From: Halobaculum gomorrense
GTDB taxonomy: Archaea > Halobacteriota > Halobacteria > Halobacteriales > Haloferacaceae
Assembly: GCF_900129775.1 (NCBI RefSeq)
Contig: NZ_FQWV01000003.1
Location: 62,001-126,000 of the forward strand
DNA length: 64,000 nucleotides
Direction of reading: 5' to 3'
Shown: positions 1-64,000 of the stretch, one piece after another
Numbering within the stretch: position 1 is the stretch's first letter
How the letters are laid out: every line of letters begins with the position of its first letter
Translations under genes and position numbers: made by a program
Notes under the pieces: model-generated
Told to the model about the DNA's origin: nothing
The model's database searches: none
The model's input: the letters and a program-made list of their open reading frames with translations, nothing else

Positions 1-2523
1 ACGGTCTACCGCGGGTCCGGGGAGAACAGAACCGACTACCTCACGGAACAGGGCGTCGACCTCCGCCATCTGGATATCGCCCGCGACTCGGCGGAGTTCG
101 AGGGCGGGCAGCTCACCCTGACGGCGACGAACGACACGGCGGGACTCGCCGGGTCGTCGTTCGATCTGCTCGCGACCGCCGACGGCGACGACCGGCGCGC
201 GACGCTCTCGGCGACGCTCGAAAACGGCACCGTCAGGGTCGACCGGAACGACGCGTTCACCGGGCTGCTCGTGCCGCCGGCGAACGTGACGCTGGCTGCC
301 GCCGGCGGCGGGCCGTCGGTCACCGGTGACACGAGCGTGGCGCTCGGGTCCGCCGCGCCCGACCCGACGGTCATCGTCTCGGCCGGCGGTGTCACGGTCG
401 AATCGCCGCTGCTGGTCGCCGGGACGACCTACGGCGTCCACGTCGCGACGAGCGGTCCGGCCGGGGAGTTCGCGACCACAGCGCCCGCACGGGAGACCGA
501 CGGCGTGTACACCCTGTCGATCGAGAACGAGTACATCGCCGGGGTCGACAGCGTCGAGATCTCGGTGTCGACCGACGGCGGGTCGGTGCTCCGGTACCGA
601 ACGGAGGTCGGGACCCCCGCGGTCGGAACCCTCGGCAGTAACCAGCGCAGCGTGACGCTCTCGGACGGGACGTTCGCGGACAGCGATGTCGAGTTCGTGC
701 TGCTGTCGATCGGTGACCGCGTTCGCGTGGTGACCGAGGCGACGGCCAACGACACGACCGTCTCGCTCGGGGGGTTACCCGCTGGGATGGGACTCGCTCG
801 GAACGGCTCCTACCGGCTCGTCGTCGCCTTCGCGGACGCGCCGTCGAAAACCGTCGCCGTCGATGGCGACGCCAAGAGCGCCGGACTCGTCTCACTGAGT
901 GCTGCCGCGGACAAAAAAACGGATGCCGGAACGCCGGCGGAAATGAACGGCTCAACGGGGAACGCGTCGGCCGGCCTGTTCGATCGCGTCCCCGGCGGTC
1001 AGTTCACGCTCGGTCTCGTCGGCGGCCTGCTCATCCTGCTCGTCGGCGGCGGCGGCTACGTCGTCGGCCAGTCGCTGGTCGGTGGCTCCGGCGGCGGGGG
1101 GGCGGCGGCCGGCCGACAAACGCGCGACGTGCGCGTCCGGATCGCCGACGGATACGCCGACGAGCGGCTCACCGACGAGGTGTACCTCACGGCACGTCCG
1201 GCGAACCAGTCGGCGACGAGCGACGTGAACCGCACCGGCGGCGGCCGCGAGGACTCCGTCGAGGGAGGCGTCGTTACGTGGACGCTCGACGCCGAGCCGT
1301 ACGAGTTCACCGCCTCCTACAACGGCACCACCGTCACCGAGACCGCGGACATGCTCGAGGACGACCTCGTCCTCCGCTTCCGGCCGGTCTCCAAGTCCGT
1401 CACCGTCACCGACGAGACGGGCGAGCCCGTGTCCGACGCCAGGGTCACCGCGACGTTCGACGGCGAGACCGTCACCGAGCCGACCGACGCGAACGGGCGC
1501 GCCTCGCTGACGCTGCCGGTGACCGCTTCCGCAGTGGAGGTGACGGCCGAGCACGATCGGTACGAGCCCGACACGAAGCGGGTGTCCGATCCCAACGACA
1601 TCCCGTCGCAGCTCCGCGTCGTCGGAAAGACCGGAACACTTCGGGTCGAGACGGCCATCGACGGCCAACCGGCGGACGCGGTCGAGGTCAGCCTCGACAC
1701 CGACGACGAGTGGCTCCGAACCCGGCTCCGAGAGTCGAGTCCGACCGACGAGGGAGACGACGCCGTCGGCCTCCCCGCCGGCGAGTACACGCTCGTCGGC
1801 TCGGTCGACGCCGCGCCGTTCGAGGACGACAGAGCGCGCGTCACCGTTCGCGAGAACAAGACGACTGCCGTCACGCTCGACGTGCCGTTCGAGTACGAAC
1901 TGTCCGCGGACCACCGCGAGTCGCTCGCGTCGCTCCGCAGCGACGCGGACGACCTGGTCCCGGGCGGCCGGCTCGACTCGGCGATCCACGGCTACTACGC
2001 GAGCGTCGCGCGGTCGCTGGCGGACGCCGTCGAGCGGGTCCCCGACTCGGGGGTTCGCTTCGCGGAAACCGGGGTCGACCCCGAACCGGTGGTCGACGCG
2101 ATGCTGGACGCCGGCAACGGTTGCGTCGAGGCCGTCGACAACGCGATGAACACGAAACACAACGTCGACCTCTTCAGCGCGTGCGCGGACATGCGCGAGG
2201 CCACCGTCGAGTGGCGGGCCGGCTACGATCTCGACGACTGCTTCGCGTTGATCGACGAGGACCGAGTGGGACAGCGCGCAGAGCTCAAATCGCGGCTGTC
2301 GGAGGCCGGCTCGACCGTCGAGGACCACCGCGGCGACGTGAACGTCGTTTCACCGGCCAGCGATGTCGTCGAAGAGCTAGAGGCGTACGAACGAGACACG
2401 AGGGAGTCGGACGAGGTGCGAAACGCGGCGTTCGTCTTCGCTGTCGCCGGCTTCGCCGCGGCCGTGACCGAACTGTTCGACCACCCGCGGCTGCTCGACC
2501 GGCTCAACCGGACGATGTACTGA
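1..2523 (+). CDS. Membrane protein with Ig-like domains on both sides of one transmembrane segment (5' truncated)
   Basis: The reading frame is open from the first base, so the true start lies outside the window; 840 residues are visible. Residues 1-325 are beta-rich and Thr/Val/Gly-rich, as in haloarchaeal surface proteins. One Gly-rich hydrophobic segment follows at about 338-358. After it come a beta domain, a carboxypeptidase-regulatory-like domain (about 420-510), a second beta domain and a helical C-terminus with three Cys. If the N-terminus is outside, the last 480 residues are cytoplasmic, which is unusual for such domains. The next gene starts 2 bases after the stop, so this heads a three-gene operon. 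I recognise no specific function. Confidence 0.85.
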   Translation, partial: TVYRGSGENRTDYLTEQGVDLRHLDIARDSAEFEGGQLTLTATNDTAGLAGSSFDLLATADGDDRRATLSATLENGTVRVDRNDAFTGLLVPPANVTLAAAGGGPSVTGDTSVALGSAAPDPTVIVSAGGVTVESPLLVAGTTYGVHVATSGPAGEFATTAPARETDGVYTLSIENEYIAGVDSVEISVSTDGGSVLRYRTEVGTPAVGTLGSNQRSVTLSDGTFADSDVEFVLLSIGDRVRVVTEATANDTTVSLGGLPAGMGLARNGSYRLVVAFADAPSKTVAVDGDAKSAGLVSLSAAADKKTDAGTPAEMNGSTGNASAGLFDRVPGGQFTLGLVGGLLILLVGGGGYVVGQSLVGGSGGGGAAAGRQTRDVRVRIADGYADERLTDEVYLTARPANQSATSDVNRTGGGREDSVEGGVVTWTLDAEPYEFTASYNGTTVTETADMLEDDLVLRFRPVSKSVTVTDETGEPVSDARVTATFDGETVTEPTDANGRASLTLPVTASAVEVTAEHDRYEPDTKRVSDPNDIPSQLRVVGKTGTLRVETAIDGQPADAVEVSLDTDDEWLRTRLRESSPTDEGDDAVGLPAGEYTLVGSVDAAPFEDDRARVTVRENKTTAVTLDVPFEYELSADHRESLASLRSDADDLVPGGRLDSAIHGYYASVARSLADAVERVPDSGVRFAETGVDPEPVVDAMLDAGNGCVEAVDNAMNTKHNVDLFSACADMREATVEWRAGYDLDDCFALIDEDRVGQRAELKSRLSEAGSTVEDHRGDVNVVSPASDVVEELEAYERDTRESDEVRNAAFVFAVAGFAAAVTELFDHPRLLDRLNRTMY

Positions 2524-2525
2524 TA

Positions 2526-3527
2526 ATGACTCCAATCCCAACCACGACCCCACGGATCGCAACGATCGCCGTGTGCCTGTTGCTCGTCGTCGGATCGGTC
2601 CCCGTCGGGGCGACCCAGACGGACGCCGAGACGGCAGACGAGTTCCTGACCGCGCTACGGCAGTACGAGGACTCAGAAGCGCTGTCGACGTACAGCGAGT
2701 TCGAGGTGATGCGCGGCCAGGCCGTCACCGCCGTCCAGACGGGCGAGTTCACCGACGCGGACCGCGAACGGATGACCGCCGTCGTCGCCGTCCTCGAGAA
2801 CTTCACGGCGGCCTATCGGACCGCACAAAACAACAGCACCGGTCAGGGGCTCCGGCTCGCCGACGCGACCGCGCAGGCGATCGACCGACTTGAGGCCGCC
2901 GGCGGCGACAACTACGCCACGCTCGCCCGACTCGGGCTCGAACGGTTCTACCGCCAGCGCGGCGAGACGCTGTACGAGCGCGCTCGCGGTGCGACGAACA
3001 CCTCGGCCCAGCTGGACTACCTCGAGAGCGCGGCTGCGGCGTTCAAAGCCGCGGGCGCGAGCGGGCGGTACTCCGCGGTGAGCGCGGAGGCGAGCCGCGT
3101 CCGCGCCATCTTCGAGTCCGACCGCGAGCGGATGAACTCCGCACTGAGCGCCGCCGGGTCGTTCGTCGACGCCTGCGGCGAGGCGTGCGCCTCGCCGGTC
3201 GCGGCGATCACGACGCTCGGGCCCGGCGTGTTCGGCACGTACGTCGACGCCCGGTCGGCAGCCGCACAGGCGGCTGTCGCGGCTCGGCTGGCAGAGAAAC
3301 ACGGGCTCGAACGCGCCAGTGAGCGCGCGAACACGCTCGCGTCGTCGACGAGCGACGCGCTGTTCGCGCTCTCGCTGGCGGCGACCGTCCTCGCGCTCGC
3401 GTACGCGGTGCTTGTCGGCCTCGTCGCCGCCGCGTTCGGCTGGCGGGTCGCGACGTGGGCCGAGGATGTCGACGGCTCGAAGGTGGGACAGATCGTCCCG
3501 CGCGCCCCCGTGGAGGTGTCTCAATGA
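2526..3527 (+). CDS. Exported helical protein anchored by a C-terminal transmembrane segment
   Basis: The protein has 333 residues. Residues 1-28 are a Sec-type signal peptide ending near VPVGA. Residues 30-270 are predicted mostly helical, with two close Cys (motif CGEAC) near 218. A long hydrophobic segment at about 277-305 is followed by a short cytoplasmic tail. The ATG at 2526 was chosen because it directly follows the upstream stop and precedes the signal peptide; an open frame further upstream is antisense-like noise. The stop overlaps the next start (ATGA). The role is unknown; it probably works with its two operon neighbours at the cell surface. Confidence 0.82.
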   Translation: MTPIPTTTPRIATIAVCLLLVVGSVPVGATQTDAETADEFLTALRQYEDSEALSTYSEFEVMRGQAVTAVQTGEFTDADRERMTAVVAVLENFTAAYRTAQNNSTGQGLRLADATAQAIDRLEAAGGDNYATLARLGLERFYRQRGETLYERARGATNTSAQLDYLESAAAAFKAAGASGRYSAVSAEASRVRAIFESDRERMNSALSAAGSFVDACGEACASPVAAITTLGPGVFGTYVDARSAAAQAAVAARLAEKHGLERASERANTLASSTSDALFALSLAATVLALAYAVLVGLVAAAFGWRVATWAEDVDGSKVGQIVPRAPVEVSQ

Positions 3528-6250
3528 CCCGCACGAGCAGCGTCGCGCGGCTGCTCGCACTCGCGTTCGCCGTCGTCGTGGTGCTCGGCGCGGCGACGCC
3601 GGCGATCGGCGTCCAAACGACCGTCGAGACGGATGCGGCGCTGACCGACCAGACGGTGACCGACGAGCTCTCGTTCACCTTCACCGCCGATTCGAACGGG
3701 ACCGTCGACGCGACGCAGGAGATCTCCCGCGCGAACGGGAACGTCACCTTCGCGTTCGACTCGTGGGAGCGGGTCGGCGGGGGGGCCAGCGGGACCTCCT
3801 CCTCGTGGGAGGTCGTCGCCGGTGAGGAGTACCGCGTGACCTACGAGGTGACTGTCACCGGCAGCGTCTCAGAACAGACCTACTCGGGGACGGCGCAGAT
3901 CTCGGGTGCGACCTCCGCGTCCGAGCAGCTCGAGGTGTACGTCGACGTGCTCTACCCCGAGTTCGGCGTCGTCGACACCGGCGATCCGAAGCTGGTGTTC
4001 GACAACCCGAACAGCCAGTCGCAAACGACCACCTTCGACGTGACGGTGCCGAACACCGGAAACGGGGCGATGGTGCTCTCGGACGTGTCGTTCTCCAGCG
4101 TGCCGGCCGACTTCACGGTCGACGCGGTGTCGATCCCAGACACGATCGGCGCGAACGACGAGGGCGACGTGGGGCTGGAGGTGACGGCCGACGACAGCGT
4201 CAGCGCGGGGACGTACAGCTTCACGATGACGCTCGAGGACAACCTCGGCAACACGCGTGACGTGAGCGTCTCCGTCGACGTGGTGAAGCCGCCGATCGTT
4301 TCGGTGCCGGGCGACGAGGTGAACGTCGGCGACGTGCTCGTCGGCTCCTCGAGCACCGTCGACTTCCAGGTCGAAGAGATCGCCGGAAACGACGGCATCG
4401 ACGGGCTCACCGTCGAGATAATCGGCGCGGAGACCGACGGCAGTGTCTCCTTCAATGGCCTCCGGTCCGTCTCAACCTCGCCCGGCGGGAGCGACACCGC
4501 TTCGGTGACGATGTCCGGGTTCGACTCGGCCGACCAACACGAGGAGTTGACGTGGGACCTAAAGGTGACGCCGGACGCCGCAAACGCGCCCAGCTACACC
4601 TTCACGGTCACCGGACGGGTGATCTACCCGGCGAAGCTGGAGCGCGTGGAGTCGTCGGACCCGACGATCCCGTTCGACGAACCGAAGTCGTCCACGTCGA
4701 CGTTCCAGCAGACGACAGAGGTCGGCATCGTCAACTCCGGCGACCTGGAGATGACCGTCGTCAGCGCCGACGCGTCGATGGTGACCGGCGGCCAGTACAT
4801 CACGGCCGGCATCTCCGACCTCCCGAACGCCGTGAGCGGGCTCTCGACCGGAACGGCGACGCTGTCGCTCACGGCCGACGACGACACCCCCGAGGGGGAG
4901 TACGAAGTCGAGATCACCGTCCAGACTGAGAGTGCTGGCACGAAGACGATCACGCGGACCGTCACCGTCTCCCAGCAACCGGAGCTGTCGGTGTCGAACT
5001 CGGTCTCATACGGCGAGGTGACGATCACGGAGAACCGGACGCAGACGATCGACGTGGCCGAGCGCCTCGGGTTCGAGTCGATCGAGAACGTCCAAGTCAA
5101 GCGGGTCGACGGCCCGAACCGCTGGCTCACGGTCGTGAGCGAACCGAGGGGCACGGTCGCCGCCGGAGAGACGAAGCCACTGGTCGTCGCCTTGCAGTTC
5201 GACACGCAAGCCGAGCTGTACCAGCAGTACCGCTGGCGGTTCCGCGTCTCCGGCGACGGCGTCGAAACCCAGACGATCACGGTGACCGCACGCGCCAAGC
5301 CGTACAGCTTCGACCGGATCACCGAGCCGCTCGGACAGTACGAGTCCGCAGTCCAGTGGAAACGCGACACCGCGGTCCCGATGAACGAGATGCTGCTCAC
5401 AATGGAACAGCGGCTCCGCGGCGACGAGAAGGTCCCCGGCGCGGACCTCTCGCGGGGGCTCGCGGTGGGGCGCGCGACGCTGCTGTTCGTCGACTCCCTC
5501 GACGCCGCCCGCGCGGCCCAGGAGAACGGGAGCTACGCGCAGGCACAGCGATCGCTGGCCCGCGCGGCCGTCGCCCGGGACCTGATGAAACAGTACGCCG
5601 GTTCCCTCGAACAGCCAGACCTGCGTTCGACGGCGCGCCAGGGGATCAGCGCTGCCGACGAGGCGTTCGCTGCGACCGTCGCCGACCAGCGCGACCACTA
5701 CCGCGGCGTCGTGGAGGCGAACAAATCGGCTATCGCGAACGCCGAGGCCCACAGGGCGCTGATGCGGCTCGCCCAGTACACCGGCAACGACGAGGCCGCG
5801 CAGCGACACCGGGCTGCGTACGAGGACGCGTCGGCACGCTACCGACGGCTCGTCGACACTGCCGCGACTCGCCGGGCGAGCGCCGAGTCCGCGTACGCGG
5901 CGTACCGAGCGAACGCGACGGTCGTGCTCGCGGGGTACCCGCTCGTCTTCAACCCCGCACGCGCCGACGCCGCGCTGGAACAGATCAACCGGATCACCGA
6001 TCTCTACAGCGACTCGGCCGCCGGCTTCCGACGTGCCGGCGCGACCGACGAGGCGGACGCCACGGCCGAGCGGGCCGCGACTGTCGGAGGACGGCTCGCG
6101 GTCAGCCGGTACGGACTCTTCGGTGCGATCGGGGCGTACGCGCTCGCCGTACTCCTCGTCCTCGCCCGGGTCGGGTTCCGCACGTACGCGTACGTTCAGG
6201 ACGCCGAAGCGGCCACGACCGGGGAGTTCCTCACGCAGATGTCGACCTGA
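3524..6250 (+). CDS. Large exported multi-Ig (CARDB/NEW3-like) protein with helical stalk and C-terminal transmembrane anchor
   Basis: The protein has 908 residues. A signal peptide occupies about 1-30. Several beta-sandwich repeats follow between about 30 and 620; their phrases such as VPNTGNG and VNSGDLE are typical of CARDB/NEW3-type domains. Residues 630-850 form a helical, Ala/Arg-rich region, then one transmembrane segment lies at about 862-885 with a short tail. The start overlaps the preceding stop by four bases (ATGA), indicating translational coupling. The layout (beta domains, helical part, anchor) echoes the other two genes of the operon. The likely role is a surface scaffold or receptor; no enzyme motif is visible. 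Confidence 0.85.
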   Translation: MTRTSSVARLLALAFAVVVVLGAATPAIGVQTTVETDAALTDQTVTDELSFTFTADSNGTVDATQEISRANGNVTFAFDSWERVGGGASGTSSSWEVVAGEEYRVTYEVTVTGSVSEQTYSGTAQISGATSASEQLEVYVDVLYPEFGVVDTGDPKLVFDNPNSQSQTTTFDVTVPNTGNGAMVLSDVSFSSVPADFTVDAVSIPDTIGANDEGDVGLEVTADDSVSAGTYSFTMTLEDNLGNTRDVSVSVDVVKPPIVSVPGDEVNVGDVLVGSSSTVDFQVEEIAGNDGIDGLTVEIIGAETDGSVSFNGLRSVSTSPGGSDTASVTMSGFDSADQHEELTWDLKVTPDAANAPSYTFTVTGRVIYPAKLERVESSDPTIPFDEPKSSTSTFQQTTEVGIVNSGDLEMTVVSADASMVTGGQYITAGISDLPNAVSGLSTGTATLSLTADDDTPEGEYEVEITVQTESAGTKTITRTVTVSQQPELSVSNSVSYGEVTITENRTQTIDVAERLGFESIENVQVKRVDGPNRWLTVVSEPRGTVAAGETKPLVVALQFDTQAELYQQYRWRFRVSGDGVETQTITVTARAKPYSFDRITEPLGQYESAVQWKRDTAVPMNEMLLTMEQRLRGDEKVPGADLSRGLAVGRATLLFVDSLDAARAAQENGSYAQAQRSLARAAVARDLMKQYAGSLEQPDLRSTARQGISAADEAFAATVADQRDHYRGVVEANKSAIANAEAHRALMRLAQYTGNDEAAQRHRAAYEDASARYRRLVDTAATRRASAESAYAAYRANATVVLAGYPLVFNPARADAALEQINRITDLYSDSAAGFRRAGATDEADATAERAATVGGRLAVSRYGLFGAIGAYALAVLLVLARVGFRTYAYVQDAEAATTGEFLTQMST

Positions 6251-6283
6251 GTCGGACCGCCAGCTGACAGTTTCACCGAACGC

Positions 6284-6288
6284 ATTTT
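6284..6288 (+). terminator. Oligo-T tract after the three-gene plus-strand operon
   Basis: A TTTTT run lies 34 bases after the stop at 6250, in the gap between two convergent operons. Archaeal RNA polymerase can terminate at short U-runs. A perfect 7-bp hairpin with a 3-base loop (6297-6313) lies beside it but on the wrong side of the T-run to act as a bacterial-style terminator. Confidence 0.35.
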
Positions 6289-6321
6289 TCGACGCGCCGC
6301 CGGCGACCGGCGGAGCGACGG

Positions 6322-9300
6322 TTACTCGTACTGCGTCGAGAGCCGCTGCGGGAGCCCGGACTCGTCCGACTCGACGTCGAGATCCCACGCGTCCGAGGCG
6401 ACCGCGCCCTCGTCGTCGGCGGTCGCGGTGACCGTGGCGCTCGTCGCGGCGTCGCCGGCCGACACCTCCGCGTCGATCGCGATCCGCTCGCCGGCGTCGA
6501 CCCCCTCCAGGTCGACGAGGTATCGGACCGACTCGCCGGACGCGAGGTCGTCGCCGTCGGAACCCTCGGCGTACATCGTCTTCTCGACGTTGGTCCCCTC
6601 GGCGTCGACGGACACCGACTCGACGGGACGCGACCCGTCGTTTGCGACCGAGAGGAACACCGAACCGAAGCCCCGCTCGACGCGCGACTGCGGACCCACG
6701 TCGATCGAGAGGTCGTCGACGCGGTCGCTGTCGGTTCCGACGACCGACTCCCGGACAACGAGCGTGTTCACCTGCTGCGGCCCGTCTCCGGTGTGTCGGT
6801 CGGTCCGACGCGCGCGCACGAACGCCTTCGCGACATCACCCTGCAGCGTGTACGGAGTCGTCACCGTCACGTGTGCTGGCGAGTCGGGGGAAACCGTGGC
6901 GTCGATCGGCGCCGACCGCTCGCCGCCGACGACCGCCTCCTCGACCGCCCACTCGCCCTCGTCGCTCTCGAGCGTGACCGAGAGAACGCCGTCGTCCGGT
7001 CCGTCGGGCTGCCAGGTGATCATCGCCACCAACTCGCCGTCCTCGACGGCCCGCTCGGTCGCCGGCACCGATGCGGTCTTCCCCTCGTGTTCCACCTCCA
7101 CGCGCGGGAGCGACAGCGACGACCGAAGCGGCACGTGGTACCGAGTGCCGACCGCCTCGCCGCCGCCCCGAACCTTCAGGCGCTGGGCGTAGGCGCCGTC
7201 GTCGGTTCGGAGGTGGAACTCGACGGGTTCCGGGTCGTCGTTGGAGACGACCAACCGCTCTTCGAACACCGCCCCTCGTCGAGGCGTCTCCGACGGGAAC
7301 CGCCGATCGATCGAGATCGGTATCGATCCGTCACCTCCTTCGACACCCGACTGGGCTCTCCCCGGCGAGCCGCCCCGGCGTCGGCTCGAACCGGCGGTAC
7401 CGCCGGTGCGGCCGGCATCGCCGCCGCCGGCCACGCCGGTTCCCCCGGCGGGAAGCAGCGAGCACCGTGCGAGCCCGAGCCGCTCTGAGACGTGGCCCCC
7501 GCTCGTCTCGACGGTGACCGATCGATCCCCGGGCACCGTGACCGGGAGCGCAATCCGATAGGCCCCGTCTGCGGGGATCGACACCGGCATCGAGAACGAG
7601 CCGTCCTCGTCCGGAACGCCGTCGACGCTCACGTCGTCGTCGACGGCGACGGGAGTCTCGTTGTGCAGCGTCACCAGCAGGAAGCCGTCCGACTCCGCCT
7701 CTAGGTCGATCGCCGTCGGCGTTACCGGCACGGCCGTCTCGGCTTCCAGCGGGTCGACGCCGTCCGCGCGCACCTCCACGTCGCCGCTCGGTAGGTTCTG
7801 TTCGAACGGCACCGCCTCTGCGGCCCCGGGGTCAAGCGTGCCGACCGTCGTCTCGCCGACGGTGACGCCGGAGACCGTCGCCTTCCCGACGTTCTCGACG
7901 CGTATCGTCGCCGTGAGCGTGCCGTCTTCGACCGCCTCGAGGTCGGTCTCGACACGGAGCGCGGTCGTCTCTTCTTGGACCTCGAGGGTCTTCGTGACTG
8001 ATTCCTCGCCGACCGTCGCGGTCACATCGACCGCATCGCCGTCCACCGAGTGAAGCGAGACGCGGCGGCGCTGCGTCGCGCCGGTGTCGATGGTCGCGGA
8101 GACGTTCGAGGAGGCGACGCGGGCGCCCTCGGCCTCGACGGTCGCGTCGACCTCGACTGCGCCGTCGCTCTCGTTCGCGAGCGCGATCACCACCGTCGGG
8201 TCACGCGGGCGCAGCGAGTCGCCCTCGATCTCCACGCCGACGGCGTCGTCGGCCTGGCCGACCGCGGCGTACACGGTCGCCGTGCCGCTGCCGACGGTGC
8301 AGACGAGATCGAGCGACGGCGTCGTCGCGATCGGCGTGCCGCTCACCCCGTCGAGCGGGTGGCGGTTGCCGTCGGCGTCGACCGCCAGGTCGCTGCCGGA
8401 GACGCGGGCCGCCAGGGCGCTCTCGCCCGCGTCGGCCAGCCAAGACACGTCGCCGTCGATCTCCCACTCTCGTCGTTCGCCCTCGTACCCGACGAGCTGT
8501 CCCCCTTTGAGCGAGACGACCGCCCGTCCGGAGAGCAGGCCAACGTCGGTCACCGCGCCCGAGAGCGTCCGTTCATCGAGCTGCTCGCCGTCGGCGTCGA
8601 GCACCGTGAGGAACGACCACGAGGCGACCGCGAGTCGGCCGTCGGCGGCCGCGACCGCAGGCGACTCCGCCACCTCGGCGTGCGGCTGATCGAACCGCCC
8701 CGCCTCGATGCCGGTTCGACCCTCGACGACGACGAACTCCCCGTCGCCGGTCCGGACGTACACCCGGTCGTTGTCGGGGTCCGCGTCCACCGAGCGGCCG
8801 TCGGCCACGTCGACGCCCCACACGCGGCTTCCGGAGTGGGAGAACGCCTCCAGCTCGGTCCCGCTCAGCGCGTACACCCTGTCTGCGACGGCCACGTCGA
8901 GCACGTCGTCCCTGCGGGCGACGCGCCGTCGGTCGCCCGAGGTGATCAGGTCGACCCGCCCGTCGCCGGTGGCGACGGCGATCACGCCGGGACCGGCGTC
9001 CGCGGCCGCGACCGCCGGCATGTCGAACGCGTCGACCTGCACGTACTGTCGGGGGACCTGCGGTCCGTCGGAACCGGCGGGCCCGTCTGCCGTCCCCGTG
9101 GCGTCGGCTCCTGACTCCCCGGGATCAACTTCGCAGTCGGATTCGCCCCCGTCCCCGCCGTCTGAGTGGCCTCCGGCCGCGGCGGCGGGCTCGTCACCGC
9201 TCCACGCCCCGGATTCGCCTCCGGCCGTCCCGTCGCCCCAGTCGTCGCTACCCTCGCCCTCGACCGCGGGGCTCCGGTCGCGACCGTCCTCGTCCGTCCC

Positions 9301-9408
9301 GTCGTCGACGGAGTCCGACCCCGCGTTCGGGCCGCCGTTGACGCGACCGGCCTCCGGCCCATCATCGTTCGGCTTCTCTCCGTCCGGCTCGGGGTCGGTG
9401 CCGTCCAC
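6322..9408 (-). CDS. Acidic beta-propeller plus multi-Ig protein without export signal, last gene of the AAA cluster
   Basis: The protein has 1028 residues from a GTG start placed two bases after the stop of the AAA gene; an open frame continues upstream but lies inside that gene. Residues 1-105 are acidic low-complexity (Asp/Gly/Ser). Residues 110-370 contain repeats like those of PQQ/WD-type propellers (motifs such as VDLITSGDRR and VYALSG). About five CARDB-like beta domains follow, with a Gly/Arg-rich linker near 690. I see no signal peptide and no transmembrane segment, so it is probably a cytoplasmic scaffold for the neighbouring ATPase. The function is unknown. Confidence 0.85.
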   Translation of the reverse strand: MDGTDPEPDGEKPNDDGPEAGRVNGGPNAGSDSVDDGTDEDGRDRSPAVEGEGSDDWGDGTAGGESGAWSGDEPAAAAGGHSDGGDGGESDCEVDPGESGADATGTADGPAGSDGPQVPRQYVQVDAFDMPAVAAADAGPGVIAVATGDGRVDLITSGDRRRVARRDDVLDVAVADRVYALSGTELEAFSHSGSRVWGVDVADGRSVDADPDNDRVYVRTGDGEFVVVEGRTGIEAGRFDQPHAEVAESPAVAAADGRLAVASWSFLTVLDADGEQLDERTLSGAVTDVGLLSGRAVVSLKGGQLVGYEGERREWEIDGDVSWLADAGESALAARVSGSDLAVDADGNRHPLDGVSGTPIATTPSLDLVCTVGSGTATVYAAVGQADDAVGVEIEGDSLRPRDPTVVIALANESDGAVEVDATVEAEGARVASSNVSATIDTGATQRRRVSLHSVDGDAVDVTATVGEESVTKTLEVQEETTALRVETDLEAVEDGTLTATIRVENVGKATVSGVTVGETTVGTLDPGAAEAVPFEQNLPSGDVEVRADGVDPLEAETAVPVTPTAIDLEAESDGFLLVTLHNETPVAVDDDVSVDGVPDEDGSFSMPVSIPADGAYRIALPVTVPGDRSVTVETSGGHVSERLGLARCSLLPAGGTGVAGGGDAGRTGGTAGSSRRRGGSPGRAQSGVEGGDGSIPISIDRRFPSETPRRGAVFEERLVVSNDDPEPVEFHLRTDDGAYAQRLKVRGGGEAVGTRYHVPLRSSLSLPRVEVEHEGKTASVPATERAVEDGELVAMITWQPDGPDDGVLSVTLESDEGEWAVEEAVVGGERSAPIDATVSPDSPAHVTVTTPYTLQGDVAKAFVRARRTDRHTGDGPQQVNTLVVRESVVGTDSDRVDDLSIDVGPQSRVERGFGSVFLSVANDGSRPVESVSVDAEGTNVEKTMYAEGSDGDDLASGESVRYLVDLEGVDAGERIAIDAEVSAGDAATSATVTATADDEGAVASDAWDLDVESDESGLPQRLSTQYE

Positions 9409-9410
9409 GG

Positions 9411-11066
9411 CTACTCCGCCTCCGCGTCGCCCTCGGTACCGTCCCCGTCGGCGTCCGTCGAGGTTGACGTGTCGGTGTCGGGCGCCGACGCGGGGGCAGC
9501 CGCGTTGGCGGCGTTCTCCTCGCGGATCTGTTGGGCCTGCTCCTCGATGTACCGCTTCATGTCGGGGTACCCCTCGAGCTCCGAGGCCTGCTTCATCGTC
9601 GAGGAGACGTACTGTCTGACCGTCTTCGGCTCTGATTCGTCCAGCTTCCGCAGGAGGTACTGTTTGTCGGGCGTGATCGCGTCGCCGTCGATGACGCTCT
9701 CGATGAGCTCGCGCTGTAGCTCCGAGCCGAGCACGCGGTCGGCGATCTCCGCGGGGGTGTAGCCGACCGACGCCTCGCCCAGCTCCTGTAGCGCCTCCTC
9801 GTCGAGGTCCTCGCCGATGCGACCCAGCGACGTGCGCCACACCTCCGCCATCACGTCTGCGTCGGGTTGGGGGATGAACTGCTGGATCGGGAACCGCCGG
9901 GTCGCTGCCGGGTCGATGCTGAAGGGCATGTTCGTCGCGCCGATGACGAGGAGGTTGTCCTCCACGTCGTTCATCTCCTGGAGGAAGGCGTTGGTGAGCG
10001 CGCGCTCGTGGCGCTGGAGGTTGTCGTCCGAGCGGTCGGGAATGAGCGTCTCCACCTCGTCGAAAAAGAGGACGGCGAAGCCGTCGCCGGCGGCCTCGTG
10101 GGCCTGCTCGAACGCCGCCCGGATGTTCTTCTCGGACTCGCCGGAGTACTTCGAGACCACGTCGCTGCCGCGGACCTCGAGGAAGACGACCTCGCCGTAG
10201 CTGTCCTCGATGTCGGTGTTGTGTTTCGCCTCGTAGGCGATCGCCTCCGAGACGAGCGTCTTCCCGCAGCCGGGCGGCCCGTACAGCATCATCCCGCCGC
10301 CGCGGTCGGCGAACTCCTCGCCGTAGCGCTCGACGACCTCGTCGCGAACAGCCGGCTCGAACAGCGACAGCATCATTACGGCGGTGCGCTTCACCCCCTC
10401 CAACCCGGCGACGTCCTCCTCGAAGCTTGTCGTCGGGTTCTGTGGGGTGATGTCGATGTTGGCCTCTTCCCCGTCGTCCCGACCGCCGGCGCCGCCGGCG
10501 TCACCATCGCCGCTGGGCGCTCCGTCCGCGCCGCCACCGGCCGCGCCGCCCGCGCCCGCGGGCGGTCCCATGCTCGCCGGCGGCTCGTCGAGGAACTCGA
10601 AGTCAGTGTCCTCGGTGACCCGCAGCGACGTTCCGCGCGGCTCCAGTTCGCCGACGACGAACTCGACGCGCTCGCCGCCGATATCGGCCACCTCGCGGAT
10701 CGGATGCAACAGGAACTGATGCTCGGCGAGCGCGGACGACAGCGCCTCCTCGTTGACGCCCTCGGCGTAGATGGTCGCGCGCTTGCACGCCCTGACCGCC
10801 CCGAGCGATACGTCGGTGTCGACGTAGAAGTCGTTCGTTCGGTTGATCCCCCCGAACAGCGTGGCGACGTTGCTGTTGAGGTAGACTTTGTTCTTGATCG
10901 TGCTGGCGAAGCCGTCCTCCTCGGTGTCGACCCGGAAGAACGCCTCGCTGCCCGCGTGGCGGACGCGCGCGATCTCCGCGCCCGGCCCGACTTTGCTCTT
11001 TCCCACGGTGACGTGGGAGGTCGGCTGCTCGTCTTTCGTGATCGGCGTGAGATTGACACTCGTCAT
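9411..11066 (-). CDS. AAA ATPase with Cdc48-N-like domain and a single ATPase ring
   Basis: The protein has 551 residues. Residues 1-165 resemble the Cdc48/p97 N-terminal double-psi barrel module; the stretch ending in LRVTEDTDFEF matches the usual end of that domain. A Gly/Ala-rich linker (165-205) leads to one AAA domain: Walker A GPPGCGKT at 263-270, pore-loop-like SKYSGESEKNIR near 305, Walker B LFFDEVE near 333-339, sensor Asn near 389 and arginine-finger pair near 400. The C-terminus is helical, then acidic. Classical archaeal Cdc48 has two rings and about 740 residues. It should remodel or unfold a partner protein; the partner is presumably encoded beside it. The start overlaps the upstream stop (ATGA). 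Confidence 0.93.
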   Translation of the reverse strand: MTSVNLTPITKDEQPTSHVTVGKSKVGPGAEIARVRHAGSEAFFRVDTEEDGFASTIKNKVYLNSNVATLFGGINRTNDFYVDTDVSLGAVRACKRATIYAEGVNEEALSSALAEHQFLLHPIREVADIGGERVEFVVGELEPRGTSLRVTEDTDFEFLDEPPASMGPPAGAGGAAGGGADGAPSGDGDAGGAGGRDDGEEANIDITPQNPTTSFEEDVAGLEGVKRTAVMMLSLFEPAVRDEVVERYGEEFADRGGGMMLYGPPGCGKTLVSEAIAYEAKHNTDIEDSYGEVVFLEVRGSDVVSKYSGESEKNIRAAFEQAHEAAGDGFAVLFFDEVETLIPDRSDDNLQRHERALTNAFLQEMNDVEDNLLVIGATNMPFSIDPAATRRFPIQQFIPQPDADVMAEVWRTSLGRIGEDLDEEALQELGEASVGYTPAEIADRVLGSELQRELIESVIDGDAITPDKQYLLRKLDESEPKTVRQYVSSTMKQASELEGYPDMKRYIEEQAQQIREENAANAAAPASAPDTDTSTSTDADGDGTEGDAEAE

Positions 11067-11707
11067 GCGACTGGGTTGTAGGCGTTCATCGTTCGGGTCA
11101 CGTACTCGCGCACCTGCCGCTCGTTCGCGTCGACCAAGCCATCGGGAGGGTTGAGCCACAGCGTCCGCGTCGCGACGTTTCGAACCGTCGTGGCGGTGTC
11201 CCGGAGGGCACCCGACACGTCCCGGAGCGCGGCCGCCGAGTCGTCGCGACCGTGGAGTTCCAACCGACCCGCACACCGCTCGACGCGCGCGGCGGCCTCC
11301 TCTATCCGTTCGGCGACGACGGGCACGACCACGAACCAGTTCGCGACCGGTTCGCCGACCGTCGCAAGCGGGATGTCGCGACCGTCGGCCGTGTCGCCAC
11401 CGAGACGTCCCGCCTCGCGCGCGGTGTCGACGGCCGCGGCCGGCGGCTCGGCGTCCTCGAACGTCGAAACGAGCACTCGCTCGACCGCCTCGGCGACCTC
11501 GGGGTCGTCCGCCGTCGCGGGCACGGGCAGCGGGAGCGCGTCGGCAAAGAGGGTGCCGAGTCCACGAAGCGCGCCGTCGAACGCCGCGACCTCCGCCCAG
11601 ATCCGCCGCGGTGCGGGAGGCTCCGACCACGAGAGGACCTGGTCGCTCGTCGCCTCGATGGTGGCGACCCGGTCGATCCACGGGGCGGCGCTCGATGGAC
11701 GCGCCAC
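11063..11707 (-). CDS. Unknown helical protein coupled to the AAA ATPase gene
   Basis: The protein has 214 residues, soluble, with no signal peptide or membrane segment. It is Ala/Val/Arg/Glu-rich and predicted mostly helical; the C-terminal third (REYVTRTMNAYNPVA) looks well ordered. Its stop codon overlaps the ATPase start by four bases, so the two are probably made in fixed proportion. A role as adaptor or substrate-presenting subunit for the ATPase is an inference from position only. I recognise no family. Confidence 0.75.
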   Translation of the reverse strand: MARPSSAAPWIDRVATIEATSDQVLSWSEPPAPRRIWAEVAAFDGALRGLGTLFADALPLPVPATADDPEVAEAVERVLVSTFEDAEPPAAAVDTAREAGRLGGDTADGRDIPLATVGEPVANWFVVVPVVAERIEEAAARVERCAGRLELHGRDDSAAALRDVSGALRDTATTVRNVATRTLWLNPPDGLVDANERQVREYVTRTMNAYNPVA

Positions 11708-11815
11708 GGCGTTACCTCCCGCCCCGCGGGGGGACGGTCGAAGAGTGGGGTGCCCGGGACTCTCGGGGGCGGGCGGGGTCGGCAGCGGCTCCCGCGGAGC
11801 TCAGGGCCGACATCC

Positions 11816-12850
11816 TCACTGCTCCTGAATCGTCTCCGTCCCGGTGTCCTCCTGGGTGATCGCCTGGGAGGACTCGTTCAACTCGGCCATCTCGTCGGAG
11901 TTGCCGCGGAGGTCGTCGAGGAAGTTCTGGGGGTCCTCGTCTTCCATCCGCTCTTGTTTCGGGACGACGTTGCCCATCGCGGAGAGCACGTTCGTGAACT
12001 GTTCGGAGGCGGCGACGGCCTCGGTCGGCCACAGCTGCTGCGTCCGGATCCGGTCGCGGAGCCGCTCCTGTTCGATTGAGAACTGGTCTTTCGTCGATTC
12101 GAGCTGATCGATAATCTCCCCGAGGTCCATCTGGTCGGGATTCGGGTTCGGGATCGTCTCGCCTTGCTTCTCCTCCTGCTCGACGAGGTTGTCGTAGTGG
12201 TAGTACTGCTCGCGAGCGTGGTCGAACTTCCGGCGTTCCTCCTCGTCCAGCTCCGAGATGTCGCGGTCGCCCGCGATCGAGAGCATCTCCTGTTTGTACT
12301 CCTCGCGCTTCTCGCGGAGGTTCTGGAGGTGTTCGGTCACGTCGGTCGTCTCCTCCGCGCGCGAGGTGAGCCGCTCTTGGGCCTCCTCGACCCGCCCGAC
12401 GGCCGTCTCGATCCGCTCGGTGAGCGTGTCGAATGCAGCCGCCCAGTTGCTGTACATCTTCACCGCGCGGTCCATCTCGTCTTCGTCGTACGTGTGGGGC
12501 GGGCGCAACACGGTCACCGTCGACTGTTCGACGGTGACGATGTCGTTGTCAGCGAGGTAGTCGATGATGGCGCGCGCGGAGTCCTCGCTGCGGGCGTGCT
12601 CGCTCTCGGCGAGCGTCTCCGCGGCGTCTTCGACGCCGATCACTGCGTTTCCGTCCTGGTCGATGGAGAGCTCCTCACCGCCGAGCACTTCCTCCATGAG
12701 GTGCGCGAGCAGTTCCTCCCAGTTGCCGCTGTCCTCGTCGGCCCATTCCGCGAATCCGAGCTCGAACCTGACCGCCGAGTCGGTCTGGCTGTGCGGTCTC
12801 GCGACGACTGTTCCGGATTCCTCGTCTTCCTCGAAGGTGGTGTAGCGCAT
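11816..12850 (-). CDS. Coiled-coil protein of the AAA cluster
   Basis: The protein has 344 residues. Residues 1-120 look like an alpha/beta domain, including a possible winged-helix (ARAIIDYLADNDIVTVEQS). Residues 130-300 are charged and strongly helical, with heptad-like Glu/Arg/Leu patterns (QNLREKREEYKQEM and similar), interrupted by an Asn/Pro stretch near 235. The C-terminus is acidic and Gln-rich. It lies in the same orientation between two unknown genes of the cluster, with 108 bases to the next. A long coiled coil beside an AAA ATPase recalls filament-remodelling pairs, but no ESCRT-III signature can be claimed. Confidence 0.82.
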   Translation of the reverse strand: MRYTTFEEDEESGTVVARPHSQTDSAVRFELGFAEWADEDSGNWEELLAHLMEEVLGGEELSIDQDGNAVIGVEDAAETLAESEHARSEDSARAIIDYLADNDIVTVEQSTVTVLRPPHTYDEDEMDRAVKMYSNWAAAFDTLTERIETAVGRVEEAQERLTSRAEETTDVTEHLQNLREKREEYKQEMLSIAGDRDISELDEEERRKFDHAREQYYHYDNLVEQEEKQGETIPNPNPDQMDLGEIIDQLESTKDQFSIEQERLRDRIRTQQLWPTEAVAASEQFTNVLSAMGNVVPKQERMEDEDPQNFLDDLRGNSDEMAELNESSQAITQEDTGTETIQEQ

Positions 12851-12885
12851 TGAAGTGGGGTAGTAGGGGTGTGGCTCGTGTGTGG

Positions 12886-14007
12886 TCAGAATCGCTCGTC
12901 GATCAGTTCCTCGCCGCGCTCGCGGACCTGGGTCCGGGCGTAGGCGTTACCGGCGTCGCTGGTCGTGAGGTGGAGGTCGTCCACCTCGTCGCGGAGCTCC
13001 TGCTTGAGGGAGTCGGCCGTCGCCGCGGTCAGATCCTCCAACAGCGGACGGGTGAGCTCCTCCGCGCGCGTCTCGACCATGCGGTCGAACGGCTCAACCG
13101 ACACCGCGAGGCTGCGCGCGTCGAGCACCTCGATGTGGGGATCGTCGCCGTCCTCGTACTCGGCCTGCACCGCGTCGATGACGTCTCGTCGACCGAGGTC
13201 GGCGCCGCTCGACCGGACGTGCGCGAGCACGTTCGACCTGACCTCGATCTCCGATTCGACCAGCGAGTCGTACTCGCCGGTCGGCATCACGTTGCCCGCG
13301 TCGTCGAACGCGCGCTCCACGTCGTCGCCGAGGTCGTCGGCGAGCTTCTCGGCGAACTCGTCGAGCGCGCTCCGGACGAGGTACTCCCCGTCCATGTCGA
13401 TGATGAGCCCCTCGCCCTGCAGATAGCCGATCACGTCGGAGGTAGCCGCCACCGAGATGGCCTCCTCCAGTTGACCGTGCGAGAGTTTTCCGTGTGTCGC
13501 ACGGCGCTTGAGCTTCCCGTTGAGGTCGTCCTCGCCGGTCTCCTCCTTCAGGCGCGAGCCGACGGAGTAGTAGTCGCGGGACCCCGCGGCGATGCGCATC
13601 ACGAGGTTCTGCCGGCGGAGTTGCTTGGCGAAGAAGTCAGCGTCCTCGTGGGCCAGGTCGAACGCCTTCCTGAGGTCTTCGGTCGTGACGACCATCTGGT
13701 CGCGGAACACGCCCTTGAGGCGCTCGGTGATCCCCGTTCGCGTGCCGCTGCCGAACGGGTCCCAGTAGAACACGCCCGGCCGGATCCGCTCGAGGCTGTA
13801 GTTCTCGTCCTCCGCGAGGTCGCGAAGCGACTCCTTCACGTCGGAGGTCGACAGCTTCGGGGCCTTCAATCGCCCCTTCTCCCGGCTCTGGTACTGGTCT
13901 TTCAGGTCGTCGCGGACGCGGTCGACGTACAGGAACCCGTAGTTGGACTGTGAGATGTCCTGCGAGATGTCTTCCAGAACGTCGCGATCGACGGGACGAA
14001 GCGGCAT
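12886..14007 (-). CDS. Probable tandem winged-helix protein, first gene of the AAA cluster
   Basis: The protein has 373 residues, soluble. The first 200 residues contain several short helix-helix-strand units resembling winged helices (for example VVTTEDLRKAFDLAHEDAD and HGQLEEAISVAATSDVIGYL). A helical region follows. The ATG at 14007 has AT-rich DNA upstream (14020-14060), consistent with the operon promoter. Winged helices without other DNA-binding hallmarks can also mediate protein contacts, so it may be a regulator or a structural partner of the ATPase. I do not recognise the family. Confidence 0.8.
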   Translation of the reverse strand: MPLRPVDRDVLEDISQDISQSNYGFLYVDRVRDDLKDQYQSREKGRLKAPKLSTSDVKESLRDLAEDENYSLERIRPGVFYWDPFGSGTRTGITERLKGVFRDQMVVTTEDLRKAFDLAHEDADFFAKQLRRQNLVMRIAAGSRDYYSVGSRLKEETGEDDLNGKLKRRATHGKLSHGQLEEAISVAATSDVIGYLQGEGLIIDMDGEYLVRSALDEFAEKLADDLGDDVERAFDDAGNVMPTGEYDSLVESEIEVRSNVLAHVRSSGADLGRRDVIDAVQAEYEDGDDPHIEVLDARSLAVSVEPFDRMVETRAEELTRPLLEDLTAATADSLKQELRDEVDDLHLTTSDAGNAYARTQVRERGEELIDERF

Positions 14008-14310
14008 TGACAGGTATTCCAGACTGACGTGTACTAAGTGTTATCCCACTAGTATCACCGTCCGGAACTGCCCCCCATCGCGTCCACGGCCACCGCGCCG
14101 AGACGGCGGTACGCGGGACCTTCCGGCCGAGCTTTGTCGGGTGGTTCGAACCCAGCACACTGGCTGATTCGTATTTACTCAATTTCACTCTGTATTCAAG
14201 ATCGAACGTAGTATAAGACTTCTAGAACTCTTTCATGCGATTCATCAGATCGCACTTATTTAGATGGATCGGACGAAACACCTTAGTCCGCCGGCGCTCC
14301 CAACTGAGAT
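14008..14310. other. Intergenic region, AT-rich in its right half
   Basis: No supportable gene lies here. The left part should hold the promoter of the minus-strand AAA operon. From about 14160 the DNA becomes clearly AT-rich for this genome and stays so through the next short gene, suggesting a promoter region or a piece of foreign DNA. Confidence 0.5.
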
Positions 14311-14481
14311 ATGATCGATGCCCGAATGGTAGAGTATCTGGCTACGGTAGACGGAACTACTTCACTAGAAACAATTAAAACCGAAATAAGACGTACTTTT
14401 CTCGGACAAACCGATATGTTTGTTACAATCACACTCTCGCGCCGTGTGAACGGATCTTTGATCCGCGAGGTCGGACGATGA
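14311..14481 (+). CDS. Small AT-rich ORF of 56 residues, coupled to the next gene
   Basis: The frame reads MIDARMVEYLATV... and ends EVGR, with no recognised family; the N-terminal half could be part of a winged helix. The stop TGA overlaps the ATG of the following gene (ATGA at 14478), the same coupling seen for the genes downstream. Codon choice (CTA, ATA, ACT, GAA, AAA) is very unlike its GC-rich neighbours. It may be a genuine transferred gene, or the end of a decayed one. Confidence 0.42.
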   Translation: MIDARMVEYLATVDGTTSLETIKTEIRRTFLGQTDMFVTITLSRRVNGSLIREVGR

Positions 14482-14705
14482 CCGAGGACACGCTCGCGGA
14501 CGGCGGCCCCACGGCCCCGGCCATGACCGACAGATACGGCCGGATCTCGCTCGACGACGACAGCGTGGTCGTGTACGACCGCGAACGGACCGACGCGTGG
14601 GTCCAGTCCGACGTGGCGTACACGCTCCCGCTTCGGCGGCCGACCGGGGTCCACGAGCCGCCCGACGGAACGGACGCAGACGCCGCCGGCTCGGAGGGTG
14701 AGTGA
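14478..14705 (+). CDS. Small conserved-type haloarchaeal protein (DUF7331-like)
   Basis: The protein has 75 residues. The core MTDRYGRISLDDDSVVVYD followed by a TDAWVQSDV stretch resembles a short haloarchaeal family that I recall as DUF7331; this is from memory. The start is either the ATG at 14478, which overlaps the upstream short ORF, or the ATG at 14523, which begins exactly at the conserved core. The stop overlaps the NAD synthetase GTG start (GTGA), so it is cotranslated with that gene. The function is unknown. Confidence 0.65.
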   Translation: MTEDTLADGGPTAPAMTDRYGRISLDDDSVVVYDRERTDAWVQSDVAYTLPLRRPTGVHEPPDGTDADAAGSEGE

Positions 14706-16516
14706 TCGTGGCGACGGGTCACACTGACAACCCGCCGGCCGCCGACGGATCGCTCGGTCGCGACTCCCCCGAAGCCGGACGATCGCGATCGACGGAGTGC
14801 ATCCTGGACGCCGTCGAGGCGGTCGACGCGGACGGCGTCGTGGTGTGCCTCTCCGGCGGCATCGACTCCGCCACCGCGGCGGCGCTCGCGGTCGACGCGC
14901 TGGGCGCGTCCGCGGTAACCGCGCTGATCATGCCGACCGATACGACCGCGGAGGCGGCCGTCGCCGACGCCAGGGCGTTCGCGGACTCGCTCGGCGTCGA
15001 CCGCGAGACGGTGGCGCTGGCCCCCGCCGTGGACGTGTTCAAGCGGTACGTCGCACCGCGGATCGCGCCCGCCGGCGACGTGTACGCGGCGGGGAACTTG
15101 GCTGCTCGTCTCCGGATGGCCTGCGCGTATCTCGTCGCGGACGCGACGAACGCGCTCGTCGTCGGGACCAGCAACCGCTCGGAGCGGCTGCTCGGGTACT
15201 TCACGAAGTACGGCGACGGGGCCGCGGACGTGTTCCCGCTGGCCGAGCACGACAAGACCGCAGTGCGCGCGCTCGCGACGCGGCTCGATGTCCCGCCGGA
15301 GATCGTCTCGAAACCGCCGTCGGCGGACTTCTGGCCCGAGCAGACCGACGAGTCGGAGTTGGGCGCCCCCTACGCGGCGCTCGACCGCGTGCTGGCGGCG
15401 CTGCTCGCCGCCGCCGACGACGCGACCCCCCCGGAGCCGGTCGACGAGGCGGCCAGCGTCGACCGCGAGACGGTCGAGCGCGTGGTCGAGCGCGTCGCCG
15501 GCAGCGCCCACAAACGTGAATATCCTCCCGCCCCGCCCCGGCCGGCCGAGACCGAACTTGGCGTGGCGGACGCGCTCGGCGGCGGGCTCGTCGATGGCGG
15601 TGACCGGGCCGCCGCGGCCGTCGCCGACGCCCGGGATCTCGTCTGCGCCCGCGCCGAGTCCGCCGACGCCGACGGGGTGGTCGTCGATCTCGGCGCCGGC
15701 GTCGACGCCGCGGTGACGGCGGCGATCGCCGCAGACGCGCTCGGCCCCGAGCGGGTCCGTGGGGTTCACCTGCCCTGCCACAAGGCCGCCGGGTTCGCGA
15801 CGCCGACGCCCGAGTCGATCGCGGACCGTGTGGGGATCGACTGCGACCGGGTCACGATCAGACCGCTCGTCGCCGAGTTGGAGGCGGCGCTGCCGGCTCG
15901 GATCGCCGAGGAGGCGGACGCGAGCGGCCTCGCCGAGTTCGTCTCGCGCGTGCGGATGGCGTGCAGGTACTACGTCGCGAACGCCGAGTCGCTGCTCGTC
16001 GCGGGGACGACCACCCGGACGGACGCGCTTCTCGGCCGCGCGACGCCGTACGGCGACGGCGCCGCGGACCTGCGCCCGCTCGGCGGCTCGTACGCGAGCG
16101 AGCTCGGCCGTCTCTGCCAGCAGGTCGGCCTCACGGACATGGGTTCCGACGACCCGGCCCTCGCCGTCGACAGTCTGCCTCTCGGGTCCGCCGATCTGAC
16201 CCCCGGCGCGGTCGCTCCCGCGGATCGCGAGGACTGGGGCTCTCCGGACGACCACGCGCGGACTGATTCGATCCTCGCGCACCTCGTCGACCGCGACCTC
16301 GGCATCGAGCGGACGGCGGCGACGCTCGGCGTCGACCGCGAGACTGTCCGTCGATGCGCTGAGCGACACGTCCGTGCTGAACGGACCGGGACCGCGCCGC
16401 CGACGGCGCCCGGCGAGCGGGACCGCCGGCGCTACTTCCACGAGATCGAACTGCAGTTCGAGTCCGACACCCGACCGGCCGCCGGAGGCTCGCTCGACTC
16501 GACCGCCGAGCGGTGA
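14702..16516 (+). CDS. nadE: NAD synthetase with a second, degenerate synthetase domain
   Basis: The protein has 604 residues; typical archaeal NadE has about 265. The first half has the PP-loop SGGIDS near residue 50, NRSERLLGYFTKYGDGA and the downstream SADFWPEQTDE motif, so it should make NAD from deamido-NAD by amidation. The second half (about 320-540) repeats the fold with related signatures (RVRMACRYYVANAESLL, GRATPYGDGAADL), but its loop reads GAGVDA, losing the nucleotide-binding Ser and Gly. It is followed by a helix-turn-helix-like end (HLVDRDLGIERTAATLGVDR). The second half is probably structural or regulatory. The gene ends directly against the stop of the opposing gene. Confidence 0.88.
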   Translation: MIVATGHTDNPPAADGSLGRDSPEAGRSRSTECILDAVEAVDADGVVVCLSGGIDSATAAALAVDALGASAVTALIMPTDTTAEAAVADARAFADSLGVDRETVALAPAVDVFKRYVAPRIAPAGDVYAAGNLAARLRMACAYLVADATNALVVGTSNRSERLLGYFTKYGDGAADVFPLAEHDKTAVRALATRLDVPPEIVSKPPSADFWPEQTDESELGAPYAALDRVLAALLAAADDATPPEPVDEAASVDRETVERVVERVAGSAHKREYPPAPPRPAETELGVADALGGGLVDGGDRAAAAVADARDLVCARAESADADGVVVDLGAGVDAAVTAAIAADALGPERVRGVHLPCHKAAGFATPTPESIADRVGIDCDRVTIRPLVAELEAALPARIAEEADASGLAEFVSRVRMACRYYVANAESLLVAGTTTRTDALLGRATPYGDGAADLRPLGGSYASELGRLCQQVGLTDMGSDDPALAVDSLPLGSADLTPGAVAPADREDWGSPDDHARTDSILAHLVDRDLGIERTAATLGVDRETVRRCAERHVRAERTGTAPPTAPGERDRRRYFHEIELQFESDTRPAAGGSLDSTAER

Positions 16517-17035
16517 CTACGGCTCCATGGGGGCCTCCAATCGAGCGACGTTCAGGTGAAGCGCGTTTCGGGCCTCGTCGACCGCCTCGACTTGCCCCGT
16601 CATGACCAGCCCCGAGTTCGGCGTGGGACCGACGATCACCGGGTCGCCCGCGCTGAATCTCGTGACCGACTCCCTGAACGTGACGCTCGCGCGGCACTTG
16701 TCTGGGTGGTGAACGTTGACGAAGTCGATCGACTCGACTGCCACGTCGATGCGGTCGTAGTCGTGTGCGAGCCCGAGGGTCTCGGTGTCGCTCTCGGCGT
16801 CGGGGTCGCGGCCAAGCGCCTCGAAGGCGGCATCGGTCGGGACGTAGCCCCCCTCCGATCCCGGGACGCCCTCGACCAGTCCGAGCGACTTCATCATCTG
16901 CATGAGGTTCCGGATCGTCCCGACGTGCCGGTCGCACACCTCCGCGATCTCCGTCGCCGGCATCGGTGACTCGGCGGCCTCGTACCCGTTGACGAGGGCG
17001 TTCAGGATCTCACGCTGGCTGCTGGTCAGGTCCAT
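16517..17035 (-). CDS. Winged-helix (Rrf2-like) transcriptional regulator
   Basis: The protein has 172 residues. Residues 1-65 form a winged helix (SQREILNALVNGY, then PATEIAEVCDRHVGTIRNLM). Residues 85-172 form a beta-rich domain that may bind a ligand. No Cys cluster like that of iron-sulfur Rrf2 proteins is present. The promoter side carries a TATA-like element (about 17065-17074) and an inverted repeat TCTCGG-N7-CCGAGA at 17090-17108. The 3' end touches the convergent NAD synthetase stop with no gap. Target genes are unknown. Confidence 0.75.
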   Translation of the reverse strand: MDLTSSQREILNALVNGYEAAESPMPATEIAEVCDRHVGTIRNLMQMMKSLGLVEGVPGSEGGYVPTDAAFEALGRDPDAESDTETLGLAHDYDRIDVAVESIDFVNVHHPDKCRASVTFRESVTRFSAGDPVIVGPTPNSGLVMTGQVEAVDEARNALHLNVARLEAPMEP

Positions 17036-17089
17036 CTGCGTCTATCGGGTGGTCGCCGCCGGCGTTCATATACGTTTGGTTCGTCCTGT

Positions 17090-17108
17090 TCTCGGAAGAC
17101 AGCCGAGA
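17090..17108 (-). promoter_or_regulatory. Inverted repeat upstream of the winged-helix regulator
   Basis: TCTCGG-N7-CCGAGA lies upstream of a TATA-like ATATACG box and about 55 bases from the start codon. The position suits an activator or autoregulatory site. Only a 6-bp arm supports it. Confidence 0.3.
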
Positions 17109-17200
17109 CGATCGGTCGCGTATGTTCTGCCGGAACGGACGATCTGGTGATTTCCGGCCACTCCGGCGGACGGACGCACACCGGCGGAGTCGCTCCCGGG

Positions 17201-19459
17201 TCAGTCGTCGGCCGTCGCGACGGCGACGCCGGCGAGGTTGACGATGTCGGCCACGTCGTCGCCGCGCTGGAGCACGTGGATGGGCGCGTCCATCCCGACG
17301 AGCATCGGACCGACCACGTCGGCGCCACCGAGGCAGTGGAGCAGTTTGTAGGCGATGTTGCCGGCCTCGAGGTTCGGGAACACGAGGACGTTCGCGGGGT
17401 CGTCGAGCGCGGCGAACTCGTAGTCGCCTCCGAGGAAGTCGTCCACGACGGCCGTGTCGGCCTGCATCTCCCCGTCGACGGGGAAGCCGACCGCGGCGTC
17501 CTCGCGGAGGCGACGGGCGGCTGTCCGCGGTTTGGCCGTCCCGGCGGTGTCGACCGAGCCGAAGTCGGAGTACGACAGCAGCGCCGCTCGGGGCTCGACG
17601 TTGAACCGGCGCGCAAGCGCCGCAGTGTGGCGCGTCACCTCCGCGAGCACGTCCGCGTCGGGGTCCTGATTCACCGTTGCGTCCGCGCAGAACACGACGC
17701 GGTCGTCGAACGCGAGCAGGTAGACGCCGGCGGCGTACGTCGCGTCTTCGGCAGTGCCGATGATCTGGAGCGGGCGCCGGAGCGCGCTCGGGTAGTGATG
17801 CGTTCGGCCGGTGAGCATCGCGTCGGCGTCGCCGGCGGCGACCAGCGCGCTCGCGAGCGCGTCGTGCTCGCGGACGAGGTCGCGCGCCTCCCGCCGGGTG
17901 ACGCCCTTGCGCCTTCGGCGCTCGTAGACCAGATCGGCGTACGGCTCCAGGTCGATCTCGTCGGGGTCGACGACCTCCGGCGCGAAGTCGAACCCGAGCG
18001 TCGACAGCGCCGCCTCGACCTCCGCGCGAGCGCCCACGAGCACCGGGTCGGCGATGCCGCGATCTGCGATCTGGTAGGCCGCACGAACGACCGTCTCGTC
18101 GGTCCCCTCCGCGAGGACGAGGCGCTTCGGGTCGCGCTTCGCCTCGGTCAACACTGCGCGCATGGCCTCGCGACTGCCGCCGAGGCGGTCCTCCAGTTCC
18201 TCGACGTACGACGCCGGGTCGAGGTCGCGCCGAGCGACGCCGTCGTCGACGGCCGCGGCCGCGACCGCCGGGGCGACGCCGAAGAGCACGCGCTCGTCGA
18301 GCGGCTTCGGGATGACGTACTCGGGGCCGAACTCCAGCGGCTGGTCCCCGTAGGCGCGCCGGACGCTGTCGGGCACGTCCTCGCGCGTTAGGTCGGCCAA
18401 CGCCTCCGCGGCGGCGACCTTCATCCCCTCAGTGATCTCGCGTGCGCGAGCGTCGAGCGCCCCGCGGAACACGAACAGGAAACACAGGACGTTGTTCACC
18501 TGATTCGGGTAATCGGAGCGACCAGTCGCGACGATCACGGTGTCCTCGCGGGCCGCTTTCGCGTCGTCGTAGGCGATCTCGGGGTCCGGGTTCGCCATCG
18601 CGAACACGATCGGGTCGTCGGCCATCGACCGCACCATCTCCCGGCTGACGATCCCGCCCGCCGAGAGGCCGACGAACACGTCCGCGCCGGCCATCGCGTC
18701 GGCGAGATCGGTGCCGCCGACGGCGTCGGCGTCCGCGGCGAACTGCGAGACGTGCTCGTGGGGGTCGCCCGCGGCAGCGCGCTCGTCGGTGACGACGCCG
18801 TCGATGTCGCACATCGTGATCTGGTCGGTCGGCACGCCGAGCGAGGTGTAGAACGTCGCGGTCGCGGTTGCGGCCGCGCCCGCGCCCGAGAAGACGATCT
18901 CGAGGTCAGCGAGGTCCTTGTCGACGACGTCGACGGCGTTGAGCAGCGCCGCGCCGGTGATGATCGCGGTGCCGTGCTGGTCGTCGTGGAAGACGGGCAC
19001 GTTCATCCGCTCGCGCAGGCGCTCCTCGGCCTCGAAACACGCCGGCGCGGCGATGTCCTCCAGGTTCACCCCCCCGAAGGTGGGCTCCATCGCGGCGACC
19101 CGGTCGACGAACGAGTCGAGCGACTCGGTGTCGAGTTCCAGATCAAACACGTCGATGTCGGCGAAGCGCTTGAACAGGACGCCCTTCCCCTCCATCACCG
19201 GCTTCGAGGCCAGCGGGCCGATGTCGCCGAGGCCGAGCACGGCCGAGCCGTCGGAGACGACGCCGACGATGTTCCCCTTCGCGGTGTACTCGTACCCGCG
19301 TCCCGCGTCGGCGTCGATGTCGCGGCAGGGTGCCGCGACGCCTGGAGAGTACGCCAGCGAGAGGTCGCGCTGGGTGTTCGTCGGCTTGGTCGTCGATACC
19401 TCGAGCTTGCCGGGCGGGTCCCGGCGGTGGTAGTCACGCGCGTCGTCATCGAGTCCCAT
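17201..19459 (-). CDS. maeB: NADP-dependent malic enzyme fused to a phosphotransacetylase-like domain
   Basis: The protein has 752 residues, the usual length of MaeB-type enzymes. Residues 1-420 are the malic enzyme part: Tyr in [13 protein letters not shown], Lys in [11 protein letters not shown], metal site in [11 protein letters not shown] and the nucleotide fold FSGAGAAA. It decarboxylates malate to pyruvate with NAD(P). Residues 430-752 are the phosphotransacetylase-like domain, which in bacterial relatives senses acetyl-CoA. It is monocistronic. An acetate-activating pair lies nearby at 21-24 kb, so this region balances pyruvate and acetyl-CoA. Confidence 0.96.
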
Positions 19460-19628
19460 GCGTCATGACTCAAGGGCACCTCCGAGTCTTTTTCGCTCCG
19501 CTCAGTCGTTCACGGGTCCGGACGAACGTCGGGTCCGAGTCGAGCCTCGATGCCTTCGAGTGACCGCGAAACCGACACCGTCGTCTGAACGCGGAGTCGA
19601 GAACGGCTCCCGAACGGCTCCCGAACGG

Positions 19629-19805
19629 CTACCGCTCTGGCGGTTCGCCCGCGAGCATCTCGACCTGCTGTTTGGCGTGCACCTCGGACCACTCAGCCAG
19701 CCGTCGTCGCACGTGACCGAACACTCGACGGAGCCCCGCCGGCGGTTCCTCGGCAGGTTCCACGCGGCGCTCCGCATCGCTCCCGTGTGTGTCATGCACT
19801 CCCAT
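19629..19805 (-). CDS. Small basic haloarchaeal protein, probably leaderless
   Basis: A 58-residue frame ends in RRRLAEWSEVHAKQQVEML, which resembles short haloarchaeal proteins of unknown role. A TATA-like TTTATTA (minus strand, about 19828-19834) lies 25 bases before the ATG at 19805, as expected for a leaderless mRNA, and this decides the start over an ATG at 19826. There is no membrane segment. Confidence 0.48.
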   Translation of the reverse strand: MGVHDTHGSDAERRVEPAEEPPAGLRRVFGHVRRRLAEWSEVHAKQQVEMLAGEPPER

Positions 19806-19838
19806 GGGCTCATCTATGCGATACATCGTAATAAATCA

Positions 19839-20240
19839 CTAGGTATCGGGTGGGGGCACCGATCGGCTCGCGTCCGGGTCGTACCGCCTTCGTTCGAGAT
19901 ACTCCACGGTCACCGTAACGGAGCGACCAGTCTCCCGCTCGATGTGGGCCGAGAGCGTCCGCGCGAGGTTCGGATACGGCCGATCGGCTGGACGAGAGAC
20001 GACGACGGTGACCTCGCGCTCGTCGACGACGGAGACGGGACCGGGTATCCCGAACGCCACGGAGACGGAGACGAGTTCTAGCGACGAGTACCGGTCTTGC
20101 GAGACGACATCGTCGGCGGCGGCGTTAGCCCCCTGCTCGAAGGCGATCTGGACGACGAGGGCGCCCGCGGCGCAGAACGTCGCCGCGAGCACGAGCGCGA
20201 CGGCCCCCACGGACGCGTACCGAGACCACGGGAGAACCAA
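19839..20240 (-). pseudogene. Probable C-terminal remnant of a DUF389/TIGR00341-type membrane protein
   Basis: The frame has 133 residues: one transmembrane segment (about 8-35) followed by an extracytoplasmic alpha/beta domain (REVTVVVSRPADRPYPNLAR, then a VTVEYLE strand). To me this tail resembles the C-terminus of haloarchaeal DUF389 proteins, which normally have several preceding membrane helices. The only upstream start is a TTG at 20240, with a stop in frame about nine codons further up; a GTG at 20210 is an alternative. AT-rich DNA at 20250-20265 could be its promoter. It may be expressed as a mini-protein or be a leftover. Confidence 0.5.
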
Positions 20241-20290
20241 ATATGTTTGGTGGATGAATTTATTTTATTTTTCTCAGAATCTGCAACCTG

Positions 20291-20509
20291 ATGTCCACAC
20301 AAGAGGTCCGACTCCGGAGCACGCTCGCCGGCTTCACCGCCGAGGAGAAACTGCACACGCTGAGCGTCTGGTTCATCCTCGCGCTCAGGGTAATGATCGG
20401 CCTCGCGTTCTTCCAGAGCGGGCTGGGCAAGGTGCTGTCCGGGAGCTTCAGCGCGGCGGGCCGACGGGGGTTCGAGACCGGCCACACCGGTAGACCTTTT
20501 TATTTTTAG
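20291..20509 (+). pseudogene. N-terminal fragment of a DoxX-family protein
   Basis: Residues 1-52 (from MSTQEVRLRSTL to the FFQSGLGKVLSGSFSAAG end of helix one) match the beginning of haloarchaeal DoxX-like membrane proteins, which have about 150-190 residues. The frame then runs into unrelated Arg/Gly-rich residues and stops at 72, inside the promoter of the next gene. So the last three membrane helices are missing. The AT-rich upstream DNA (20250-20280) is shared with the divergent fragment on the other side. Together they look like the two ends of a deletion or insertion. Confidence 0.65.
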
Positions 20510-20522
20510 GTAGACCGAAAAA
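20489..20522 (+). promoter_or_regulatory. TATA element and DtxR-type operator of the metal regulator
   Basis: GGTAGACC occurs twice, at 20489-20496 and 20509-20516, around a T-rich TATA-like tract. The second copy lies in an imperfect palindrome at 20503-20522 with arms TTTTT-N-GGT and ACC-N-AAAAA. Haloarchaeal DtxR-family repressors bind AGGT/ACCT-type palindromes, so this is probably an autoregulatory operator for the gene at 20611. Confidence 0.6.
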
Positions 20523-20610
20523 GCATGTGCGACGGACCCGTGTCGGGCCCCGCCACCGGAGTGCCCGCGATCACGGAGGGACGCCGCGAACCGGCGGAGC
20601 GGGGGACCGA

Positions 20611-21051
20611 ATGAGTAGCTCGGCCCAGTACCTGCTCGCGCTGTTCATCTGCCAACACCGACAGAACCCGCCGATACAGACAGGGACGGTCGCCGACCGT
20701 CTCGACCGGACGCCCGCGTCGGCGACGGAGATGATGAAGGACCTCGCCGACGAGGGCTACGTGGAGTACGAGCCGTACGAGGGGGCGACCCTGACCGAAT
20801 CGGGGCGCGAGCGCGCCGAGGAGCTCCACGAGACGTACGCCGCGCTGTCGTGGTTCTTTCGGGGCGTCCTCGATCTGGACGACCACGAGCGACAAGCGCT
20901 GGAAATCGCAGGGACGCTCGGGCCCGAGGTCGCCGAGCGCCTCGCCGACTCGTTGCTCTCCTCGGACCCGGCCGAGCGACCGGATCTGTTCTCCAGTCCG
21001 TCCGCCGACGACGAGCCGTCCGCCGCGGACTCGGAGCCGGGAACGGAGTGA
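20611..21051 (+). CDS. DtxR/MntR-family metal-dependent regulator, short form
   Basis: The protein has 146 residues. Residues 1-65 are a winged helix (VADRLDRTPASATEMMKDLADEGYVEYEPYEG). Residues 70-125 correspond to the metal-binding dimerisation domain (RAEELHETYAALSWFF). The C-terminal SH3-like domain of full-length DtxR is absent and replaced by an acidic tail. The ATG at 20611 was chosen because upstream residues are Arg-rich and unlike the family. A palindromic operator overlaps the promoter, so it probably represses itself. Likely effectors are Fe(II) or Mn(II). Confidence 0.82.
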   Translation: MSSSAQYLLALFICQHRQNPPIQTGTVADRLDRTPASATEMMKDLADEGYVEYEPYEGATLTESGRERAEELHETYAALSWFFRGVLDLDDHERQALEIAGTLGPEVAERLADSLLSSDPAERPDLFSSPSADDEPSAADSEPGTE

Positions 21052-21105
21052 CGGCCGGTCGACGTACGCCGGCGATCGAGATCGGCGTGCGCGGCGTGGT
21101 CGGCG

Positions 21106-22173
21106 TCAGTCGCCGTTCGCCCCGATCAGCGCCTCCACGTCCGCGTGCGTCTCCAGCAGCTCCCGCATCACCTCGACGGTGCGGGCGTCGCGCGTCCGGC
21201 CGCTCCGGATCACGTCCTCCGCGCGGTCGACTGTAGTGAGCGTGTCCGACGGCACCGACAGCACCGGCAGGCCGGCCTCCGTCGCCTTCCCGATGACGGA
21301 GCCGGAGGGTCGGTGACCGCCGGTGAGCACCAGACAGCGAACACTGTTGGCCTCGACGGCCGCCGTGGCGATGTCCGAACGGTCGCCCCCGGTGATGACC
21401 GCGGCGTCGCGGGCGCGCCGGAAGTGCCGCAGCGCCTCCTCGGCGCCCATCGCGCCGACGGTGAACCGCTGAACGAGCGCGTCGCCGTCGCCCTCGACGA
21501 GCACCTCCGCGCCGAGTTCGTCCGCCAGCGCCGAGACGGTCACGCCGGCCAGCTCCGGGCTCCGCGGAAGCGCGCCGATCGTATCGACGCCGCGGCTCGT
21601 GAGGAACGGGATGACGTCCTGGTCTACGTCGTCGTAGACGGCGTCGTCGACGCGGTTGAAGAGGACGGCCGCGAGGCGGTCGCCCACATCGTCGACGGCG
21701 GCGAGCAGGTCGTCCACGTCGCCGGGCCCCTCGTAGTCGGCCACCAGCAGCACCTCGGCGTCGAGCGCCGCCGCGACCTCTGGGTCCGTCAGGTCGACGA
21801 CGCCGCCGGTGCGGATGTCGCCACCGCCTTCGAGGAACATTGCGTCCGCGTCCGCGGCCAGATCCTCGTACGCCTCTGCGATGCGCTCGCGGAGTTCGTC
21901 GGGGTCCTCGCGGCCGCGGATGGCCCCCTCAATGAACGTGGGGGAGTAGACGATAGGTTCCATCTCGTGCATCTCGGCGTCGGTCCCCAGCAGCTCTCGC
22001 GCGAGCATGGGGTCCTCGTCGAGCGTCTTGCCGACGACGCTCTGGAGGCGCGTGCCCTTCGGTTTCATGTAGCCGACCTCGCGCCCGCGATCGGCGGCGA
22101 TGCGCGCGAGCGCGAGCGTGACGGCCGTCTTGCCGGTGCTCTCGGCGGTCGATGTGACGAGTAACGGGTTCAT
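21106..22173 (-). CDS. PTA-N/BioD-like P-loop protein paired with acetyl-CoA synthetase
   Basis: The protein has 355 residues. Residues 1-210 form a BioD-like P-loop domain (TSTAESTGKTAVTLALA, then FLEGGGDIRTGG). Residues 215-340 resemble the DRTGG-type domain of bacterial phosphotransacetylase N-termini (AVITGGDRSDIATAAVEANS). It has no phosphotransacetylase catalytic domain. Its start overlaps the stop of the ADP-forming acetyl-CoA synthetase (ATGA), so the two are translated together. It is probably regulatory; a CoA-derivative or nucleotide-sensing role is inference. Confidence 0.88.
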   Translation of the reverse strand: MNPLLVTSTAESTGKTAVTLALARIAADRGREVGYMKPKGTRLQSVVGKTLDEDPMLARELLGTDAEMHEMEPIVYSPTFIEGAIRGREDPDELRERIAEAYEDLAADADAMFLEGGGDIRTGGVVDLTDPEVAAALDAEVLLVADYEGPGDVDDLLAAVDDVGDRLAAVLFNRVDDAVYDDVDQDVIPFLTSRGVDTIGALPRSPELAGVTVSALADELGAEVLVEGDGDALVQRFTVGAMGAEEALRHFRRARDAAVITGGDRSDIATAAVEANSVRCLVLTGGHRPSGSVIGKATEAGLPVLSVPSDTLTTVDRAEDVIRSGRTRDARTVEVMRELLETHADVEALIGANGD

Positions 22174-24362
22174 GACTGGGTCTCCAGCTTCTCGGGGTCG
22201 ACGGTGAGTCGCAGGTCGACGGCCCGGACCCCGTCGGGCGTCGCGACCAGGGGGTTCACGTCCAGTTCGACGATGCTCGGGAAGTCGGCGACCAGCTGCG
22301 AGACGCGGCGGACGGCGTCGACGACGGCGTCGATGTCGACTGCCTCGCGGCCGCGAGCGCCCCGCAGCAGCGGCGCGGCGTCGATCTCCTCGGTCATCTC
22401 GGCGGCCTCGTCGCGCCCGACGGGCGCGAGCCGGAAGGTGGTGTCCTCCATGATCTCGACGAACACGCCGCCGAGGCCGAACATGACCAGCGGGCCGAAC
22501 TGCGGGTCGGTGTGGCTGCCGACGATCGTCTCGACGCCGTCGTCCAGGTCGATCAGTTCCTGTACCTGCACGCCGAGGATCGTCGCGTCGGGCTGGTAGT
22601 TGCGCGCACGCGACACCAGATCCTCGTAGGCGTCGGCAACCTCCGCGACCGGGACGCCCACCTTGACGCCGCCGATGTCGGACTTGTGAAGGATATCCGG
22701 CGAGACGATCTTCATCACGACCTCCTCGCCGATCCCTTCGGCGACCCGCTCGGCCTCGACCGGGTCGTCGACGACCGCGCCTTCGGGCGTCGGAACCCCG
22801 TAGGCGTCGAAGATCTCCATCGCCTCGACGCCGAGGCGGTTGTCCGAGCGCCCCGTCACCGACGAGAGGATCTCGCGGACCCGCTCGCGGTCGGCGTCGA
22901 CCGGCTCGGGCTCGGGGTACGAGCGGCCCCGCACCTCGCGGTACTCGGCGAGCGACTTGAGCCCGCCGACCGCGCGTGCCGGATCGAAGTACGAGGGGAC
23001 GCCCCGTTCGCGCAGCACGTCGGCGGCGTCGGCGAGCCGCTTCCCCCCCATCAGGCAGGCGGCCATCGGGACGCCGTGCTCGTCGGCGGCGTCGGCGATC
23101 ATCTCGCCCAACTCGCCGAAGTCGAGCGTCGCCGTCGGCGCGGTGATCACCACGACCGATCCCACGTCCGGGTCCTCCAGGGTGATGTCGAGCGCCTCGC
23201 GGAACCGGTCGACGCTCGCGTCGCCGATCACGTCGACGGGGTTGTACACGTTCGCTTCGTCGGGCAGCGCCTCGCCGAGGCGGTCGACCGTCTCGTCGCC
23301 GAAACTGGCCAGTCGGAGGCGCTCGGCGTCGCCGACCGCGTCGGTCGCCATCACGCCCGGCCCGCCGGCGTTCGTCACGACCGCGACGCCGTCGGAGTCG
23401 GGCACGTCGCCGCCGGCGAGCGCGCGAGCGGAGTCGAACAGCTCCTGAACGGACTCCGCCCGGAGCACTCCCGCAGCGTCGAGCCCGGCCTCGTAGGCGC
23501 GGTCGGAGCCGGCGATCGCACCGGTGTGGCTGGAGGCGGCCTGCGCGCCGGCGTCGGTGCGGCCGGACTTGACGACCGTGACGGGCGTGTCGTCGGTCGC
23601 CTCGCGGGCGACGTCGACGAACGCCCGGCCGTCGTCGATGCTCTCGAGGTAGCCGACGACCACGTCGGTGTCGGGGTCGTCTCCCCACGCGCGCACGAAG
23701 TCCGTCTCGTCGAGGACGGCCTTGTTGCCCAGCGAGACCACGTCCTTGAAGCCGATGCCCTCGCCTTTCGCCCAGTCGACGACGGCCGTGACGAACGCCC
23801 CCGACTGGCTCATGAACGAGACGCCGCCCGCTGGCGGCGCGTCGGGGCCGAAGGTGGCGTTGAGCCCCCGCGGGCTCGACATCACGCCGAGGCTGTTCGG
23901 CCCGACGAGGTTCAGGCCGTACTCGTCGGCGACTGACCGAAGCTGTTGCTCGCGGTTGGCGCCCTCCGCGCCGGTCTCGCCGAAGCCGGCCGTGAGCACG
24001 ACGACGTTCCGGACCTCAGAGTCGCCGCACTCGCGGACCACGTCGACGACGTCCCCCGGCGGGACCGCGACGACGGCCATGTCAGCGTCCGCCTCGGCGA
24101 CAGAGTCGACGCACGACAGGCCCAGCACCTCCTCGCGGCTCGGGTTCACCGGCACGACCGTGCCGTCGAACTCGGCGAGGAGGTTCTCCGTCACCGCCCG
24201 GCCGACCGACCCCTCGCGGTCGGTCGCGCCGACGACGGCGACGCGCTCGGGCGCGAACAGGCCGGCCAGCGCCGCAGCATCGCTTCCGGCATCGGCCGTA
24301 GCACCTGCGCCGTCCGGGCCGCTCGGGTCGCCATCACCCGGGCCGGGCGCCTCGTCTCTCAT
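22170..24362 (-). CDS. acd: Acetate-CoA ligase (ADP-forming), fused alpha and beta subunits
   Basis: The protein has 730 residues. The N-terminal CoA-binding fold begins at VAVVGATDREGSVGRAV. The ligase-CoA domain carries the phospho-histidine in SSHTGAIAGSD near residue 279. The C-terminal ATP-grasp half begins near 495 (LGVEAMEIFDAYGVPTPEGA) and includes KIVSPDILHKSDIGGV. The enzyme interconverts acetyl-CoA, ADP and phosphate with acetate, ATP and CoA. A 35-residue acidic linker precedes the first domain. The downstream gene is coupled by a four-base overlap. Confidence 0.95.
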   Translation of the reverse strand: MRDEAPGPGDGDPSGPDGAGATADAGSDAAALAGLFAPERVAVVGATDREGSVGRAVTENLLAEFDGTVVPVNPSREEVLGLSCVDSVAEADADMAVVAVPPGDVVDVVRECGDSEVRNVVVLTAGFGETGAEGANREQQLRSVADEYGLNLVGPNSLGVMSSPRGLNATFGPDAPPAGGVSFMSQSGAFVTAVVDWAKGEGIGFKDVVSLGNKAVLDETDFVRAWGDDPDTDVVVGYLESIDDGRAFVDVAREATDDTPVTVVKSGRTDAGAQAASSHTGAIAGSDRAYEAGLDAAGVLRAESVQELFDSARALAGGDVPDSDGVAVVTNAGGPGVMATDAVGDAERLRLASFGDETVDRLGEALPDEANVYNPVDVIGDASVDRFREALDITLEDPDVGSVVVITAPTATLDFGELGEMIADAADEHGVPMAACLMGGKRLADAADVLRERGVPSYFDPARAVGGLKSLAEYREVRGRSYPEPEPVDADRERVREILSSVTGRSDNRLGVEAMEIFDAYGVPTPEGAVVDDPVEAERVAEGIGEEVVMKIVSPDILHKSDIGGVKVGVPVAEVADAYEDLVSRARNYQPDATILGVQVQELIDLDDGVETIVGSHTDPQFGPLVMFGLGGVFVEIMEDTTFRLAPVGRDEAAEMTEEIDAAPLLRGARGREAVDIDAVVDAVRRVSQLVADFPSIVELDVNPLVATPDGVRAVDLRLTVDPEKLETQS

Positions 24363-24747
24363 GGTTCACCCCGCTTCGTCGACGACCGGGGTCGCTCCCC
24401 TGGCCCGCTCCCGAGTTGACGGCGTCGGTCGACCGACTGCGTCGGGACTCGTCTTGTACACATCGTCACCGTCCGTGCGTTCGCGGTCGCCGCACAAGAA
24501 CCTGCCCGCCGTTGTCACTGACTGATGGCCATCGAACCCCACGCACGACCGCGCTGCCGGCGGATCTGTCACGCTCGATCGTTTCCGATCGCCACCGTCG
24601 GAGGGGGCGTGAGACGTGATCACGCGGATCGGTGCCGACGGAAACCTCAGCGGTTAAATATCACCCCACCCGGACGAGGTGTACGATCAGTCACGTCACC
24701 CAGGCGGTCCGCCCGAGTGACGGTATCGCTGTTCCTCGACTCACACA
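24363..24747. other. Intergenic region between divergent acd and TauE/SafE genes
   Basis: No supportable gene. TTAAATAT near 24653-24660 could be the TATA element of the plus-strand permease, leaving a leader of about 60 bases. The left part should hold the acd promoter. GC-rich frames here have no recognisable product. Confidence 0.5.
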
Positions 24748-25854
24748 ATGACTTCGTCCACGACCGACGAGCTCGTCGAGACGTTTCTCAGGTATCAACA
24801 CCTGTTCGTACTGACCGCGCCCGTGCTGTTCGTTCTCGGGGTGTACGTCGGAGCGCCGACGCCCGCGGACGCCGACGCGAACTACTGGCTCGAGTACTGG
24901 TGGCTCCTGCCGGTGTTCATGCTGGGGGCGACCATCGTGAACACGGTCGGGATCAGCGGCTCGGCGCTGTTCGTCCCGTTCCTCATCTTCCTGTTCCCGA
25001 TCGTCGCACGGCCGCTATCGCCCTCCGAGATCGTGCTCGTGGGGCTGGTCAGCGAGTCGTTCGGCCTCTCCAGTTCCGCGCTTGCGTTCGTCCGCTACGG
25101 GCTCGTCGACCGCCGGCTCGCGGTCTCGCTCGTGATCGGGGGGCTCCCGTTCGTTGTCGGGGGCGCGCTGGCGTCGTTCGTCATCCCCGAGCGCATGTTC
25201 TACGGGCTGTTGGGGCTCGCCCTGCTCGCGGCGTCGTACCTGCTGTTCAACGCCGACCTCGGACACGACGACCACGCCGACGACGCCGAAGACGAGATCG
25301 AAGACGAGATCGACGCCGAAGCGGCCGCTGATGGGGGCGACCGCGACCTCCCCGATGACGACGACAAACCCGGCCCCGCGGGCGTCGAGACGGATGCCGA
25401 CGGGATCGTCACACGTGTCGACAACGATGGAAACGAGTACACCTACGACCGCGCGGGCTACCTCGAACGGTTTGGCAACTACAGCGTCGGCGGCGCCTTC
25501 CAAGGGCTGGCCGGCTTCGGCATCGGCGAGTTGGGGATCATCTCGATGCTGCGCACGAACGTTCCGGTCCGGATCGCCATCGGGACGAACCACATCGTCG
25601 TCGCCGTGACGGCGATCATCGCGTCGCTGGTCCACGTGTTCGGCGGCGCGTTCGTCGACGTGGGGCACGCGCTCGACCTGCGGAACGTCCCGTGGAACAT
25701 GGTCGTGTTCACCGTGCCCGCGACCGTGGTCGGCGGGCAGATCGCCCCGTACGTCTCCACCGCTGTCGACACCGGGACGATCAAGACGGGCGTCGGCCTC
25801 CTGTTCGCGGCCATCTCGTTGGCGTTGTTCGGCATGGCCGCGGGAATCGCCTGA
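24748..25854 (+). CDS. TauE/SafE-family permease with acidic cytoplasmic loop
   Basis: The protein has 368 residues. About eight transmembrane segments fall in two halves (TM1-4 about 20-170, TM5-8 about 245-365). Each half carries a Gly-rich family motif (ATIVNTVGISGSALFVPFL; FQGLAGFGIGELGIISML). Between them lies an acidic Asp/Glu loop of about 65 residues followed by a YDRAGYLERFGNY stretch. The family exports or imports sulfite, sulfonates or related anions; the substrate here is unknown. It stands alone, with a UspA gene downstream on the same strand. Confidence 0.9.
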   Translation: MTSSTTDELVETFLRYQHLFVLTAPVLFVLGVYVGAPTPADADANYWLEYWWLLPVFMLGATIVNTVGISGSALFVPFLIFLFPIVARPLSPSEIVLVGLVSESFGLSSSALAFVRYGLVDRRLAVSLVIGGLPFVVGGALASFVIPERMFYGLLGLALLAASYLLFNADLGHDDHADDAEDEIEDEIDAEAAADGGDRDLPDDDDKPGPAGVETDADGIVTRVDNDGNEYTYDRAGYLERFGNYSVGGAFQGLAGFGIGELGIISMLRTNVPVRIAIGTNHIVVAVTAIIASLVHVFGGAFVDVGHALDLRNVPWNMVVFTVPATVVGGQIAPYVSTAVDTGTIKTGVGLLFAAISLALFGMAAGIA

Positions 25855-25947
25855 TCGACGACAACTCCGACCGCTCTCCCGGCGCCGCGCTCTGCCGACC
25901 GCCGAGTCACTGCCGCTTTTCACTCCGGCGCGAAAACAGCTGCCCTG

Positions 25948-26406
25948 ATGTACGACGACCTGCTCGTGCCCACCGACGGCAGCGACGGCACCGACGCCGC
26001 GATCGAGCACGCGAACGCCCTCGCGCGGGCGTTCGACGCCGCGGTCCACGTGCTCTCGGTGGTCGACACGCGCAATCGGTTCGAGAGCCCCTCTGCGGGC
26101 ATCGCCGCGGAGGCGTGGGTCGACGCCGAGCGCGAGCGCGCCGAGGAAGCCGTCTCGCGCGTCGCGGACGCCATACCCGCCGACATCGACACCGAACGAG
26201 CGATCCGGGACGGGACGCCCGTCTCGGAGATCACCGCCTACGCCGAGGAGGCCGGAGTCGATGCAATCGTCATGGCCACGCACGGACGCAGCGGTCTCGA
26301 CCGGTATCTGATGGGGAGCGTAACCGAGAAGGTCGTCCGCTCGTCGCACGTTCCGGTGCTCACCGTATCACAGCGAGAGGAGCCGGGCGACCCGGACGAG
26401 TCCTGA
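25948..26406 (+). CDS. Universal stress protein (UspA family)
   Basis: The protein has 152 residues, a single Usp domain. It starts MYDDLLVPTDGSDGT and carries the ATP-binding motif ATHGRSGLDRYLMGSVTEKV, so it probably binds ATP. The leader is short and T-rich (CTTTTCA at about 25917), suggesting its own promoter. Specific stress role unknown. Confidence 0.93.
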   Translation: MYDDLLVPTDGSDGTDAAIEHANALARAFDAAVHVLSVVDTRNRFESPSAGIAAEAWVDAERERAEEAVSRVADAIPADIDTERAIRDGTPVSEITAYAEEAGVDAIVMATHGRSGLDRYLMGSVTEKVVRSSHVPVLTVSQREEPGDPDES

Positions 26407-26433
26407 GCGGCGTCCCCCCGCGTCCCGCTGTCG

Positions 26434-27138
26434 TCAGCACCACTCGCAGTCGCAGTAGCGCTCGCACACTGGGTTGTCGCAGTCGGCGGTTCGCGCCGCG
26501 CAGTGGGTCCGCCCGTGCTCGATGAGCAACACGTGCATCGGGTAGGTGAGTTCGTCAGGGATCACCGCGTCCAGCACGTCGTGCGCGCGGGCGTTCGACG
26601 CCGACTCGGGGACGAGCCCGAACCGCTTCGAGACGCGCTCGACGTGGGTGTCGACGGCCATCGTCGGCTTGCCGAAGTGGAAGTTGAGGACGACGCTTGC
26701 GGTCTTCGGCCCGACGCCCTTGATATCGGTGAGCCACGCCTTCGCCTCGTCGGTCGCCATCGCGTCGAGGAACGCCAGCGAGTACGCGCCGCCGGTTTCC
26801 TCGCGGATCGCCGCGAGCGCGCGCTGGATCCGCGCCGCCTTCGTGTCCGCCAGCCCGGCGACGCGGATCGTCTCCGCGAGTTCGTCGAGCGGCGCCGATT
26901 CGATGGCGGCGAGGTCCTCGTACGTCGCAAAGAGGCGCTCTGCGGCGCGTTCGGTGTTCGTGTCGGCGACGTTCTGCGAGAGGATCGTAGTGAGGAGCTG
27001 TCTGACGCCCTCGCCCGGGTCTGCGTCGCTGTCCGCGCCGTGGGCGTCGCTGGCGCCGACGGGCCCGTACAGGTCGACCAGCTCCGCGTGCAGGTCGCGG
27101 ACGGCCGATTCGTCCCATTCGTGGTCGTGGCTGGACAC
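26434..27138 (-). CDS. nth: Endonuclease III-family DNA glycosylase with unusual Cys tail
   Basis: The protein has 234 residues. It has the helix-hairpin-helix DIKGVGPKTASVVL with the catalytic Lys and the catalytic Asp in AVDTHVERV, so it should remove oxidised pyrimidines and cut abasic sites. The C-terminal Cys cluster is C-X6-C-X4-C-X3-C-X-C-X2-C, not the classical C-X6-C-X2-C-X5-C of the 4Fe-4S loop. This may be a haloarchaeal subfamily. It sits alone, convergent with the UspA gene. Confidence 0.9.
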   Translation of the reverse strand: MSSHDHEWDESAVRDLHAELVDLYGPVGASDAHGADSDADPGEGVRQLLTTILSQNVADTNTERAAERLFATYEDLAAIESAPLDELAETIRVAGLADTKAARIQRALAAIREETGGAYSLAFLDAMATDEAKAWLTDIKGVGPKTASVVLNFHFGKPTMAVDTHVERVSKRFGLVPESASNARAHDVLDAVIPDELTYPMHVLLIEHGRTHCAARTADCDNPVCERYCDCEWC

Positions 27139-27457
27139 ACATTACAGACGGGGCTCGCGGGATTTCAACGGCGCGACCGCGGAACGCGGGAGAACCGCTG
27201 CGGCGAGCGTCCAGAGCACGGGCCGGGTGGCAGTACTGGCCGTGACGGTGCGGCCTGCGGCGGCGCTGTCGGCGTGCGAGATGGACCGAGCGAGGAGCCG
27301 TCGTCGACGCGATGCGATCGACAGCATTCACCGGTTCTGTCGCGTACTTCCGGTCTGGCCAACACAGTCAGGCTCGGCCCGGCTGACACCACCACCGGAC
27401 GGACGAACAGTCATCGCCCATCCGGTATTCGAACCGCCGCCGTCGGGCGCGCGGACG
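27139..27457. other. Intergenic region, no convincing gene
   Basis: A 61-codon minus-strand frame (27142-27327) exists but is Arg/Ser/Ala-rich, resembles no family and has no promoter-like DNA. The rest contains nothing recognisable. Confidence 0.45.
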
Positions 27458-28138
27458 TTATCCTCCCCGTCGTCGAGCCGCCAGCGCTGCAACGGCCAGT
27501 AGAACCCCGGCGAGCGCCTGAACCGGGCCGAAGCCCGGCGTCTCCACCGCGGTCCGAAGTCGGCCGAGTCTGGACCGAGTGTCGACACCGTCGGAGTCGT
27601 CCGCGGCGTTCGCCGTCGATCCGGAGGCGCTCGCCGTGGTCTGAGAACCCCTCGTCGTCTTCACGTCCGCTCTGCGTACGCTGATCGTGGTGTTCGCCGA
27701 CGCCTCGCGGTCCCGGCCGTCACTCAGCGTGCCTGTCACCGTCCCCTCACCCGCAGCGTCGGGAGGGATAGCGACGACCACGGTGAACTTCAGCGTCTCA
27801 CCCGGACCGACCGTCGTCCAGAACCACTCGTTCGTGGAGTTCCGGAACGCGGCGTCGGTTCCTGACCACGACGCGAGCCTCCAGCCGTCGGGCAACGATC
27901 CGAACGCCAACACGGTACCCGGCGCGACCGTCTCGCCGGCGTTCTCGACGGTCACGCCGATCTGGACGGTCTCACCGGGCGCGACGGTGTCGCGGACCGG
28001 ATTCAGTGAGAGCCCGAGAGCCTCATCCGACTGCGTCGCCGCCGCTCCGGTGGTCGCCGCGACGACGACGGCCAACGCGACGATCGCGGCACCGAGCCAC
28101 CGGGTGGCGTCGTCGCGGCCCGATCGTCGCTCACGCAT
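27458..28138 (-). CDS. PGF-CTERM surface protein with one NEW3/CARDB-like domain
   Basis: The protein has 226 residues. A signal peptide lies at about 10-35, then an Ig-like domain (about 40-155; VTVENAGETVAPGTVL) and a Ser/Thr/Asp-rich linker that suits O-glycosylation. The C-terminus reads TPGFGPVQALAGVLLA and ends in RRRGG, the PGF-CTERM signal recognised by archaeosortase A. It is therefore probably processed, lipid-anchored and exposed on the cell surface. The gene overlaps the preceding one by eight bases and closes the surface-protein operon. Confidence 0.9.
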   Translation of the reverse strand: MRERRSGRDDATRWLGAAIVALAVVVAATTGAAATQSDEALGLSLNPVRDTVAPGETVQIGVTVENAGETVAPGTVLAFGSLPDGWRLASWSGTDAAFRNSTNEWFWTTVGPGETLKFTVVVAIPPDAAGEGTVTGTLSDGRDREASANTTISVRRADVKTTRGSQTTASASGSTANAADDSDGVDTRSRLGRLRTAVETPGFGPVQALAGVLLAVAALAARRRGG

Positions 28139-29138
28139 CGGTATCGCCCCCGTTTGCCGCGACCCACTCCGTGACGAGTCTCTGGAGCGTCTCGGTGTCC
28201 ACGGTCTTGCCGCCCGTTCCTGGCACCTGCGCGTCGTTCGACCAGTGGGTGATCGCAGTCCGGATGTCGGTCGCGTCGAGCTCCCCCGAGTCGTCGCCGG
28301 CGATCGCCTCGCGAACGGATTGGGCGCGCTCGCTGACCTCGAATGTCTTGTTCACCGTCTCCACAACCGACCCGTCGGCCTCCAGCGCGAGCGTGGCCGA
28401 GTGGGACCCGGCCCGGCGAGCGGTGAGTTCGACCGTCACTTCCGTCCGGTCGCCGCCCGCGAGGCGTCCGACCTCGACCGAGGACCGGCTCGGCTCGAGG
28501 CCGTCCTCGGCCTCGACGGTGACCGCGAGGGTCGCCGACTCGGCGTCGCCGACGTTGCCGACGGTCGCGACCACCTCGACGGTCGCCCCCCGCGTCAGTT
28601 CCTCGGGCGCCGTGCTCCCCAGAATGCTCGGGGTGGCGGTCAGCGACGCCTCCGAGGTGACCGACGAGACCGTCTCGGACGCCTCGTCGATGTCGCGTTC
28701 CGTGCGGCGGACCTGGCTGGCGGTCTCGACCAGGTTGGACCCCCCTTGCGTCCCCTCGAAGAAGTTCACCGCGTCGACGAGAAAGCCCGATCGGGTCAGG
28801 TCCGTCTGGGCAGCGTTCCTCGCGAACGCGAGCAGTTCTTCCCGTTCGGACTCGGTGAGTGACCCCTCCTCGACGGCGGCCATTGCCCGCTGCGTGCGCG
28901 CCTGAAAGTCCGCAGCGTTGCGCTCGTAGGCGTCGGCGATCTGTCCGAGGATAGTTCGCGCGAGCACCCGCCGGTCGTTCTCGACGGCCGTCGTGAAGTC
29001 GGACAACAGCGAGTCGATGCGCGACTCGGTGTCGTCGATCTGCACGGCGTACTCGACGGCCGCCGGGAGGTCTCCCTCTGTCAGCGCGCTGCAGTACTGC
29101 TCGAACAGTCGCGGGATCGGTGTGTCTGTGTCCTCCAT
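28131..29138 (-). CDS. Helical protein with CARDB-like domain and dockerin-like C-terminus, no signal peptide
   Basis: The protein has 335 residues. Residues 1-150 are helical. Residues 160-265 form a CARDB-like beta domain (VVATVGNVGDAESATLAV). Residues 275-330 look like a haloarchaeal dockerin-type calcium motif (GDDSGELDATDIRTAITHW, then TVDTETLQRLVTEWV). No signal peptide or membrane helix is visible, although its beta and dockerin-like parts are usually extracellular. It lies three bases after the PKD-protein stop and overlaps the next gene, so it is cotranscribed with exported partners. Function unknown. Confidence 0.82.
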   Translation of the reverse strand: MEDTDTPIPRLFEQYCSALTEGDLPAAVEYAVQIDDTESRIDSLLSDFTTAVENDRRVLARTILGQIADAYERNAADFQARTQRAMAAVEEGSLTESEREELLAFARNAAQTDLTRSGFLVDAVNFFEGTQGGSNLVETASQVRRTERDIDEASETVSSVTSEASLTATPSILGSTAPEELTRGATVEVVATVGNVGDAESATLAVTVEAEDGLEPSRSSVEVGRLAGGDRTEVTVELTARRAGSHSATLALEADGSVVETVNKTFEVSERAQSVREAIAGDDSGELDATDIRTAITHWSNDAQVPGTGGKTVDTETLQRLVTEWVAANGGDTDA

Positions 29139-29141
29139 GGA

Positions 29142-31958
29142 TTACCCCCTGATAGCGTTGAACAGGCCGAGGTGATGCGTCACGTTGATCTTCACGAGCG
29201 CGCCGATCCCGCCGCCGGTCGCGAACGCGTTGACGATGCCGCCGGCGACGAACAGGACGACCGACCCGATCGTCTTTGCGACCTCCCAGAGGCTGGGATC
29301 GTTCCAGAGGCGATACACCGACTCCGTCAGCGAGAACGACTCACCGAACTCCTTGGCGTCCCTGATGAGCGCCTGCGTGTCCTCCGCCTCGTTCGCGATC
29401 GAGTGGGACGCGTCGATCGTCGCCGACGTGGCTGCGTTCGTGTCCCCCCGGAGCCCGTTCTCGACCACGCGTTCGGGCGAGAGGTAGCCGTAGAAGAACT
29501 CCAGTCCGGCCGCGAGCGACGCCGTCGTCGCCCCGATGAACGACCCCACGAGTGGGGCCACTCCCGCCCCCATCCGCGCCTCGGCGTAGTACTGGATCGA
29601 TGTCGATACCGAATCGACCACGCGTTGGGCGGCGGCTTCGACGGCGTCGTTGACGGCCGCGACCGTGTCCAGGCTGCCCGAGACGATCTCGCCGACGATC
29701 GTGTTGGCCTCGTAGTCGATCTTCGACATCGCGTCGATCCCGCGGCCGAGCATGCTCGTCAGGATCGTCTTCACCGCGTCCTTCGCCTTCGACTTCGCCG
29801 TCGCGAGTACCGCCTTCGTCCCGAGACCGACGCCCTTTGAGATCTTCTTCGCGATCGAGACGACCGTCAACAGCAGTTCCATCGACGTGTTGATCGTCGG
29901 CATCGCCATCTCCTGTGCGAGGTCGACTCGGTTGCTGCTCAGTTCTGTGGCCCCGCCGATGTGTTCGAGCGTGTGCTCCGTGACGCTCAGTCCCGAATCC
30001 AGCCGGCGTATCGCGTCGATCGCCGTCCCGATGTCGAGGTCGCCGCGGTCGACGGCGTCGGTGAACGCTCGGTTCGCCCGCTGCGCCTTCGCGGTCGCGC
30101 CGAGGTTCGCGACCGAGATCTCGTCGACCCGCTTTGCCGTCTTCAGGTGGGCCGCCTTGACCGAGGAGAGCGGACTCTCGGTCACCGTCACGGTCCCCCT
30201 ACTCGTGGCCGTCGCGCCGGCGGCGTCGACGACGGTGAGCGTCACGGTGTACTCTCCCGGCGACTCGTAGGTGTACTCGACGGTCCGTCCGGTGGCGTCG
30301 CGGGTTCCGTCCCCGGTCAGGTCCCACCGGTACCCCTTGATCTCCCCGTCGGGGTCTGTGCTGGCAGAGGCGTCGAACCGGACGGTTTCACCCGCCTGAG
30401 GCTCTGCTGTCGAACTGTCGAACACAGCCGAGGGCGGCTTGTTTTCGGGTTTGGCAACGGAGAACGTCCGCTCGACCCTGCCGACGGCGCCGTCGTCGTC
30501 GGAGACCCGGAGGGCGACCGTCGCGTCGCCCGCCTCCTCGAAGGTGTGTTCGACAGTCTGTCCCGTGGCGTCGACGCTCCCGTCGCCGCCGAAGTCCCAC
30601 TCGTAGGCCGCGATCGAGCCGTCCGGATCGGTCGCCGCCGACGCGTCGAACGTCGTCGCTGTCCCCGCCACCGGCGGGGACGGGCTGACCTCGAACCCCG
30701 CGGTCGGACCCCGATTCTCGGGTTCTCCGATCGACACCGACCGGCTCACGCGATCGGTCGCCCCGTCGTCGTCGGTCACTCTGAGCCCGATCTCGTACGT
30801 ACCGGAGCTCTCGTAGGTGTGCTCGACGACGCGCCCCGTCGCGTCGTAGTCGCCGTCGCCGTCGAGGTCCCACGCGTAGCCAACGATCGAGCCGTCGGCA
30901 TCGCTCGCGTCGCTCGCGTCGAGCGTGAGGCTGTCGCCCACGATGGGAGACTGCGGCGCGACCTGGAACGAGGCCGACGGCGCGGTGTTCCCGCTCCCGA
31001 CCGCGACGGTCGTCGACGCCACGGCGGTGGCCCCGTCGTCGTCCGTCACGCGCAGCGAAACCGGGTACTCGCCGCTGTTGTCGTACGAATGAACGACCGT
31101 CTCGCCGGTGGCGTCGTAGTCGCCGTCGCCGTCGAGGTCCCACGCGTAGCCGACGATCGAGCCGTCGGCATCGCTCGCGTCGCTCGCGTCGAACACGACC
31201 TCGTCGCGGACCGTCGGCGATTCGGGAGCGTACTGAAACGCCGCGTTCGGCACTTGGTTCCCGCCGCCGACGGGCTTGGCCGTGACCGAGTCCCAGTACG
31301 TCGTGAAGTCGCCGCTTCGGAGCGTGAGATACGAGATATCCGTCTCCCAACTCGCCGCGGAGACGGTGGTCGTTCCCCCGCTTGACCCGCCGTCGATCTC
31401 GTACTCGAGGGTTATCTCGTCGGCGCCGGCGTCGTACTGGTAGGTGATGTCGTAGCTGACCCAGTCGCCCGGCGAGAACGTCCCGACGGTGACGCCGCCG
31501 GGGGCCGACAGCGTGCCGTCGCGACGCATTGTGAGGATCGATCGGCTCGACCCGTCTGACCACCCTCCTCCGGCGTCGGTTCGCAACTGGACTCGCGCGT
31601 AGTACTTGTCGTGACAGCCGAAGGAACCGGCCGCCCCGGGGAGGACACTCCCCGAGAACCGCACCTCGGTCTCGCCGGGGTGACCGCCGATCGGCGCGTT
31701 CGCGATTGCCTGCCAGCAGCCGCCGTGGCTCCCCGTGAGACGCAGCGAGCGGCTCCCACTGTGTGCTCGGTCGTCGACGACCGCCTGGTCCGTGGCGCCG
31801 TCTTTCACCCACCCCGACGGGTATCCGCCGACCGAGACGGACTCGAAGTCCTGATCGATCCCCGAGAACGCCGCGCTGCCGGCCGTCGTTCCGACGACGG
31901 CGACGGACGCTGCGGCCCCGAGGCCGAGAAACGTTCGCCTTCCCAACCGACGATTCAT
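29142..31958 (-). CDS. Tat-exported protein with carbohydrate-binding-like head, four PKD domains and helical hydrophobic tail
   Basis: The protein has 938 residues from the ATG at 31958, chosen because it gives a Tat signal (NRRLGRRTFLGLGAAAS). Residues 30-215 are a concanavalin-like beta domain. Four PKD domains follow at about 220-590 (motifs such as YAWDLDGDGDYDATG). The C-terminal 330 residues are helical, rich in Ala/Val/Ser, with hydrophobic stretches near 775 and 900 that could insert in the membrane. The first two PKD copies are nearly identical in DNA. It heads the three-gene surface cluster. AT-rich DNA at 31960-32010 should be the promoter. Confidence 0.88.
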   Translation of the reverse strand: MNRRLGRRTFLGLGAAASVAVVGTTAGSAAFSGIDQDFESVSVGGYPSGWVKDGATDQAVVDDRAHSGSRSLRLTGSHGGCWQAIANAPIGGHPGETEVRFSGSVLPGAAGSFGCHDKYYARVQLRTDAGGGWSDGSSRSILTMRRDGTLSAPGGVTVGTFSPGDWVSYDITYQYDAGADEITLEYEIDGGSSGGTTTVSAASWETDISYLTLRSGDFTTYWDSVTAKPVGGGNQVPNAAFQYAPESPTVRDEVVFDASDASDADGSIVGYAWDLDGDGDYDATGETVVHSYDNSGEYPVSLRVTDDDGATAVASTTVAVGSGNTAPSASFQVAPQSPIVGDSLTLDASDASDADGSIVGYAWDLDGDGDYDATGRVVEHTYESSGTYEIGLRVTDDDGATDRVSRSVSIGEPENRGPTAGFEVSPSPPVAGTATTFDASAATDPDGSIAAYEWDFGGDGSVDATGQTVEHTFEEAGDATVALRVSDDDGAVGRVERTFSVAKPENKPPSAVFDSSTAEPQAGETVRFDASASTDPDGEIKGYRWDLTGDGTRDATGRTVEYTYESPGEYTVTLTVVDAAGATATSRGTVTVTESPLSSVKAAHLKTAKRVDEISVANLGATAKAQRANRAFTDAVDRGDLDIGTAIDAIRRLDSGLSVTEHTLEHIGGATELSSNRVDLAQEMAMPTINTSMELLLTVVSIAKKISKGVGLGTKAVLATAKSKAKDAVKTILTSMLGRGIDAMSKIDYEANTIVGEIVSGSLDTVAAVNDAVEAAAQRVVDSVSTSIQYYAEARMGAGVAPLVGSFIGATTASLAAGLEFFYGYLSPERVVENGLRGDTNAATSATIDASHSIANEAEDTQALIRDAKEFGESFSLTESVYRLWNDPSLWEVAKTIGSVVLFVAGGIVNAFATGGGIGALVKINVTHHLGLFNAIRG
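30841..31192. repeat. Near-identical 82-bp direct repeat inside two PKD domains
   Basis: Bases 30841-30922 and 31111-31192 differ at one position that I can see. The spacing is 270 bases, exactly 90 codons, the length of one PKD unit. This marks a recent domain duplication or gene conversion. Confidence 0.85.
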
Positions 31959-32146
31959 ACTGTTTGAAATACATAATCTGAACATATATCTACCCCATTA
32001 TACGAATATAGTTATCCTGCAACGATCGGATCGATGATGTTTCATCCGCGCCACCGGTCTGGTGTCTCACTGGCGGGGGTCGTCATTCGAGGGCCGATAG
32101 CCGGTCGAGAGGCGGTTGGATCGAACGGCCCGACTTTGCGTGCTTT

Positions 32147-32773
32147 TTGATCGTCGGGGCTCGATTCAATCAAACCGTCACAGATCCCGACCTTCCGACC
32201 GCGCCCCAGGATTTCTACCAGACCCTCGTCGAGAACGCCGCGGAGGGGATGTTGACGATCGACGAGGAGAGCACGATTTGGTACGCGAACCCCGCAGTCG
32301 AGGAGATCCTCGGGTACTCGCCCGACGAACTCGTCGGCAGGTCGAAGATGGTGATCATCCCCGAGCGGCTGCGGGCGGCCCACGCCGAGGCGCTCGCGGC
32401 GTACGTCGAGTCCGGCGATCGGAACATCGACTGGGACGGGATGGAACTCCCGGCCCTCCACAAGGACGGCACGGAGGTGTCGACGCTGATCAGCCTCCGC
32501 GAGCACACGCACGGCGGCGAGTCCGTCACCGTCCACGTCGGCCGACTCGATGACGGCGACGGGATATTCGTCGCCGACGACCGTCCGGGCGTTCCGACAG
32601 AGCGCCGGGGAGCGATCTTCGATCGGGGCTACTCGACGCGCGAGCGGGGAACCGGGTTCGGGCTCTCGATCGTCGAGCAGATCGCCTCCGGACACGGGTG
32701 GGAGGTCGCCGTCACCGACGCCGACCCGGCGGGGGCCCGGTTCGAACTGCGCGACATGGGGCTTCGGCCATAG
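32147..32773 (+). pseudogene. Sensor-kinase remnant: PAS domain joined to the end of a histidine kinase ATPase domain
   Basis: The frame has 208 residues. Residues 18-130 are a clear PAS domain (YQTLVENAAEGMLTIDEEST). Residues 133-205 match only the G-box part of a kinase ATPase domain (IFVADDRPGVPTERRGAIFD, then GTGFGLSIVEQI). The His-box dimerisation helix and the N-box are absent although the frame is intact, so kinase activity is not expected. The start is uncertain: a TTG at 32147 precedes the PAS domain and the first ATG lies inside it. It converges with a full-length sensor kinase. It could still bind a ligand as a PAS protein. Confidence 0.7.
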
Positions 32774-32797
32774 CGGACCGCCGCGGGCGATCGCCGA

Positions 32798-35794
32798 TCA
32801 CGCCACCGGATCGACGCCGGTGATCTCGAATCGAACGCCGCCGTCGGTGCCATCGGCAGCGTCGGCGTCGACGACCGCGATCTCCCACCCGTGGGCGTCG
32901 ACGATCCGACTGACGATGTACAGACCGTACCCGGTACTGCCGTCGTCGCTGGAGTACCCGACCTCGAACACGTCGCCTCGCGAGTCCGGGGGGATCCCCG
33001 GCCCGTCGTCGGCCACGTAGAACCCGGTCGGGAGGTCGCCGACGGTCACCGTCACCCCGTCCCCGCCGTGTTTCACCGCGTTTCCGATCAGGTTCTCGAG
33101 CACCTGTTTCAGCCGGCTCGCGTCCGCGGTCACCGTGCGCGTGGTTTCGACGGCCAGCTCCGCGTCGCCGGTGTCGAGGTGAGACCACGACTCTACCGCG
33201 GCGGTCGCCAGGTTGACCGGTTCAAAATCGGCCTCGTCGCGGCCCTCCCGCGCGAACGCGAGCGACTCCTCGAGCAGCGACAGCGCCCGATTGATCGACC
33301 TCGCGGCCGGGTCGAGGTGGTCGCTGTCGGTCTCTTCGCGCGCCAGCTCGACGCGTCCCTGGGCGACGTTGAGCGGGTTACGGAGGTCGTGAGAGATCAG
33401 CCCTGCGAACTCGTCGAGGTGTTCGTTCCGCCGCCGGAGTTCGCGCTCGCGCTCGACCCGGTCGAGCGCCGCGGCCACGCCGGTCGCCAGGATCTCGGTG
33501 AACGTCTTGTCGGTCTCGTCGAACGCGTTCGGCTCCGTGGACGAGACGATGAACACGCCGTGGTCGGCCAGCGGATACACGATCACGCTCCGACTCGGCG
33601 TCTGCTCGGCTAGGCGTTCGTGGGTGCGGATGTCGTCGATGTACCGCGGTTCCCCGCTGTCGAACGCGTTCCAGACGACCTCGTTTGCGGGGTCATCGTC
33701 GCTGCGAACGTACTCCGGGGGCTGGTCGAACTGCGTCTCGACGGAGTCGGCGCCTGCCGCCAACGCCAAGCGCCGACCGCCGTCGCAAAGGAGGTGGACC
33801 CCGCTCAGTTGTGCGCCGAGCACGCCGTTGGCTGTCTCGACGGCGACCTCGGAGATCGCGTCCCGTGTCGTTGCCTTCATCAACCGCTGCGTGCGGTGTT
33901 GCAACGCTTCGAGGATGCGCTCGCGCTCGATCCGGTGGAGCACGGCCGTGGCGTGTTCCGCGAGCGTCTTCGCCATCGAGACGTCGATATCGTCGAACGC
34001 CGCTCGCTCGGGTGCGCCGACGAGGAGCACGCCGTGGTCGCCCAGCGGGAGGACGATCTCGCTCCCGACCGGTGTCTCGGAGTTGTAGCGCTCTGACGCC
34101 GACTCGAGGTCCTCGTACACCTGCGGCTCGCCAGATTCGTACGTCCGGCCGGCCAGTCCCTCGCCCGGCGCGAACGTGGGCGGTTCGCCGACGATCGCCT
34201 CGGTCTCGTCGGTCCACGCGACCGGGACCAGCCCGCCCGTCTGTTCGTCGTAGAGGTGTACCCCGTTGTACGGGAGATCGAGGATGTCGTGCAGCGCGTC
34301 GGCGGTGATCTCGGCGACTGACTCGGGCGTTCGCGCCTCGACGAGCGCGCCGACCGTCGCGTGAAGCCCCTCGATGGCTCGCTCGCGCCGCTTCTGCTCG
34401 GCGATGTCGAGGTACCACACGTACCACCCGTCGGCGACCCCGTCGTCACCGGGGGTGGCGTCGGGGTCATCGGTATCGTCGTCGGGGTCACCGGGATCGG
34501 CGCCGGCGTCGATGTCGCGGTCGTCCCCGGCGATCTCCGCGACGTTGCCACCGCGGGGGATCGCGGTCAACAGGAACTCCCACGGGCCGTCGACCGTTTC
34601 GCGGACCACCTCTTCGACGACCAGGCCACCGGAGGCGAGGCGACGCTCGCCATCTCGGTTCGCGTCCGTCCAGTCGGGAAAGTCGATCACGTCGGCGATG
34701 TCGCGGCCGACGACCTCGTCCGCCTCGCGGCCGAATCGCCGCTCGAAGGCCGCGTTCGCGTCGATGACACGGTGTGACCCATCGTCGCTCATCTCGGCTT
34801 CGACGACCGGCATCGGCGCGTTCGCGAACAGGGCCCGCCGGCGGTCGCGCTCGGCGTTGAGCCGCCGGCGGGTGTCGAACGACCGGAGGGAGTGTGCGAC
34901 GCTGTCCCCGACCGTTTCGAGCAGTTCGCGGTCGCAGCGGTCGAGCGTCCCCCCGCCCGCGGCCCGGGCGACGAGCACGCCACGACCGCCGTCGCCGGCG
35001 ACAAGCGGGACCGCGGCCGTCTCTCCGCCCGCTTCGGAACCGGTAGGACCGTCGACGCGCTCCACGACGATCTGTCCGCTCTCGACGGCGCGGGTCGCGA
35101 CGGCTGCGGCCGCGGACTGGCGTTCGTCTATCGCGCTCCCGGCAGCGGTGAAGTCGCCGCCGCCGTTCGGACTGGTGTCGTTGCCGCCGTTCGGGCCGGT
35201 GTCGTCGCTGGTCGCCGTCGCCCTGAAATTCAAGCCCCCCTCGTCGTCGACGCCGCCGATCCCGACGGAGCCGTACGCTCCGGACTCGGCGAGTACCGCA
35301 CAGACCTGCCGTTCGGCGTCCTCCGCGGTCGTCGCGCGGACGAGCGCCTCGGTAACGTCGCTCGCGATCGCCGTGTTTCGGTCGGCCGCGGCCGCCCGGC
35401 GGTCGGCGCGGTACCGATCGACCGAGTCACGGATCCGATCCGCGAGCCGGTCGAACTGTTCGGTCCCCGACCGTTTCCGGAGGTACTCGGTGACACCCGC
35501 CGAGATCGCCTCGCTCGCGATCGCCTCGCTGCCGTCGGCCGTGTACAGGATGAACGGGAGATCCGGCCGCTCCTCGCGGACGGCTTCGAGCAGGTCGATC
35601 CCGGTCCGGTCGGGGAGCGCGTAGTCGGACACCACGCAGTTGAGACTGTCCGATTCGAGCCGATCGAGCGCCTCGTCGGCGCCGACTGCGGTCTCGACTG
35701 CCAGGCCGGCGTCAACGCGTTCGAGCCGCGTCGAGACCAGCGCCGCGTGCTCCTCGTCGCCAGCGACGAGGAGCACGCGGATCCGATCAGCCAT
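32798..35794 (-). CDS. Large hybrid sensor histidine kinase (receiver, GAF, PAS, GAF, GAF, kinase)
   Basis: The protein has 998 residues. A receiver domain (1-120) carries phospho-acceptor Asp57 in SDYALPDRTG. Next come a GAF-like domain (about 145-320), a PAS domain (about 330-480, interrupted by an acidic Asp/Gly insert), two GAF domains (about 490-620 and 635-770), a His box (ISHDLRNPLNVAQG, His near 801) and an ATPase domain (NLIGNAVKHGG; DDGPGIPPDSR; GYGLYIV). It has no membrane segment, so it senses a cytoplasmic signal. Such kinases often pass phosphate to separate receivers. AT-rich DNA at 35800-35835 is the likely promoter. Confidence 0.94.
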   Translation of the reverse strand: MADRIRVLLVAGDEEHAALVSTRLERVDAGLAVETAVGADEALDRLESDSLNCVVSDYALPDRTGIDLLEAVREERPDLPFILYTADGSEAIASEAISAGVTEYLRKRSGTEQFDRLADRIRDSVDRYRADRRAAAADRNTAIASDVTEALVRATTAEDAERQVCAVLAESGAYGSVGIGGVDDEGGLNFRATATSDDTGPNGGNDTSPNGGGDFTAAGSAIDERQSAAAAVATRAVESGQIVVERVDGPTGSEAGGETAAVPLVAGDGGRGVLVARAAGGGTLDRCDRELLETVGDSVAHSLRSFDTRRRLNAERDRRRALFANAPMPVVEAEMSDDGSHRVIDANAAFERRFGREADEVVGRDIADVIDFPDWTDANRDGERRLASGGLVVEEVVRETVDGPWEFLLTAIPRGGNVAEIAGDDRDIDAGADPGDPDDDTDDPDATPGDDGVADGWYVWYLDIAEQKRRERAIEGLHATVGALVEARTPESVAEITADALHDILDLPYNGVHLYDEQTGGLVPVAWTDETEAIVGEPPTFAPGEGLAGRTYESGEPQVYEDLESASERYNSETPVGSEIVLPLGDHGVLLVGAPERAAFDDIDVSMAKTLAEHATAVLHRIERERILEALQHRTQRLMKATTRDAISEVAVETANGVLGAQLSGVHLLCDGGRRLALAAGADSVETQFDQPPEYVRSDDDPANEVVWNAFDSGEPRYIDDIRTHERLAEQTPSRSVIVYPLADHGVFIVSSTEPNAFDETDKTFTEILATGVAAALDRVERERELRRRNEHLDEFAGLISHDLRNPLNVAQGRVELAREETDSDHLDPAARSINRALSLLEESLAFAREGRDEADFEPVNLATAAVESWSHLDTGDAELAVETTRTVTADASRLKQVLENLIGNAVKHGGDGVTVTVGDLPTGFYVADDGPGIPPDSRGDVFEVGYSSDDGSTGYGLYIVSRIVDAHGWEIAVVDADAADGTDGGVRFEITGVDPVA

Positions 35795-35911
35795 GATAGT
35801 ACGTTGCCATTCGGATACCGAAATATATGCGTTTGGTAACAGTACCGGCTGTGATTGGCACGCCGGTTCCCCTCGGGGGCTGGCGGCGGTCGGCCGCCCG
35901 CGGCTCGGCGC

Positions 35912-36409
35912 TCACCAGTCGTACGTCTGCCGGGAGGAGTCCCCGTTCCCGGTGAGGACCGACAGCGCCGCGGTGAACGTCACTTCGCCGTCGACGGCCG
36001 ACCGTGCGAACGGCGAGTCCGGTACGGTGACCGCGAAGGGGTCGACCGCGCGGCCGGCGGCGTCCGTCAGATCTTCGTATGCGGCTGCGTGGGCCGCGGA
36101 CAGGTCGACGAACGCGCTCGCCGGGCCGCCCCCGTCGACACGCGAGGCGTCCGCGTCCCCGGCGTCGGGGACGACGACCGGGCCGGGAAGCTCGGCGGCG
36201 TCGTACCGCAGGCGGATCTCGATCCGGTCGTCGCCGACGACGAACGAGACGCGACAGCCCGGAACCGTGGCCCACTCGTCCGTACGGAGCCCGTCGACCC
36301 CGTGCGTGAACGCCCGGTCGAGCGTCCGGGCGATCTCCCGTTTTCGGGCGGTCGACAGCGGCGACCGCTCGCGTGCGACGATCGGCGATCTGTCCTCGAC
36401 CGGGTCCAT
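35912..36409 (-). CDS. Unknown soluble haloarchaeal protein
   Basis: The protein has 165 residues, acidic, with no signal peptide or membrane helix. A helical N-terminal third (STARKREIARTLDRAF) precedes a beta-rich part (CRVSFVVGDDRIEIRLRYD). I recognise no family. It is monocistronic and divergent from the AIM24 gene. Confidence 0.68.
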   Translation of the reverse strand: MDPVEDRSPIVARERSPLSTARKREIARTLDRAFTHGVDGLRTDEWATVPGCRVSFVVGDDRIEIRLRYDAAELPGPVVVPDAGDADASRVDGGGPASAFVDLSAAHAAAYEDLTDAAGRAVDPFAVTVPDSPFARSAVDGEVTFTAALSVLTGNGDSSRQTYDW

Positions 36410-36530
36410 GCGCGCCGGTGCCGGCGGCGACGGAAAACGGTTCGTTCCCGGCTATCAACGGCGAAACCGGCGTAGCTTTTTGTTCGATGGGGACCGACTG
36501 GAACCCAGGTCCCCGAGACCACGATACACG

Positions 36531-37199
36531 ATGGAACTCGACAACTTCGTCTCCCACCACGCGCCCGGAGAAAGCGACGATCGCTTCGAACTGGAGAACA
36601 ACAAGCTTCTCGACATCGATGTCGACGGCACGGTCTTGACCAAGGCCGGATCGATGATCGCCTATCAGGGCGACCTCTCGTTCACGGGGAAGTCCTCCGC
36701 CGAAGGCGGCCTGAGCGGCTTCATCAAATCGCAGGTGTCCAGTGAGGGGACGCCCGTGATGGAGGTGACTGGGACGGGCCACCTGTATGTGGCCGACCAG
36801 GAGAAGCGGATCCAGATCCTCTCGCTCGACGACGGCGAGTCCATCTCGGTGAACGGAAACGACGTCCTCGCGTTCGAGGCGTCCGTCGACTACGAGATAT
36901 CGACGATCGGGAGCCTCGGTGGGGCCTCCGCGGCTGGCTTGACGAACGTGTACCTCACCGGTCCAGGGATGGTCGCGATCACCACCCACGGCGACCCGCT
37001 CGTGCTCGAACCGCCGGTGAAGACCGACCCCGACGCCACGGTCGCGTGGTCGGCGGGCCTCTCGCCGAGCATCAAGACGAACCGGAGCCTGAGCGACGCG
37101 ATCGGTCAGTCCTCCGGCGAGACGTACCAGATGGAGTTCGCCGGCGACGCCGGATTCGTCGTCGTACAGCCGTTCGAGGAGCGGCCACAGCAGGGCTGA
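36531..37199 (+). CDS. AIM24-family protein
   Basis: The protein has 222 residues. It has the beta-barrel-like signatures of the AIM24/TIGR00266 family (VLTKAGSMIAYQGDLSF; GTGHLYVADQEKRIQIL; VYLTGPGMVAITTHGDPLVL). The biochemical role of the family is not settled; the mitochondrial member affects inner-membrane organisation. It is cytoplasmic by sequence. The ATG at 36531 follows a short GC-rich leader. A divergent unknown gene lies upstream and an MFS gene 73 bases downstream. Confidence 0.9.
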   Translation: MELDNFVSHHAPGESDDRFELENNKLLDIDVDGTVLTKAGSMIAYQGDLSFTGKSSAEGGLSGFIKSQVSSEGTPVMEVTGTGHLYVADQEKRIQILSLDDGESISVNGNDVLAFEASVDYEISTIGSLGGASAAGLTNVYLTGPGMVAITTHGDPLVLEPPVKTDPDATVAWSAGLSPSIKTNRSLSDAIGQSSGETYQMEFAGDAGFVVVQPFEERPQQG

Positions 37200-37272
37200 C
37201 CGCATCGCCGACTACCGGCGGGAACGGTCGACGGAGCCGGATTGATACCGATCGCGTCCCTTCGGTCGGTGG

Positions 37273-38565
37273 ATGGGATATCTACCCGACCTCGACCCGC
37301 GGATCCTCTCGCTCGCGCTGGCGCGGATGGTCGACGCGATCGCGAACTCGTTTCTCGTGGTGGTGCTTCCGCTGTACATCGGGAGCCAGGCGGTCGCGCT
37401 CCCCGCGTTCGTCGGCTCGACCGTGTCGGTCGTCGGCGTCCCGGTCTCGGTGTCGACCGAGCTGCTGATCGGGATCGTCCTCTCGCTGTTCGGGTTCCTC
37501 AACAGCCTGGGACAGCCGTTCACCGGCGCGCTCTCGGACCGGACCGGCCGGCGGCGGGCGTTTCTCCTCTTCGGCCTCGCGCTCGTCGCCGTCGGCAGCG
37601 CGGGGTACGTGTTCCTCACCGACTACGTCGCGGTGCTGGCGATGCGGGCGCTCCAGGGTGTCGGCGCGGCGTTCACCGTCCCGGTGACGGTCGCGCTCGT
37701 CAACGAGCTCTCCCCGTCCGACGAGCGGGGGAGCAACTTCGGGCTGTTCAACACCTTCCGGCTGCTCGGGTTCGGGACCGGCCCGATCGTCGCCGGCGTC
37801 GTCGTCGCCGGCGGCCCCTACCGGCTCGCAGGCGAACTCGTCTCCGGGTTCGAGGCGGCGTTTCTGAGCGCCGTCGCGGGCGCCGTGATCGCGTTCGCGC
37901 TGATCGGCGTCCTCATCGAGGACCCGGAGCGGGCGGAGGGCACCGCCGCCGAGGACATCTCGATCCGGGTGCGCGGCGAGCGCGGCGGCCTCGATCCGGT
38001 GTTCGCCCTCGGGGTCGCGACGGTCGTGATGGCGCTCAGTATCGCCATCTACGCGCCGCTGGGGAACGTGATCAACGAGCGGCTGGGCCAGGGGAGCTTC
38101 CTGTTCTCGGTGCAGTTCGGCGCGACCGTCCTCGCGAACGTCGTCTTTCAGCTGCCGCTGGGTCGCCTCAGCGACCGATACGGACGGCGACCGTTCCTGG
38201 TCGCCGGCTTCGTCCTCCTGATCCCGACGACGCTGGTACAGGGGTTCCTCACCTCCTCGACGCCGATGATCGCCGCCAGGTTCCTGCAGGGGGTCGCCGT
38301 CGCGGCCGTGTTCGCCCCGTCGCTCGCGCTCGCGGGCGATTTGGCGAAGGAGGGCACCTCGGGGTCGACGCTGTCGCTTTTGACGATGGGGTTCGGGCTG
38401 GGCGTCGCGTTCGGAACGCTCCTGTCGGGGTTCCTCGTCGGGTTCGGCTTCGCTGTCCCGTTCGTCGTCGCCACCGCCGGCGGAGTCGTCGGGCTGGCCC
38501 TGGTCGTGACGCAGGTGACCGAGCCGTCGCCCGGGGCCCCCGGAGGGGCGCCCGCCGACGACTGA
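37273..38565 (+). CDS. Major facilitator superfamily transporter
   Basis: The protein has 430 residues with about 12 transmembrane helices. It carries the MFS loop motif GALSDRTGRRRAF between TM2 and TM3 and its repeat GRLSDRYGRRPFL in the second half. The central loop is charged (near residue 215-235). Substrate unknown; it has the general look of drug/metabolite exporters. It may be cotranscribed with the AIM24 gene. Confidence 0.92.
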   Translation: MGYLPDLDPRILSLALARMVDAIANSFLVVVLPLYIGSQAVALPAFVGSTVSVVGVPVSVSTELLIGIVLSLFGFLNSLGQPFTGALSDRTGRRRAFLLFGLALVAVGSAGYVFLTDYVAVLAMRALQGVGAAFTVPVTVALVNELSPSDERGSNFGLFNTFRLLGFGTGPIVAGVVVAGGPYRLAGELVSGFEAAFLSAVAGAVIAFALIGVLIEDPERAEGTAAEDISIRVRGERGGLDPVFALGVATVVMALSIAIYAPLGNVINERLGQGSFLFSVQFGATVLANVVFQLPLGRLSDRYGRRPFLVAGFVLLIPTTLVQGFLTSSTPMIAARFLQGVAVAAVFAPSLALAGDLAKEGTSGSTLSLLTMGFGLGVAFGTLLSGFLVGFGFAVPFVVATAGGVVGLALVVTQVTEPSPGAPGGAPADD

Positions 38566-38671
38566 CCCGACGGAGCCGTCGTGGGAGACGGACGCGGTCG
38601 ACGGCAGCGCCGAGCACGTCTCGAACGGCTCGGCCGGCGGCCGGCGGCCGCGCTGATCGAGTCGGCGTGCG

Positions 38672-39406
38672 TCACCGTTTCCTTCGGAGGTCCTCCGACC
38701 GGAGCTCCCCTTTCGCGTGCCAGGTGCGGGGTCGGCAGGCGATCGCGATCGCGACGGCGTAGAAAACGCCGACGACCGCGACGACGACCGACCCGGGGAT
38801 CATGCCGATCGCCGCCGTCGCCAGCCACGGATCCGTCGAGAACGCCGTGATCCGGATGAGCCACGCGGCCAACAGGACGGCGAACAGCGGGAGGTACACC
38901 CGGTGGAGCCGGTGGGCGATCGCCTCCTCGGTGGTGATCTTCAGCGTCGGCGTTCGGTAGTCCTCGCCGAGACGCTCGCGCCAGTGCTCGTCGACGAGCC
39001 CGCCTTCGGGGTCGAGCCCGTACGCCCAGACGTTCTCCTGCATCGTGCGGACGCGCGTGCGCCAGATATCGTATCCCCGGTAGCGACGCGACTCGATGAC
39101 GAGGAACACCGACAGCGTCGCGACGCCGACGAGGATGATGTAATGCGGGTTGTCCGGGCTGGTGAACGCCCACGTGAGCAACGCCGCGATGACGATGACC
39201 GCCCAGTTCGTGGTCCGGTCGAGGCGCTCGCGCCACAGTTTCATGCGGTGGATCTCCCCGCGGTACAGGTGTGCCATCGCCGAGCTTGGCCCCATCTCCT
39301 CGTCCAGTAGCCCTTCGCCGACGTGCACCGGCGCCTCCTCGACTGACTCGCCGTCCGCGCCTGACTCGCCACCAGCGGGCTCGTCTCCGAGGCCGTCAGC
39401 CGTCAT
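38672..39406 (-). CDS. DUF2270 membrane protein
   Basis: The protein has 244 residues. After an acidic 40-residue N-terminus comes the family signature MAHLYRGEIHRMKLWRERLD. Transmembrane helices follow at about 68-84, 90-108, 173-190 and 200-222. DUF2270 proteins are conserved in haloarchaea but have no assigned function. It is convergent with the MFS gene. Confidence 0.88.
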   Translation of the reverse strand: MTADGLGDEPAGGESGADGESVEEAPVHVGEGLLDEEMGPSSAMAHLYRGEIHRMKLWRERLDRTTNWAVIVIAALLTWAFTSPDNPHYIILVGVATLSVFLVIESRRYRGYDIWRTRVRTMQENVWAYGLDPEGGLVDEHWRERLGEDYRTPTLKITTEEAIAHRLHRVYLPLFAVLLAAWLIRITAFSTDPWLATAAIGMIPGSVVVAVVGVFYAVAIAIACRPRTWHAKGELRSEDLRRKR

Positions 39407-39762
39407 CGACTCCCGCTCCGCGTCGACGATGGCGACGCGGTGGCCGAGCGTCGGCGACCAGTCGCCGCGGCCGGGCCGCCGTCCACTTGTTCACCATTGG
39501 TCTGTGACACACCGCCCAATACTCCGCTGGCGTTTTTAGAGGTTGTGTCTGCCGAAGCGGCCCGCACGCGCTCGTTGCTCGCTGTTCTCGGTCGCGACGC
39601 GCATCGGTACACGCGGAGCGGCTGTCCGCTGGCGATCACCAGAGAGTCGCCGGGCCGTCCGCCAGGTTACTCCCGTCGAGGGGGCGGGACTCCGCCCAAA
39701 CGGGATTGTATGCCGCACACACAATCCTTATGACGGCGGAGATCGTACGTCTCATCGTACAA
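39407..39762. other. Intergenic region with the promoter of the winged-helix regulator
   Basis: No gene can be supported. Near the right end, ACACAATCCTTATG (39719-39732) looks like a promoter element. It is followed by TCGTACGT (39743-39750) and a second TCGTAC (39755-39760) just before the start codon; this layout matches the promoter of the paralogous regulator at 57848. Confidence 0.5.
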
Positions 39763-40161
39763 ATGCCCGATTCGATGTCCGAGCAACTCCAGCGGGACAT
39801 GGAGTGCGAGGGGCTGCTGGAGTGCTTCCACGGCCTGAAGCAGCTCGACAAGGACTGCTTTCAGGCGCTGGTGTCGGCCGACTCCCCGCTCACGATCGAC
39901 GAGATCGCAGCGCGCGTCGACCGCGAGCGCTCGACGGCCTACCGCGCGGTCCAGCGGCTCCTGAGCGCGGGGTTCATCCAAAAAGAGCAGATCAACTACG
40001 ATCAGGGCGGATACTACCACGTCTACAGCCCGACGGACCCCTCTCAGATCGCCGACGACATGCAGCGCATGCTCAACGACTGGTACGCGAAGATGGGGCA
40101 GCTCATCGGCGAGTTCGAAACCAAGTACGAGCAGCCAGAGCGCGTCGGCGCCGAGAACTGA
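39763..40161 (+). CDS. Winged-helix regulator, paralogue of the one at 57444-57848
   Basis: The protein has 132 residues. A winged helix spans about 25-80 (PLTIDEIAARVDRERSTAYRAVQRLL), then a GGYYHVYSPTDPSQIADDMQ stretch and a C-terminal helix (MLNDWYAKMGQLIGEF) that probably dimerises. Cys near residues 13, 19 and 30 are shared with the paralogue and could sense thiols or metals. The start at 39763 aligns exactly with the paralogue's MPDSMSEQL. Upstream GTAC-containing repeats suggest autoregulation. It has the form of TrmB/GbsR-like haloarchaeal regulators. Confidence 0.86.
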   Translation: MPDSMSEQLQRDMECEGLLECFHGLKQLDKDCFQALVSADSPLTIDEIAARVDRERSTAYRAVQRLLSAGFIQKEQINYDQGGYYHVYSPTDPSQIADDMQRMLNDWYAKMGQLIGEFETKYEQPERVGAEN

Positions 40162-40166
40162 CCGAG

Positions 40167-40829
40167 TTACCCGCGGATCGGCGGTCGTTCGAGCGGGACA
40201 GATCGCGTGATCGCCTCCTCACCGTCCCGCAGTAGCACGATATCGACCGCGACGGGCATCGAGCCCGCCGGGAGATCCCACGCGCCCGTCACCTCGCCGG
40301 TTTCGCCGGCCGGGATCGACCCCGTCGCCGAGACGCTCGCTAAGGTCGTTCCGTCGCGGAGCGTGACGCCGGTGAGGCGGAGTTCGACCGACTCGTCGGT
40401 CGTGTTCTTGACGGTCACCCGGAGCACGTAGGTCCGCGAGTCGGCCGACTGCCCCCGCACTTCCGAGACCGCGATCGTCTCGGTCGGCGGCGCGTCCTGC
40501 AGGAGTTCGTCGCCGACGCCGACTCCACTCGCTCGGGGCGTGGCCGACTCGGTCACCGTTCCGTCTCCGTCTCCGCCGCCGGCATCGTCAGAGCCGTCGT
40601 CGCCGCCGAGGAGCGTGTCACCGATCAGTCCCCCGAAGGTGAGCGCCTCGACGATCACGGGGACCGTGAAAGCGAGCACGGCTATCCACCGGATCAGCCG
40701 CCTGCGGTCGAGGCCGTCGTCCGAGTCGGCCAGATCCGTCGCGGCCGACTCCGTCGCGGGCGGGTCCGTCGCGGCCGAGTCATCGGCCGCGGTCACGTCG
40801 TCCGTGTCAGTGTTGTCGGTGGGGGTCAT
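40167..40829 (-). CDS. Membrane-anchored protein with an extracytoplasmic beta domain, near the oxidase genes
   Basis: The protein has 220 residues from the ATG at 40829; a longer frame would overlap the oxidase gene region less plausibly. Residues 1-50 are acidic Asp/Thr/Ala-rich, a transmembrane helix lies at about 58-80, a Gly/Asp linker follows and residues 110-215 form an Ig-like domain (YVLRVTVKNTTDESVELRL). It lies 54 bases downstream of oxidase subunit I in the same direction. It may be an accessory part of the oxidase, but this is inference. Confidence 0.75.
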   Translation of the reverse strand: MTPTDNTDTDDVTAADDSAATDPPATESAATDLADSDDGLDRRRLIRWIAVLAFTVPVIVEALTFGGLIGDTLLGGDDGSDDAGGGDGDGTVTESATPRASGVGVGDELLQDAPPTETIAVSEVRGQSADSRTYVLRVTVKNTTDESVELRLTGVTLRDGTTLASVSATGSIPAGETGEVTGAWDLPAGSMPVAVDIVLLRDGEEAITRSVPLERPPIRG

Positions 40830-40883
40830 CGAATCGAGAGATCCGCGTGAAAGCCGCAGCCGCACGAGCCATGCGATGCGGCG

Positions 40884-42641
40884 TTACACCGGCACCGGAA
40901 GGCTCCCCGGAGTGAACAGCCCGTCGGCGACCATGTCGAACAGCGGGAGGCCGTACGCCAGCGCGACGAGCACGATCGCGACGGCAGCCCACAGCTTCAG
41001 GTTGTCGAGCACCTGCGGGGAGTCCTCGGCTCCCGACATCGGCTCCGGGAGGAAGCCGTTGACGCGAAGCTGGCTGTTCGGTCTCCCGAGCGTCCAGGTG
41101 GCCAGCATGACCGCGAGGAACATCGCGGCCCCGATGAACAGCAGCGTGCCGCCGATCGCGATCTGGACGCGCATCTCGGCGACGCTGCCCACGACCGCCT
41201 GGAAGCTGAACTGGTCGTACTGCGGTTCCGCCGTCCGCCGGGGAATGCCGGCGAGTCCGGCGCGGTGCATCGCGTTCGACATGAGCACCATCCCGACGAA
41301 CCACACGTACGGCTGCAGCGAGGCGACGCCGTACAGCTGGAGCCGCTTGCCGGTCACCTGCGGGACGAGCCAGTAGGAGACCGCCATCAGCGTGAGCGCG
41401 AACGCCGTCCCGACGGTGAGGTGGAAGTGCCCGGGCACCCACAGCGTGTTGTGGATGAGGTAGTTGATGTTCATCCCGGCGTTGATCATGCCCGAGAAGC
41501 CGCCCGCCGCGAACATGATGCCTGAGAGGGCGATGCCCGCGAACGCCGGCTTCTCCCACGGCAGCGCCTTCAGCCAGCCGAGGTAGCCGGTGCCGCCGCG
41601 CTGGCGGGCGCCGTGCTCCATACTGGCGACGACGGTGAACAGCGTCAACAGCGACGGCAGCAACAGGAAGAACGTGTTCGTCATCGCGACGAACTTGTAC
41701 CCCGAGGCGATCCCGGGGTCGGTGTACTGGTGATGGAAGCCGACCGGCGTCGAGAGGATGAGGAACAGCACGAACACCACACGCGCGAGCGGGTCGCTGA
41801 ACAGGCGGCCGCCCGACAGCTTCGGCAACACGGTGTACCAGATCACGTACGCCGGCAGCAGCCAAAAGTACACGACTGGGTGGCCGAAGTACCAGAACAG
41901 CGTCCGCGTGAGCAGCGGGTCGACCTGCTGGATCAGGCCGAGCGACCACGGGATGAGGAAGACGACGACCTCGACGGCGACGCCAAGCGTCGAGATGTAC
42001 CACATCAGCATCGTCGTCAGCACCATGAACGACTGCAGCGGGATGCGCGCGTCGGGGTGCTCCGAGCGCCACTCGCGGAACTGGAGGAAGTAACTCGCGC
42101 CGGCGAGCCACGAGCCCACGATGAGCAGCGCCGCGCCGACGTAGAACAGCGGGTGCGCCTTCAGCGGCGCGTAGAAGGTGAACAGCACGTCCGCGCTCGC
42201 CGGGATCGAATCGAACAGCCCAGCGACGATGGTTCCGGCGGCGAGCAGCGTACCGAGCGTCATCGTCCCGAGCCACGCGGCGGTCAGCGTGGAACTGGGC
42301 GGCGATATCCCGAGGCTCCGCGTGTTCGCCCACTGGAACAAGCCCGCGATCCCGAACGTGGTGAACACCAGCGCCATGAGCACGCCGTGACCGGTCAGGA
42401 GCGTGTAGTAGTCCGACGACGGGATGATCCGCAGGACGTTCGTCCGGTGGAGCGCCTGGATCAGTCCGAACAGAGCGCCGCCCGCGAAGGCGACGAACGA
42501 GATCCCCAGGCAGATCCGGACGATCCGCGCGGCGTCGGGATACCGGTCGACGAACGCACGGCGGTGCCGCGTGCCGTCCTCGGTCTCGACGTACTCCTCC
42601 TCGCTGTGCGTGATCGCGTCGTCTGGGTGTCCAGTTGCCAT
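40884..42641 (-). CDS. cbaA: ba3-type terminal oxidase subunit I
   Basis: The protein has 585 residues with about 13 transmembrane helices. Heme and copper ligands are visible: TGHGVLM (low-spin heme His), WYFGHPVVYFWLLPAY (CuB His with cross-linkable Tyr), a His pair in GFHHQYTDPG and GHFHLTVG (heme ligands). The lack of the Glu-containing K/D-channel motifs of A-type enzymes and the HPVVY form point to the B (ba3) family. It reduces oxygen to water and pumps protons. The gene starts on the stop of subunit II (TGATG). Confidence 0.95.
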   Translation of the reverse strand: MATGHPDDAITHSEEEYVETEDGTRHRRAFVDRYPDAARIVRICLGISFVAFAGGALFGLIQALHRTNVLRIIPSSDYYTLLTGHGVLMALVFTTFGIAGLFQWANTRSLGISPPSSTLTAAWLGTMTLGTLLAAGTIVAGLFDSIPASADVLFTFYAPLKAHPLFYVGAALLIVGSWLAGASYFLQFREWRSEHPDARIPLQSFMVLTTMLMWYISTLGVAVEVVVFLIPWSLGLIQQVDPLLTRTLFWYFGHPVVYFWLLPAYVIWYTVLPKLSGGRLFSDPLARVVFVLFLILSTPVGFHHQYTDPGIASGYKFVAMTNTFFLLLPSLLTLFTVVASMEHGARQRGGTGYLGWLKALPWEKPAFAGIALSGIMFAAGGFSGMINAGMNINYLIHNTLWVPGHFHLTVGTAFALTLMAVSYWLVPQVTGKRLQLYGVASLQPYVWFVGMVLMSNAMHRAGLAGIPRRTAEPQYDQFSFQAVVGSVAEMRVQIAIGGTLLFIGAAMFLAVMLATWTLGRPNSQLRVNGFLPEPMSGAEDSPQVLDNLKLWAAVAIVLVALAYGLPLFDMVADGLFTPGSLPVPV

Positions 42642-43177
42642 CAGTTCTCACCACCGGCGGTCGCGTTGAACTGCGACTGCGGCACGACGTGGAGCTGCCC
42701 GGCCATCGTGTGGTGGCCGCTCCCGCAGTACTCGTGACAGACGATGCCGTACTCCCCGGTCTCCTCGAACGTCACGTCGAACCGTGCGATCTGACCGGGA
42801 ATGACCATCGTGTTGACGTTCGTCCCGGCGAGGTAGAAGCCGTGCGTCACGTCGGCCGAGGTGACGTGGAAAGTAACCTCCTCGCCGACCGGGACTTCAA
42901 TCGGCTGTGCGGTCCCGGGGTTGAACAGGTACTGCCGGGCGACGACGTACACCTCGACGCCCTCGCCGTCGCTCGACGCGTAGACGCCGGGCGCGCGGAA
43001 GTTGTCGGCCCGTTCGAAGTTCCCGTTCGCGACGACGGTCGAGTCGATGGTGCCGCCGTCGTCGCCGACCATGGCGACGCCGGGACCGATCGCGCCGTAG
43101 ACGATGGTCCCCATGAACGCAACGATCAGGACAAGCGATGCGCCGAACCAGAGCTTCTCGAATCTGTGAACGTGCAT
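42641..43177 (-). CDS. cbaB: ba3-type terminal oxidase subunit II (CuA)
   Basis: The protein has 178 residues. One N-terminal transmembrane helix (about 10-32) is followed by a cupredoxin domain. The CuA ligands are THGFYL (His) and CHEYCGSGHHTM (two Cys, His, Met). It accepts electrons from the halocyanin and passes them to subunit I. It lies four bases after the halocyanin-fusion gene and overlaps subunit I by one base, so all three are one transcript. Confidence 0.95.
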   Translation of the reverse strand: MHVHRFEKLWFGASLVLIVAFMGTIVYGAIGPGVAMVGDDGGTIDSTVVANGNFERADNFRAPGVYASSDGEGVEVYVVARQYLFNPGTAQPIEVPVGEEVTFHVTSADVTHGFYLAGTNVNTMVIPGQIARFDVTFEETGEYGIVCHEYCGSGHHTMAGQLHVVPQSQFNATAGGEN

Positions 43178-43181
43178 TGAA

Positions 43182-44411
43182 TCACCCAGTGATAGTCGGA
43201 CCGCCGATGTACTCGACGAAGTACATGAAGACCCACAGCGCCGAGATCAACACGAAGTAGCCGAAGACGAGCGCAGCCGTCCCGACGGGGTCGTACTCCT
43301 CGCCGAGCTCCACCTCGGCGTCGTCCTCGACCGCTTCGACCGGACTGTCTCGGACGTACGCCTCCTCGGCGGCCGCGTGGTCCCGGTAGGCGGTGTACGC
43401 CTCGCTTCCGAGAACGGCCGTGACGGCCAGCCCGACCGTCCCCCCGAACACGACCGCGAGCCATCCGGTGAAGTCGTCCGGGACCAGCAGCGAGAGTCCA
43501 CCGCCGGAATCGGCGGCCGCTCCCCCGCCGTCGCCGCCCGACCCCGAGCCGCCGCTCGAGCCGCCGACGTTGCCGACGACGATCGCGCCCTTCATGCCGA
43601 GCGCCTTGTGCGGCTGACAGAAGTACTTCGAGACTCCCTCGCTCTCGAAGGTGTGACTGAAGGAGTGACCGGCTTCGGCGACGAGTTCCGAGCTGTATGA
43701 GCCGTCCTGGGCGACCACGTTGTGTGACCCGCCCTGGCCGGTCCACTGCCAGACGACCGTGGTGCCGGGGTCGACGCGAACGGACGCGGGGCCGAACCCG
43801 TAGGGGCCGCCGCCGTTCTCGACGCCGACCTCGACGGTCACCTCCGACTGTCCGCGCTTGTCGACCGTCCCCGAGTAGTTGGAGACGCCCTCGAACCAGC
43901 CGCCGAAGTCGGGTTCGGACACGGACCCGCCGCCCGAACCGCCACTCCCGCCGACGACGATCGCGCCCTTCATGCCGATCGCCTTGTGCGGCTGACAAAA
44001 ATACTTGGACACCCCCTCACTCTCGAAGGTGTGACTGAAGGTGCGGCCGGCGTCCGCGACCAACTCCGATTCGTACGAGCCGTCCTGTGCGACCACGTTG
44101 TGTGACCCGCCTTGGCCGGTCCACTGCCAAACGACCGTGGTTCCGGAGTCGACCCGGACCGCCGGCGGACCGAAGCCGTACGGGCCGCCGCCGTTCTCGA
44201 CGCCGACCTCGACGGTCACTTCGGACTGTCCCGTCCGGTCGACGACGCCGTCGTAGTTCGAGACGCCGTCAAACCACCCGCCGAAGTCAGTCCCGGACTG
44301 GGCCGCAGCGGGGGCGGCGGCGCCCAGGAACGCTCCGCTCGCAACTGCAGCGCCGGCGGCCAGTACCCGCCGCCGGGTCGCGTCGGGAGACCTGTCTCGT
44401 ATCCGTCCCAT
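43182..44411 (-). CDS. cbaD: Double-halocyanin fusion subunit of the ba3-type oxidase
   Basis: The protein has 409 residues. A Tat signal (RRRVLAAGAAVASGAF) precedes two blue-copper halocyanin domains (about 43-155 and 169-281), each with ligands GGSHNVV and YFCQPHKA-GMKG. A Ser/Gly linker follows, then a transmembrane helix (about 312-335), an acidic loop and a last helix (about 375-400) resembling a small oxidase subunit. Halocyanins are the blue-copper electron donors of haloarchaeal respiration; fusing two to a membrane part should deliver electrons directly to CuA. The ATG at 44411 suits a leaderless transcript. The symbol follows Natronomonas usage from memory. Confidence 0.88.
   Translation of the reverse strand: MGRIRDRSPDATRRRVLAAGAAVASGAFLGAAAPAAAQSGTDFGGWFDGVSNYDGVVDRTGQSEVTVEVGVENGGGPYGFGPPAVRVDSGTTVVWQWTGQGGSHNVVAQDGSYESELVADAGRTFSHTFESEGVSKYFCQPHKAIGMKGAIVVGGSGGSGGGSVSEPDFGGWFEGVSNYSGTVDKRGQSEVTVEVGVENGGGPYGFGPASVRVDPGTTVVWQWTGQGGSHNVVAQDGSYSSELVAEAGHSFSHTFESEGVSKYFCQPHKALGMKGAIVVGNVGGSSGGSGSGGDGGGAAADSGGGLSLLVPDDFTGWLAVVFGGTVGLAVTAVLGSEAYTAYRDHAAAEEAYVRDSPVEAVEDDAEVELGEEYDPVGTAALVFGYFVLISALWVFMYFVEYIGGPTITG
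43575..44288. repeat. 336-bp tandem duplication encoding the two halocyanin domains
   Basis: Blocks 43575-43910 and 43953-44288 align without gaps at an offset of 378 bases (126 codons), including linker. Identity is high even at third codon positions, so the duplication is recent or kept alike by conversion. Confidence 0.85.
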
Positions 44412-44516
44412 GTTCGGCGGTTGCCCCACGAGGCGTTAGTAAAGACAACTGCTTCTCAGAATCTGGGAACCGCCTGGCCCGAATATACTCCCGACAGGAA
44501 CATTCTGGATACGGAT
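44412..44516. promoter_or_regulatory. Divergent promoter region of the oxidase locus
   Basis: On the minus strand, TTTACTAA (about 44434-44441) lies some 25 bases before the halocyanin-fusion ATG. On the plus strand, GAATATAC (about 44481-44488) lies some 30 bases before the small-protein ATG. The two operons are thus probably co-regulated from this 105-bp gap. Confidence 0.55.
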
Positions 44517-44714
44517 ATGACCCCACGAACGTTGGTCGCGATAACGATCGGCGCGCTCGCCCCGGTGTGGGCGTACGCGATGCTCGTGCACGGGGGAGCG
44601 TACGTCGCGCTCGCCTCGTCCGTGTGCGTCCTCCTCGTCGCCTGGACACTGTACACCGTGTTCGGCCCGCACGACGAATCGGCCACCGAGCGAGCGGACG
44701 CCGGCGCTCGGTGA
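44517..44714 (+). CDS. Small two-helix membrane protein of the oxidase locus (CbaE-like)
   Basis: The protein has 65 residues: two transmembrane helices (about 6-24 and 28-48) and an acidic C-terminus. The ATG at 44517 lies close to a TATA-like box. Small subunits of this type accompany ba3 oxidases in haloarchaea (called CbaE in Natronomonas, from memory). It is divergent from the oxidase structural genes and leads the copper-delivery genes. Confidence 0.65.
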   Translation: MTPRTLVAITIGALAPVWAYAMLVHGGAYVALASSVCVLLVAWTLYTVFGPHDESATERADAGAR

Positions 44715-44723
44715 TGCCGTGAG

Positions 44724-45494
44724 ATGACCGCAGCACTGGGCGCGGTCGAACTCGGGGCGTTCTTCCTCGTCGGGCTGCTCGGCGGCGCGCACTGTCTCGG
44801 GATGTGCGGGCCGCTCGTGACCGCCTACGCCGGCCACGCGAGCGACGGCGCCGGCCGCGTGACGCTGCGCGACGTTCGCCAGCAGGGGCTGCTCACGCTC
44901 GGGCGCGTCGGGACGTATGCGCTCGTCGGTGCCGTCCTCGGCGCGCTCGGCGGCGCCGCGATCGCCGGCGGAAGCCTATTCGCGGGCGCTGACGTGGTCC
45001 GCGGCGTCGCCGGCGTCGCGGCGGGAGCCGTCGTCCTGGTGGTGGGCGCCGGCTACCTCCGCGGCCGACCGCTCGACCCCGGTCGGATCCCGATCCCCGG
45101 CGTCTCGTCGGCGTTCGCCCGCGTCGCGCGGGTCGCCGGCGAGCGAGCCGAGGCGTGGGCGGACGGTCCGAAGGTGGCGCTGCTCGGCGCCGTCCACGCG
45201 CTGTTGCCGTGTCCCCTGCTGTACCCGGCGTACCTCTACGCGTTCGCGCGCGGGTCGCCGACGGCCGGCGCGCTCGCGCTCGGCGCGCTCGGCGTCGGCA
45301 CGGCCCCCGCGATGGTCGGGTACGCGACCGTCCTCGGGGCCGTGCCGGCGTCGACCCGCGACCGCGTCCACCGGGCGCTCGGCGCCGCGTTCCTGCTGCT
45401 CGGGCTGTTCCCCCTCCTCCACGGGCTCGGCCTCCTCGGGGTTCCCGTCCCGATGATCCACCTGCCGCACTACGCCGAGGTGCCGTCACCGTGA
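44724..45494 (+). CDS. SafE/DsbD-like membrane protein for oxidase copper assembly
   Basis: The protein has 256 residues with about six or seven transmembrane helices. The Cys motif GGAHCLGMCGPLV near residue 25 and HALLPCPLLYPAY near 160 mark the subgroup of TauE/SafE-like proteins found with bacterial cbb3-oxidase (cco) clusters. It may handle copper or thiols during oxidase maturation. Its stop overlaps the start of the copper ATPase (GTGA), which supports that role. Confidence 0.85.
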   Translation: MTAALGAVELGAFFLVGLLGGAHCLGMCGPLVTAYAGHASDGAGRVTLRDVRQQGLLTLGRVGTYALVGAVLGALGGAAIAGGSLFAGADVVRGVAGVAAGAVVLVVGAGYLRGRPLDPGRIPIPGVSSAFARVARVAGERAEAWADGPKVALLGAVHALLPCPLLYPAYLYAFARGSPTAGALALGALGVGTAPAMVGYATVLGAVPASTRDRVHRALGAAFLLLGLFPLLHGLGLLGVPVPMIHLPHYAEVPSP

Positions 45495-48115
45495 GCGACG
45501 AGCCGGGGGGACGGGGCGGCTGCACGCTGTGCGGCCTGTCGACGCCGGAGCCGGCCGTCACCGACGACGGCGTCAAGGGCGAGTTCTGCTGTCGGGGATG
45601 TCTCGAGGTCGCGCGCACGCTCGACGACCCGGCCGCCGTCGACGCGGGTGACGTGCGGGCGGCGGTTCGGGACGGAGCCGGCGGCGATGGCGGTGACGCT
45701 CTCGGCGGCGCCGACGCGGCCGTTCCAGAGGACGCTGAGACGGCGTACCTCCACGTCGACGGCATGCACTGTGCGAGCTGCGAGGCGTTCTTGGAGGGTC
45801 GGGCCGGCGGCGTCGACGGCGTCGCCGCGGCTGACGCGAACTTCCCCGCGGACGCGATGCGCGTCCGGTACGACCCGGAACGGACCGACCCCGGCGCCGT
45901 CGCCGACGCGGTCGCGGGCGTCGGCTACGCGGCGGCGCCGACGACCGACGGCGAGGGCGTTGGCGACGACGACGAGACGATCGGACGACTGCTCGTCGGC
46001 GGCTTCTTCGGGATGATGGCGATGCTGTGGTACGTCCTGTTCCTGTACCCGACGTACTTCGGGCTGCCGCCGGAGGCGCTGCTGTTCGGCCTGCGGGGCG
46101 GCGCCGGCTCGTTCCTCCTCGCGAACGTCTGGGTGTCGGCGACGGTCGTGCTGGGCTACACCGGCGCGCCGCTGCTCCGGGGGGCGTACGTCGCCGTCCG
46201 GACCCGCCAGCCGAACATGGACCTGCTCGTCGCGCTCGCGGCGACCACCGCGTACCTCTACAGCACGCTGGGGATCCTGCTCGGGCGCGTCGAGGTGTAC
46301 TTCGACGTGACTATCGTCGTGGTCGTGGCCGTCACCGTCGGCACCTACTACGAGGAGCGCGTCAAGCGCCGCGCCGTCGGCGAACTGACGGACCTCACCC
46401 GCGACCGCGTCGCCGAGGCCCGCCTCGTCACCCCGGACGGCACCGAGATCGTGCCCGTCGAGGCGGTCGAGGGGGGCGACAGGGTGGTCGTCCGCTCCGG
46501 CGAGCGCGTCCCCGTCGACGGGACGGTCCGGGAGGGGACCGCAGCCGTCGACGAGTCGCTCGTCACCGGTGAGTCGCTGCCCGTCCGCAGGGGTCCGGGC
46601 GCGACCGTCCGCGGCGGGACGGTCGTCTCTGACGGCCGCCTCGCCGTCGAGGCCGACGACGGCGGAGCGCGGACCCTCGACCGCGTCGTCTCGCTGCTGT
46701 GGGACGTGCGCGGCGAGGGCGCCCCCCAGCGGTTGGCCGACGCGCTGGCGACGGTCTTCGTTCCGGTCGTGCTCGTGCTCGGGACGCTCGCGTTCGCCGT
46801 CCACCTCGCGCTCGGGACGCCGCCCACGGCGGCGCTGCTCACCGGGCTGGCGGTGCTTGTCGTCTCGTGCCCGTGCGCGCTCGGGCTGGCGACGCCGCTC
46901 GCGATCGCCGCCGGGACGCGCTCGCTGCTCGCCGACGGCGTCGTGTTGACCGACGGGAGCGCCGTCGAGACGGCCGACGACGTGGACGTCGTCGCGCTGG
47001 ACAAGACGGGGACCCTGACGACCGGTGAGATGGCGCTCAGGGAGGCGCTCCCCGCCCAGGAGACGAGCCGCGACGAGCTGCTCGGGCGCGCCGCGGCCGT
47101 CGAGGCGCGCTCGGACCACCCGGTCGCCGCCGCGATCGTCGACGCTGCGACCCGTCGGTCGGATCCCCCCGAGTTCGGACCGGACTCCTCGGTCGAGGGG
47201 TTCGAGACGCACCCCGGCCGCGGCGTCTCCGGCCGCGTTGACGGCGGCGCCCGCGTCACCGTCGGCGGGGAGTCGCTGTTCACGAACGATGGCATCGACG
47301 TGCCGGCGGCTATGCGGGAGCGATACGCCGCCGCCGAGGCGGCCGGCCACCTCGCCGCGTGCGTCGGCTGGGGCGGCGCGGTCCGCGGCGTGCTCGTCGC
47401 GCGCGACGACCCACGCCCCGGCTGGCGCGCGGCGGTCGCGGCGCTCGGCGAGGACCGCCGCGTCGTCGTCCTCACCGGCGACGAGGGGCCGGCGGCCGAC
47501 CGCCTCCGCGACGCCGACGGCGTCGACGAGGTGTACGCCGGGCTCCCGCCCGAGGCGAAGACCGAGACGGTCCGCCGGCTCCGCGAATCTGGCACGGTCG
47601 CCATGGTCGGCGACGGGAGCAACGACGCGCCCGCGCTCGCGGCCGCCGACCTCGGGGTCGCGGTGGCGTCGGGGACCGAGCTGGCGGCCGACGCCGCGGA
47701 CGCCGTGCTCGTGGGCCGGGACCTCGCCGCGGTCGACCGCGCGCTCGACACGCTCGCGGCGACCCGGCGGCGCGTCCGAGAGAACCTCGCGTGGGCGTTC
47801 CTCTACAACGCGATCGCCGTCCCGGCGGCGGTGCTTGGCGTGGTCACCCCGCTTCTGGCGGCCGTGGCGATGGCCGCCTCCAGCCTGCTTGTCGTCGGGA
47901 ACTCCGCGCGCTCGATCGGGCCGGACCCCGAACGCAGACCTGACGCGGGCGAACCCGACGAGACCAGTTCGTCGGGCGACGGGGACACCCCGCCGAGGAT
48001 CGGCGACTCGGACCCCGACGCGCGAGACGCCGGCCGGCGGCGAGCGTCCGTCGCCGACGGCGGTCCGAGCGACCCGGGCGACGGCGACGCCCGCGAGGGA
48101 GGGGCGCGAGCGTGA
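45491..48115 (+). CDS. Copper-transporting P-type ATPase (CcoI/CopA2-like)
   Basis: The protein has 874 residues from the GTG at 45491, which overlaps the previous stop; a longer frame runs through the preceding gene. The N-terminus has a Cys cluster (CTLCG, then FCCRGC), then an HMA domain with GMHCASC near 91-97. The membrane motif SCPCALG lies near 458, the phosphorylated Asp in DKTGT near 504 and the hinge GDGSNDAP near 706. The extra Cys-rich head plus oxidase context suggest copper export for enzyme loading rather than detoxification. An acidic 60-residue tail follows the last helix. Confidence 0.92.
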   Translation: MSDEPGGRGGCTLCGLSTPEPAVTDDGVKGEFCCRGCLEVARTLDDPAAVDAGDVRAAVRDGAGGDGGDALGGADAAVPEDAETAYLHVDGMHCASCEAFLEGRAGGVDGVAAADANFPADAMRVRYDPERTDPGAVADAVAGVGYAAAPTTDGEGVGDDDETIGRLLVGGFFGMMAMLWYVLFLYPTYFGLPPEALLFGLRGGAGSFLLANVWVSATVVLGYTGAPLLRGAYVAVRTRQPNMDLLVALAATTAYLYSTLGILLGRVEVYFDVTIVVVVAVTVGTYYEERVKRRAVGELTDLTRDRVAEARLVTPDGTEIVPVEAVEGGDRVVVRSGERVPVDGTVREGTAAVDESLVTGESLPVRRGPGATVRGGTVVSDGRLAVEADDGGARTLDRVVSLLWDVRGEGAPQRLADALATVFVPVVLVLGTLAFAVHLALGTPPTAALLTGLAVLVVSCPCALGLATPLAIAAGTRSLLADGVVLTDGSAVETADDVDVVALDKTGTLTTGEMALREALPAQETSRDELLGRAAAVEARSDHPVAAAIVDAATRRSDPPEFGPDSSVEGFETHPGRGVSGRVDGGARVTVGGESLFTNDGIDVPAAMRERYAAAEAAGHLAACVGWGGAVRGVLVARDDPRPGWRAAVAALGEDRRVVVLTGDEGPAADRLRDADGVDEVYAGLPPEAKTETVRRLRESGTVAMVGDGSNDAPALAAADLGVAVASGTELAADAADAVLVGRDLAAVDRALDTLAATRRRVRENLAWAFLYNAIAVPAAVLGVVTPLLAAVAMAASSLLVVGNSARSIGPDPERRPDAGEPDETSSSGDGDTPPRIGDSDPDARDAGRRRASVADGGPSDPGDGDAREGGARA

Positions 48116-48789
48116 ACCGGCTCCCGACGCGGTTCACGGTCGATCCGCCCGCGGCGTACGCCAGGACCGCGGTGTTCGCCCTGGGCGCGCAGTCGGCGCT
48201 CGCGCTCGCGTACCTCGTCGCGACGGACGCGGGGCTCGCGGCGCCGCGGACGCTCGCGATCCCGTTCGTCTGGATCACCGTCGCCGCCGTGGGCGTCCGC
48301 CACGCCGACCGACCGGCCTCCAGCCGAAGCGTTCTCGCGCTGGCCGGCCTCGTCGGCGCCGGCTACGCGATCGTCCTCGGGTGGTTCACCGGAACGGTCG
48401 GGCTCTCCTCGGGCGCGGCCGCGGGGCTCGATGTCGTGTTGCTCCCGCCGTGGTGGGGGCCGATGGTGCGCTTCGACGGCGCCGTCGTCTCGCTGTTCCT
48501 GTTTCCCTACCGGGTGGTCGGCTACGCGGCGCTGGCGTACCTGGTCTCGCTGGCCGTCCGCGACGTCGCCGCGTACGGCGCCTCCGCGGGCGTTGGGGGG
48601 GTGATCGCGCTCGGGTCCTGCGCCAGTTGCGCGCTCCCGGTCGTCGCCGCGGTCGCCAGCGCCGTCGGCGGCGCCGGCGTCGGCCTCGGGGCGGCGCCGG
48701 CCGCCGCGGGCGGAACGTACCTGATCGCCACGGTCGCGTACGTCCTCTCGGTCGCCGTCCTGACCGTCCGACCGTCCGCCGCGGGATAG
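48112..48789 (+). CDS. Polytopic membrane protein of the oxidase/copper operon (DUF7546-like)
   Basis: The protein has 225 residues with about six transmembrane helices. A conserved-looking GSCASCALPVVAAVAS motif near residue 163 places two Cys next to a membrane helix, as in proteins that handle copper. It starts with GTG overlapping the ATPase stop (GTGA). I recall a haloarchaeal family DUF7546 of this form, but cannot check it. A role in copper insertion into the oxidase is inferred from context. Confidence 0.78.
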   Translation: MNRLPTRFTVDPPAAYARTAVFALGAQSALALAYLVATDAGLAAPRTLAIPFVWITVAAVGVRHADRPASSRSVLALAGLVGAGYAIVLGWFTGTVGLSSGAAAGLDVVLLPPWWGPMVRFDGAVVSLFLFPYRVVGYAALAYLVSLAVRDVAAYGASAGVGGVIALGSCASCALPVVAAVASAVGGAGVGLGAAPAAAGGTYLIATVAYVLSVAVLTVRPSAAG

Positions 48790-48837
48790 CGCGGCGGAGC
48801 CTATTTGTCAATCAGAGGCGATGTGACCGACGGAACA

Positions 48838-49593
48838 ATGAACGGGATCGACGGCGGGGTCGCGGTTGTCACGGGTGCGGCAGCGGGGATCGGGCGGGCG
48901 AGCGCGCGTCGGTTCGCGTCGGAGGGCGCGAGCGTGGTCGTCGCGGACATCGACGCGGACGACCTCGCGGAGACCGTGGACCTGATCGAAGCGGACGGGG
49001 GCGAGGCCACCGCCGTCGAGACGGACGTGAGCGACGACGACGACGTCGCGGCGCTCGTCGAGTCGACGATCGACACCTACGGCGTACCCGACTTCGCGTG
49101 CAACAACGCCGGGATCGAGGGCAGCAGCGCGCCGCTTTCCGACCAGTCGCTCGACGACTACAAGCGGGTGATCGACGTGAATCAGACCGGCGTGTGGAAC
49201 TGCCTGACCGAGGAACTCGCCGTGATGGCGGACAACGGCGGGGGCGCGATCGTCAACATGTCCTCGATCGCTGGGCTCAGCGCGGCCGGCGGCGGTCCCT
49301 ACGTCGCGAGCAAACACGGGGTCGTCGGCCTCACGCGCGTCGCCGCCGCCGAGTACGGCCCCGCGGGCGTTCGCGTCAACGCGGTCTGTCCGGGCGTCAT
49401 CGACACCGAGATGATCGACCGGGCGAGCGAGGAGATGGGCGAGGAGGGGATCGACCAGATCGTCCGAGCGAAGCCGCTGCGTCGGATGGGCGACCCCGAC
49501 GAGGTGGCCGCCGCCGTCGTGTGGCTCTGTTCGGAGGAGTCGTCGTTCGTCACGGGCCACCCGCTCGTCGTCGACGGCGGGTACGTGGCCTGA
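48838..49593 (+). CDS. Short-chain dehydrogenase/reductase
   Basis: The protein has 251 residues. It has the SDR motifs VTGAAAGIGRASA, CNNAGIEG and the Ser-Tyr-Lys triad (NMSSIAG, then YVASKHG), and VVVADIDADD after strand two, which favours NAD(H). Substrate unknown; the SxxIxGL and PLRRMGDPDEVA forms occur in many 3-ketoacyl reductase or sugar dehydrogenase relatives. The ATG at 48838 gives the normal family N-terminus. Confidence 0.92.
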   Translation: MNGIDGGVAVVTGAAAGIGRASARRFASEGASVVVADIDADDLAETVDLIEADGGEATAVETDVSDDDDVAALVESTIDTYGVPDFACNNAGIEGSSAPLSDQSLDDYKRVIDVNQTGVWNCLTEELAVMADNGGGAIVNMSSIAGLSAAGGGPYVASKHGVVGLTRVAAAEYGPAGVRVNAVCPGVIDTEMIDRASEEMGEEGIDQIVRAKPLRRMGDPDEVAAAVVWLCSEESSFVTGHPLVVDGGYVA

Positions 49594-49664
49594 CCGCGAC
49601 CGCCGACGGGCACCGGGAACCGATCGAGCGACACAACTGAGTCCCCCCGCCGCGACGATCGCGT

Positions 49665-50102
49665 ATGCTCGTTCGGGACCTCATGACGCGGGAGGTCGTC
49701 ACCTGCGACGCCGGCGCGACCGTTCACACGGCCGCAGCGCGCATGCTCGACGCCGACATCGGGAGCGTGCTGATCACGAAGGACGGCACCCCGCTGGCGA
49801 TCCTCACCGAGACGGACGTCCTCCGTGCGGGCGTCATCACCGGCCGGCCGCTCGGCGACGTTCCGGTCGACAAGGCCGCGAGCCATCCGCTGAAGACGAT
49901 CGGCGCCGACGCCACGGTCAGGTCGGCGGTCGAACAGATGAACGACGGCGGGATCAAGAAGCTCCCCGTCGTCGAGGACACCGAACTCGTCGGGATCGTG
50001 ACTCACGGCGACATCGTCGCCCACTACAGCGACTTCGTCAAGGAGGCCCACCGACTGGACGCCACCGCCAGCGAGTGGGAGTCCGATAGGGACCGACCGT
50101 AG
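49665..50102 (+). CDS. Two-CBS-domain protein
   Basis: The protein has 145 residues. Two CBS domains (MLVRDLMTREVVTC and DKAASHPLKTIGADATV) form an adenosine-nucleotide-binding pair. No catalytic domain is attached, so it should regulate another protein. It follows the SDR gene by 71 bases on the same strand. Confidence 0.9.
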   Translation: MLVRDLMTREVVTCDAGATVHTAAARMLDADIGSVLITKDGTPLAILTETDVLRAGVITGRPLGDVPVDKAASHPLKTIGADATVRSAVEQMNDGGIKKLPVVEDTELVGIVTHGDIVAHYSDFVKEAHRLDATASEWESDRDRP

Positions 50103-50141
50103 GTCGGCCCGACGGCCGGCCTCCCCGCGGGTCGGAGCCGG

Positions 50142-51233
50142 CTACGCAGGGAGTCGAACGACCTCTCCGGTCTCGGCCGACTCGTAGATCGCCTCCAGCG
50201 CGCGCGAGTCGGTCAGCGCGTGACGCCCGTCGGGGTGCACGGGCGTGTCCGTCAGCAGGTGGTGGCCGAAGTACGCGAACTCCTCCTCCAGTTGGTGGAC
50301 GGGGTCGACTTCCACGTCCATCCGGACGCCGCCGCGTTCGACCGCCAGTTCGCGCTCCTCGCGCTCGTAGAACGCCGGGTCGAGGACCAGCCGCCCCTCC
50401 GTCCCCGTGATCTCTAGGCGGCTCGCGTGGGCCGCGTTCTGGCTGACGGTGCACATCGCCGCGACGCCGTCGGGGAACTCCAGCCGGAAGTCGGCGTGCT
50501 CGTCGACGCCTGCGAACGCTTCGTGCTCGGTGCGAGTGGTGCCTGAGACCGCGACCGGGTCGTCGTCGAGGACAAATCGCGTCGTGTTGAGCGGGTAGAT
50601 GCCGATGTCCATGAGGGCACAGCCACCCGAGAGCTCCGGGTCGAGGCGCCACTGATCCGGGTCTCCGGTGAGTTCGCCGAGCATCGTCTGGGACATCGTC
50701 GCGTGCACGTGGGCCGGGTCGCCGACGAAGCCCGCGTCGAGGAGGTCCCGCAACCGCCTGACGACGGGGTCCGTCTGCATCCGGTAGCCGACCATCAGGG
50801 GAACACCCGCGTCCTCGCACGCCTCGATTAGGCGCTCGGCACGGTCGGTCGACGCTTCCACAGGCTTCTCGCACAGCACCGCCGTCCCCTGCTCGGCCGC
50901 CGCCTCCACGTACGGCAGGTGCGTCGCGTTCGGCGTCGCGACGTACGCCGCGTCGTACTCGTCGGCGACCTCGCCCGCGCAGAACGCCTCGGGGTCGACG
51001 CCGGTCAGGTCGGTTCCGGACGCGACCGACTCGATCGCGTCCGGGTCGATGTCGGTGACGACGGTCGCCTCGGTGAACGCCGAGCGCTCGATGCCGGGGA
51101 GCGCCCACTCCCTCGTGAACCAGCCGAGGCCGACCAGCGCGATGCGGATCGGGTCGTCGACCGCGGCCGGGTCGAGCGTCTGCCAGTCACGGCGTGCGAA
51201 GTCGTCTATGTAGTCGCCGAGTCGCAGATCCAT
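50142..51233 (-). CDS. gfo6: Gfo/Idh/MocA-family sugar dehydrogenase (D-xylose dehydrogenase-like)
   Basis: The protein has 363 residues. It has an N-terminal Rossmann fold (IALVGLGWFTREWALPGI), the catalytic-Lys motif CEKPVEAS and a C-terminal beta sheet domain. The early text LGDYIDDFARRDWQTL matches what I recall of haloarchaeal Gfo6-type D-xylose 1-dehydrogenases; another aldose is possible. It would oxidise the sugar to its lactone with NADP. No other pentose-degradation gene is next to it. Confidence 0.82.
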   Translation of the reverse strand: MDLRLGDYIDDFARRDWQTLDPAAVDDPIRIALVGLGWFTREWALPGIERSAFTEATVVTDIDPDAIESVASGTDLTGVDPEAFCAGEVADEYDAAYVATPNATHLPYVEAAAEQGTAVLCEKPVEASTDRAERLIEACEDAGVPLMVGYRMQTDPVVRRLRDLLDAGFVGDPAHVHATMSQTMLGELTGDPDQWRLDPELSGGCALMDIGIYPLNTTRFVLDDDPVAVSGTTRTEHEAFAGVDEHADFRLEFPDGVAAMCTVSQNAAHASRLEITGTEGRLVLDPAFYEREERELAVERGGVRMDVEVDPVHQLEEEFAYFGHHLLTDTPVHPDGRHALTDSRALEAIYESAETGEVVRLPA

Positions 51234-51319
51234 GGTGTCGAGTGGTTTCCGCCGCCCCCGATAAGTCCGCCGGAGACGACGGGAGCGGCGCGCTTCCGGC
51301 CCCTCTCGGCCCGAACTGT

Positions 51320-52255
51320 TCAGTCGGTGGTCGGGGCATCCCGTTCGACCAGGCCCGCGACCTCGGCGCGGATCGCGTGCCGCTTGAGCAGGAGGAAGCC
51401 GAGGAAGATGAGCAGGAAGCCGACGCCCGTTGGGGCCGTCGGGACCTCGTCGAGGAGCGCCCACCCCGCCAGCGCCGCGAACACCGGCGCGACGTAGCTC
51501 ACGAGGTTGATCTCGACTGGCCCGAGCCGGTCAAGCAGCTCAAAGTAGATGAGGAAGCCGACGGCGCTGGCGGCCAGCGAGAGGTACGCGAGCGCGGCAA
51601 TCGACTCCCGATTGAGGACCACGCTCCCGAGCGACTCGCCGAGCGCGAGCGAGACGGCGTGCATGATCGCCGCGCCGCCGATCATCGACCACGCTTCCAT
51701 CGTCGCGATCGGGAGGTCGGAGCCGACGCGGCGCGTCAGGACGCTCCCGAGGGCGAACGCCGCCGCGGCGCCGAGGATGAGCAGCTTCGGGATGGTGCCG
51801 CCCGCGAGGAGGTTCGACGGATCGAGCTCGGAGAGGACCGCCACGCCGACGAGGGCGAGGACCATGCCGACGATCCCGACCGCCGTCAGCCGCTCGCTCG
51901 GGAGCAGCACCCGCGCGAACCCGGTCGTGAGCACCGGGCTGAGGCTCACGACGACTGCCGCGGCCGCGCTCGTCACCCGCGGGTCGAGCTCGCCGACGAA
52001 CAGCAGCGCGTGATACGCCGCGATGAGCAGTACCGCGCCGATCGCCACCTCGGTCCACTCTGCCCGGTCGCGAGGTAGCGGCACGTCCGTGACGTACAGG
52101 GCGTACGCGAGCATCACGACCCCGGCGATGTCGTAGCGAAGCGCAGCGAACAGCACCGGCGGAAAGAACGCCAAGCCCGCCTTGATCGCCATGAACGCCG
52201 AACCCCAGATCGCCGCCAGCACGAGAAACAGCCCCAGCGATCGATACCGTGTCAC
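51320..52255 (-). CDS. EamA/DMT-family transporter
   Basis: The protein has 311 residues with ten transmembrane helices in two EamA repeats (LAAIWGSAFMAIKAGLAFFP; NLVSYVAPVFAALAGWALL). The GTG at 52255 was chosen because residues encoded further upstream are Arg/Thr-rich and lie in the divergent promoter region. Substrate unknown; the family exports amino acids and other metabolites. Confidence 0.9.
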   Translation of the reverse strand: MTRYRSLGLFLVLAAIWGSAFMAIKAGLAFFPPVLFAALRYDIAGVVMLAYALYVTDVPLPRDRAEWTEVAIGAVLLIAAYHALLFVGELDPRVTSAAAAVVVSLSPVLTTGFARVLLPSERLTAVGIVGMVLALVGVAVLSELDPSNLLAGGTIPKLLILGAAAAFALGSVLTRRVGSDLPIATMEAWSMIGGAAIMHAVSLALGESLGSVVLNRESIAALAYLSLAASAVGFLIYFELLDRLGPVEINLVSYVAPVFAALAGWALLDEVPTAPTGVGFLLIFLGFLLLKRHAIRAEVAGLVERDAPTTD

Positions 52256-52383
52256 GGTCGGAGTCCGTCGCCGGCGCGTCTGAACCTTTCGTCTCGCGCG
52301 TCCGCCTTCCGTCGGTACCGTCGGCACTGCCACTCCTACTCCTACCTATCGCCGCCAGCGGCCCGGGTCACCGGGATCGACTT

Positions 52384-53478
52384 ATGCCGGTGGCGACGAC
52401 ACAGCAACCAGTGACACAGCGCCGCTTCGCCGTCCCCGACGCGCCTGCCCCAGAGTATGAGTTGTCCGCCGACGACGCCGTCCACTACGAGTGGGACGCC
52501 GCGATCGATCCCGCGCTCACCGTTGAGCCGGGGAGCGTCGTCCGCTTCGACTGCCGCGACGCCTACGACGGCCAGGTCGACCCGCCTGCGACCGTCGAGC
52601 AACTGCTCGCCGTCGACGCGGACGGCCACCCGCTCACCGGCCCCGTCGCCGTCGAGGGGGTCGAGCCGGGCGACACGCTCGCGGTCGACCTGCTCGCGGT
52701 CGAGCACCGCGGCTGGGGCGTCACCGCGGTCTCCCCGGGCGAGCGCGAGGGCGGCCTGCTCCCCGAGGAGTTCCGCGAGCCGCACGTCAGGCAGTGGGAC
52801 CTCGACGCCCGCTGCGACGGGACGCCGGTAGCCACGTTCGCCGACGACGGCGCGCCGGACGTGGCGGTGCCGCTGGCGCCGTTCCCGGGCAACCTCGGCG
52901 TCGCTCCCGGCGACGTGGGACCGCACTCGACGATGCCGCCGCGTCGGGTCGGCGGCAACATGGACGTGAAGCACCTGACCGTCGGCTCGCGGCTGTACCT
53001 GCCCGTCGAGGCGGCCGGCGCGCTGTTCTCGATCGGCGACTGCCACGCCGCGCAGGGCGACGGTGAGGTGTGTCTCACGGGCATCGAGGCGCCGATGGCC
53101 GTCACCGCCCGCCTCGACCTCGTCGACGACACTCCCGGCGGCGACCCCGCCGTCGACGGGCCGCAGTTCGAGACGGACGGCCCGTTCACCCCGACCGGGC
53201 GCGACGAACGGATGTACGCGACGACCGGCATCGAGCCGGATCTGATGGACGCGGCGAAGGCCGCGATCAGCGACATGGTCGCCCACCTCCACGAGCAGCG
53301 CGGGTTCTCCCGCCCGGACGCGTACGTGCTGTGCTCGGCGGCGGTCGACCTGAAGATCAGTCAGGTCGTCGACGCGCCGAACTGGACCGTCTCGGCGTAC
53401 CTGCCGGAGTCGGTGCTCTCTGGGGCCGACGACGTGGGAGCGGAATCACCCGCCGGCGACGGGGAGGAACGCGAATGA
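52384..53478 (+). CDS. Acetamidase/formamidase family amidohydrolase
   Basis: The protein has 364 residues. Family motifs include PPRRVGGNMDVKHL, GSRLYLPVEAAGALFSIGD with CHAAQGDGE, and the terminal CSAAVDLKISQVVD. It should hydrolyse formamide, acetamide or a related short amide to release ammonia. Its stop overlaps the start of the next gene (ATGA), so it works with a sugar-isomerase-like protein of unknown substrate. Confidence 0.93.
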   Translation: MPVATTQQPVTQRRFAVPDAPAPEYELSADDAVHYEWDAAIDPALTVEPGSVVRFDCRDAYDGQVDPPATVEQLLAVDADGHPLTGPVAVEGVEPGDTLAVDLLAVEHRGWGVTAVSPGEREGGLLPEEFREPHVRQWDLDARCDGTPVATFADDGAPDVAVPLAPFPGNLGVAPGDVGPHSTMPPRRVGGNMDVKHLTVGSRLYLPVEAAGALFSIGDCHAAQGDGEVCLTGIEAPMAVTARLDLVDDTPGGDPAVDGPQFETDGPFTPTGRDERMYATTGIEPDLMDAAKAAISDMVAHLHEQRGFSRPDAYVLCSAAVDLKISQVVDAPNWTVSAYLPESVLSGADDVGAESPAGDGEERE

Positions 53479-54275
53479 GCGATTCCGGCCGCGGGAGCCG
53501 GTCTCGGTTCGGCTTTCAGTTGTACAGCCTCCGCGATATCGACGACCCCCTCGCCGCGGTCGTCGACCGCGTCGGCGACGCCGGTATCGAGGGGGTGGAG
53601 TTCGCGCGGGTGGACGCCGAGGGGGTCGCCGGCGAGGACGCCGACGCCGTCCGTGAGGCGCTCGACGCCGCGAGCGTGTCGGCCGCGGCCGCACACGCCG
53701 ATATGGAGACGATCGAGGCGGATCCCGCGGGGGTCGCGGCGACGTGCCGGACGCTCGGCTGTGATCGCATTGTCGTCCCGTGGCTCGACCCGGACCACTT
53801 CCGGTCTGCTGCGGCGGTTCGGCAGACCGCGGACCGGCTCGCTGCGGCCGCCGACGCCGTGTCCGAACACAGCCTCGACCTCCACTACCACAACCACGAT
53901 CAAGAGTTCGCCCGCGTCGACGGCGAGTACGTCCTCGATCGCCTGCTGGCGGCGGCCGACGGCGTCTGCTTCGAACTGGACCTCGGATGGGCCGGCGCCG
54001 CGGGGGCCGACCCCCTGGCGCTGCTCGCGCGGTACGCCGACCGCGTCGACCTCGTCCACCTCAAAGACTACGACGGCGAGTCGGGGACGACGGCCGCACT
54101 CGGGGAGGGCGACCTCGACCTGTCGGCCGTCGCTTGCGCCGCCCGCGAGCACGGCGTGGACTGGGTGATATCCGAGGCCGAGGGCGGCGCGGACACGTAC
54201 GCGACGCTCGATGCGGCCGCGGAGACCGGCGCGAGGTACTTCAGCGGGTTCGACGGGGTCGACGGCGATCGGTGA
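53475..54275 (+). CDS. TIM-barrel sugar isomerase/epimerase (xylose-isomerase-like)
   Basis: The protein has 266 residues. The start FGFQLYSLRDIDDPLAAV and the metal-site regions LHYHNHDQEF, FELDLGWAG and VHLKDYDG are typical of the AP-endonuclease-2/IolE-like barrel family. It probably isomerises or dehydrates a sugar or inositol derivative. It overlaps the formamidase gene by four bases; whether the two act on one compound is open. Confidence 0.88.
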   Translation: MSDSGRGSRSRFGFQLYSLRDIDDPLAAVVDRVGDAGIEGVEFARVDAEGVAGEDADAVREALDAASVSAAAAHADMETIEADPAGVAATCRTLGCDRIVVPWLDPDHFRSAAAVRQTADRLAAAADAVSEHSLDLHYHNHDQEFARVDGEYVLDRLLAAADGVCFELDLGWAGAAGADPLALLARYADRVDLVHLKDYDGESGTTAALGEGDLDLSAVACAAREHGVDWVISEAEGGADTYATLDAAAETGARYFSGFDGVDGDR

Positions 54276-54381
54276 CTCGGGGCGGCGTCCGAGTCGGACC
54301 TGCGGGACCGCGGCGAGCGGCACTCGTTGCACGCCCGGGGCACCTGACCCGTCCGACAGCGTGGGTGTCCGGCGGTGGGCC

Positions 54382-54963
54382 TCACGCCGGCAACGCGACG
54401 TTGATCCCGGCGACGACCACGCCGGCGAGCCCCATTCTGGCGGCGGCGACGTACCACCGTTGATCGGAGATCGAGCCCATGTACGCCCCGAAGGCGCCCA
54501 GCACGCAGACCGCGATCGCGACGGAGGCCACTCCGGCCGTCACCATCGTGAACGCGCCCCCCTCGAACACGAACGGCGAGAGCGGGAGGAGGATCCCGAT
54601 CAGAGGGCCGAGCCCGCTCGCGACGGCGTGCACGACTCGGGTGGTCGACTGTTCACGCTGGATCCGCGTGTCGTCGAGGTCGACGAGCATCGTCGCCTCC
54701 AGTCGGCGGATCTCCGCTCGCGTCTCGGCGCGTTCGATCTCCCAGACGCTCCACACCGCCGAGGTCCCCAGCCCGACGGCGGCGCTGAGGCCGATCCGGA
54801 TGACGACGGTCCCGCTCGGGACCCCGGACAGCACGGCGCCGACGACGATCCCGATCCCGGTCAAGGTCCCGTCGAATCCGTTGGAGACGAAATACCGGCG
54901 GGCGATCGCCCGGACGTCGTCGCGCGCGAGCGTCCGTGCGAACCGCGTTCGGAGCGACGACAC
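54382..54963 (-). CDS. VIT1/CCC1-like membrane protein
   Basis: The protein has 193 residues. It starts with a basic cytoplasmic stretch and RRYFVSNGFDGTLTGIGIVVGA, typical of the first helix of VIT/CCC1 transporters, followed by about four further membrane helices and a charged cytoplasmic middle (RAETRAEIRRLEATML). Relatives move Fe(II) or Mn(II). It lies six bases from the DUF211 gene, so the two form an operon. Confidence 0.8.
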   Translation of the reverse strand: MSSLRTRFARTLARDDVRAIARRYFVSNGFDGTLTGIGIVVGAVLSGVPSGTVVIRIGLSAAVGLGTSAVWSVWEIERAETRAEIRRLEATMLVDLDDTRIQREQSTTRVVHAVASGLGPLIGILLPLSPFVFEGGAFTMVTAGVASVAIAVCVLGAFGAYMGSISDQRWYVAAARMGLAGVVVAGINVALPA

Positions 54964-54969
54964 GGTCGA

Positions 54970-55263
54970 TCAGCCGTCCGACTCCGCCGCGAACGTGTCG
55001 GTTGAGGGACCGTCGCCGCAGACCACCTCGTCGACCGAGTGGACCGTCGCCCCGATCCCCTCGACGGCGTCGACGACGGCACCGTAGTCGACATCGACCC
55101 CTTCGACGGTCACCTCGATGTTCTGCACGTCGCGGTCGAGTTCGATGAGTCGCGAACTCGCCGAGTCGACCCCCGCTGTTTCGCTCACCCGCTCGGTGAA
55201 CTCGACGAGCGGCGGCGCGTGTGGTTTCAACACGTCGACGACGACCTTGCGAACTGTTGCCAT
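54970..55263 (-). CDS. DUF211 protein
   Basis: The protein has 97 residues, the family length: VRKVVVDVLKPHAPPLVEF at the start and DRDVQNIEVTVEGVDVDY in the middle. The ferredoxin-like fold of DUF211 has no assigned function. The ATG at 55263 gives the standard N-terminus. It precedes and is cotranscribed with the VIT-like gene. Confidence 0.9.
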   Translation of the reverse strand: MATVRKVVVDVLKPHAPPLVEFTERVSETAGVDSASSRLIELDRDVQNIEVTVEGVDVDYGAVVDAVEGIGATVHSVDEVVCGDGPSTDTFAAESDG

Positions 55264-55514
55264 ATCGACGAATTCGTCGGACCGCGTATAACTCATCGGT
55301 CGCCGCGGCGTCGGCGCGTCGACATCGCGGCGACCCGTTTGATGACCGCGTGATCGAACAGGGAGATCGGTTATCCCACCGCGGTCGGGAATCCTCGCCC
55401 TTCAGGCGGGGGGGAGGATGTCGACGGTCGGTCCGCACGAACGGGCGCGAGTCTCTTCGGGTCCGCCGGGATCCGCCGGCGCGTTTTTTCACGCTCGGTG
55501 ACGTATCTGCGGGT

Positions 55515-55973
55515 ATGAGCGCTCCAGATGCGGTGACCATGGACGACGCCGAGCGCGACGAATTCCTCGGGAGCGGCGGCGTCGGCGTCCTCTCGCTGGG
55601 TTCCGGCGACGGCGGGACCGACGACCCGCCCCACAGCGTCCCCGTCTCCTACGGGTACGACGAGCGCGAGACGACGTTCTACTTCAGGCTGGCCGTCGGC
55701 GGCGACAGCCGAAAGCCCCCGCTCGACGACCGCGCCGTCACCTTCGTCAGCTACGACACCGTTGACGGCCGGTGGCACAGCGTCGTCGCGTCTGGCAGCC
55801 TCGAACGGACCACCGACGACGACATCTCGACGGAGACGTTGGCCGGGCTCGATAGGGTGGGAATCCCGCTCGTCGACATCTTCGGTCGGCCGACCGCGGA
55901 CGTGCAATTTAAGTTCTACCGGCTCGTTCCCGACAGCCTCACCGGACGCAAGGAGTCGAGCCCCGACGTGTGA
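55515..55973 (+). CDS. Pyridoxamine-phosphate-oxidase-like flavin-binding protein
   Basis: The protein has 152 residues with the FMN-binding split barrel of the PNPOx-like family (MDDAERDEFLGSGGVGVLSL; PVSYGYDERETTFYFRL; VTFVSYDTV). Such proteins bind FMN or F420; the specific reaction is not clear. Its last bases overlap the start of the broken permease gene, so the two once formed a unit. Confidence 0.88.
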   Translation: MSAPDAVTMDDAERDEFLGSGGVGVLSLGSGDGGTDDPPHSVPVSYGYDERETTFYFRLAVGGDSRKPPLDDRAVTFVSYDTVDGRWHSVVASGSLERTTDDDISTETLAGLDRVGIPLVDIFGRPTADVQFKFYRLVPDSLTGRKESSPDV

Positions 55974-56513
55974 GCCCGTCAGACGGCTCCCGAGTTGAGG
56001 ACGGCGATACGCCCGGCGCGACGGACGGTGTCGCACCCGGTACGGCGGGCGTGACCGGCGCGGCCTCGCCGTCGCTCCGGCGGGACCTCGGCCGCTTCGA
56101 GGTCGTCGTCTACGGCGTCGGACTGATCCTCGGGGCCGGGATCTACGCGATCCTCGGCGCCGCCGCGGGGGTCGCCGGCGAGTCGGTACCGCTGGCGTTC
56201 CTGCTCGCCGCGGTCGTCGCCTCCGCGACCAACTACTGGGAATCGACCTCTCGGCGAAGCTCAACGTCGCGTTCACCGCCGCCGAGGATGCCGAGGACCC
56301 GACTCGGACCGTCCCCCGCGCGGTCGTGCTCGCCGTTGTCATCCCATCGGCCGCGCCGAGCGCACTAGTTACGACGAAGACGATGTCCTCGAGGCTGTCA
56401 CCGGCGACATCGAGGACCTGGCCGAGGACGTCCTCGGGTTGGCCGTCGACCACGACCTTCGGACGGCCGTCACTGACCCGGACGACCAAGCCGATCGAAT
56501 CAGGGAATTATGA
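55970..56513 (+). pseudogene. Shredded APC-family amino-acid permease
   Basis: It starts on a GTG overlapping the previous stop. Residues 34-89 (LRRDLGRFEVVVYGVGLILG onward) match the first two membrane helices of APC permeases. Then, in another frame, short pieces follow that belong much further along such a protein (LGIDLSAKLNVAFTAAE; EDAEDPTRTVPRAVVLAVVI). Last, in a third frame, comes an acidic tail (SYDEDDVLEAVTGDIEDLAE) ending at 56513. Several internal deletions and frame changes are needed, so it cannot make a transporter. It marks the border to the lower-GC region. Confidence 0.72.
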
Positions 56514-56719
56514 TGACCACCGAACGCACGAGTGGCGGAATGGACTCCGGCATGGGGTCCGGTATGGACGGGGGGATGGCAGCTGGAGACATGGGTGTGG
56601 ATGGTGGAATGGTTGCGATCGCCGTCCTGATGCTTGCCAGCGGAGTCATCATGACCGTCCGACGGGATATGGTCAGCACGGAATCGTCTTCGCCTGTTCG
56701 GGACGAAGCAGCGAACTGA
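56510..56719 (+). CDS. Small Met/Gly-rich single-helix membrane protein
   Basis: The frame has 69 residues. Residues 9-35 alternate Gly, Met and Asp (SGMDSGMGSGMDGGM), then a transmembrane helix (about 34-50) and a short tail with RRDM. Met-rich stretches of this kind can bind copper(I), but this may also be low-complexity chance. Its ATG overlaps the stop of the preceding remnant (ATGATG at 56510). It is uncertain whether it is expressed. Confidence 0.42.
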   Translation: MMTTERTSGGMDSGMGSGMDGGMAAGDMGVDGGMVAIAVLMLASGVIMTVRRDMVSTESSSPVRDEAAN

Positions 56720-56925
56720 CTTCTATACTCCCGGTTCGGGCTTGTCGGCGGAGCACATCCCTTCTCACACGGATTGCGGCCAACATGAACGACGCACCTA
56801 CCGGGGACGCCGCTTTCGAAGCCGACAACGGGGAACAGCCACACCGGGTCGGTCCCACATCAGATGCTCGATGCTCAGGACATCGAAAGACTGGGAGGCT
56901 GTTACCCAAAATATAGTTTCTCGGT

Positions 56926-57285
56926 TCACTCGGTGTACCTCCCGATCAGGGAGCGCAGTTGCTCTTCGCCCTGGACCCCGACGATCTCTTCGACCTGCCC
57001 ACCGTCGGCGAACAGGATCAGAGTCGGGACGCCCCGAACGCCGTATACGCTAGCGAGTTGCTGGTTAGCATCGACGTCGACCTTGGCGACGGCTGCATTA
57101 GTCTCCACGGCCAGGTGCTCGACGACCGGCTCGAGCATCTGGCAGGGACCACACCAGTCGGCGTAGAAGTCCGTGAGGACGACATCGTGTTCGGCGACGA
57201 TCTCATCGAGTTTGGAGTGTCCGTTGATGTGAAGCGGTTCACTCGTGGTAGTGATGCCAGCGTCGCCTGCAGTGTCAGTTGCCAT
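56926..57285 (-). CDS. Thioredoxin
   Basis: The protein has 119 residues with active site DFYADWCGPCQMLEPV and the cis-Pro stretch GVRGVPTLILF. It reduces disulfides or persulfides in the cytoplasm. The ATG at 57285 directly follows the palindrome GTACGTAC (57291-57298) also found before the neighbouring regulator gene, so it is probably controlled by that regulator. Confidence 0.95.
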   Translation of the reverse strand: MATDTAGDAGITTTSEPLHINGHSKLDEIVAEHDVVLTDFYADWCGPCQMLEPVVEHLAVETNAAVAKVDVDANQQLASVYGVRGVPTLILFADGGQVEEIVGVQGEEQLRSLIGRYTE

Positions 57286-57333
57286 CACCAGTACGTACGC
57301 ACCGTCGGCAATTAGTAGACTTGTAGAATATAC
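57286..57333 (-). promoter_or_regulatory. Thioredoxin promoter with GTACGTAC operator
   Basis: On the minus strand a CAAGTCT element (agactt on plus, 57317-57322) sits in the TATA region and is followed by GTACGTACTGG (57288-57298) just before the start codon. The same 11-mer, in opposite orientation, occurs at 57864-57874 before the regulator gene. Confidence 0.5.
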
Positions 57334-57443
57334 GCAATATTATACAATAGCATCTGCACGCGGCGCTGCAGGTGTCTCTGGATTACTGGAAACCCAGCTC
57401 ACCAACGAAACGGGTGAGATCTGATACAGAACGAAGAGAAGAG

Positions 57444-57848
57444 TTAGCTTTCAGCAGCGGGAACAGTATTGTCGGACTGCTCGTACTTGTTTTCGAACTT
57501 CTGGATGAGTTGGCCCATCTTCGCGTACCAGTCGTTGAGCATCCGCTGCATGTCGTCGGCGATCTGCGACGGGTCCGTCGGCGAGTAGACGTGGTAGTAG
57601 CCGCCCTGCTCGTAGTTGACCTGGTCTTTCTCGATGAAGCCGGTCTGGAGAAGCCGCTGGACCGCACGGTACGCAGTCGACCGTTCACGATCGACAGCCT
57701 CGGCGATTTCGTCGACAGTCAACGGCTCCTCGGCATCGACGAGCGCCCGGAAGCACTCCTTGTCGAGTTCTTTGAGACCGTGGAAGCACTCAAGCAGTCC
57801 CTCGCACTCCATATCCCGACGGAGTTGTTCAGACATCGAATCTGGCAT
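57444..57848 (-). CDS. Winged-helix regulator of the sulfur island, paralogue of 39763-40161
   Basis: The protein has 134 residues and is very similar to the regulator at 39.8 kb over its whole length; the part GGYYHVYSPTDPSQIADDMQ and the following MLNDWYAKMGQLI helix are identical. A winged helix spans about 25-80. Cys near 13, 19 and 30 are conserved between them and could react with persulfide or metal. It lies between thioredoxin and a TauE/SafE permease, all on the same strand, and carries a palindromic GTACGTAC site 16 bases before its start. It is probably the local regulator. Confidence 0.88.
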   Translation of the reverse strand: MPDSMSEQLRRDMECEGLLECFHGLKELDKECFRALVDAEEPLTVDEIAEAVDRERSTAYRAVQRLLQTGFIEKDQVNYEQGGYYHVYSPTDPSQIADDMQRMLNDWYAKMGQLIQKFENKYEQSDNTVPAAES

Positions 57849-57863
57849 TGTTATCGCGTATCT

Positions 57864-57893
57864 GTACGTACTGGGCTGTTAAAAGACTTGTGT
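57864..57893 (-). promoter_or_regulatory. Promoter and GTACGTAC palindrome of the island regulator
   Basis: ACACAAGTCTTTTAAC (minus strand, 57878-57893) looks like the promoter core, and GTACGTAC lies at 57864-57871, where a bound repressor would block initiation. A second copy of AAAGACTTGTGT (plus strand) lies at 57959-57970, 77 bases away. Confidence 0.5.
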
Positions 57894-57997
57894 ATAGAAT
57901 CCACAATCCTGTACGAACCCGTAGTCAAAACGGAGAGAAACAGAGATCTCGGCCGGATAAAGACTTGTGTGCTACAACGGAACTGCGGGAGGGCTCG

Positions 57998-59035
57998 TCA
58001 GTCAGCGGTGATGGAATCAGTGTCGGCAGACGGCGTCCGAAGCTCCTGGATAGAGCTGTAGACGACCGCACTACTGACGAGGAGTGCTGCACCCATGATG
58101 ATGACCAGTGCGACGGTGTCAAGAATGGGCATCTCGATGACACCGCCGATTTTGCGCACGGCCACGGCAATCGCTCCCAGCAGGAGCATCACACCGAAGT
58201 ACACCTTGATTTCATCCTCGTCGACGATACTCGTTGCCGCAGCGCCGATCCGGGCCCCGAGGGCGCTTCCTGCAAGCAACGGTGCGACGATCGCGAGATC
58301 GACTGCCCCGTCGAGTGCGTAGAGGAAGCTCCCGATTCCGCCCGAGAACACGATTTCGAACAGGTCGGTCCCGACCGCGACGGGCACGGGGACACCCACG
58401 AGGTAGAACAGGGCGGGCATCCGAATGAAACCGCCGCCCACACCGAGGAAGCCGGATAACAGCCCCGTAGCGAACGCGACGGCGAGGATCATCCACAGCG
58501 AAACCGTCACGCCGCCGCGAAGCGTCATCATCGGCGGAACCTCGTACGACTGGATCTTCTTCGCGATGTCAGGGATATCTTCCGGATCAAGGTCACCGTC
58601 GACGTCGGCGTCGTGACTGATGCCACCGCCGCCATCGTCTTTAAGCGCATTTCGCGTGACGAACAGTCCGATGCCGCCAAGCAGGACGACGTACGCGACG
58701 CTGACGACGGTCCCTGCGATACCGAGTGATTCCATCCAATGGAGCCCCTGCTTCCCGACCTCAATGCCAGCTGTAGTGCCAGCGATCATCAGCACCCCGA
58801 GTTTGTAATCGACCTGTCCAAGGTCGCGATGCTTCAACGTCGCAATGACTGACGTCCCGAACACGAAGGCAAGCCCAGATGCAACGGCGACACTGGGCTC
58901 ATACCCCATTACGAGCAGCGCTGGCGTAACGAGGAACGACCCACCCATTCCGAAAAACCCGAACAGGAGGCCGATGAGCAGGCCGAACCCGGTAAACATC
59001 ACGAGTAGTGATGCAGCGATACCGAAAATCTCCAT
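57998..59035 (-). CDS. TauE/SafE-family sulfur-anion permease
   Basis: The protein has 345 residues with about eight transmembrane helices. The two family motifs are GLLFGFFGMGGSFLVTPALL and GLLSGFLGVGGGFIRMPALF, separated by a charged Gly/Asp loop (about 135-165). The gene begins on the stop codon of a 50-residue micro-protein (TGATG). Together with thioredoxin and the rhodanese-dioxygenase, it suggests export or uptake of sulfite, thiosulfate or a related anion. Confidence 0.93.
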   Translation of the reverse strand: MEIFGIAASLLVMFTGFGLLIGLLFGFFGMGGSFLVTPALLVMGYEPSVAVASGLAFVFGTSVIATLKHRDLGQVDYKLGVLMIAGTTAGIEVGKQGLHWMESLGIAGTVVSVAYVVLLGGIGLFVTRNALKDDGGGGISHDADVDGDLDPEDIPDIAKKIQSYEVPPMMTLRGGVTVSLWMILAVAFATGLLSGFLGVGGGFIRMPALFYLVGVPVPVAVGTDLFEIVFSGGIGSFLYALDGAVDLAIVAPLLAGSALGARIGAAATSIVDEDEIKVYFGVMLLLGAIAVAVRKIGGVIEMPILDTVALVIIMGAALLVSSAVVYSSIQELRTPSADTDSITAD

Positions 59036-59187
59036 CACTGATCACCTCGAATTGCGGCAATGAGCTTCGAGCCGACGAGCTTTTCGAGTGCTCCATACCC
59101 GACATAGAGCACAATTGCCTCCAGTAGCACGATTCCGATGACGGTCGCTGCTTGTCCCCATCCGCCCAGCGATTCAACACCGATCAT
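59035..59187 (-). CDS. 50-residue membrane micro-protein preceding the TauE/SafE permease
   Basis: The frame starts MIGVESLGGWGQAATVIGIV, forms one transmembrane helix (about 12-32) and ends with an amphipathic Lys/Ala/Ile stretch. Its stop TGA shares a base with the permease ATG, so the two are coupled. I recall such mini-proteins before haloarchaeal TauE genes (DUF7512), but cannot verify it. It may be a small permease subunit. Confidence 0.75.
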   Translation of the reverse strand: MIGVESLGGWGQAATVIGIVLLEAIVLYVGYGALEKLVGSKLIAAIRGDQ

Positions 59188-59452
59188 TGTACGCCACCTC
59201 TTCTATGACAGTTAGACTTATCCGCTTCATACTTTTCTGTGCAATTCTACGTAGCCGACCGGGGTACAAAACGGTTTTGGGACTATCGCACAATACTATA
59301 TTCGGGTAACCACGAGGGGAGTTCCGATAACTTAGAGAGAACATATACACCAAGACATCTCTAAAAATCAACCGGTCTAATTCAGGCTACCACCACAGAC
59401 AGCGCCACCTGTTGAGCAAAACCATGTTGTCGGCACACGACTAATACCCGAT
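59188..59452. promoter_or_regulatory. AT-rich divergent intergenic region
   Basis: No gene. On the minus strand AAGTCTAAC (agactt on plus, 59214-59219) lies about 30 bases before the micro-protein start, with GTAC at 59189-59192 next to the ATG, the same layout as the thioredoxin and regulator promoters. The right part should hold the promoter of the tandem UspA gene. Confidence 0.45.
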
Positions 59453-60298
59453 ATGAGGGCCCTGTGCGCGACTGACCTATCGGCTGCAAGCGAGGCCGCA
59501 ATAGAGAACGAAACCTGCCTCGAGTGTCTGGGACGCATCGGCGTCGAGACGATCCATCTCGTGACCGTCGTCCCGGCGAACGTTCACTCCGGCATGCCCG
59601 GTGTGAACTTCGAGGGGCGACGCCAACAGGCGCTCGACCAGTATCGAACGGTTATCGAGTCCGCCGGGTTCGACGTCGAGGCCCACGTCGTCCGAGGGAC
59701 ACCCTATCGTCGGATCAACGGTATTGCCGAGACCATCCACGCCGACCTCGTGGTCGTCGGCTCACGGGGACAGAGCCCGCTCGAAAATCGTGTCATCGGC
59801 TCGACCGCCCGAAATCTTGCGCGGACGACCGTCGTTCCATTGCTGGTCAACCGCATCGAACGGGCGACCGACGAACCAGAGGTTCTCCGAGAACACCTCT
59901 TCCAGCGTGTGCTCTTCGCGACAGACTTCTCCGAACACGCCGACCGAGCGTTCACTGCCTTCTCCTATCTCCATCACGCAACCGAGGAAGCCACGCTTGT
60001 TCACGTTCGGTCGCCGAAGGACGAGGGGCTCGACGTCGATATCAGCCCTCAGGAGCAGTTGGCCGAGCACGCGAACACGCTGGAAAGCTGGGGCATCAAG
60101 ACACGGATCGAGGTCCTGCAGGGCGATCCCGCCGACGAAATCCTCGCCGTCGAAGCAGACGTACAGCCGTCGACGATCCTCGTCGGGTCGAAAGGACGAA
60201 GCCGTATCCGGCGGCTTCTGTTGGGCAGCGTTTCAGAGGAGATCGTCGCACGGGCGACGGGGAACGTTTTCCTCGTTCCGCCACCCCGGGCAGTCTGA
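59453..60298 (+). CDS. Tandem universal stress protein
   Basis: The protein has 281 residues: two Usp domains. The first (1-140) has VVVGSRGQSPLENRVIGSTA and the second (about 150-278) VGSKGRSRIRRLLLGSVSEE, both ATP-binding signatures. It starts LCATDLSAASEAA. It is divergent from the micro-protein/permease operon in the sulfur island and probably belongs to the same stress response. Confidence 0.92.
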   Translation: MRALCATDLSAASEAAIENETCLECLGRIGVETIHLVTVVPANVHSGMPGVNFEGRRQQALDQYRTVIESAGFDVEAHVVRGTPYRRINGIAETIHADLVVVGSRGQSPLENRVIGSTARNLARTTVVPLLVNRIERATDEPEVLREHLFQRVLFATDFSEHADRAFTAFSYLHHATEEATLVHVRSPKDEGLDVDISPQEQLAEHANTLESWGIKTRIEVLQGDPADEILAVEADVQPSTILVGSKGRSRIRRLLLGSVSEEIVARATGNVFLVPPPRAV

Positions 60299-60397
60299 GA
60301 GAAAGACACCAGAGTCGTGATATCGCTGAATGTCGGCAGACCCAGTCGCTTCTCGGATCGCGTGTGGAGCCCACGGGAGGGGACCGACACTGAGTAG

Positions 60398-61687
60398 TCA
60401 GTCTTCGGTGACGCCCTCCACCGTTCCAACTGTCGCAGGTGCAGGAGGCTCGTGCGTACCGAACTCGGGATGAGTCTCCTCCATCCAGACGTACACCACT
60501 GCACCTGACGCGAACATCAGGCCGGCAGTCACGTAGAACGCGGCCGCCGCATTCACGAACTCCATCGAGAGTCCGATCAGGACCGCGCCGACTGCGTAGC
60601 CAGAGTCCCGCCACATCCGGTAGACGCCCATCCCCGCCGAGCGCCACGTCGGGTGGGCCGCATCGCTCGGGACTGTCATCAGGTTCGGGTAGAGCAGCGC
60701 CATGCCCAGCCCGGAGACGCCAGCCAGCACGGCCCACGCGATGTAGCTATCGACGAGCACCATCCCAAGGACGCCCGCGCCAGCGAGGAACATCCCCGCG
60801 ATGACTGGCGGGCGGCGACCGATGCGGTCCGCGAGCCCACCGGTCGCGATCTGGAGGAAGTACATCGCGCTGTGAACACCGACGACGACCCCGACCGCTG
60901 CGATGCCCAGCCCCTGGCTCGTCAGGTACAGCGGGACGGCAATCCAGAATAACGTGTCGACGAAGTTCTCGATGTGACCGGCCTGTGCCGCGGCGAACAG
61001 CGTCCGGTCGCCGTAGGTTGCCCGCTTCAGGACCTCGTTGAACGGCAGGTTCGCGTCGTGGTGGTCGTCATCCCCCTCAGCTTGGGCGTACTGGACGGTC
61101 TCCTTAATCAAGAAGATCGAGATGAGGAACGCCAGCACGACGACGACAGCCAGGAAGTAGAACGGCTCCGGCCGGAGGCTCCACTGACCGGCGATAACGC
61201 CTGTGATCCAGGCCCCGACGGCAACGCCGGTGTAGCCGAACGCCTCGTCGATGCCGACCGCGAGGCCACGCTGGTCTGTGCTCGCGAGGTCGATCTTCGC
61301 GTTGATCGCCATACTCCACGTCAACGCTTGGTTGATACCCAGCAGGATGTTCCCGACGGTGATCCAGCCCCAACTCGGAGCGAAGATGAGGATAATCGGC
61401 AGGGGGAGTGCCGTTGCCCACCCTGCGACGAGTACTGGCTTGCGGCCGTACTCCTCACCCCATTTGCCGGCGTAGAGATTGAGGATCGACTTTACGATCC
61501 CGAACGAGACGACAAACGAGCCGATAACCAGGAACGACTCAACGCCGAGTACCTCTTCGCCAAGGACAGGGACGACGGTCCGTTCAGACCCAATGGTCAG
61601 GCCCGTGGCGAACACCAGCAGGACGTGGAGTGAGAACTGTCCGAGGTGCTCGCGGATTCCTTGTTTGATTTCAGCTCCCGTACTCAT
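60398..61687 (-). CDS. MFS transporter of the sulfur island
   Basis: The protein has 429 residues with 12 transmembrane helices. MFS loops are visible (KWGEEYGRKPVL; GLADRIGRRPPV). The central loop has a His/Asp stretch (EGDDDHHDANLP). The ATG at 61687 lies four bases after the stop of the rhodanese-dioxygenase gene, so the two are one operon and the substrate may be a sulfur compound; that link is inference. Confidence 0.92.
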   Translation of the reverse strand: MSTGAEIKQGIREHLGQFSLHVLLVFATGLTIGSERTVVPVLGEEVLGVESFLVIGSFVVSFGIVKSILNLYAGKWGEEYGRKPVLVAGWATALPLPIILIFAPSWGWITVGNILLGINQALTWSMAINAKIDLASTDQRGLAVGIDEAFGYTGVAVGAWITGVIAGQWSLRPEPFYFLAVVVVLAFLISIFLIKETVQYAQAEGDDDHHDANLPFNEVLKRATYGDRTLFAAAQAGHIENFVDTLFWIAVPLYLTSQGLGIAAVGVVVGVHSAMYFLQIATGGLADRIGRRPPVIAGMFLAGAGVLGMVLVDSYIAWAVLAGVSGLGMALLYPNLMTVPSDAAHPTWRSAGMGVYRMWRDSGYAVGAVLIGLSMEFVNAAAAFYVTAGLMFASGAVVYVWMEETHPEFGTHEPPAPATVGTVEGVTED

Positions 61688-61691
61688 GGAT

Positions 61692-62804
61692 TCATTCAGC
61701 AGCGCAGTTGTTGGGGCCCAGTTCCAACTCGGCCAGTTCGTCGGTAGGGACCGATTCCTGTCCGACGTTCGTCCGCTTGACGCGCTCGAAGTTCGGCGGG
61801 TGATCCGGGATGTCAGCTGCGAGTTCGCGGACGAACTCCTCTCGGTCGCGGCCGAGGTCGTCGTTCCGTTCCTTGACCTCCGCAAGGGTCGCGGTCACCG
61901 GCGGTTCAGGGGAGCCAGGATCGTGTGCTGGCAGGACCAGCGCGTCGTCTGGACGGTCCAGTAATCGCTGGAGGCTCTCGTAGAGCGTCGCCGCGTTCTG
62001 TTTTAGCTCGGAGTCTTCGATCCCGGCTTCGACACCGAGTTCCACGCGACCGACGCTGTCATGGAACAGCGTGTCGCCAGTCAGAAGCGCCGCACCCTTG
62101 ACATCGAAGGAGACGCTTCCCTCGCTGTGGCCGGGCGTGTGGACGACCTCCATGTCGAGACTGCCGACTGAGACGGTCTCCCCATCCTCGACTGGCGTCG
62201 CGTCGAGTGCGAGCGCATCTTTCTGGTGGAGATAGTATGGAACGTTGTGGCGGGCAGCGAGGTCTGCCGCCCCTGAAACGTGGTCCGCGTGAGCGTGTGT
62301 GTCGAAGACGCCGACAATCTCGGCGTCGTACTCGTCGAGGATCGCCTCGTATTCGTCGAGATAGTGTGACGGGTCGAAGACGGCTGCTTCACCATCTGAA
62401 ACGAGAACGTGCGAGAGGCAGCCCTTCCCCGGGCGTGCGACCTGAATGAGCGTGCCATCGAGATCAGCGGGCACTTGCGCGTGGCGGTGGACACGGCTCC
62501 AGCCGTTCATCCCATCGGTGAGCGTCACAGCATCGTAGTCCAGCTCCTGGAGGACTTCTGTCGCGGTTTGAGAGACGACACCAGCGGCACAGACAGTGAC
62601 GATTCGCTCGTCACGGGGAAGGTCTGAGAGGGCTTCCTTGGCTTGTTCAGGGTCGTCTGTTAATTGGTCGTAGACATCGACGTTGGTGCTGCCCGGGATA
62701 TGCCAGTCCTCGAAATCCGCTTCGTGGCGAATGTCGAGGACGAGCGGCTCGTCATCACCATTTCGCAATTGTTCGCTGAGTTCTTCCGGCGTGATCTCCT
62801 GCAT
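61692..62804 (-). CDS. Rhodanese-metallo-beta-lactamase fusion, probable persulfide dioxygenase
   Basis: The protein has 370 residues. Residues 1-105 are a rhodanese domain with the reactive Cys in VTVCAAGVVSQTA. Residues 115-330 are a metallo-beta-lactamase domain with the metal site THAHADHVSG, HTPGHSEGS and LTGDTLF, as in ETHE1-type persulfide dioxygenases, which oxidise glutathione-like persulfide to sulfite. Haloarchaea would use another thiol. Fusing both activities channels sulfane sulfur. It heads an operon with the MFS gene and is divergent from an HTH-10 regulator. Confidence 0.9.
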   Translation of the reverse strand: MQEITPEELSEQLRNGDDEPLVLDIRHEADFEDWHIPGSTNVDVYDQLTDDPEQAKEALSDLPRDERIVTVCAAGVVSQTATEVLQELDYDAVTLTDGMNGWSRVHRHAQVPADLDGTLIQVARPGKGCLSHVLVSDGEAAVFDPSHYLDEYEAILDEYDAEIVGVFDTHAHADHVSGAADLAARHNVPYYLHQKDALALDATPVEDGETVSVGSLDMEVVHTPGHSEGSVSFDVKGAALLTGDTLFHDSVGRVELGVEAGIEDSELKQNAATLYESLQRLLDRPDDALVLPAHDPGSPEPPVTATLAEVKERNDDLGRDREEFVRELAADIPDHPPNFERVKRTNVGQESVPTDELAELELGPNNCAAE

Positions 62805-62893
62805 CAGTATTCCTGAATAGAAGGTATATTTGCATATAGGTGCTGCCGGACATGACCGGCACCGTTAATTTTGACCAGTCCAAATTTGGTCGT
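62805..62893. promoter_or_regulatory. Divergent promoter with two palindromes between dioxygenase and regulator
   Basis: AT-rich boxes at about 62824-62838 serve the minus-strand gene. An inverted repeat TGCCGG-N6-CCGGCA lies at 62844-62861, and a perfect palindrome CCAAATTTGG at 62880-62889, a few bases before the regulator ATG, is nested in a GACCA/TGGTC pair. The positions suit operators for the adjacent HTH-10 protein. Confidence 0.5.
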
Positions 62894-63628
62894 ATGAGCC
62901 TGTACGAGGCCTCGATACGGGTCAAACACGAATGCCCGTACCGACGTATCTCGGAGCGATACCCCGATCTGACGATACGCGAGTGGCCGTTGAGCGACTG
63001 CCAAGTGCTCGAAATCACGACGGAGACGACGCCGACCGACGAGCTACTCGACGAGATCAACGAGATCGGCACCGTACTGTACGAATCGGCGGACGACAAC
63101 GGGTATCACGTAGTCACTCAGTCCTGTCTGTGCTCGCTCGAAGACTCCGTCATCGACCGCTTCGAGGAGCACAACTGCCTATACCAGTCACCGACGATCT
63201 ACCGCCAGGGCTGGGAGCACTACACGGTCGTCGCGTTCGACGGCGAGGACGTGCGCGAACTGCTCGAATCGCTTCGTTCCGACAGAGAGATCGAACTCCT
63301 CTCGAAGACGTCTATCTCGGAGACACAGATTCCGCATAGTATGTTGGCGCCGGCGAATCAGTTGTTCGAAGACATCACTGACCGGCAGCTAGCCGCACTC
63401 CAGTTTGCCCTCGAACGTGGCTACTACGAACAACCCCGAAAGACCTCCCTTCGTGACCTCGCCGAACAAACTGCCGTCGCTCGCTCGACGTACGAAGAAC
63501 ACCTCCGGAAGGCAGAAAACAAACTGCTCACGAATGCAGGCCAGTTCCTGCGGCTGGTCACCGCAACCTCAACGGCCGATCCACTGGGCGTCGAGAGCGG
63601 TCGAGGAACCGAACAGGCCGCGGACTAA
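62894..63628 (+). CDS. HTH-10 (Bat-type) transcriptional regulator
   Basis: The protein has 244 residues. The N-terminal 150 residues form an alpha/beta sensor part with several Cys (KHECPYRR; QSCLCSLED). The C-terminal HTH-10 domain reads TDRQLAALQFALERGYY, then LRDLAEQTAVARSTYEEHLR. Such proteins activate haloarchaeal genes; the Cys residues suggest a thiol or persulfide signal. It is divergent from the persulfide dioxygenase operon and is its likely regulator. Confidence 0.9.
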   Translation: MSLYEASIRVKHECPYRRISERYPDLTIREWPLSDCQVLEITTETTPTDELLDEINEIGTVLYESADDNGYHVVTQSCLCSLEDSVIDRFEEHNCLYQSPTIYRQGWEHYTVVAFDGEDVRELLESLRSDREIELLSKTSISETQIPHSMLAPANQLFEDITDRQLAALQFALERGYYEQPRKTSLRDLAEQTAVARSTYEEHLRKAENKLLTNAGQFLRLVTATSTADPLGVESGRGTEQAAD

Positions 63629-63643
63629 CACCGTCAGCAGCGG

Positions 63644-64000
63644 CTACAGCAGCACCGTGCCAGCGACATACGCGAGCGCGAACGAGAGAACGAACGACCC
63701 AACCCACGCTCCCACGGTCATACCGATTTTTCGGGCATCCACCGCCGCCCGCCCGCCGACGGCGGCGCCGCTCCCGATGATAGCGCTGACGACGATCTCG
63801 TTGAACGAGACGGGAACGCCGAGCAGGACGGCCAGCTGTGCAATCAGGAACGAGGGGACGAGCGCCGAGATGGAGCGCCGCGGCCCCAACGACGAGTAGT
63901 CCTGCGCCAGCGATTTGATCATCCGGGGCGCCCCCGTCCACGAGCCGACGAGCATCCCCAAACCACCGCCAACAAGTACGGCGAACGTCGAAACCATCCC
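63644..64000 (-). CDS. C-terminal part of a PiT/CysP-type anion transporter (cut by window end)
   Basis: Only the last 118 codons are visible; the frame is open to the edge. About three membrane helices and the stretch WTGAPRMIKSLAQDYSSLGP match the second half of PiT-family transporters. The usual STTH signature is replaced by VPVSFNEIVVSAIIGSG, as expected of diverged members. PiT proteins move phosphate, and relatives (CysP) sulfate. In this sulfur island sulfate or thiosulfate is plausible. Confidence 0.75.
   Translation of the reverse strand, partial: GMVSTFAVLVGGGLGMLVGSWTGAPRMIKSLAQDYSSLGPRRSISALVPSFLIAQLAVLLGVPVSFNEIVVSAIIGSGAAVGGRAAVDARKIGMTVGAWVGSFVLSFALAYVAGTVLL

What the first reader, a model, noticed from the sequence alone, without database searches (positions are those of the whole stretch)
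6322..14007. Five-gene cluster around a Cdc48-N-like, single-ring AAA ATPase
Sequence: one AAA domain with all catalytic motifs and an aromatic pore loop follows a domain resembling the Cdc48/p97 N-terminus. It is tightly linked (ATGA overlap, 2-bp gap) to an unknown helical protein and a 1028-residue propeller/Ig protein, and preceded by a coiled-coil and a winged-helix-like protein. Known: Cdc48 in archaea has two rings and general adaptors. Inference: this is a dedicated remodelling machine with its own adaptor, filament-like or coiled-coil partner and scaffold, not described to my knowledge.
Basis: partly seen in the sequence, partly recalled or inferred. Interest (0 to 1): 0.8.

Follow-up and report, generated by a model that had tools for sequence, protein, structure and literature searches.

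The report
Archaeal ESCRT-like AAA cluster with tubulins
The five genes are one arm of a 16-gene membrane machine of salt-loving archaea that was predicted in 2024 as an unusual ESCRT-like system; here it is shown to be co-inherited with three divergent tubulin-like proteins, one of which occurs in exactly the same genomes as the ATPase.

Summary
In detail: five tandem genes (6322-14007, minus strand) at the stated coordinates, with the ATGA overlap and 2-bp gap. The order is conserved wherever I looked. The cluster converges on an 11-gene arm (window 1-6250, continuing outside the window) that encodes seven membrane-spanning proteins and three divergent tubulin/FtsZ-superfamily proteins. In 391 haloarchaeal genomes the ATPase occurs in 38. 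All 38 carry tubulin g8 (40 in all), and orthologues of the zinc-finger tubulin g2 occur in exactly the same 38. The two genomes with the tubulin arm but no ATPase lack h1-h4 and g1-g3 together; one genus keeps both arms unlinked. The claim 'not described' is wrong. The architecture matches the 'Halo_adaptin' ESCRT-like system of Makarova et al. 2024 (PMC10936438): Vps4-like ATPase with a Cdc48/VAT-type N-domain, two winged-helix proteins, an ESCRT-III-like protein, propeller-Ig 'adaptin-like' protein and a CetZ-like protein. The second half of the N-domain is Cdc48-like here; the double-psi barrel is not shown. ESCRT-III likeness of h3 is not confirmed. Best reading: an untested membrane-remodelling machine. 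The three-tubulin arm and strict g2-ATPase pairing go beyond the text I could read.

The parts
12886..14007 (-). h1: 373-aa soluble protein, first gene of the AAA arm; probable tandem winged-helix protein (corresponds by position and description to arCOG11740 of the Halo_adaptin system)
   Evidence: ORF; conserved in 20 of 20 AAA loci where its position was fetched; no TM; PDB profile search only E 0.35 to the winged-helix region of SelB; naming from PMC10936438
11816..12850 (-). h2: 344-aa acidic coiled-coil protein, N-terminal region probably winged helix (cf. arCOG11741)
   Evidence: ORF; Sec10_N-like coiled coil E 1.4e-4, below cut-off; in 22 of 22 AAA loci
11063..11707 (-). h3: 214-aa helical, fast-evolving protein directly upstream of and overlapping the ATPase gene; position of the 'derived ESCRT-III/PspA-like' protein
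   Evidence: ORF; profile similarity to h2 E 4e-5 / 1.4e-4; PspA similarity not significant (E 0.12); in one reading frame with the ATPase in Natrinema
9411..11066 (-). h4: 551-aa single-ring AAA ATPase with Cdc48/VAT-like N-domain
10572..11066 (-). h4 N-domain (residues 1-165); residues about 102-165 = CDC48_2-like sub-domain
   Evidence: hhalign Nc E 1e-6, Nn E 0.047; Pfam CDC48_2
10257..10280 (-). Walker A GPPGCGKT (residues 263-270)
   Evidence: invariant in 19 orthologues
10146..10151 (-). aromatic pore loop K306-Y307
   Evidence: Y307 invariant
10056..10070 (-). Walker B LFFDE (residues 333-337)
   Evidence: invariant
10002..10013 (-). arginine-finger region R352-x-x-R355
   Evidence: both Arg invariant
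6322..9408 (-). h5: 1028-aa cytosolic beta-propeller + Ig-like ('adaptin-like') protein, no signal peptide or TM predicted
   Evidence: orthologue PQQ_2 7.5e-12 and CARDB 3.7e-6
3524..6250 (+). g11: 908-aa protein with signal sequence, Ig-like repeats and C-terminal TM helix (convergent arm)
   Evidence: in 24 of 24 loci
2526..3527 (+). g10: 333-aa protein, signal sequence, helical, C-terminal TM
1..2523 (+). g9 (3' part; gene starts at L044:18636, left of the window): Ig-like / CarboxypepD_reg membrane protein. The arm continues left of the window in L044: g8 tubulin-like 17431-18630, g7 15347-17431, g6 14307-15350, g5 14018-14305, g4 tubulin-like 12858-14021, g3 11269-12771, g2 zinc-finger tubulin-like 9643-11265, g1 7692-9620

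Best explanation
The five genes are the soluble, ATP-driven arm of the haloarchaeal 'Halo_adaptin' ESCRT-like system, a 16-gene membrane-associated machine. SHOWN here: five-gene order; co-inheritance with an 11-gene arm encoding three divergent tubulin-superfamily proteins with conserved nucleotide loops and catalytic Asp pairs, and seven membrane-spanning proteins, several with Ig-like domains; intact ATPase motifs; Cdc48-like second half of the N-domain; no MIT-domain match. PUBLISHED prediction: Vps4-like ATPase, ESCRT-III-like h3, winged-helix h1/h2, adaptin-like h5. INFERRED mechanism: tubulin-like polymers assemble at the membrane on the transmembrane proteins; h1, h2 and h5 act as adaptors or scaffold; the hexameric ATPase, recruited through its Cdc48-type N-domain and h3, pulls subunits through its aromatic pore and so disassembles or remodels the polymer. 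The output would be membrane budding, vesicle formation or local envelope remodelling. The co-inheritance singles out tubulin g2 (with g1/g3) as the ATPase's most specific partner. Confidence is about 0.85 for membership of the described system and about 0.4 for the mechanism; the figure below is for the statement as a whole.
For: Gene order of h1-h5 and g1-g11 in 24 loci. ATPase in 38 of 391 genomes, all 38 with g8 (P about 8e-51); g2 orthologues (468 bits or more) in exactly those 38. G042 and G048 lack h1-h4 and g1-g3 together. One genus (G017, G061, G097) keeps both arms unlinked. Tubulin domains PF00091 E 5e-14, 3e-13, 1e-9; T4 glycine loop and T7 D-x-x-D invariant; three separate clades outside FtsZ1/FtsZ2/CetZ. 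ATPase motifs, N-domain, no MIT match in the genome. h3-h4 in one frame in Natrinema; -4 overlap in 10 of 20 loci. TM split: none in h1-h5, seven proteins in the g arm. Matching published system.
Against: No experiment. ESCRT-III/PspA likeness of h3 not reproduced (E 0.12). Double-psi barrel not shown. Winged helices of h1/h2 not significant by profile search. The ATPase lies on a long branch and its grouping with Vps4 rather than other single-ring ATPases is unresolved. I could not retrieve the reference protein WP_014555335.1 or the paper's supplement, so identity with Halo_adaptin rests on matching architecture and order. The membrane output is inferred from gene content only.
Confidence: 0.6

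Rival explanations
1. Tubulin-filament machine proper: the ATPase is a katanin-like remodeller whose substrate is the tubulin-like polymer (above all g2), and h2/h3 are adaptors rather than ESCRT-III polymers; the system is a cytoskeleton-driven envelope or motility device, not an ESCRT system.
For: g2 and the ATPase occur in exactly the same 38 genomes and are lost together; three tubulin families with intact catalytic Asp pairs; PspA likeness of h3 not significant and h3 resembles h2 instead; no Snf7 match above cut-off in the genome.
Against: Co-inheritance does not name the substrate; g1 and g3 follow the same pattern in the two exceptions. The published analysis places the ATPase with Vps4 (PMC10936438).
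Confidence: 0.3
2. Ordinary Cdc48-type protein-quality-control unfoldase with its own adaptors, sitting by chance beside a membrane locus.
For: Cdc48-like N-domain and general AAA motifs.
Against: Never found without the tubulin arm in 391 genomes, including three genomes in which the arms are unlinked; the genome already has several two-ring Cdc48 proteins; patchy distribution.
Confidence: 0.05
3. Plasmid-borne DNA segregation or transfer system (TubZ-like), or an anti-phage defence system, since the locus is often on plasmids and the AAA domain matches IetA models.
For: Located on plasmids in Halobaculum, H. salinarum and Natrinema; PADLOC IetA match E 1.4e-28.
Against: Also on chromosome-sized contigs (for example the 4.48-Mb contig of G160); the IetA match covers only the generic AAA domain and no IetS protease lies among the genes; seven membrane proteins fit neither; no other PADLOC system hit.
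Confidence: 0.05

Closest known systems
Halo_adaptin ESCRT-like system (Makarova et al. 2024, mBio, PMC10936438)
   Same: Vps4-like ATPase lacking MIT with VAT-type N-domain; protein encoded upstream of it; two winged-helix proteins, one with coiled coil; propeller + Ig 'adaptin-like' proteins; [quoted passage not shown] Halobacteriales only.
   Different: The text I read lists one CetZ-like and one membrane protein; here there are three tubulin-superfamily families and seven membrane-spanning proteins in a fixed 16-gene order. The paper names two propeller-Ig proteins; I see one (h5). ESCRT-III likeness of h3 not reproduced.
Halo.Tub tubulin-like proteins (Santana-Molina et al. 2023, PMC9871819)
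   Same: Halobacterota tubulin-like proteins whose genome context holds several copies in quasi-tandem and coiled-coil neighbours.
   Different: Could not be matched by sequence (no accessions in the text read); that text mentions no AAA arm.
FtsZl1 systems (Makarova and Koonin 2010, PMC2875224)
   Same: Divergent FtsZ-tubulin protein with membrane proteins, predicted membrane remodelling.
   Different: FtsZl1 proteins carry Tubulin_2, a coiled coil, and vWA/GTPase/kinase neighbours; ours match PF00091 better, with AAA, propeller and Ig proteins.
Archaeal Cdc48 / VAT
   Same: Second N sub-domain; AAA motifs.
   Different: One AAA domain instead of two; outside the D1/D2 clades.
Vps4 / CdvC
   Same: Single-ring AAA, gene follows small helical and winged-helix genes.
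   Different: No MIT domain; Cdc48-type N-domain instead.

Membership tests
Halo_adaptin ESCRT-like system | Single-ring AAA ATPase without MIT domain | tested here: met
   One AAA domain; no MIT match in the ATPase or the genome
Halo_adaptin ESCRT-like system | N-domain related to VAT/Cdc48 N-domain | tested here: met
   hhalign E 1.4e-5 to 4e-6 against background 0.015 or worse; second sub-domain E 1e-6, barrel half alone only 0.047
Halo_adaptin ESCRT-like system | ESCRT-III/PspA-like protein encoded upstream of the ATPase | tested here: inconclusive
   Small helical h3 in that position, but PspA profile E 0.12 (h3) and 0.0066 (h2, coiled coil); the paper itself calls the similarity weak
Halo_adaptin ESCRT-like system | Two winged-helix proteins, one fused to a coiled coil, at the start of the locus | tested here: inconclusive
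   h1 and h2 in the right order; coiled coil in h2; no significant winged-helix profile hit
Halo_adaptin ESCRT-like system | Propeller + Ig 'adaptin-like' proteins (two in the paper) | tested here: inconclusive
   h5 orthologue: PQQ_2 7.5e-12 and CARDB 3.7e-6, so one is present; a second was not identified
Halo_adaptin ESCRT-like system | CetZ-like (tubulin-superfamily) protein and membrane protein in the locus | tested here: met
   Three tubulin-superfamily proteins, seven membrane-spanning proteins
Halo_adaptin ESCRT-like system | ATPase orthologous to WP_014555335.1 and in the Halo_adaptin clade of the Vps4 tree | not testable with these tools
Cdc48/p97 | Two AAA rings (D1 and D2) | tested here: not met
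   One AAA domain; outside D1/D2 in the tree
Cdc48/p97 | Double-psi barrel N-terminal sub-domain | tested here: inconclusive
   Collinear but E 0.047; structure model failed
CetZ / FtsZ1 / FtsZ2 (for g2, g4, g8) | Falls inside the family clade | tested here: not met
   Each is its own clade with 100/100 support on a long branch
FtsZl1 | Tubulin_2 domain plus coiled coil, with vWA/GTPase/kinase neighbours | tested here: not met
   PF00091 is the better match in all three; Tubulin_2 below cut-off in g2 and g4, absent in g8; no vWA or kinase gene in the locus
IetAS anti-phage system | IetA ATPase paired with IetS subtilisin-like protease | tested here: not met
   Only the AAA domain matches; no protease among the locus genes

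The most novel reading that the evidence does not exclude
A hybrid tubulin-AAA membrane machine in which the Cdc48-N/Vps4-like ATPase specifically remodels polymers of a zinc-finger tubulin-like protein (g2) at the membrane, alongside two further tubulin-like families, that is, a prokaryotic counterpart of a microtubule-remodelling ATPase integrated with transmembrane Ig-domain proteins. The strict pairing of ATPase and g2 would be its genetic signature.
Probability: 0.25. Interest if true: 0.8.

Novelty: new member of a known kind. Interest (0 to 1): 0.45.

Why it matters
Halo_adaptin was the most divergent ESCRT-like system predicted in archaea, and I found no experimental work on it. The data here define its full 16-gene extent, divide it into a core and an ATPase sub-module, and link it to three tubulin families that two earlier papers touched on separately. 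H. salinarum R1 carries a plasmid copy (PHS2) with 15 of the 16 genes detected, which makes the question of ESCRT-like polymer or tubulin-like polymer as substrate of the ATPase testable.

Tried and rejected
AlphaFold2 on the ATPase as a single sequence: pLDDT 40.8, unusable; the allowed homologue set was too thin for a proper alignment, so no fold search was run. Genome-contig scan with the ATPase alignment returned mainly generic AAA proteins, one haloarchaeal relative; viral scan gave nothing useful. PDB profile searches with the N-domain, h1, h2 and h3 gave no meaningful hit. MreB-like_C match of h1 (E 0.0092) and Phage_TAC_2 match of h2 (E 0.0055): below cut-offs, discarded. IetA reading: generic AAA only. 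PspA likeness of h3: not significant. Identity of g2/g4/g8 with Halo.Tub: plausible, not testable here.
Full report
WHAT IS THERE. I call them h1 (14007-12886, 373 aa), h2 (12850-11816, 344 aa), h3 (11707-11063, 214 aa), h4 (11066-9411, the 551-aa AAA ATPase) and h5 (9408-6322, 1028 aa). h3/h4 overlap by ATGA; h4/h5 are 2 bp apart. The overlap is a conserved trait: -4 in 10 of 20 loci measured, and small overlaps in most of the others. In a Natrinema plasmid h3 and h4 form one open frame and one annotated gene, which points to a physical h3-h4 partnership; this is a single case.

THE ATPASE. PF00004 matches with E 5.8e-31. In 19 orthologues (54-89% identical) Walker A, Walker B, the pore-loop tyrosine, both arginines of the finger region and sensor 1 are invariant. 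The N-domain (residues 1-165) is related to the Cdc48 N-domain: Pfam CDC48_2 matches 5 of 19 members (best 7e-5), and a profile comparison with 14 archaeal Cdc48 N-domains gives E 1.4e-5 to 4e-6, against 0.015 or worse for 18 other families of the locus and its flanks. The signal comes from the second sub-domain (E 1e-6); the first, expected to be the double-psi barrel, is collinear but not significant alone (E 0.047). A single-sequence AlphaFold model failed. In an AAA tree the family is one long branch outside Cdc48 D1 and D2, near other single-ring ATPases; its exact place is unsure. No MIT domain is found in it or in its genome.

The five genes run head-on into a plus-strand arm that begins left of the window. 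Window 3524-6250, 2526-3527 and 1-2523 are its last three genes (g11, g10, g9); eight more lie in L044. Three of these (g2, g4, g8) are tubulin/FtsZ-superfamily proteins (PF00091, E 3e-13, 5e-14, 1e-9). Only g2 and g4 are annotated as FtsZ in public records. In all orthologues the T4 nucleotide loop (KGTGCG in g2, GGGTGCG in g4, GGGTGNG in g8) and the T7 pair D-x-x-D are invariant. g2 begins with a C-x2-C...H...H zinc-finger-like motif. In a tree with the FtsZ1, FtsZ2 and CetZ of four haloarchaea each is a separate clade with 100/100 support. Seven g-arm proteins (g1, g5-g7, g9-g11) are predicted to span the membrane; none of h1-h5 is (a simple hydropathy scan, with some variation among orthologues).

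CONSERVATION. The order g1-g11 and h5-h1 is kept in 24 inspected loci from several families, apart from fetch limits and the poorly detectable small g5. In 391 Halobacteria genomes the ATPase occurs in 38 (16 of 86 genera). g8 occurs in 40, including all 38 (hypergeometric P about 8e-51, which ignores shared ancestry). g2 matches 40, of which 38 are close orthologues (468 bits or more) and are exactly the ATPase genomes; the other two, G080 and G031, are remote paralogues of 229 and 174 bits. Three genomes of one genus hold the two arms apart, 77 kb, about 255 kb and on different contigs, yet keep both. G042 and G048, of different genera, have g4, g6-g11 and h5 but lack h1-h4 and g1-g3. So the locus has a core (two tubulins, membrane proteins, h5) and an ATPase sub-module (h1-h4 with g1-g3, including tubulin g2).

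IS IT KNOWN? Yes, as a prediction. Makarova et al. 2024 (PMC10936438; [quoted passage not shown] The five-gene cluster fits this element by element. I found no other paper using the name. Santana-Molina et al. 2023 (PMC9871819) separately noted 'Halo.Tub' tubulin-like proteins in quasi-tandem with coiled-coil neighbours, quite possibly g2/g4/g8; I could not test that. Not in the text I read: three tubulin families, the 16-gene two-arm order, the exact co-occurrence of ATPase and g2, the core/sub-module split, and the h3-h4 fusion.

WHERE MY DATA DO NOT BACK THE PUBLISHED READING. PspA, the haloarchaeal ESCRT-III relative, is not significantly similar to h3 (E 0.12) and only marginally to h2 in a coiled-coil stretch (0.0066). 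Instead h3 resembles h2 (E 4e-5 and 1.4e-4), sharing an invariant Asn-Trp, as if both were winged-helix plus helical proteins. The genome has no Snf7 match above cut-off. The ESCRT-III identity of h3 should be treated as open. I also see one propeller-Ig protein where the paper names two.

HOW IT PROBABLY WORKS (inference). Polymers of tubulin-like GTPases, and perhaps of h2/h3, form at the membrane on the transmembrane proteins. h1, h2 and h5 connect or select substrates. The ATPase, held by its Cdc48-type N-domain and by h3, extracts subunits through its aromatic pore and so resets the polymer, as Vps4 does for ESCRT-III. Vesicle budding or envelope remodelling is the likeliest output. The exact pairing with g2 makes a tubulin-like substrate a serious alternative to an ESCRT-III-like one; this is the sharpest testable question.

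VERDICT. Observation confirmed; interpretation partly supported; the system is a new member of a described but, as far as I found, experimentally untouched kind, with extensions that raise its interest moderately.

Noticed in passing
window 14702-16516 (+): The NAD+ synthase ORF (604 aa) holds two NAD_synthase stretches; the second has DLGAGVDA where the first has the ATP loop SGGIDS, so it looks like a tandem duplication with a degenerate second half plus a weak C-terminal HTH.
   Followed up: partly
G340:C2 (L168, L169): Two copies of the whole locus on one replicon; in both the ATPase is broken into pieces (one lacks residues 1-71, the other is split), possibly a frameshifted duplicate or an assembly problem.
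   Followed up: no
L138 (G097), L154 (G017), L166 (G061): In the genus with unlinked arms, two tandem CetZ-related tubulin-like genes lie beside the h arm; in the tree they fall next to CetZ, not with g4.
   Followed up: partly
L192 (G123:C1:2283634): Another divergent tubulin-superfamily protein whose N-terminus looks like a ribbon-helix-helix motif (MEPLNVRVPEPLLDEIDKKE), long branch near FtsZ.
   Followed up: no
L150-L153 (G042, G048): Reduced loci lacking h1-h4 and g1-g3 together but keeping the rest, natural variants useful for genetics.
   Followed up: partly
window 56000-64000: G+C falls from about 0.70 to about 0.60 over the last 8 kb, suggesting a recently acquired segment.
   Followed up: no
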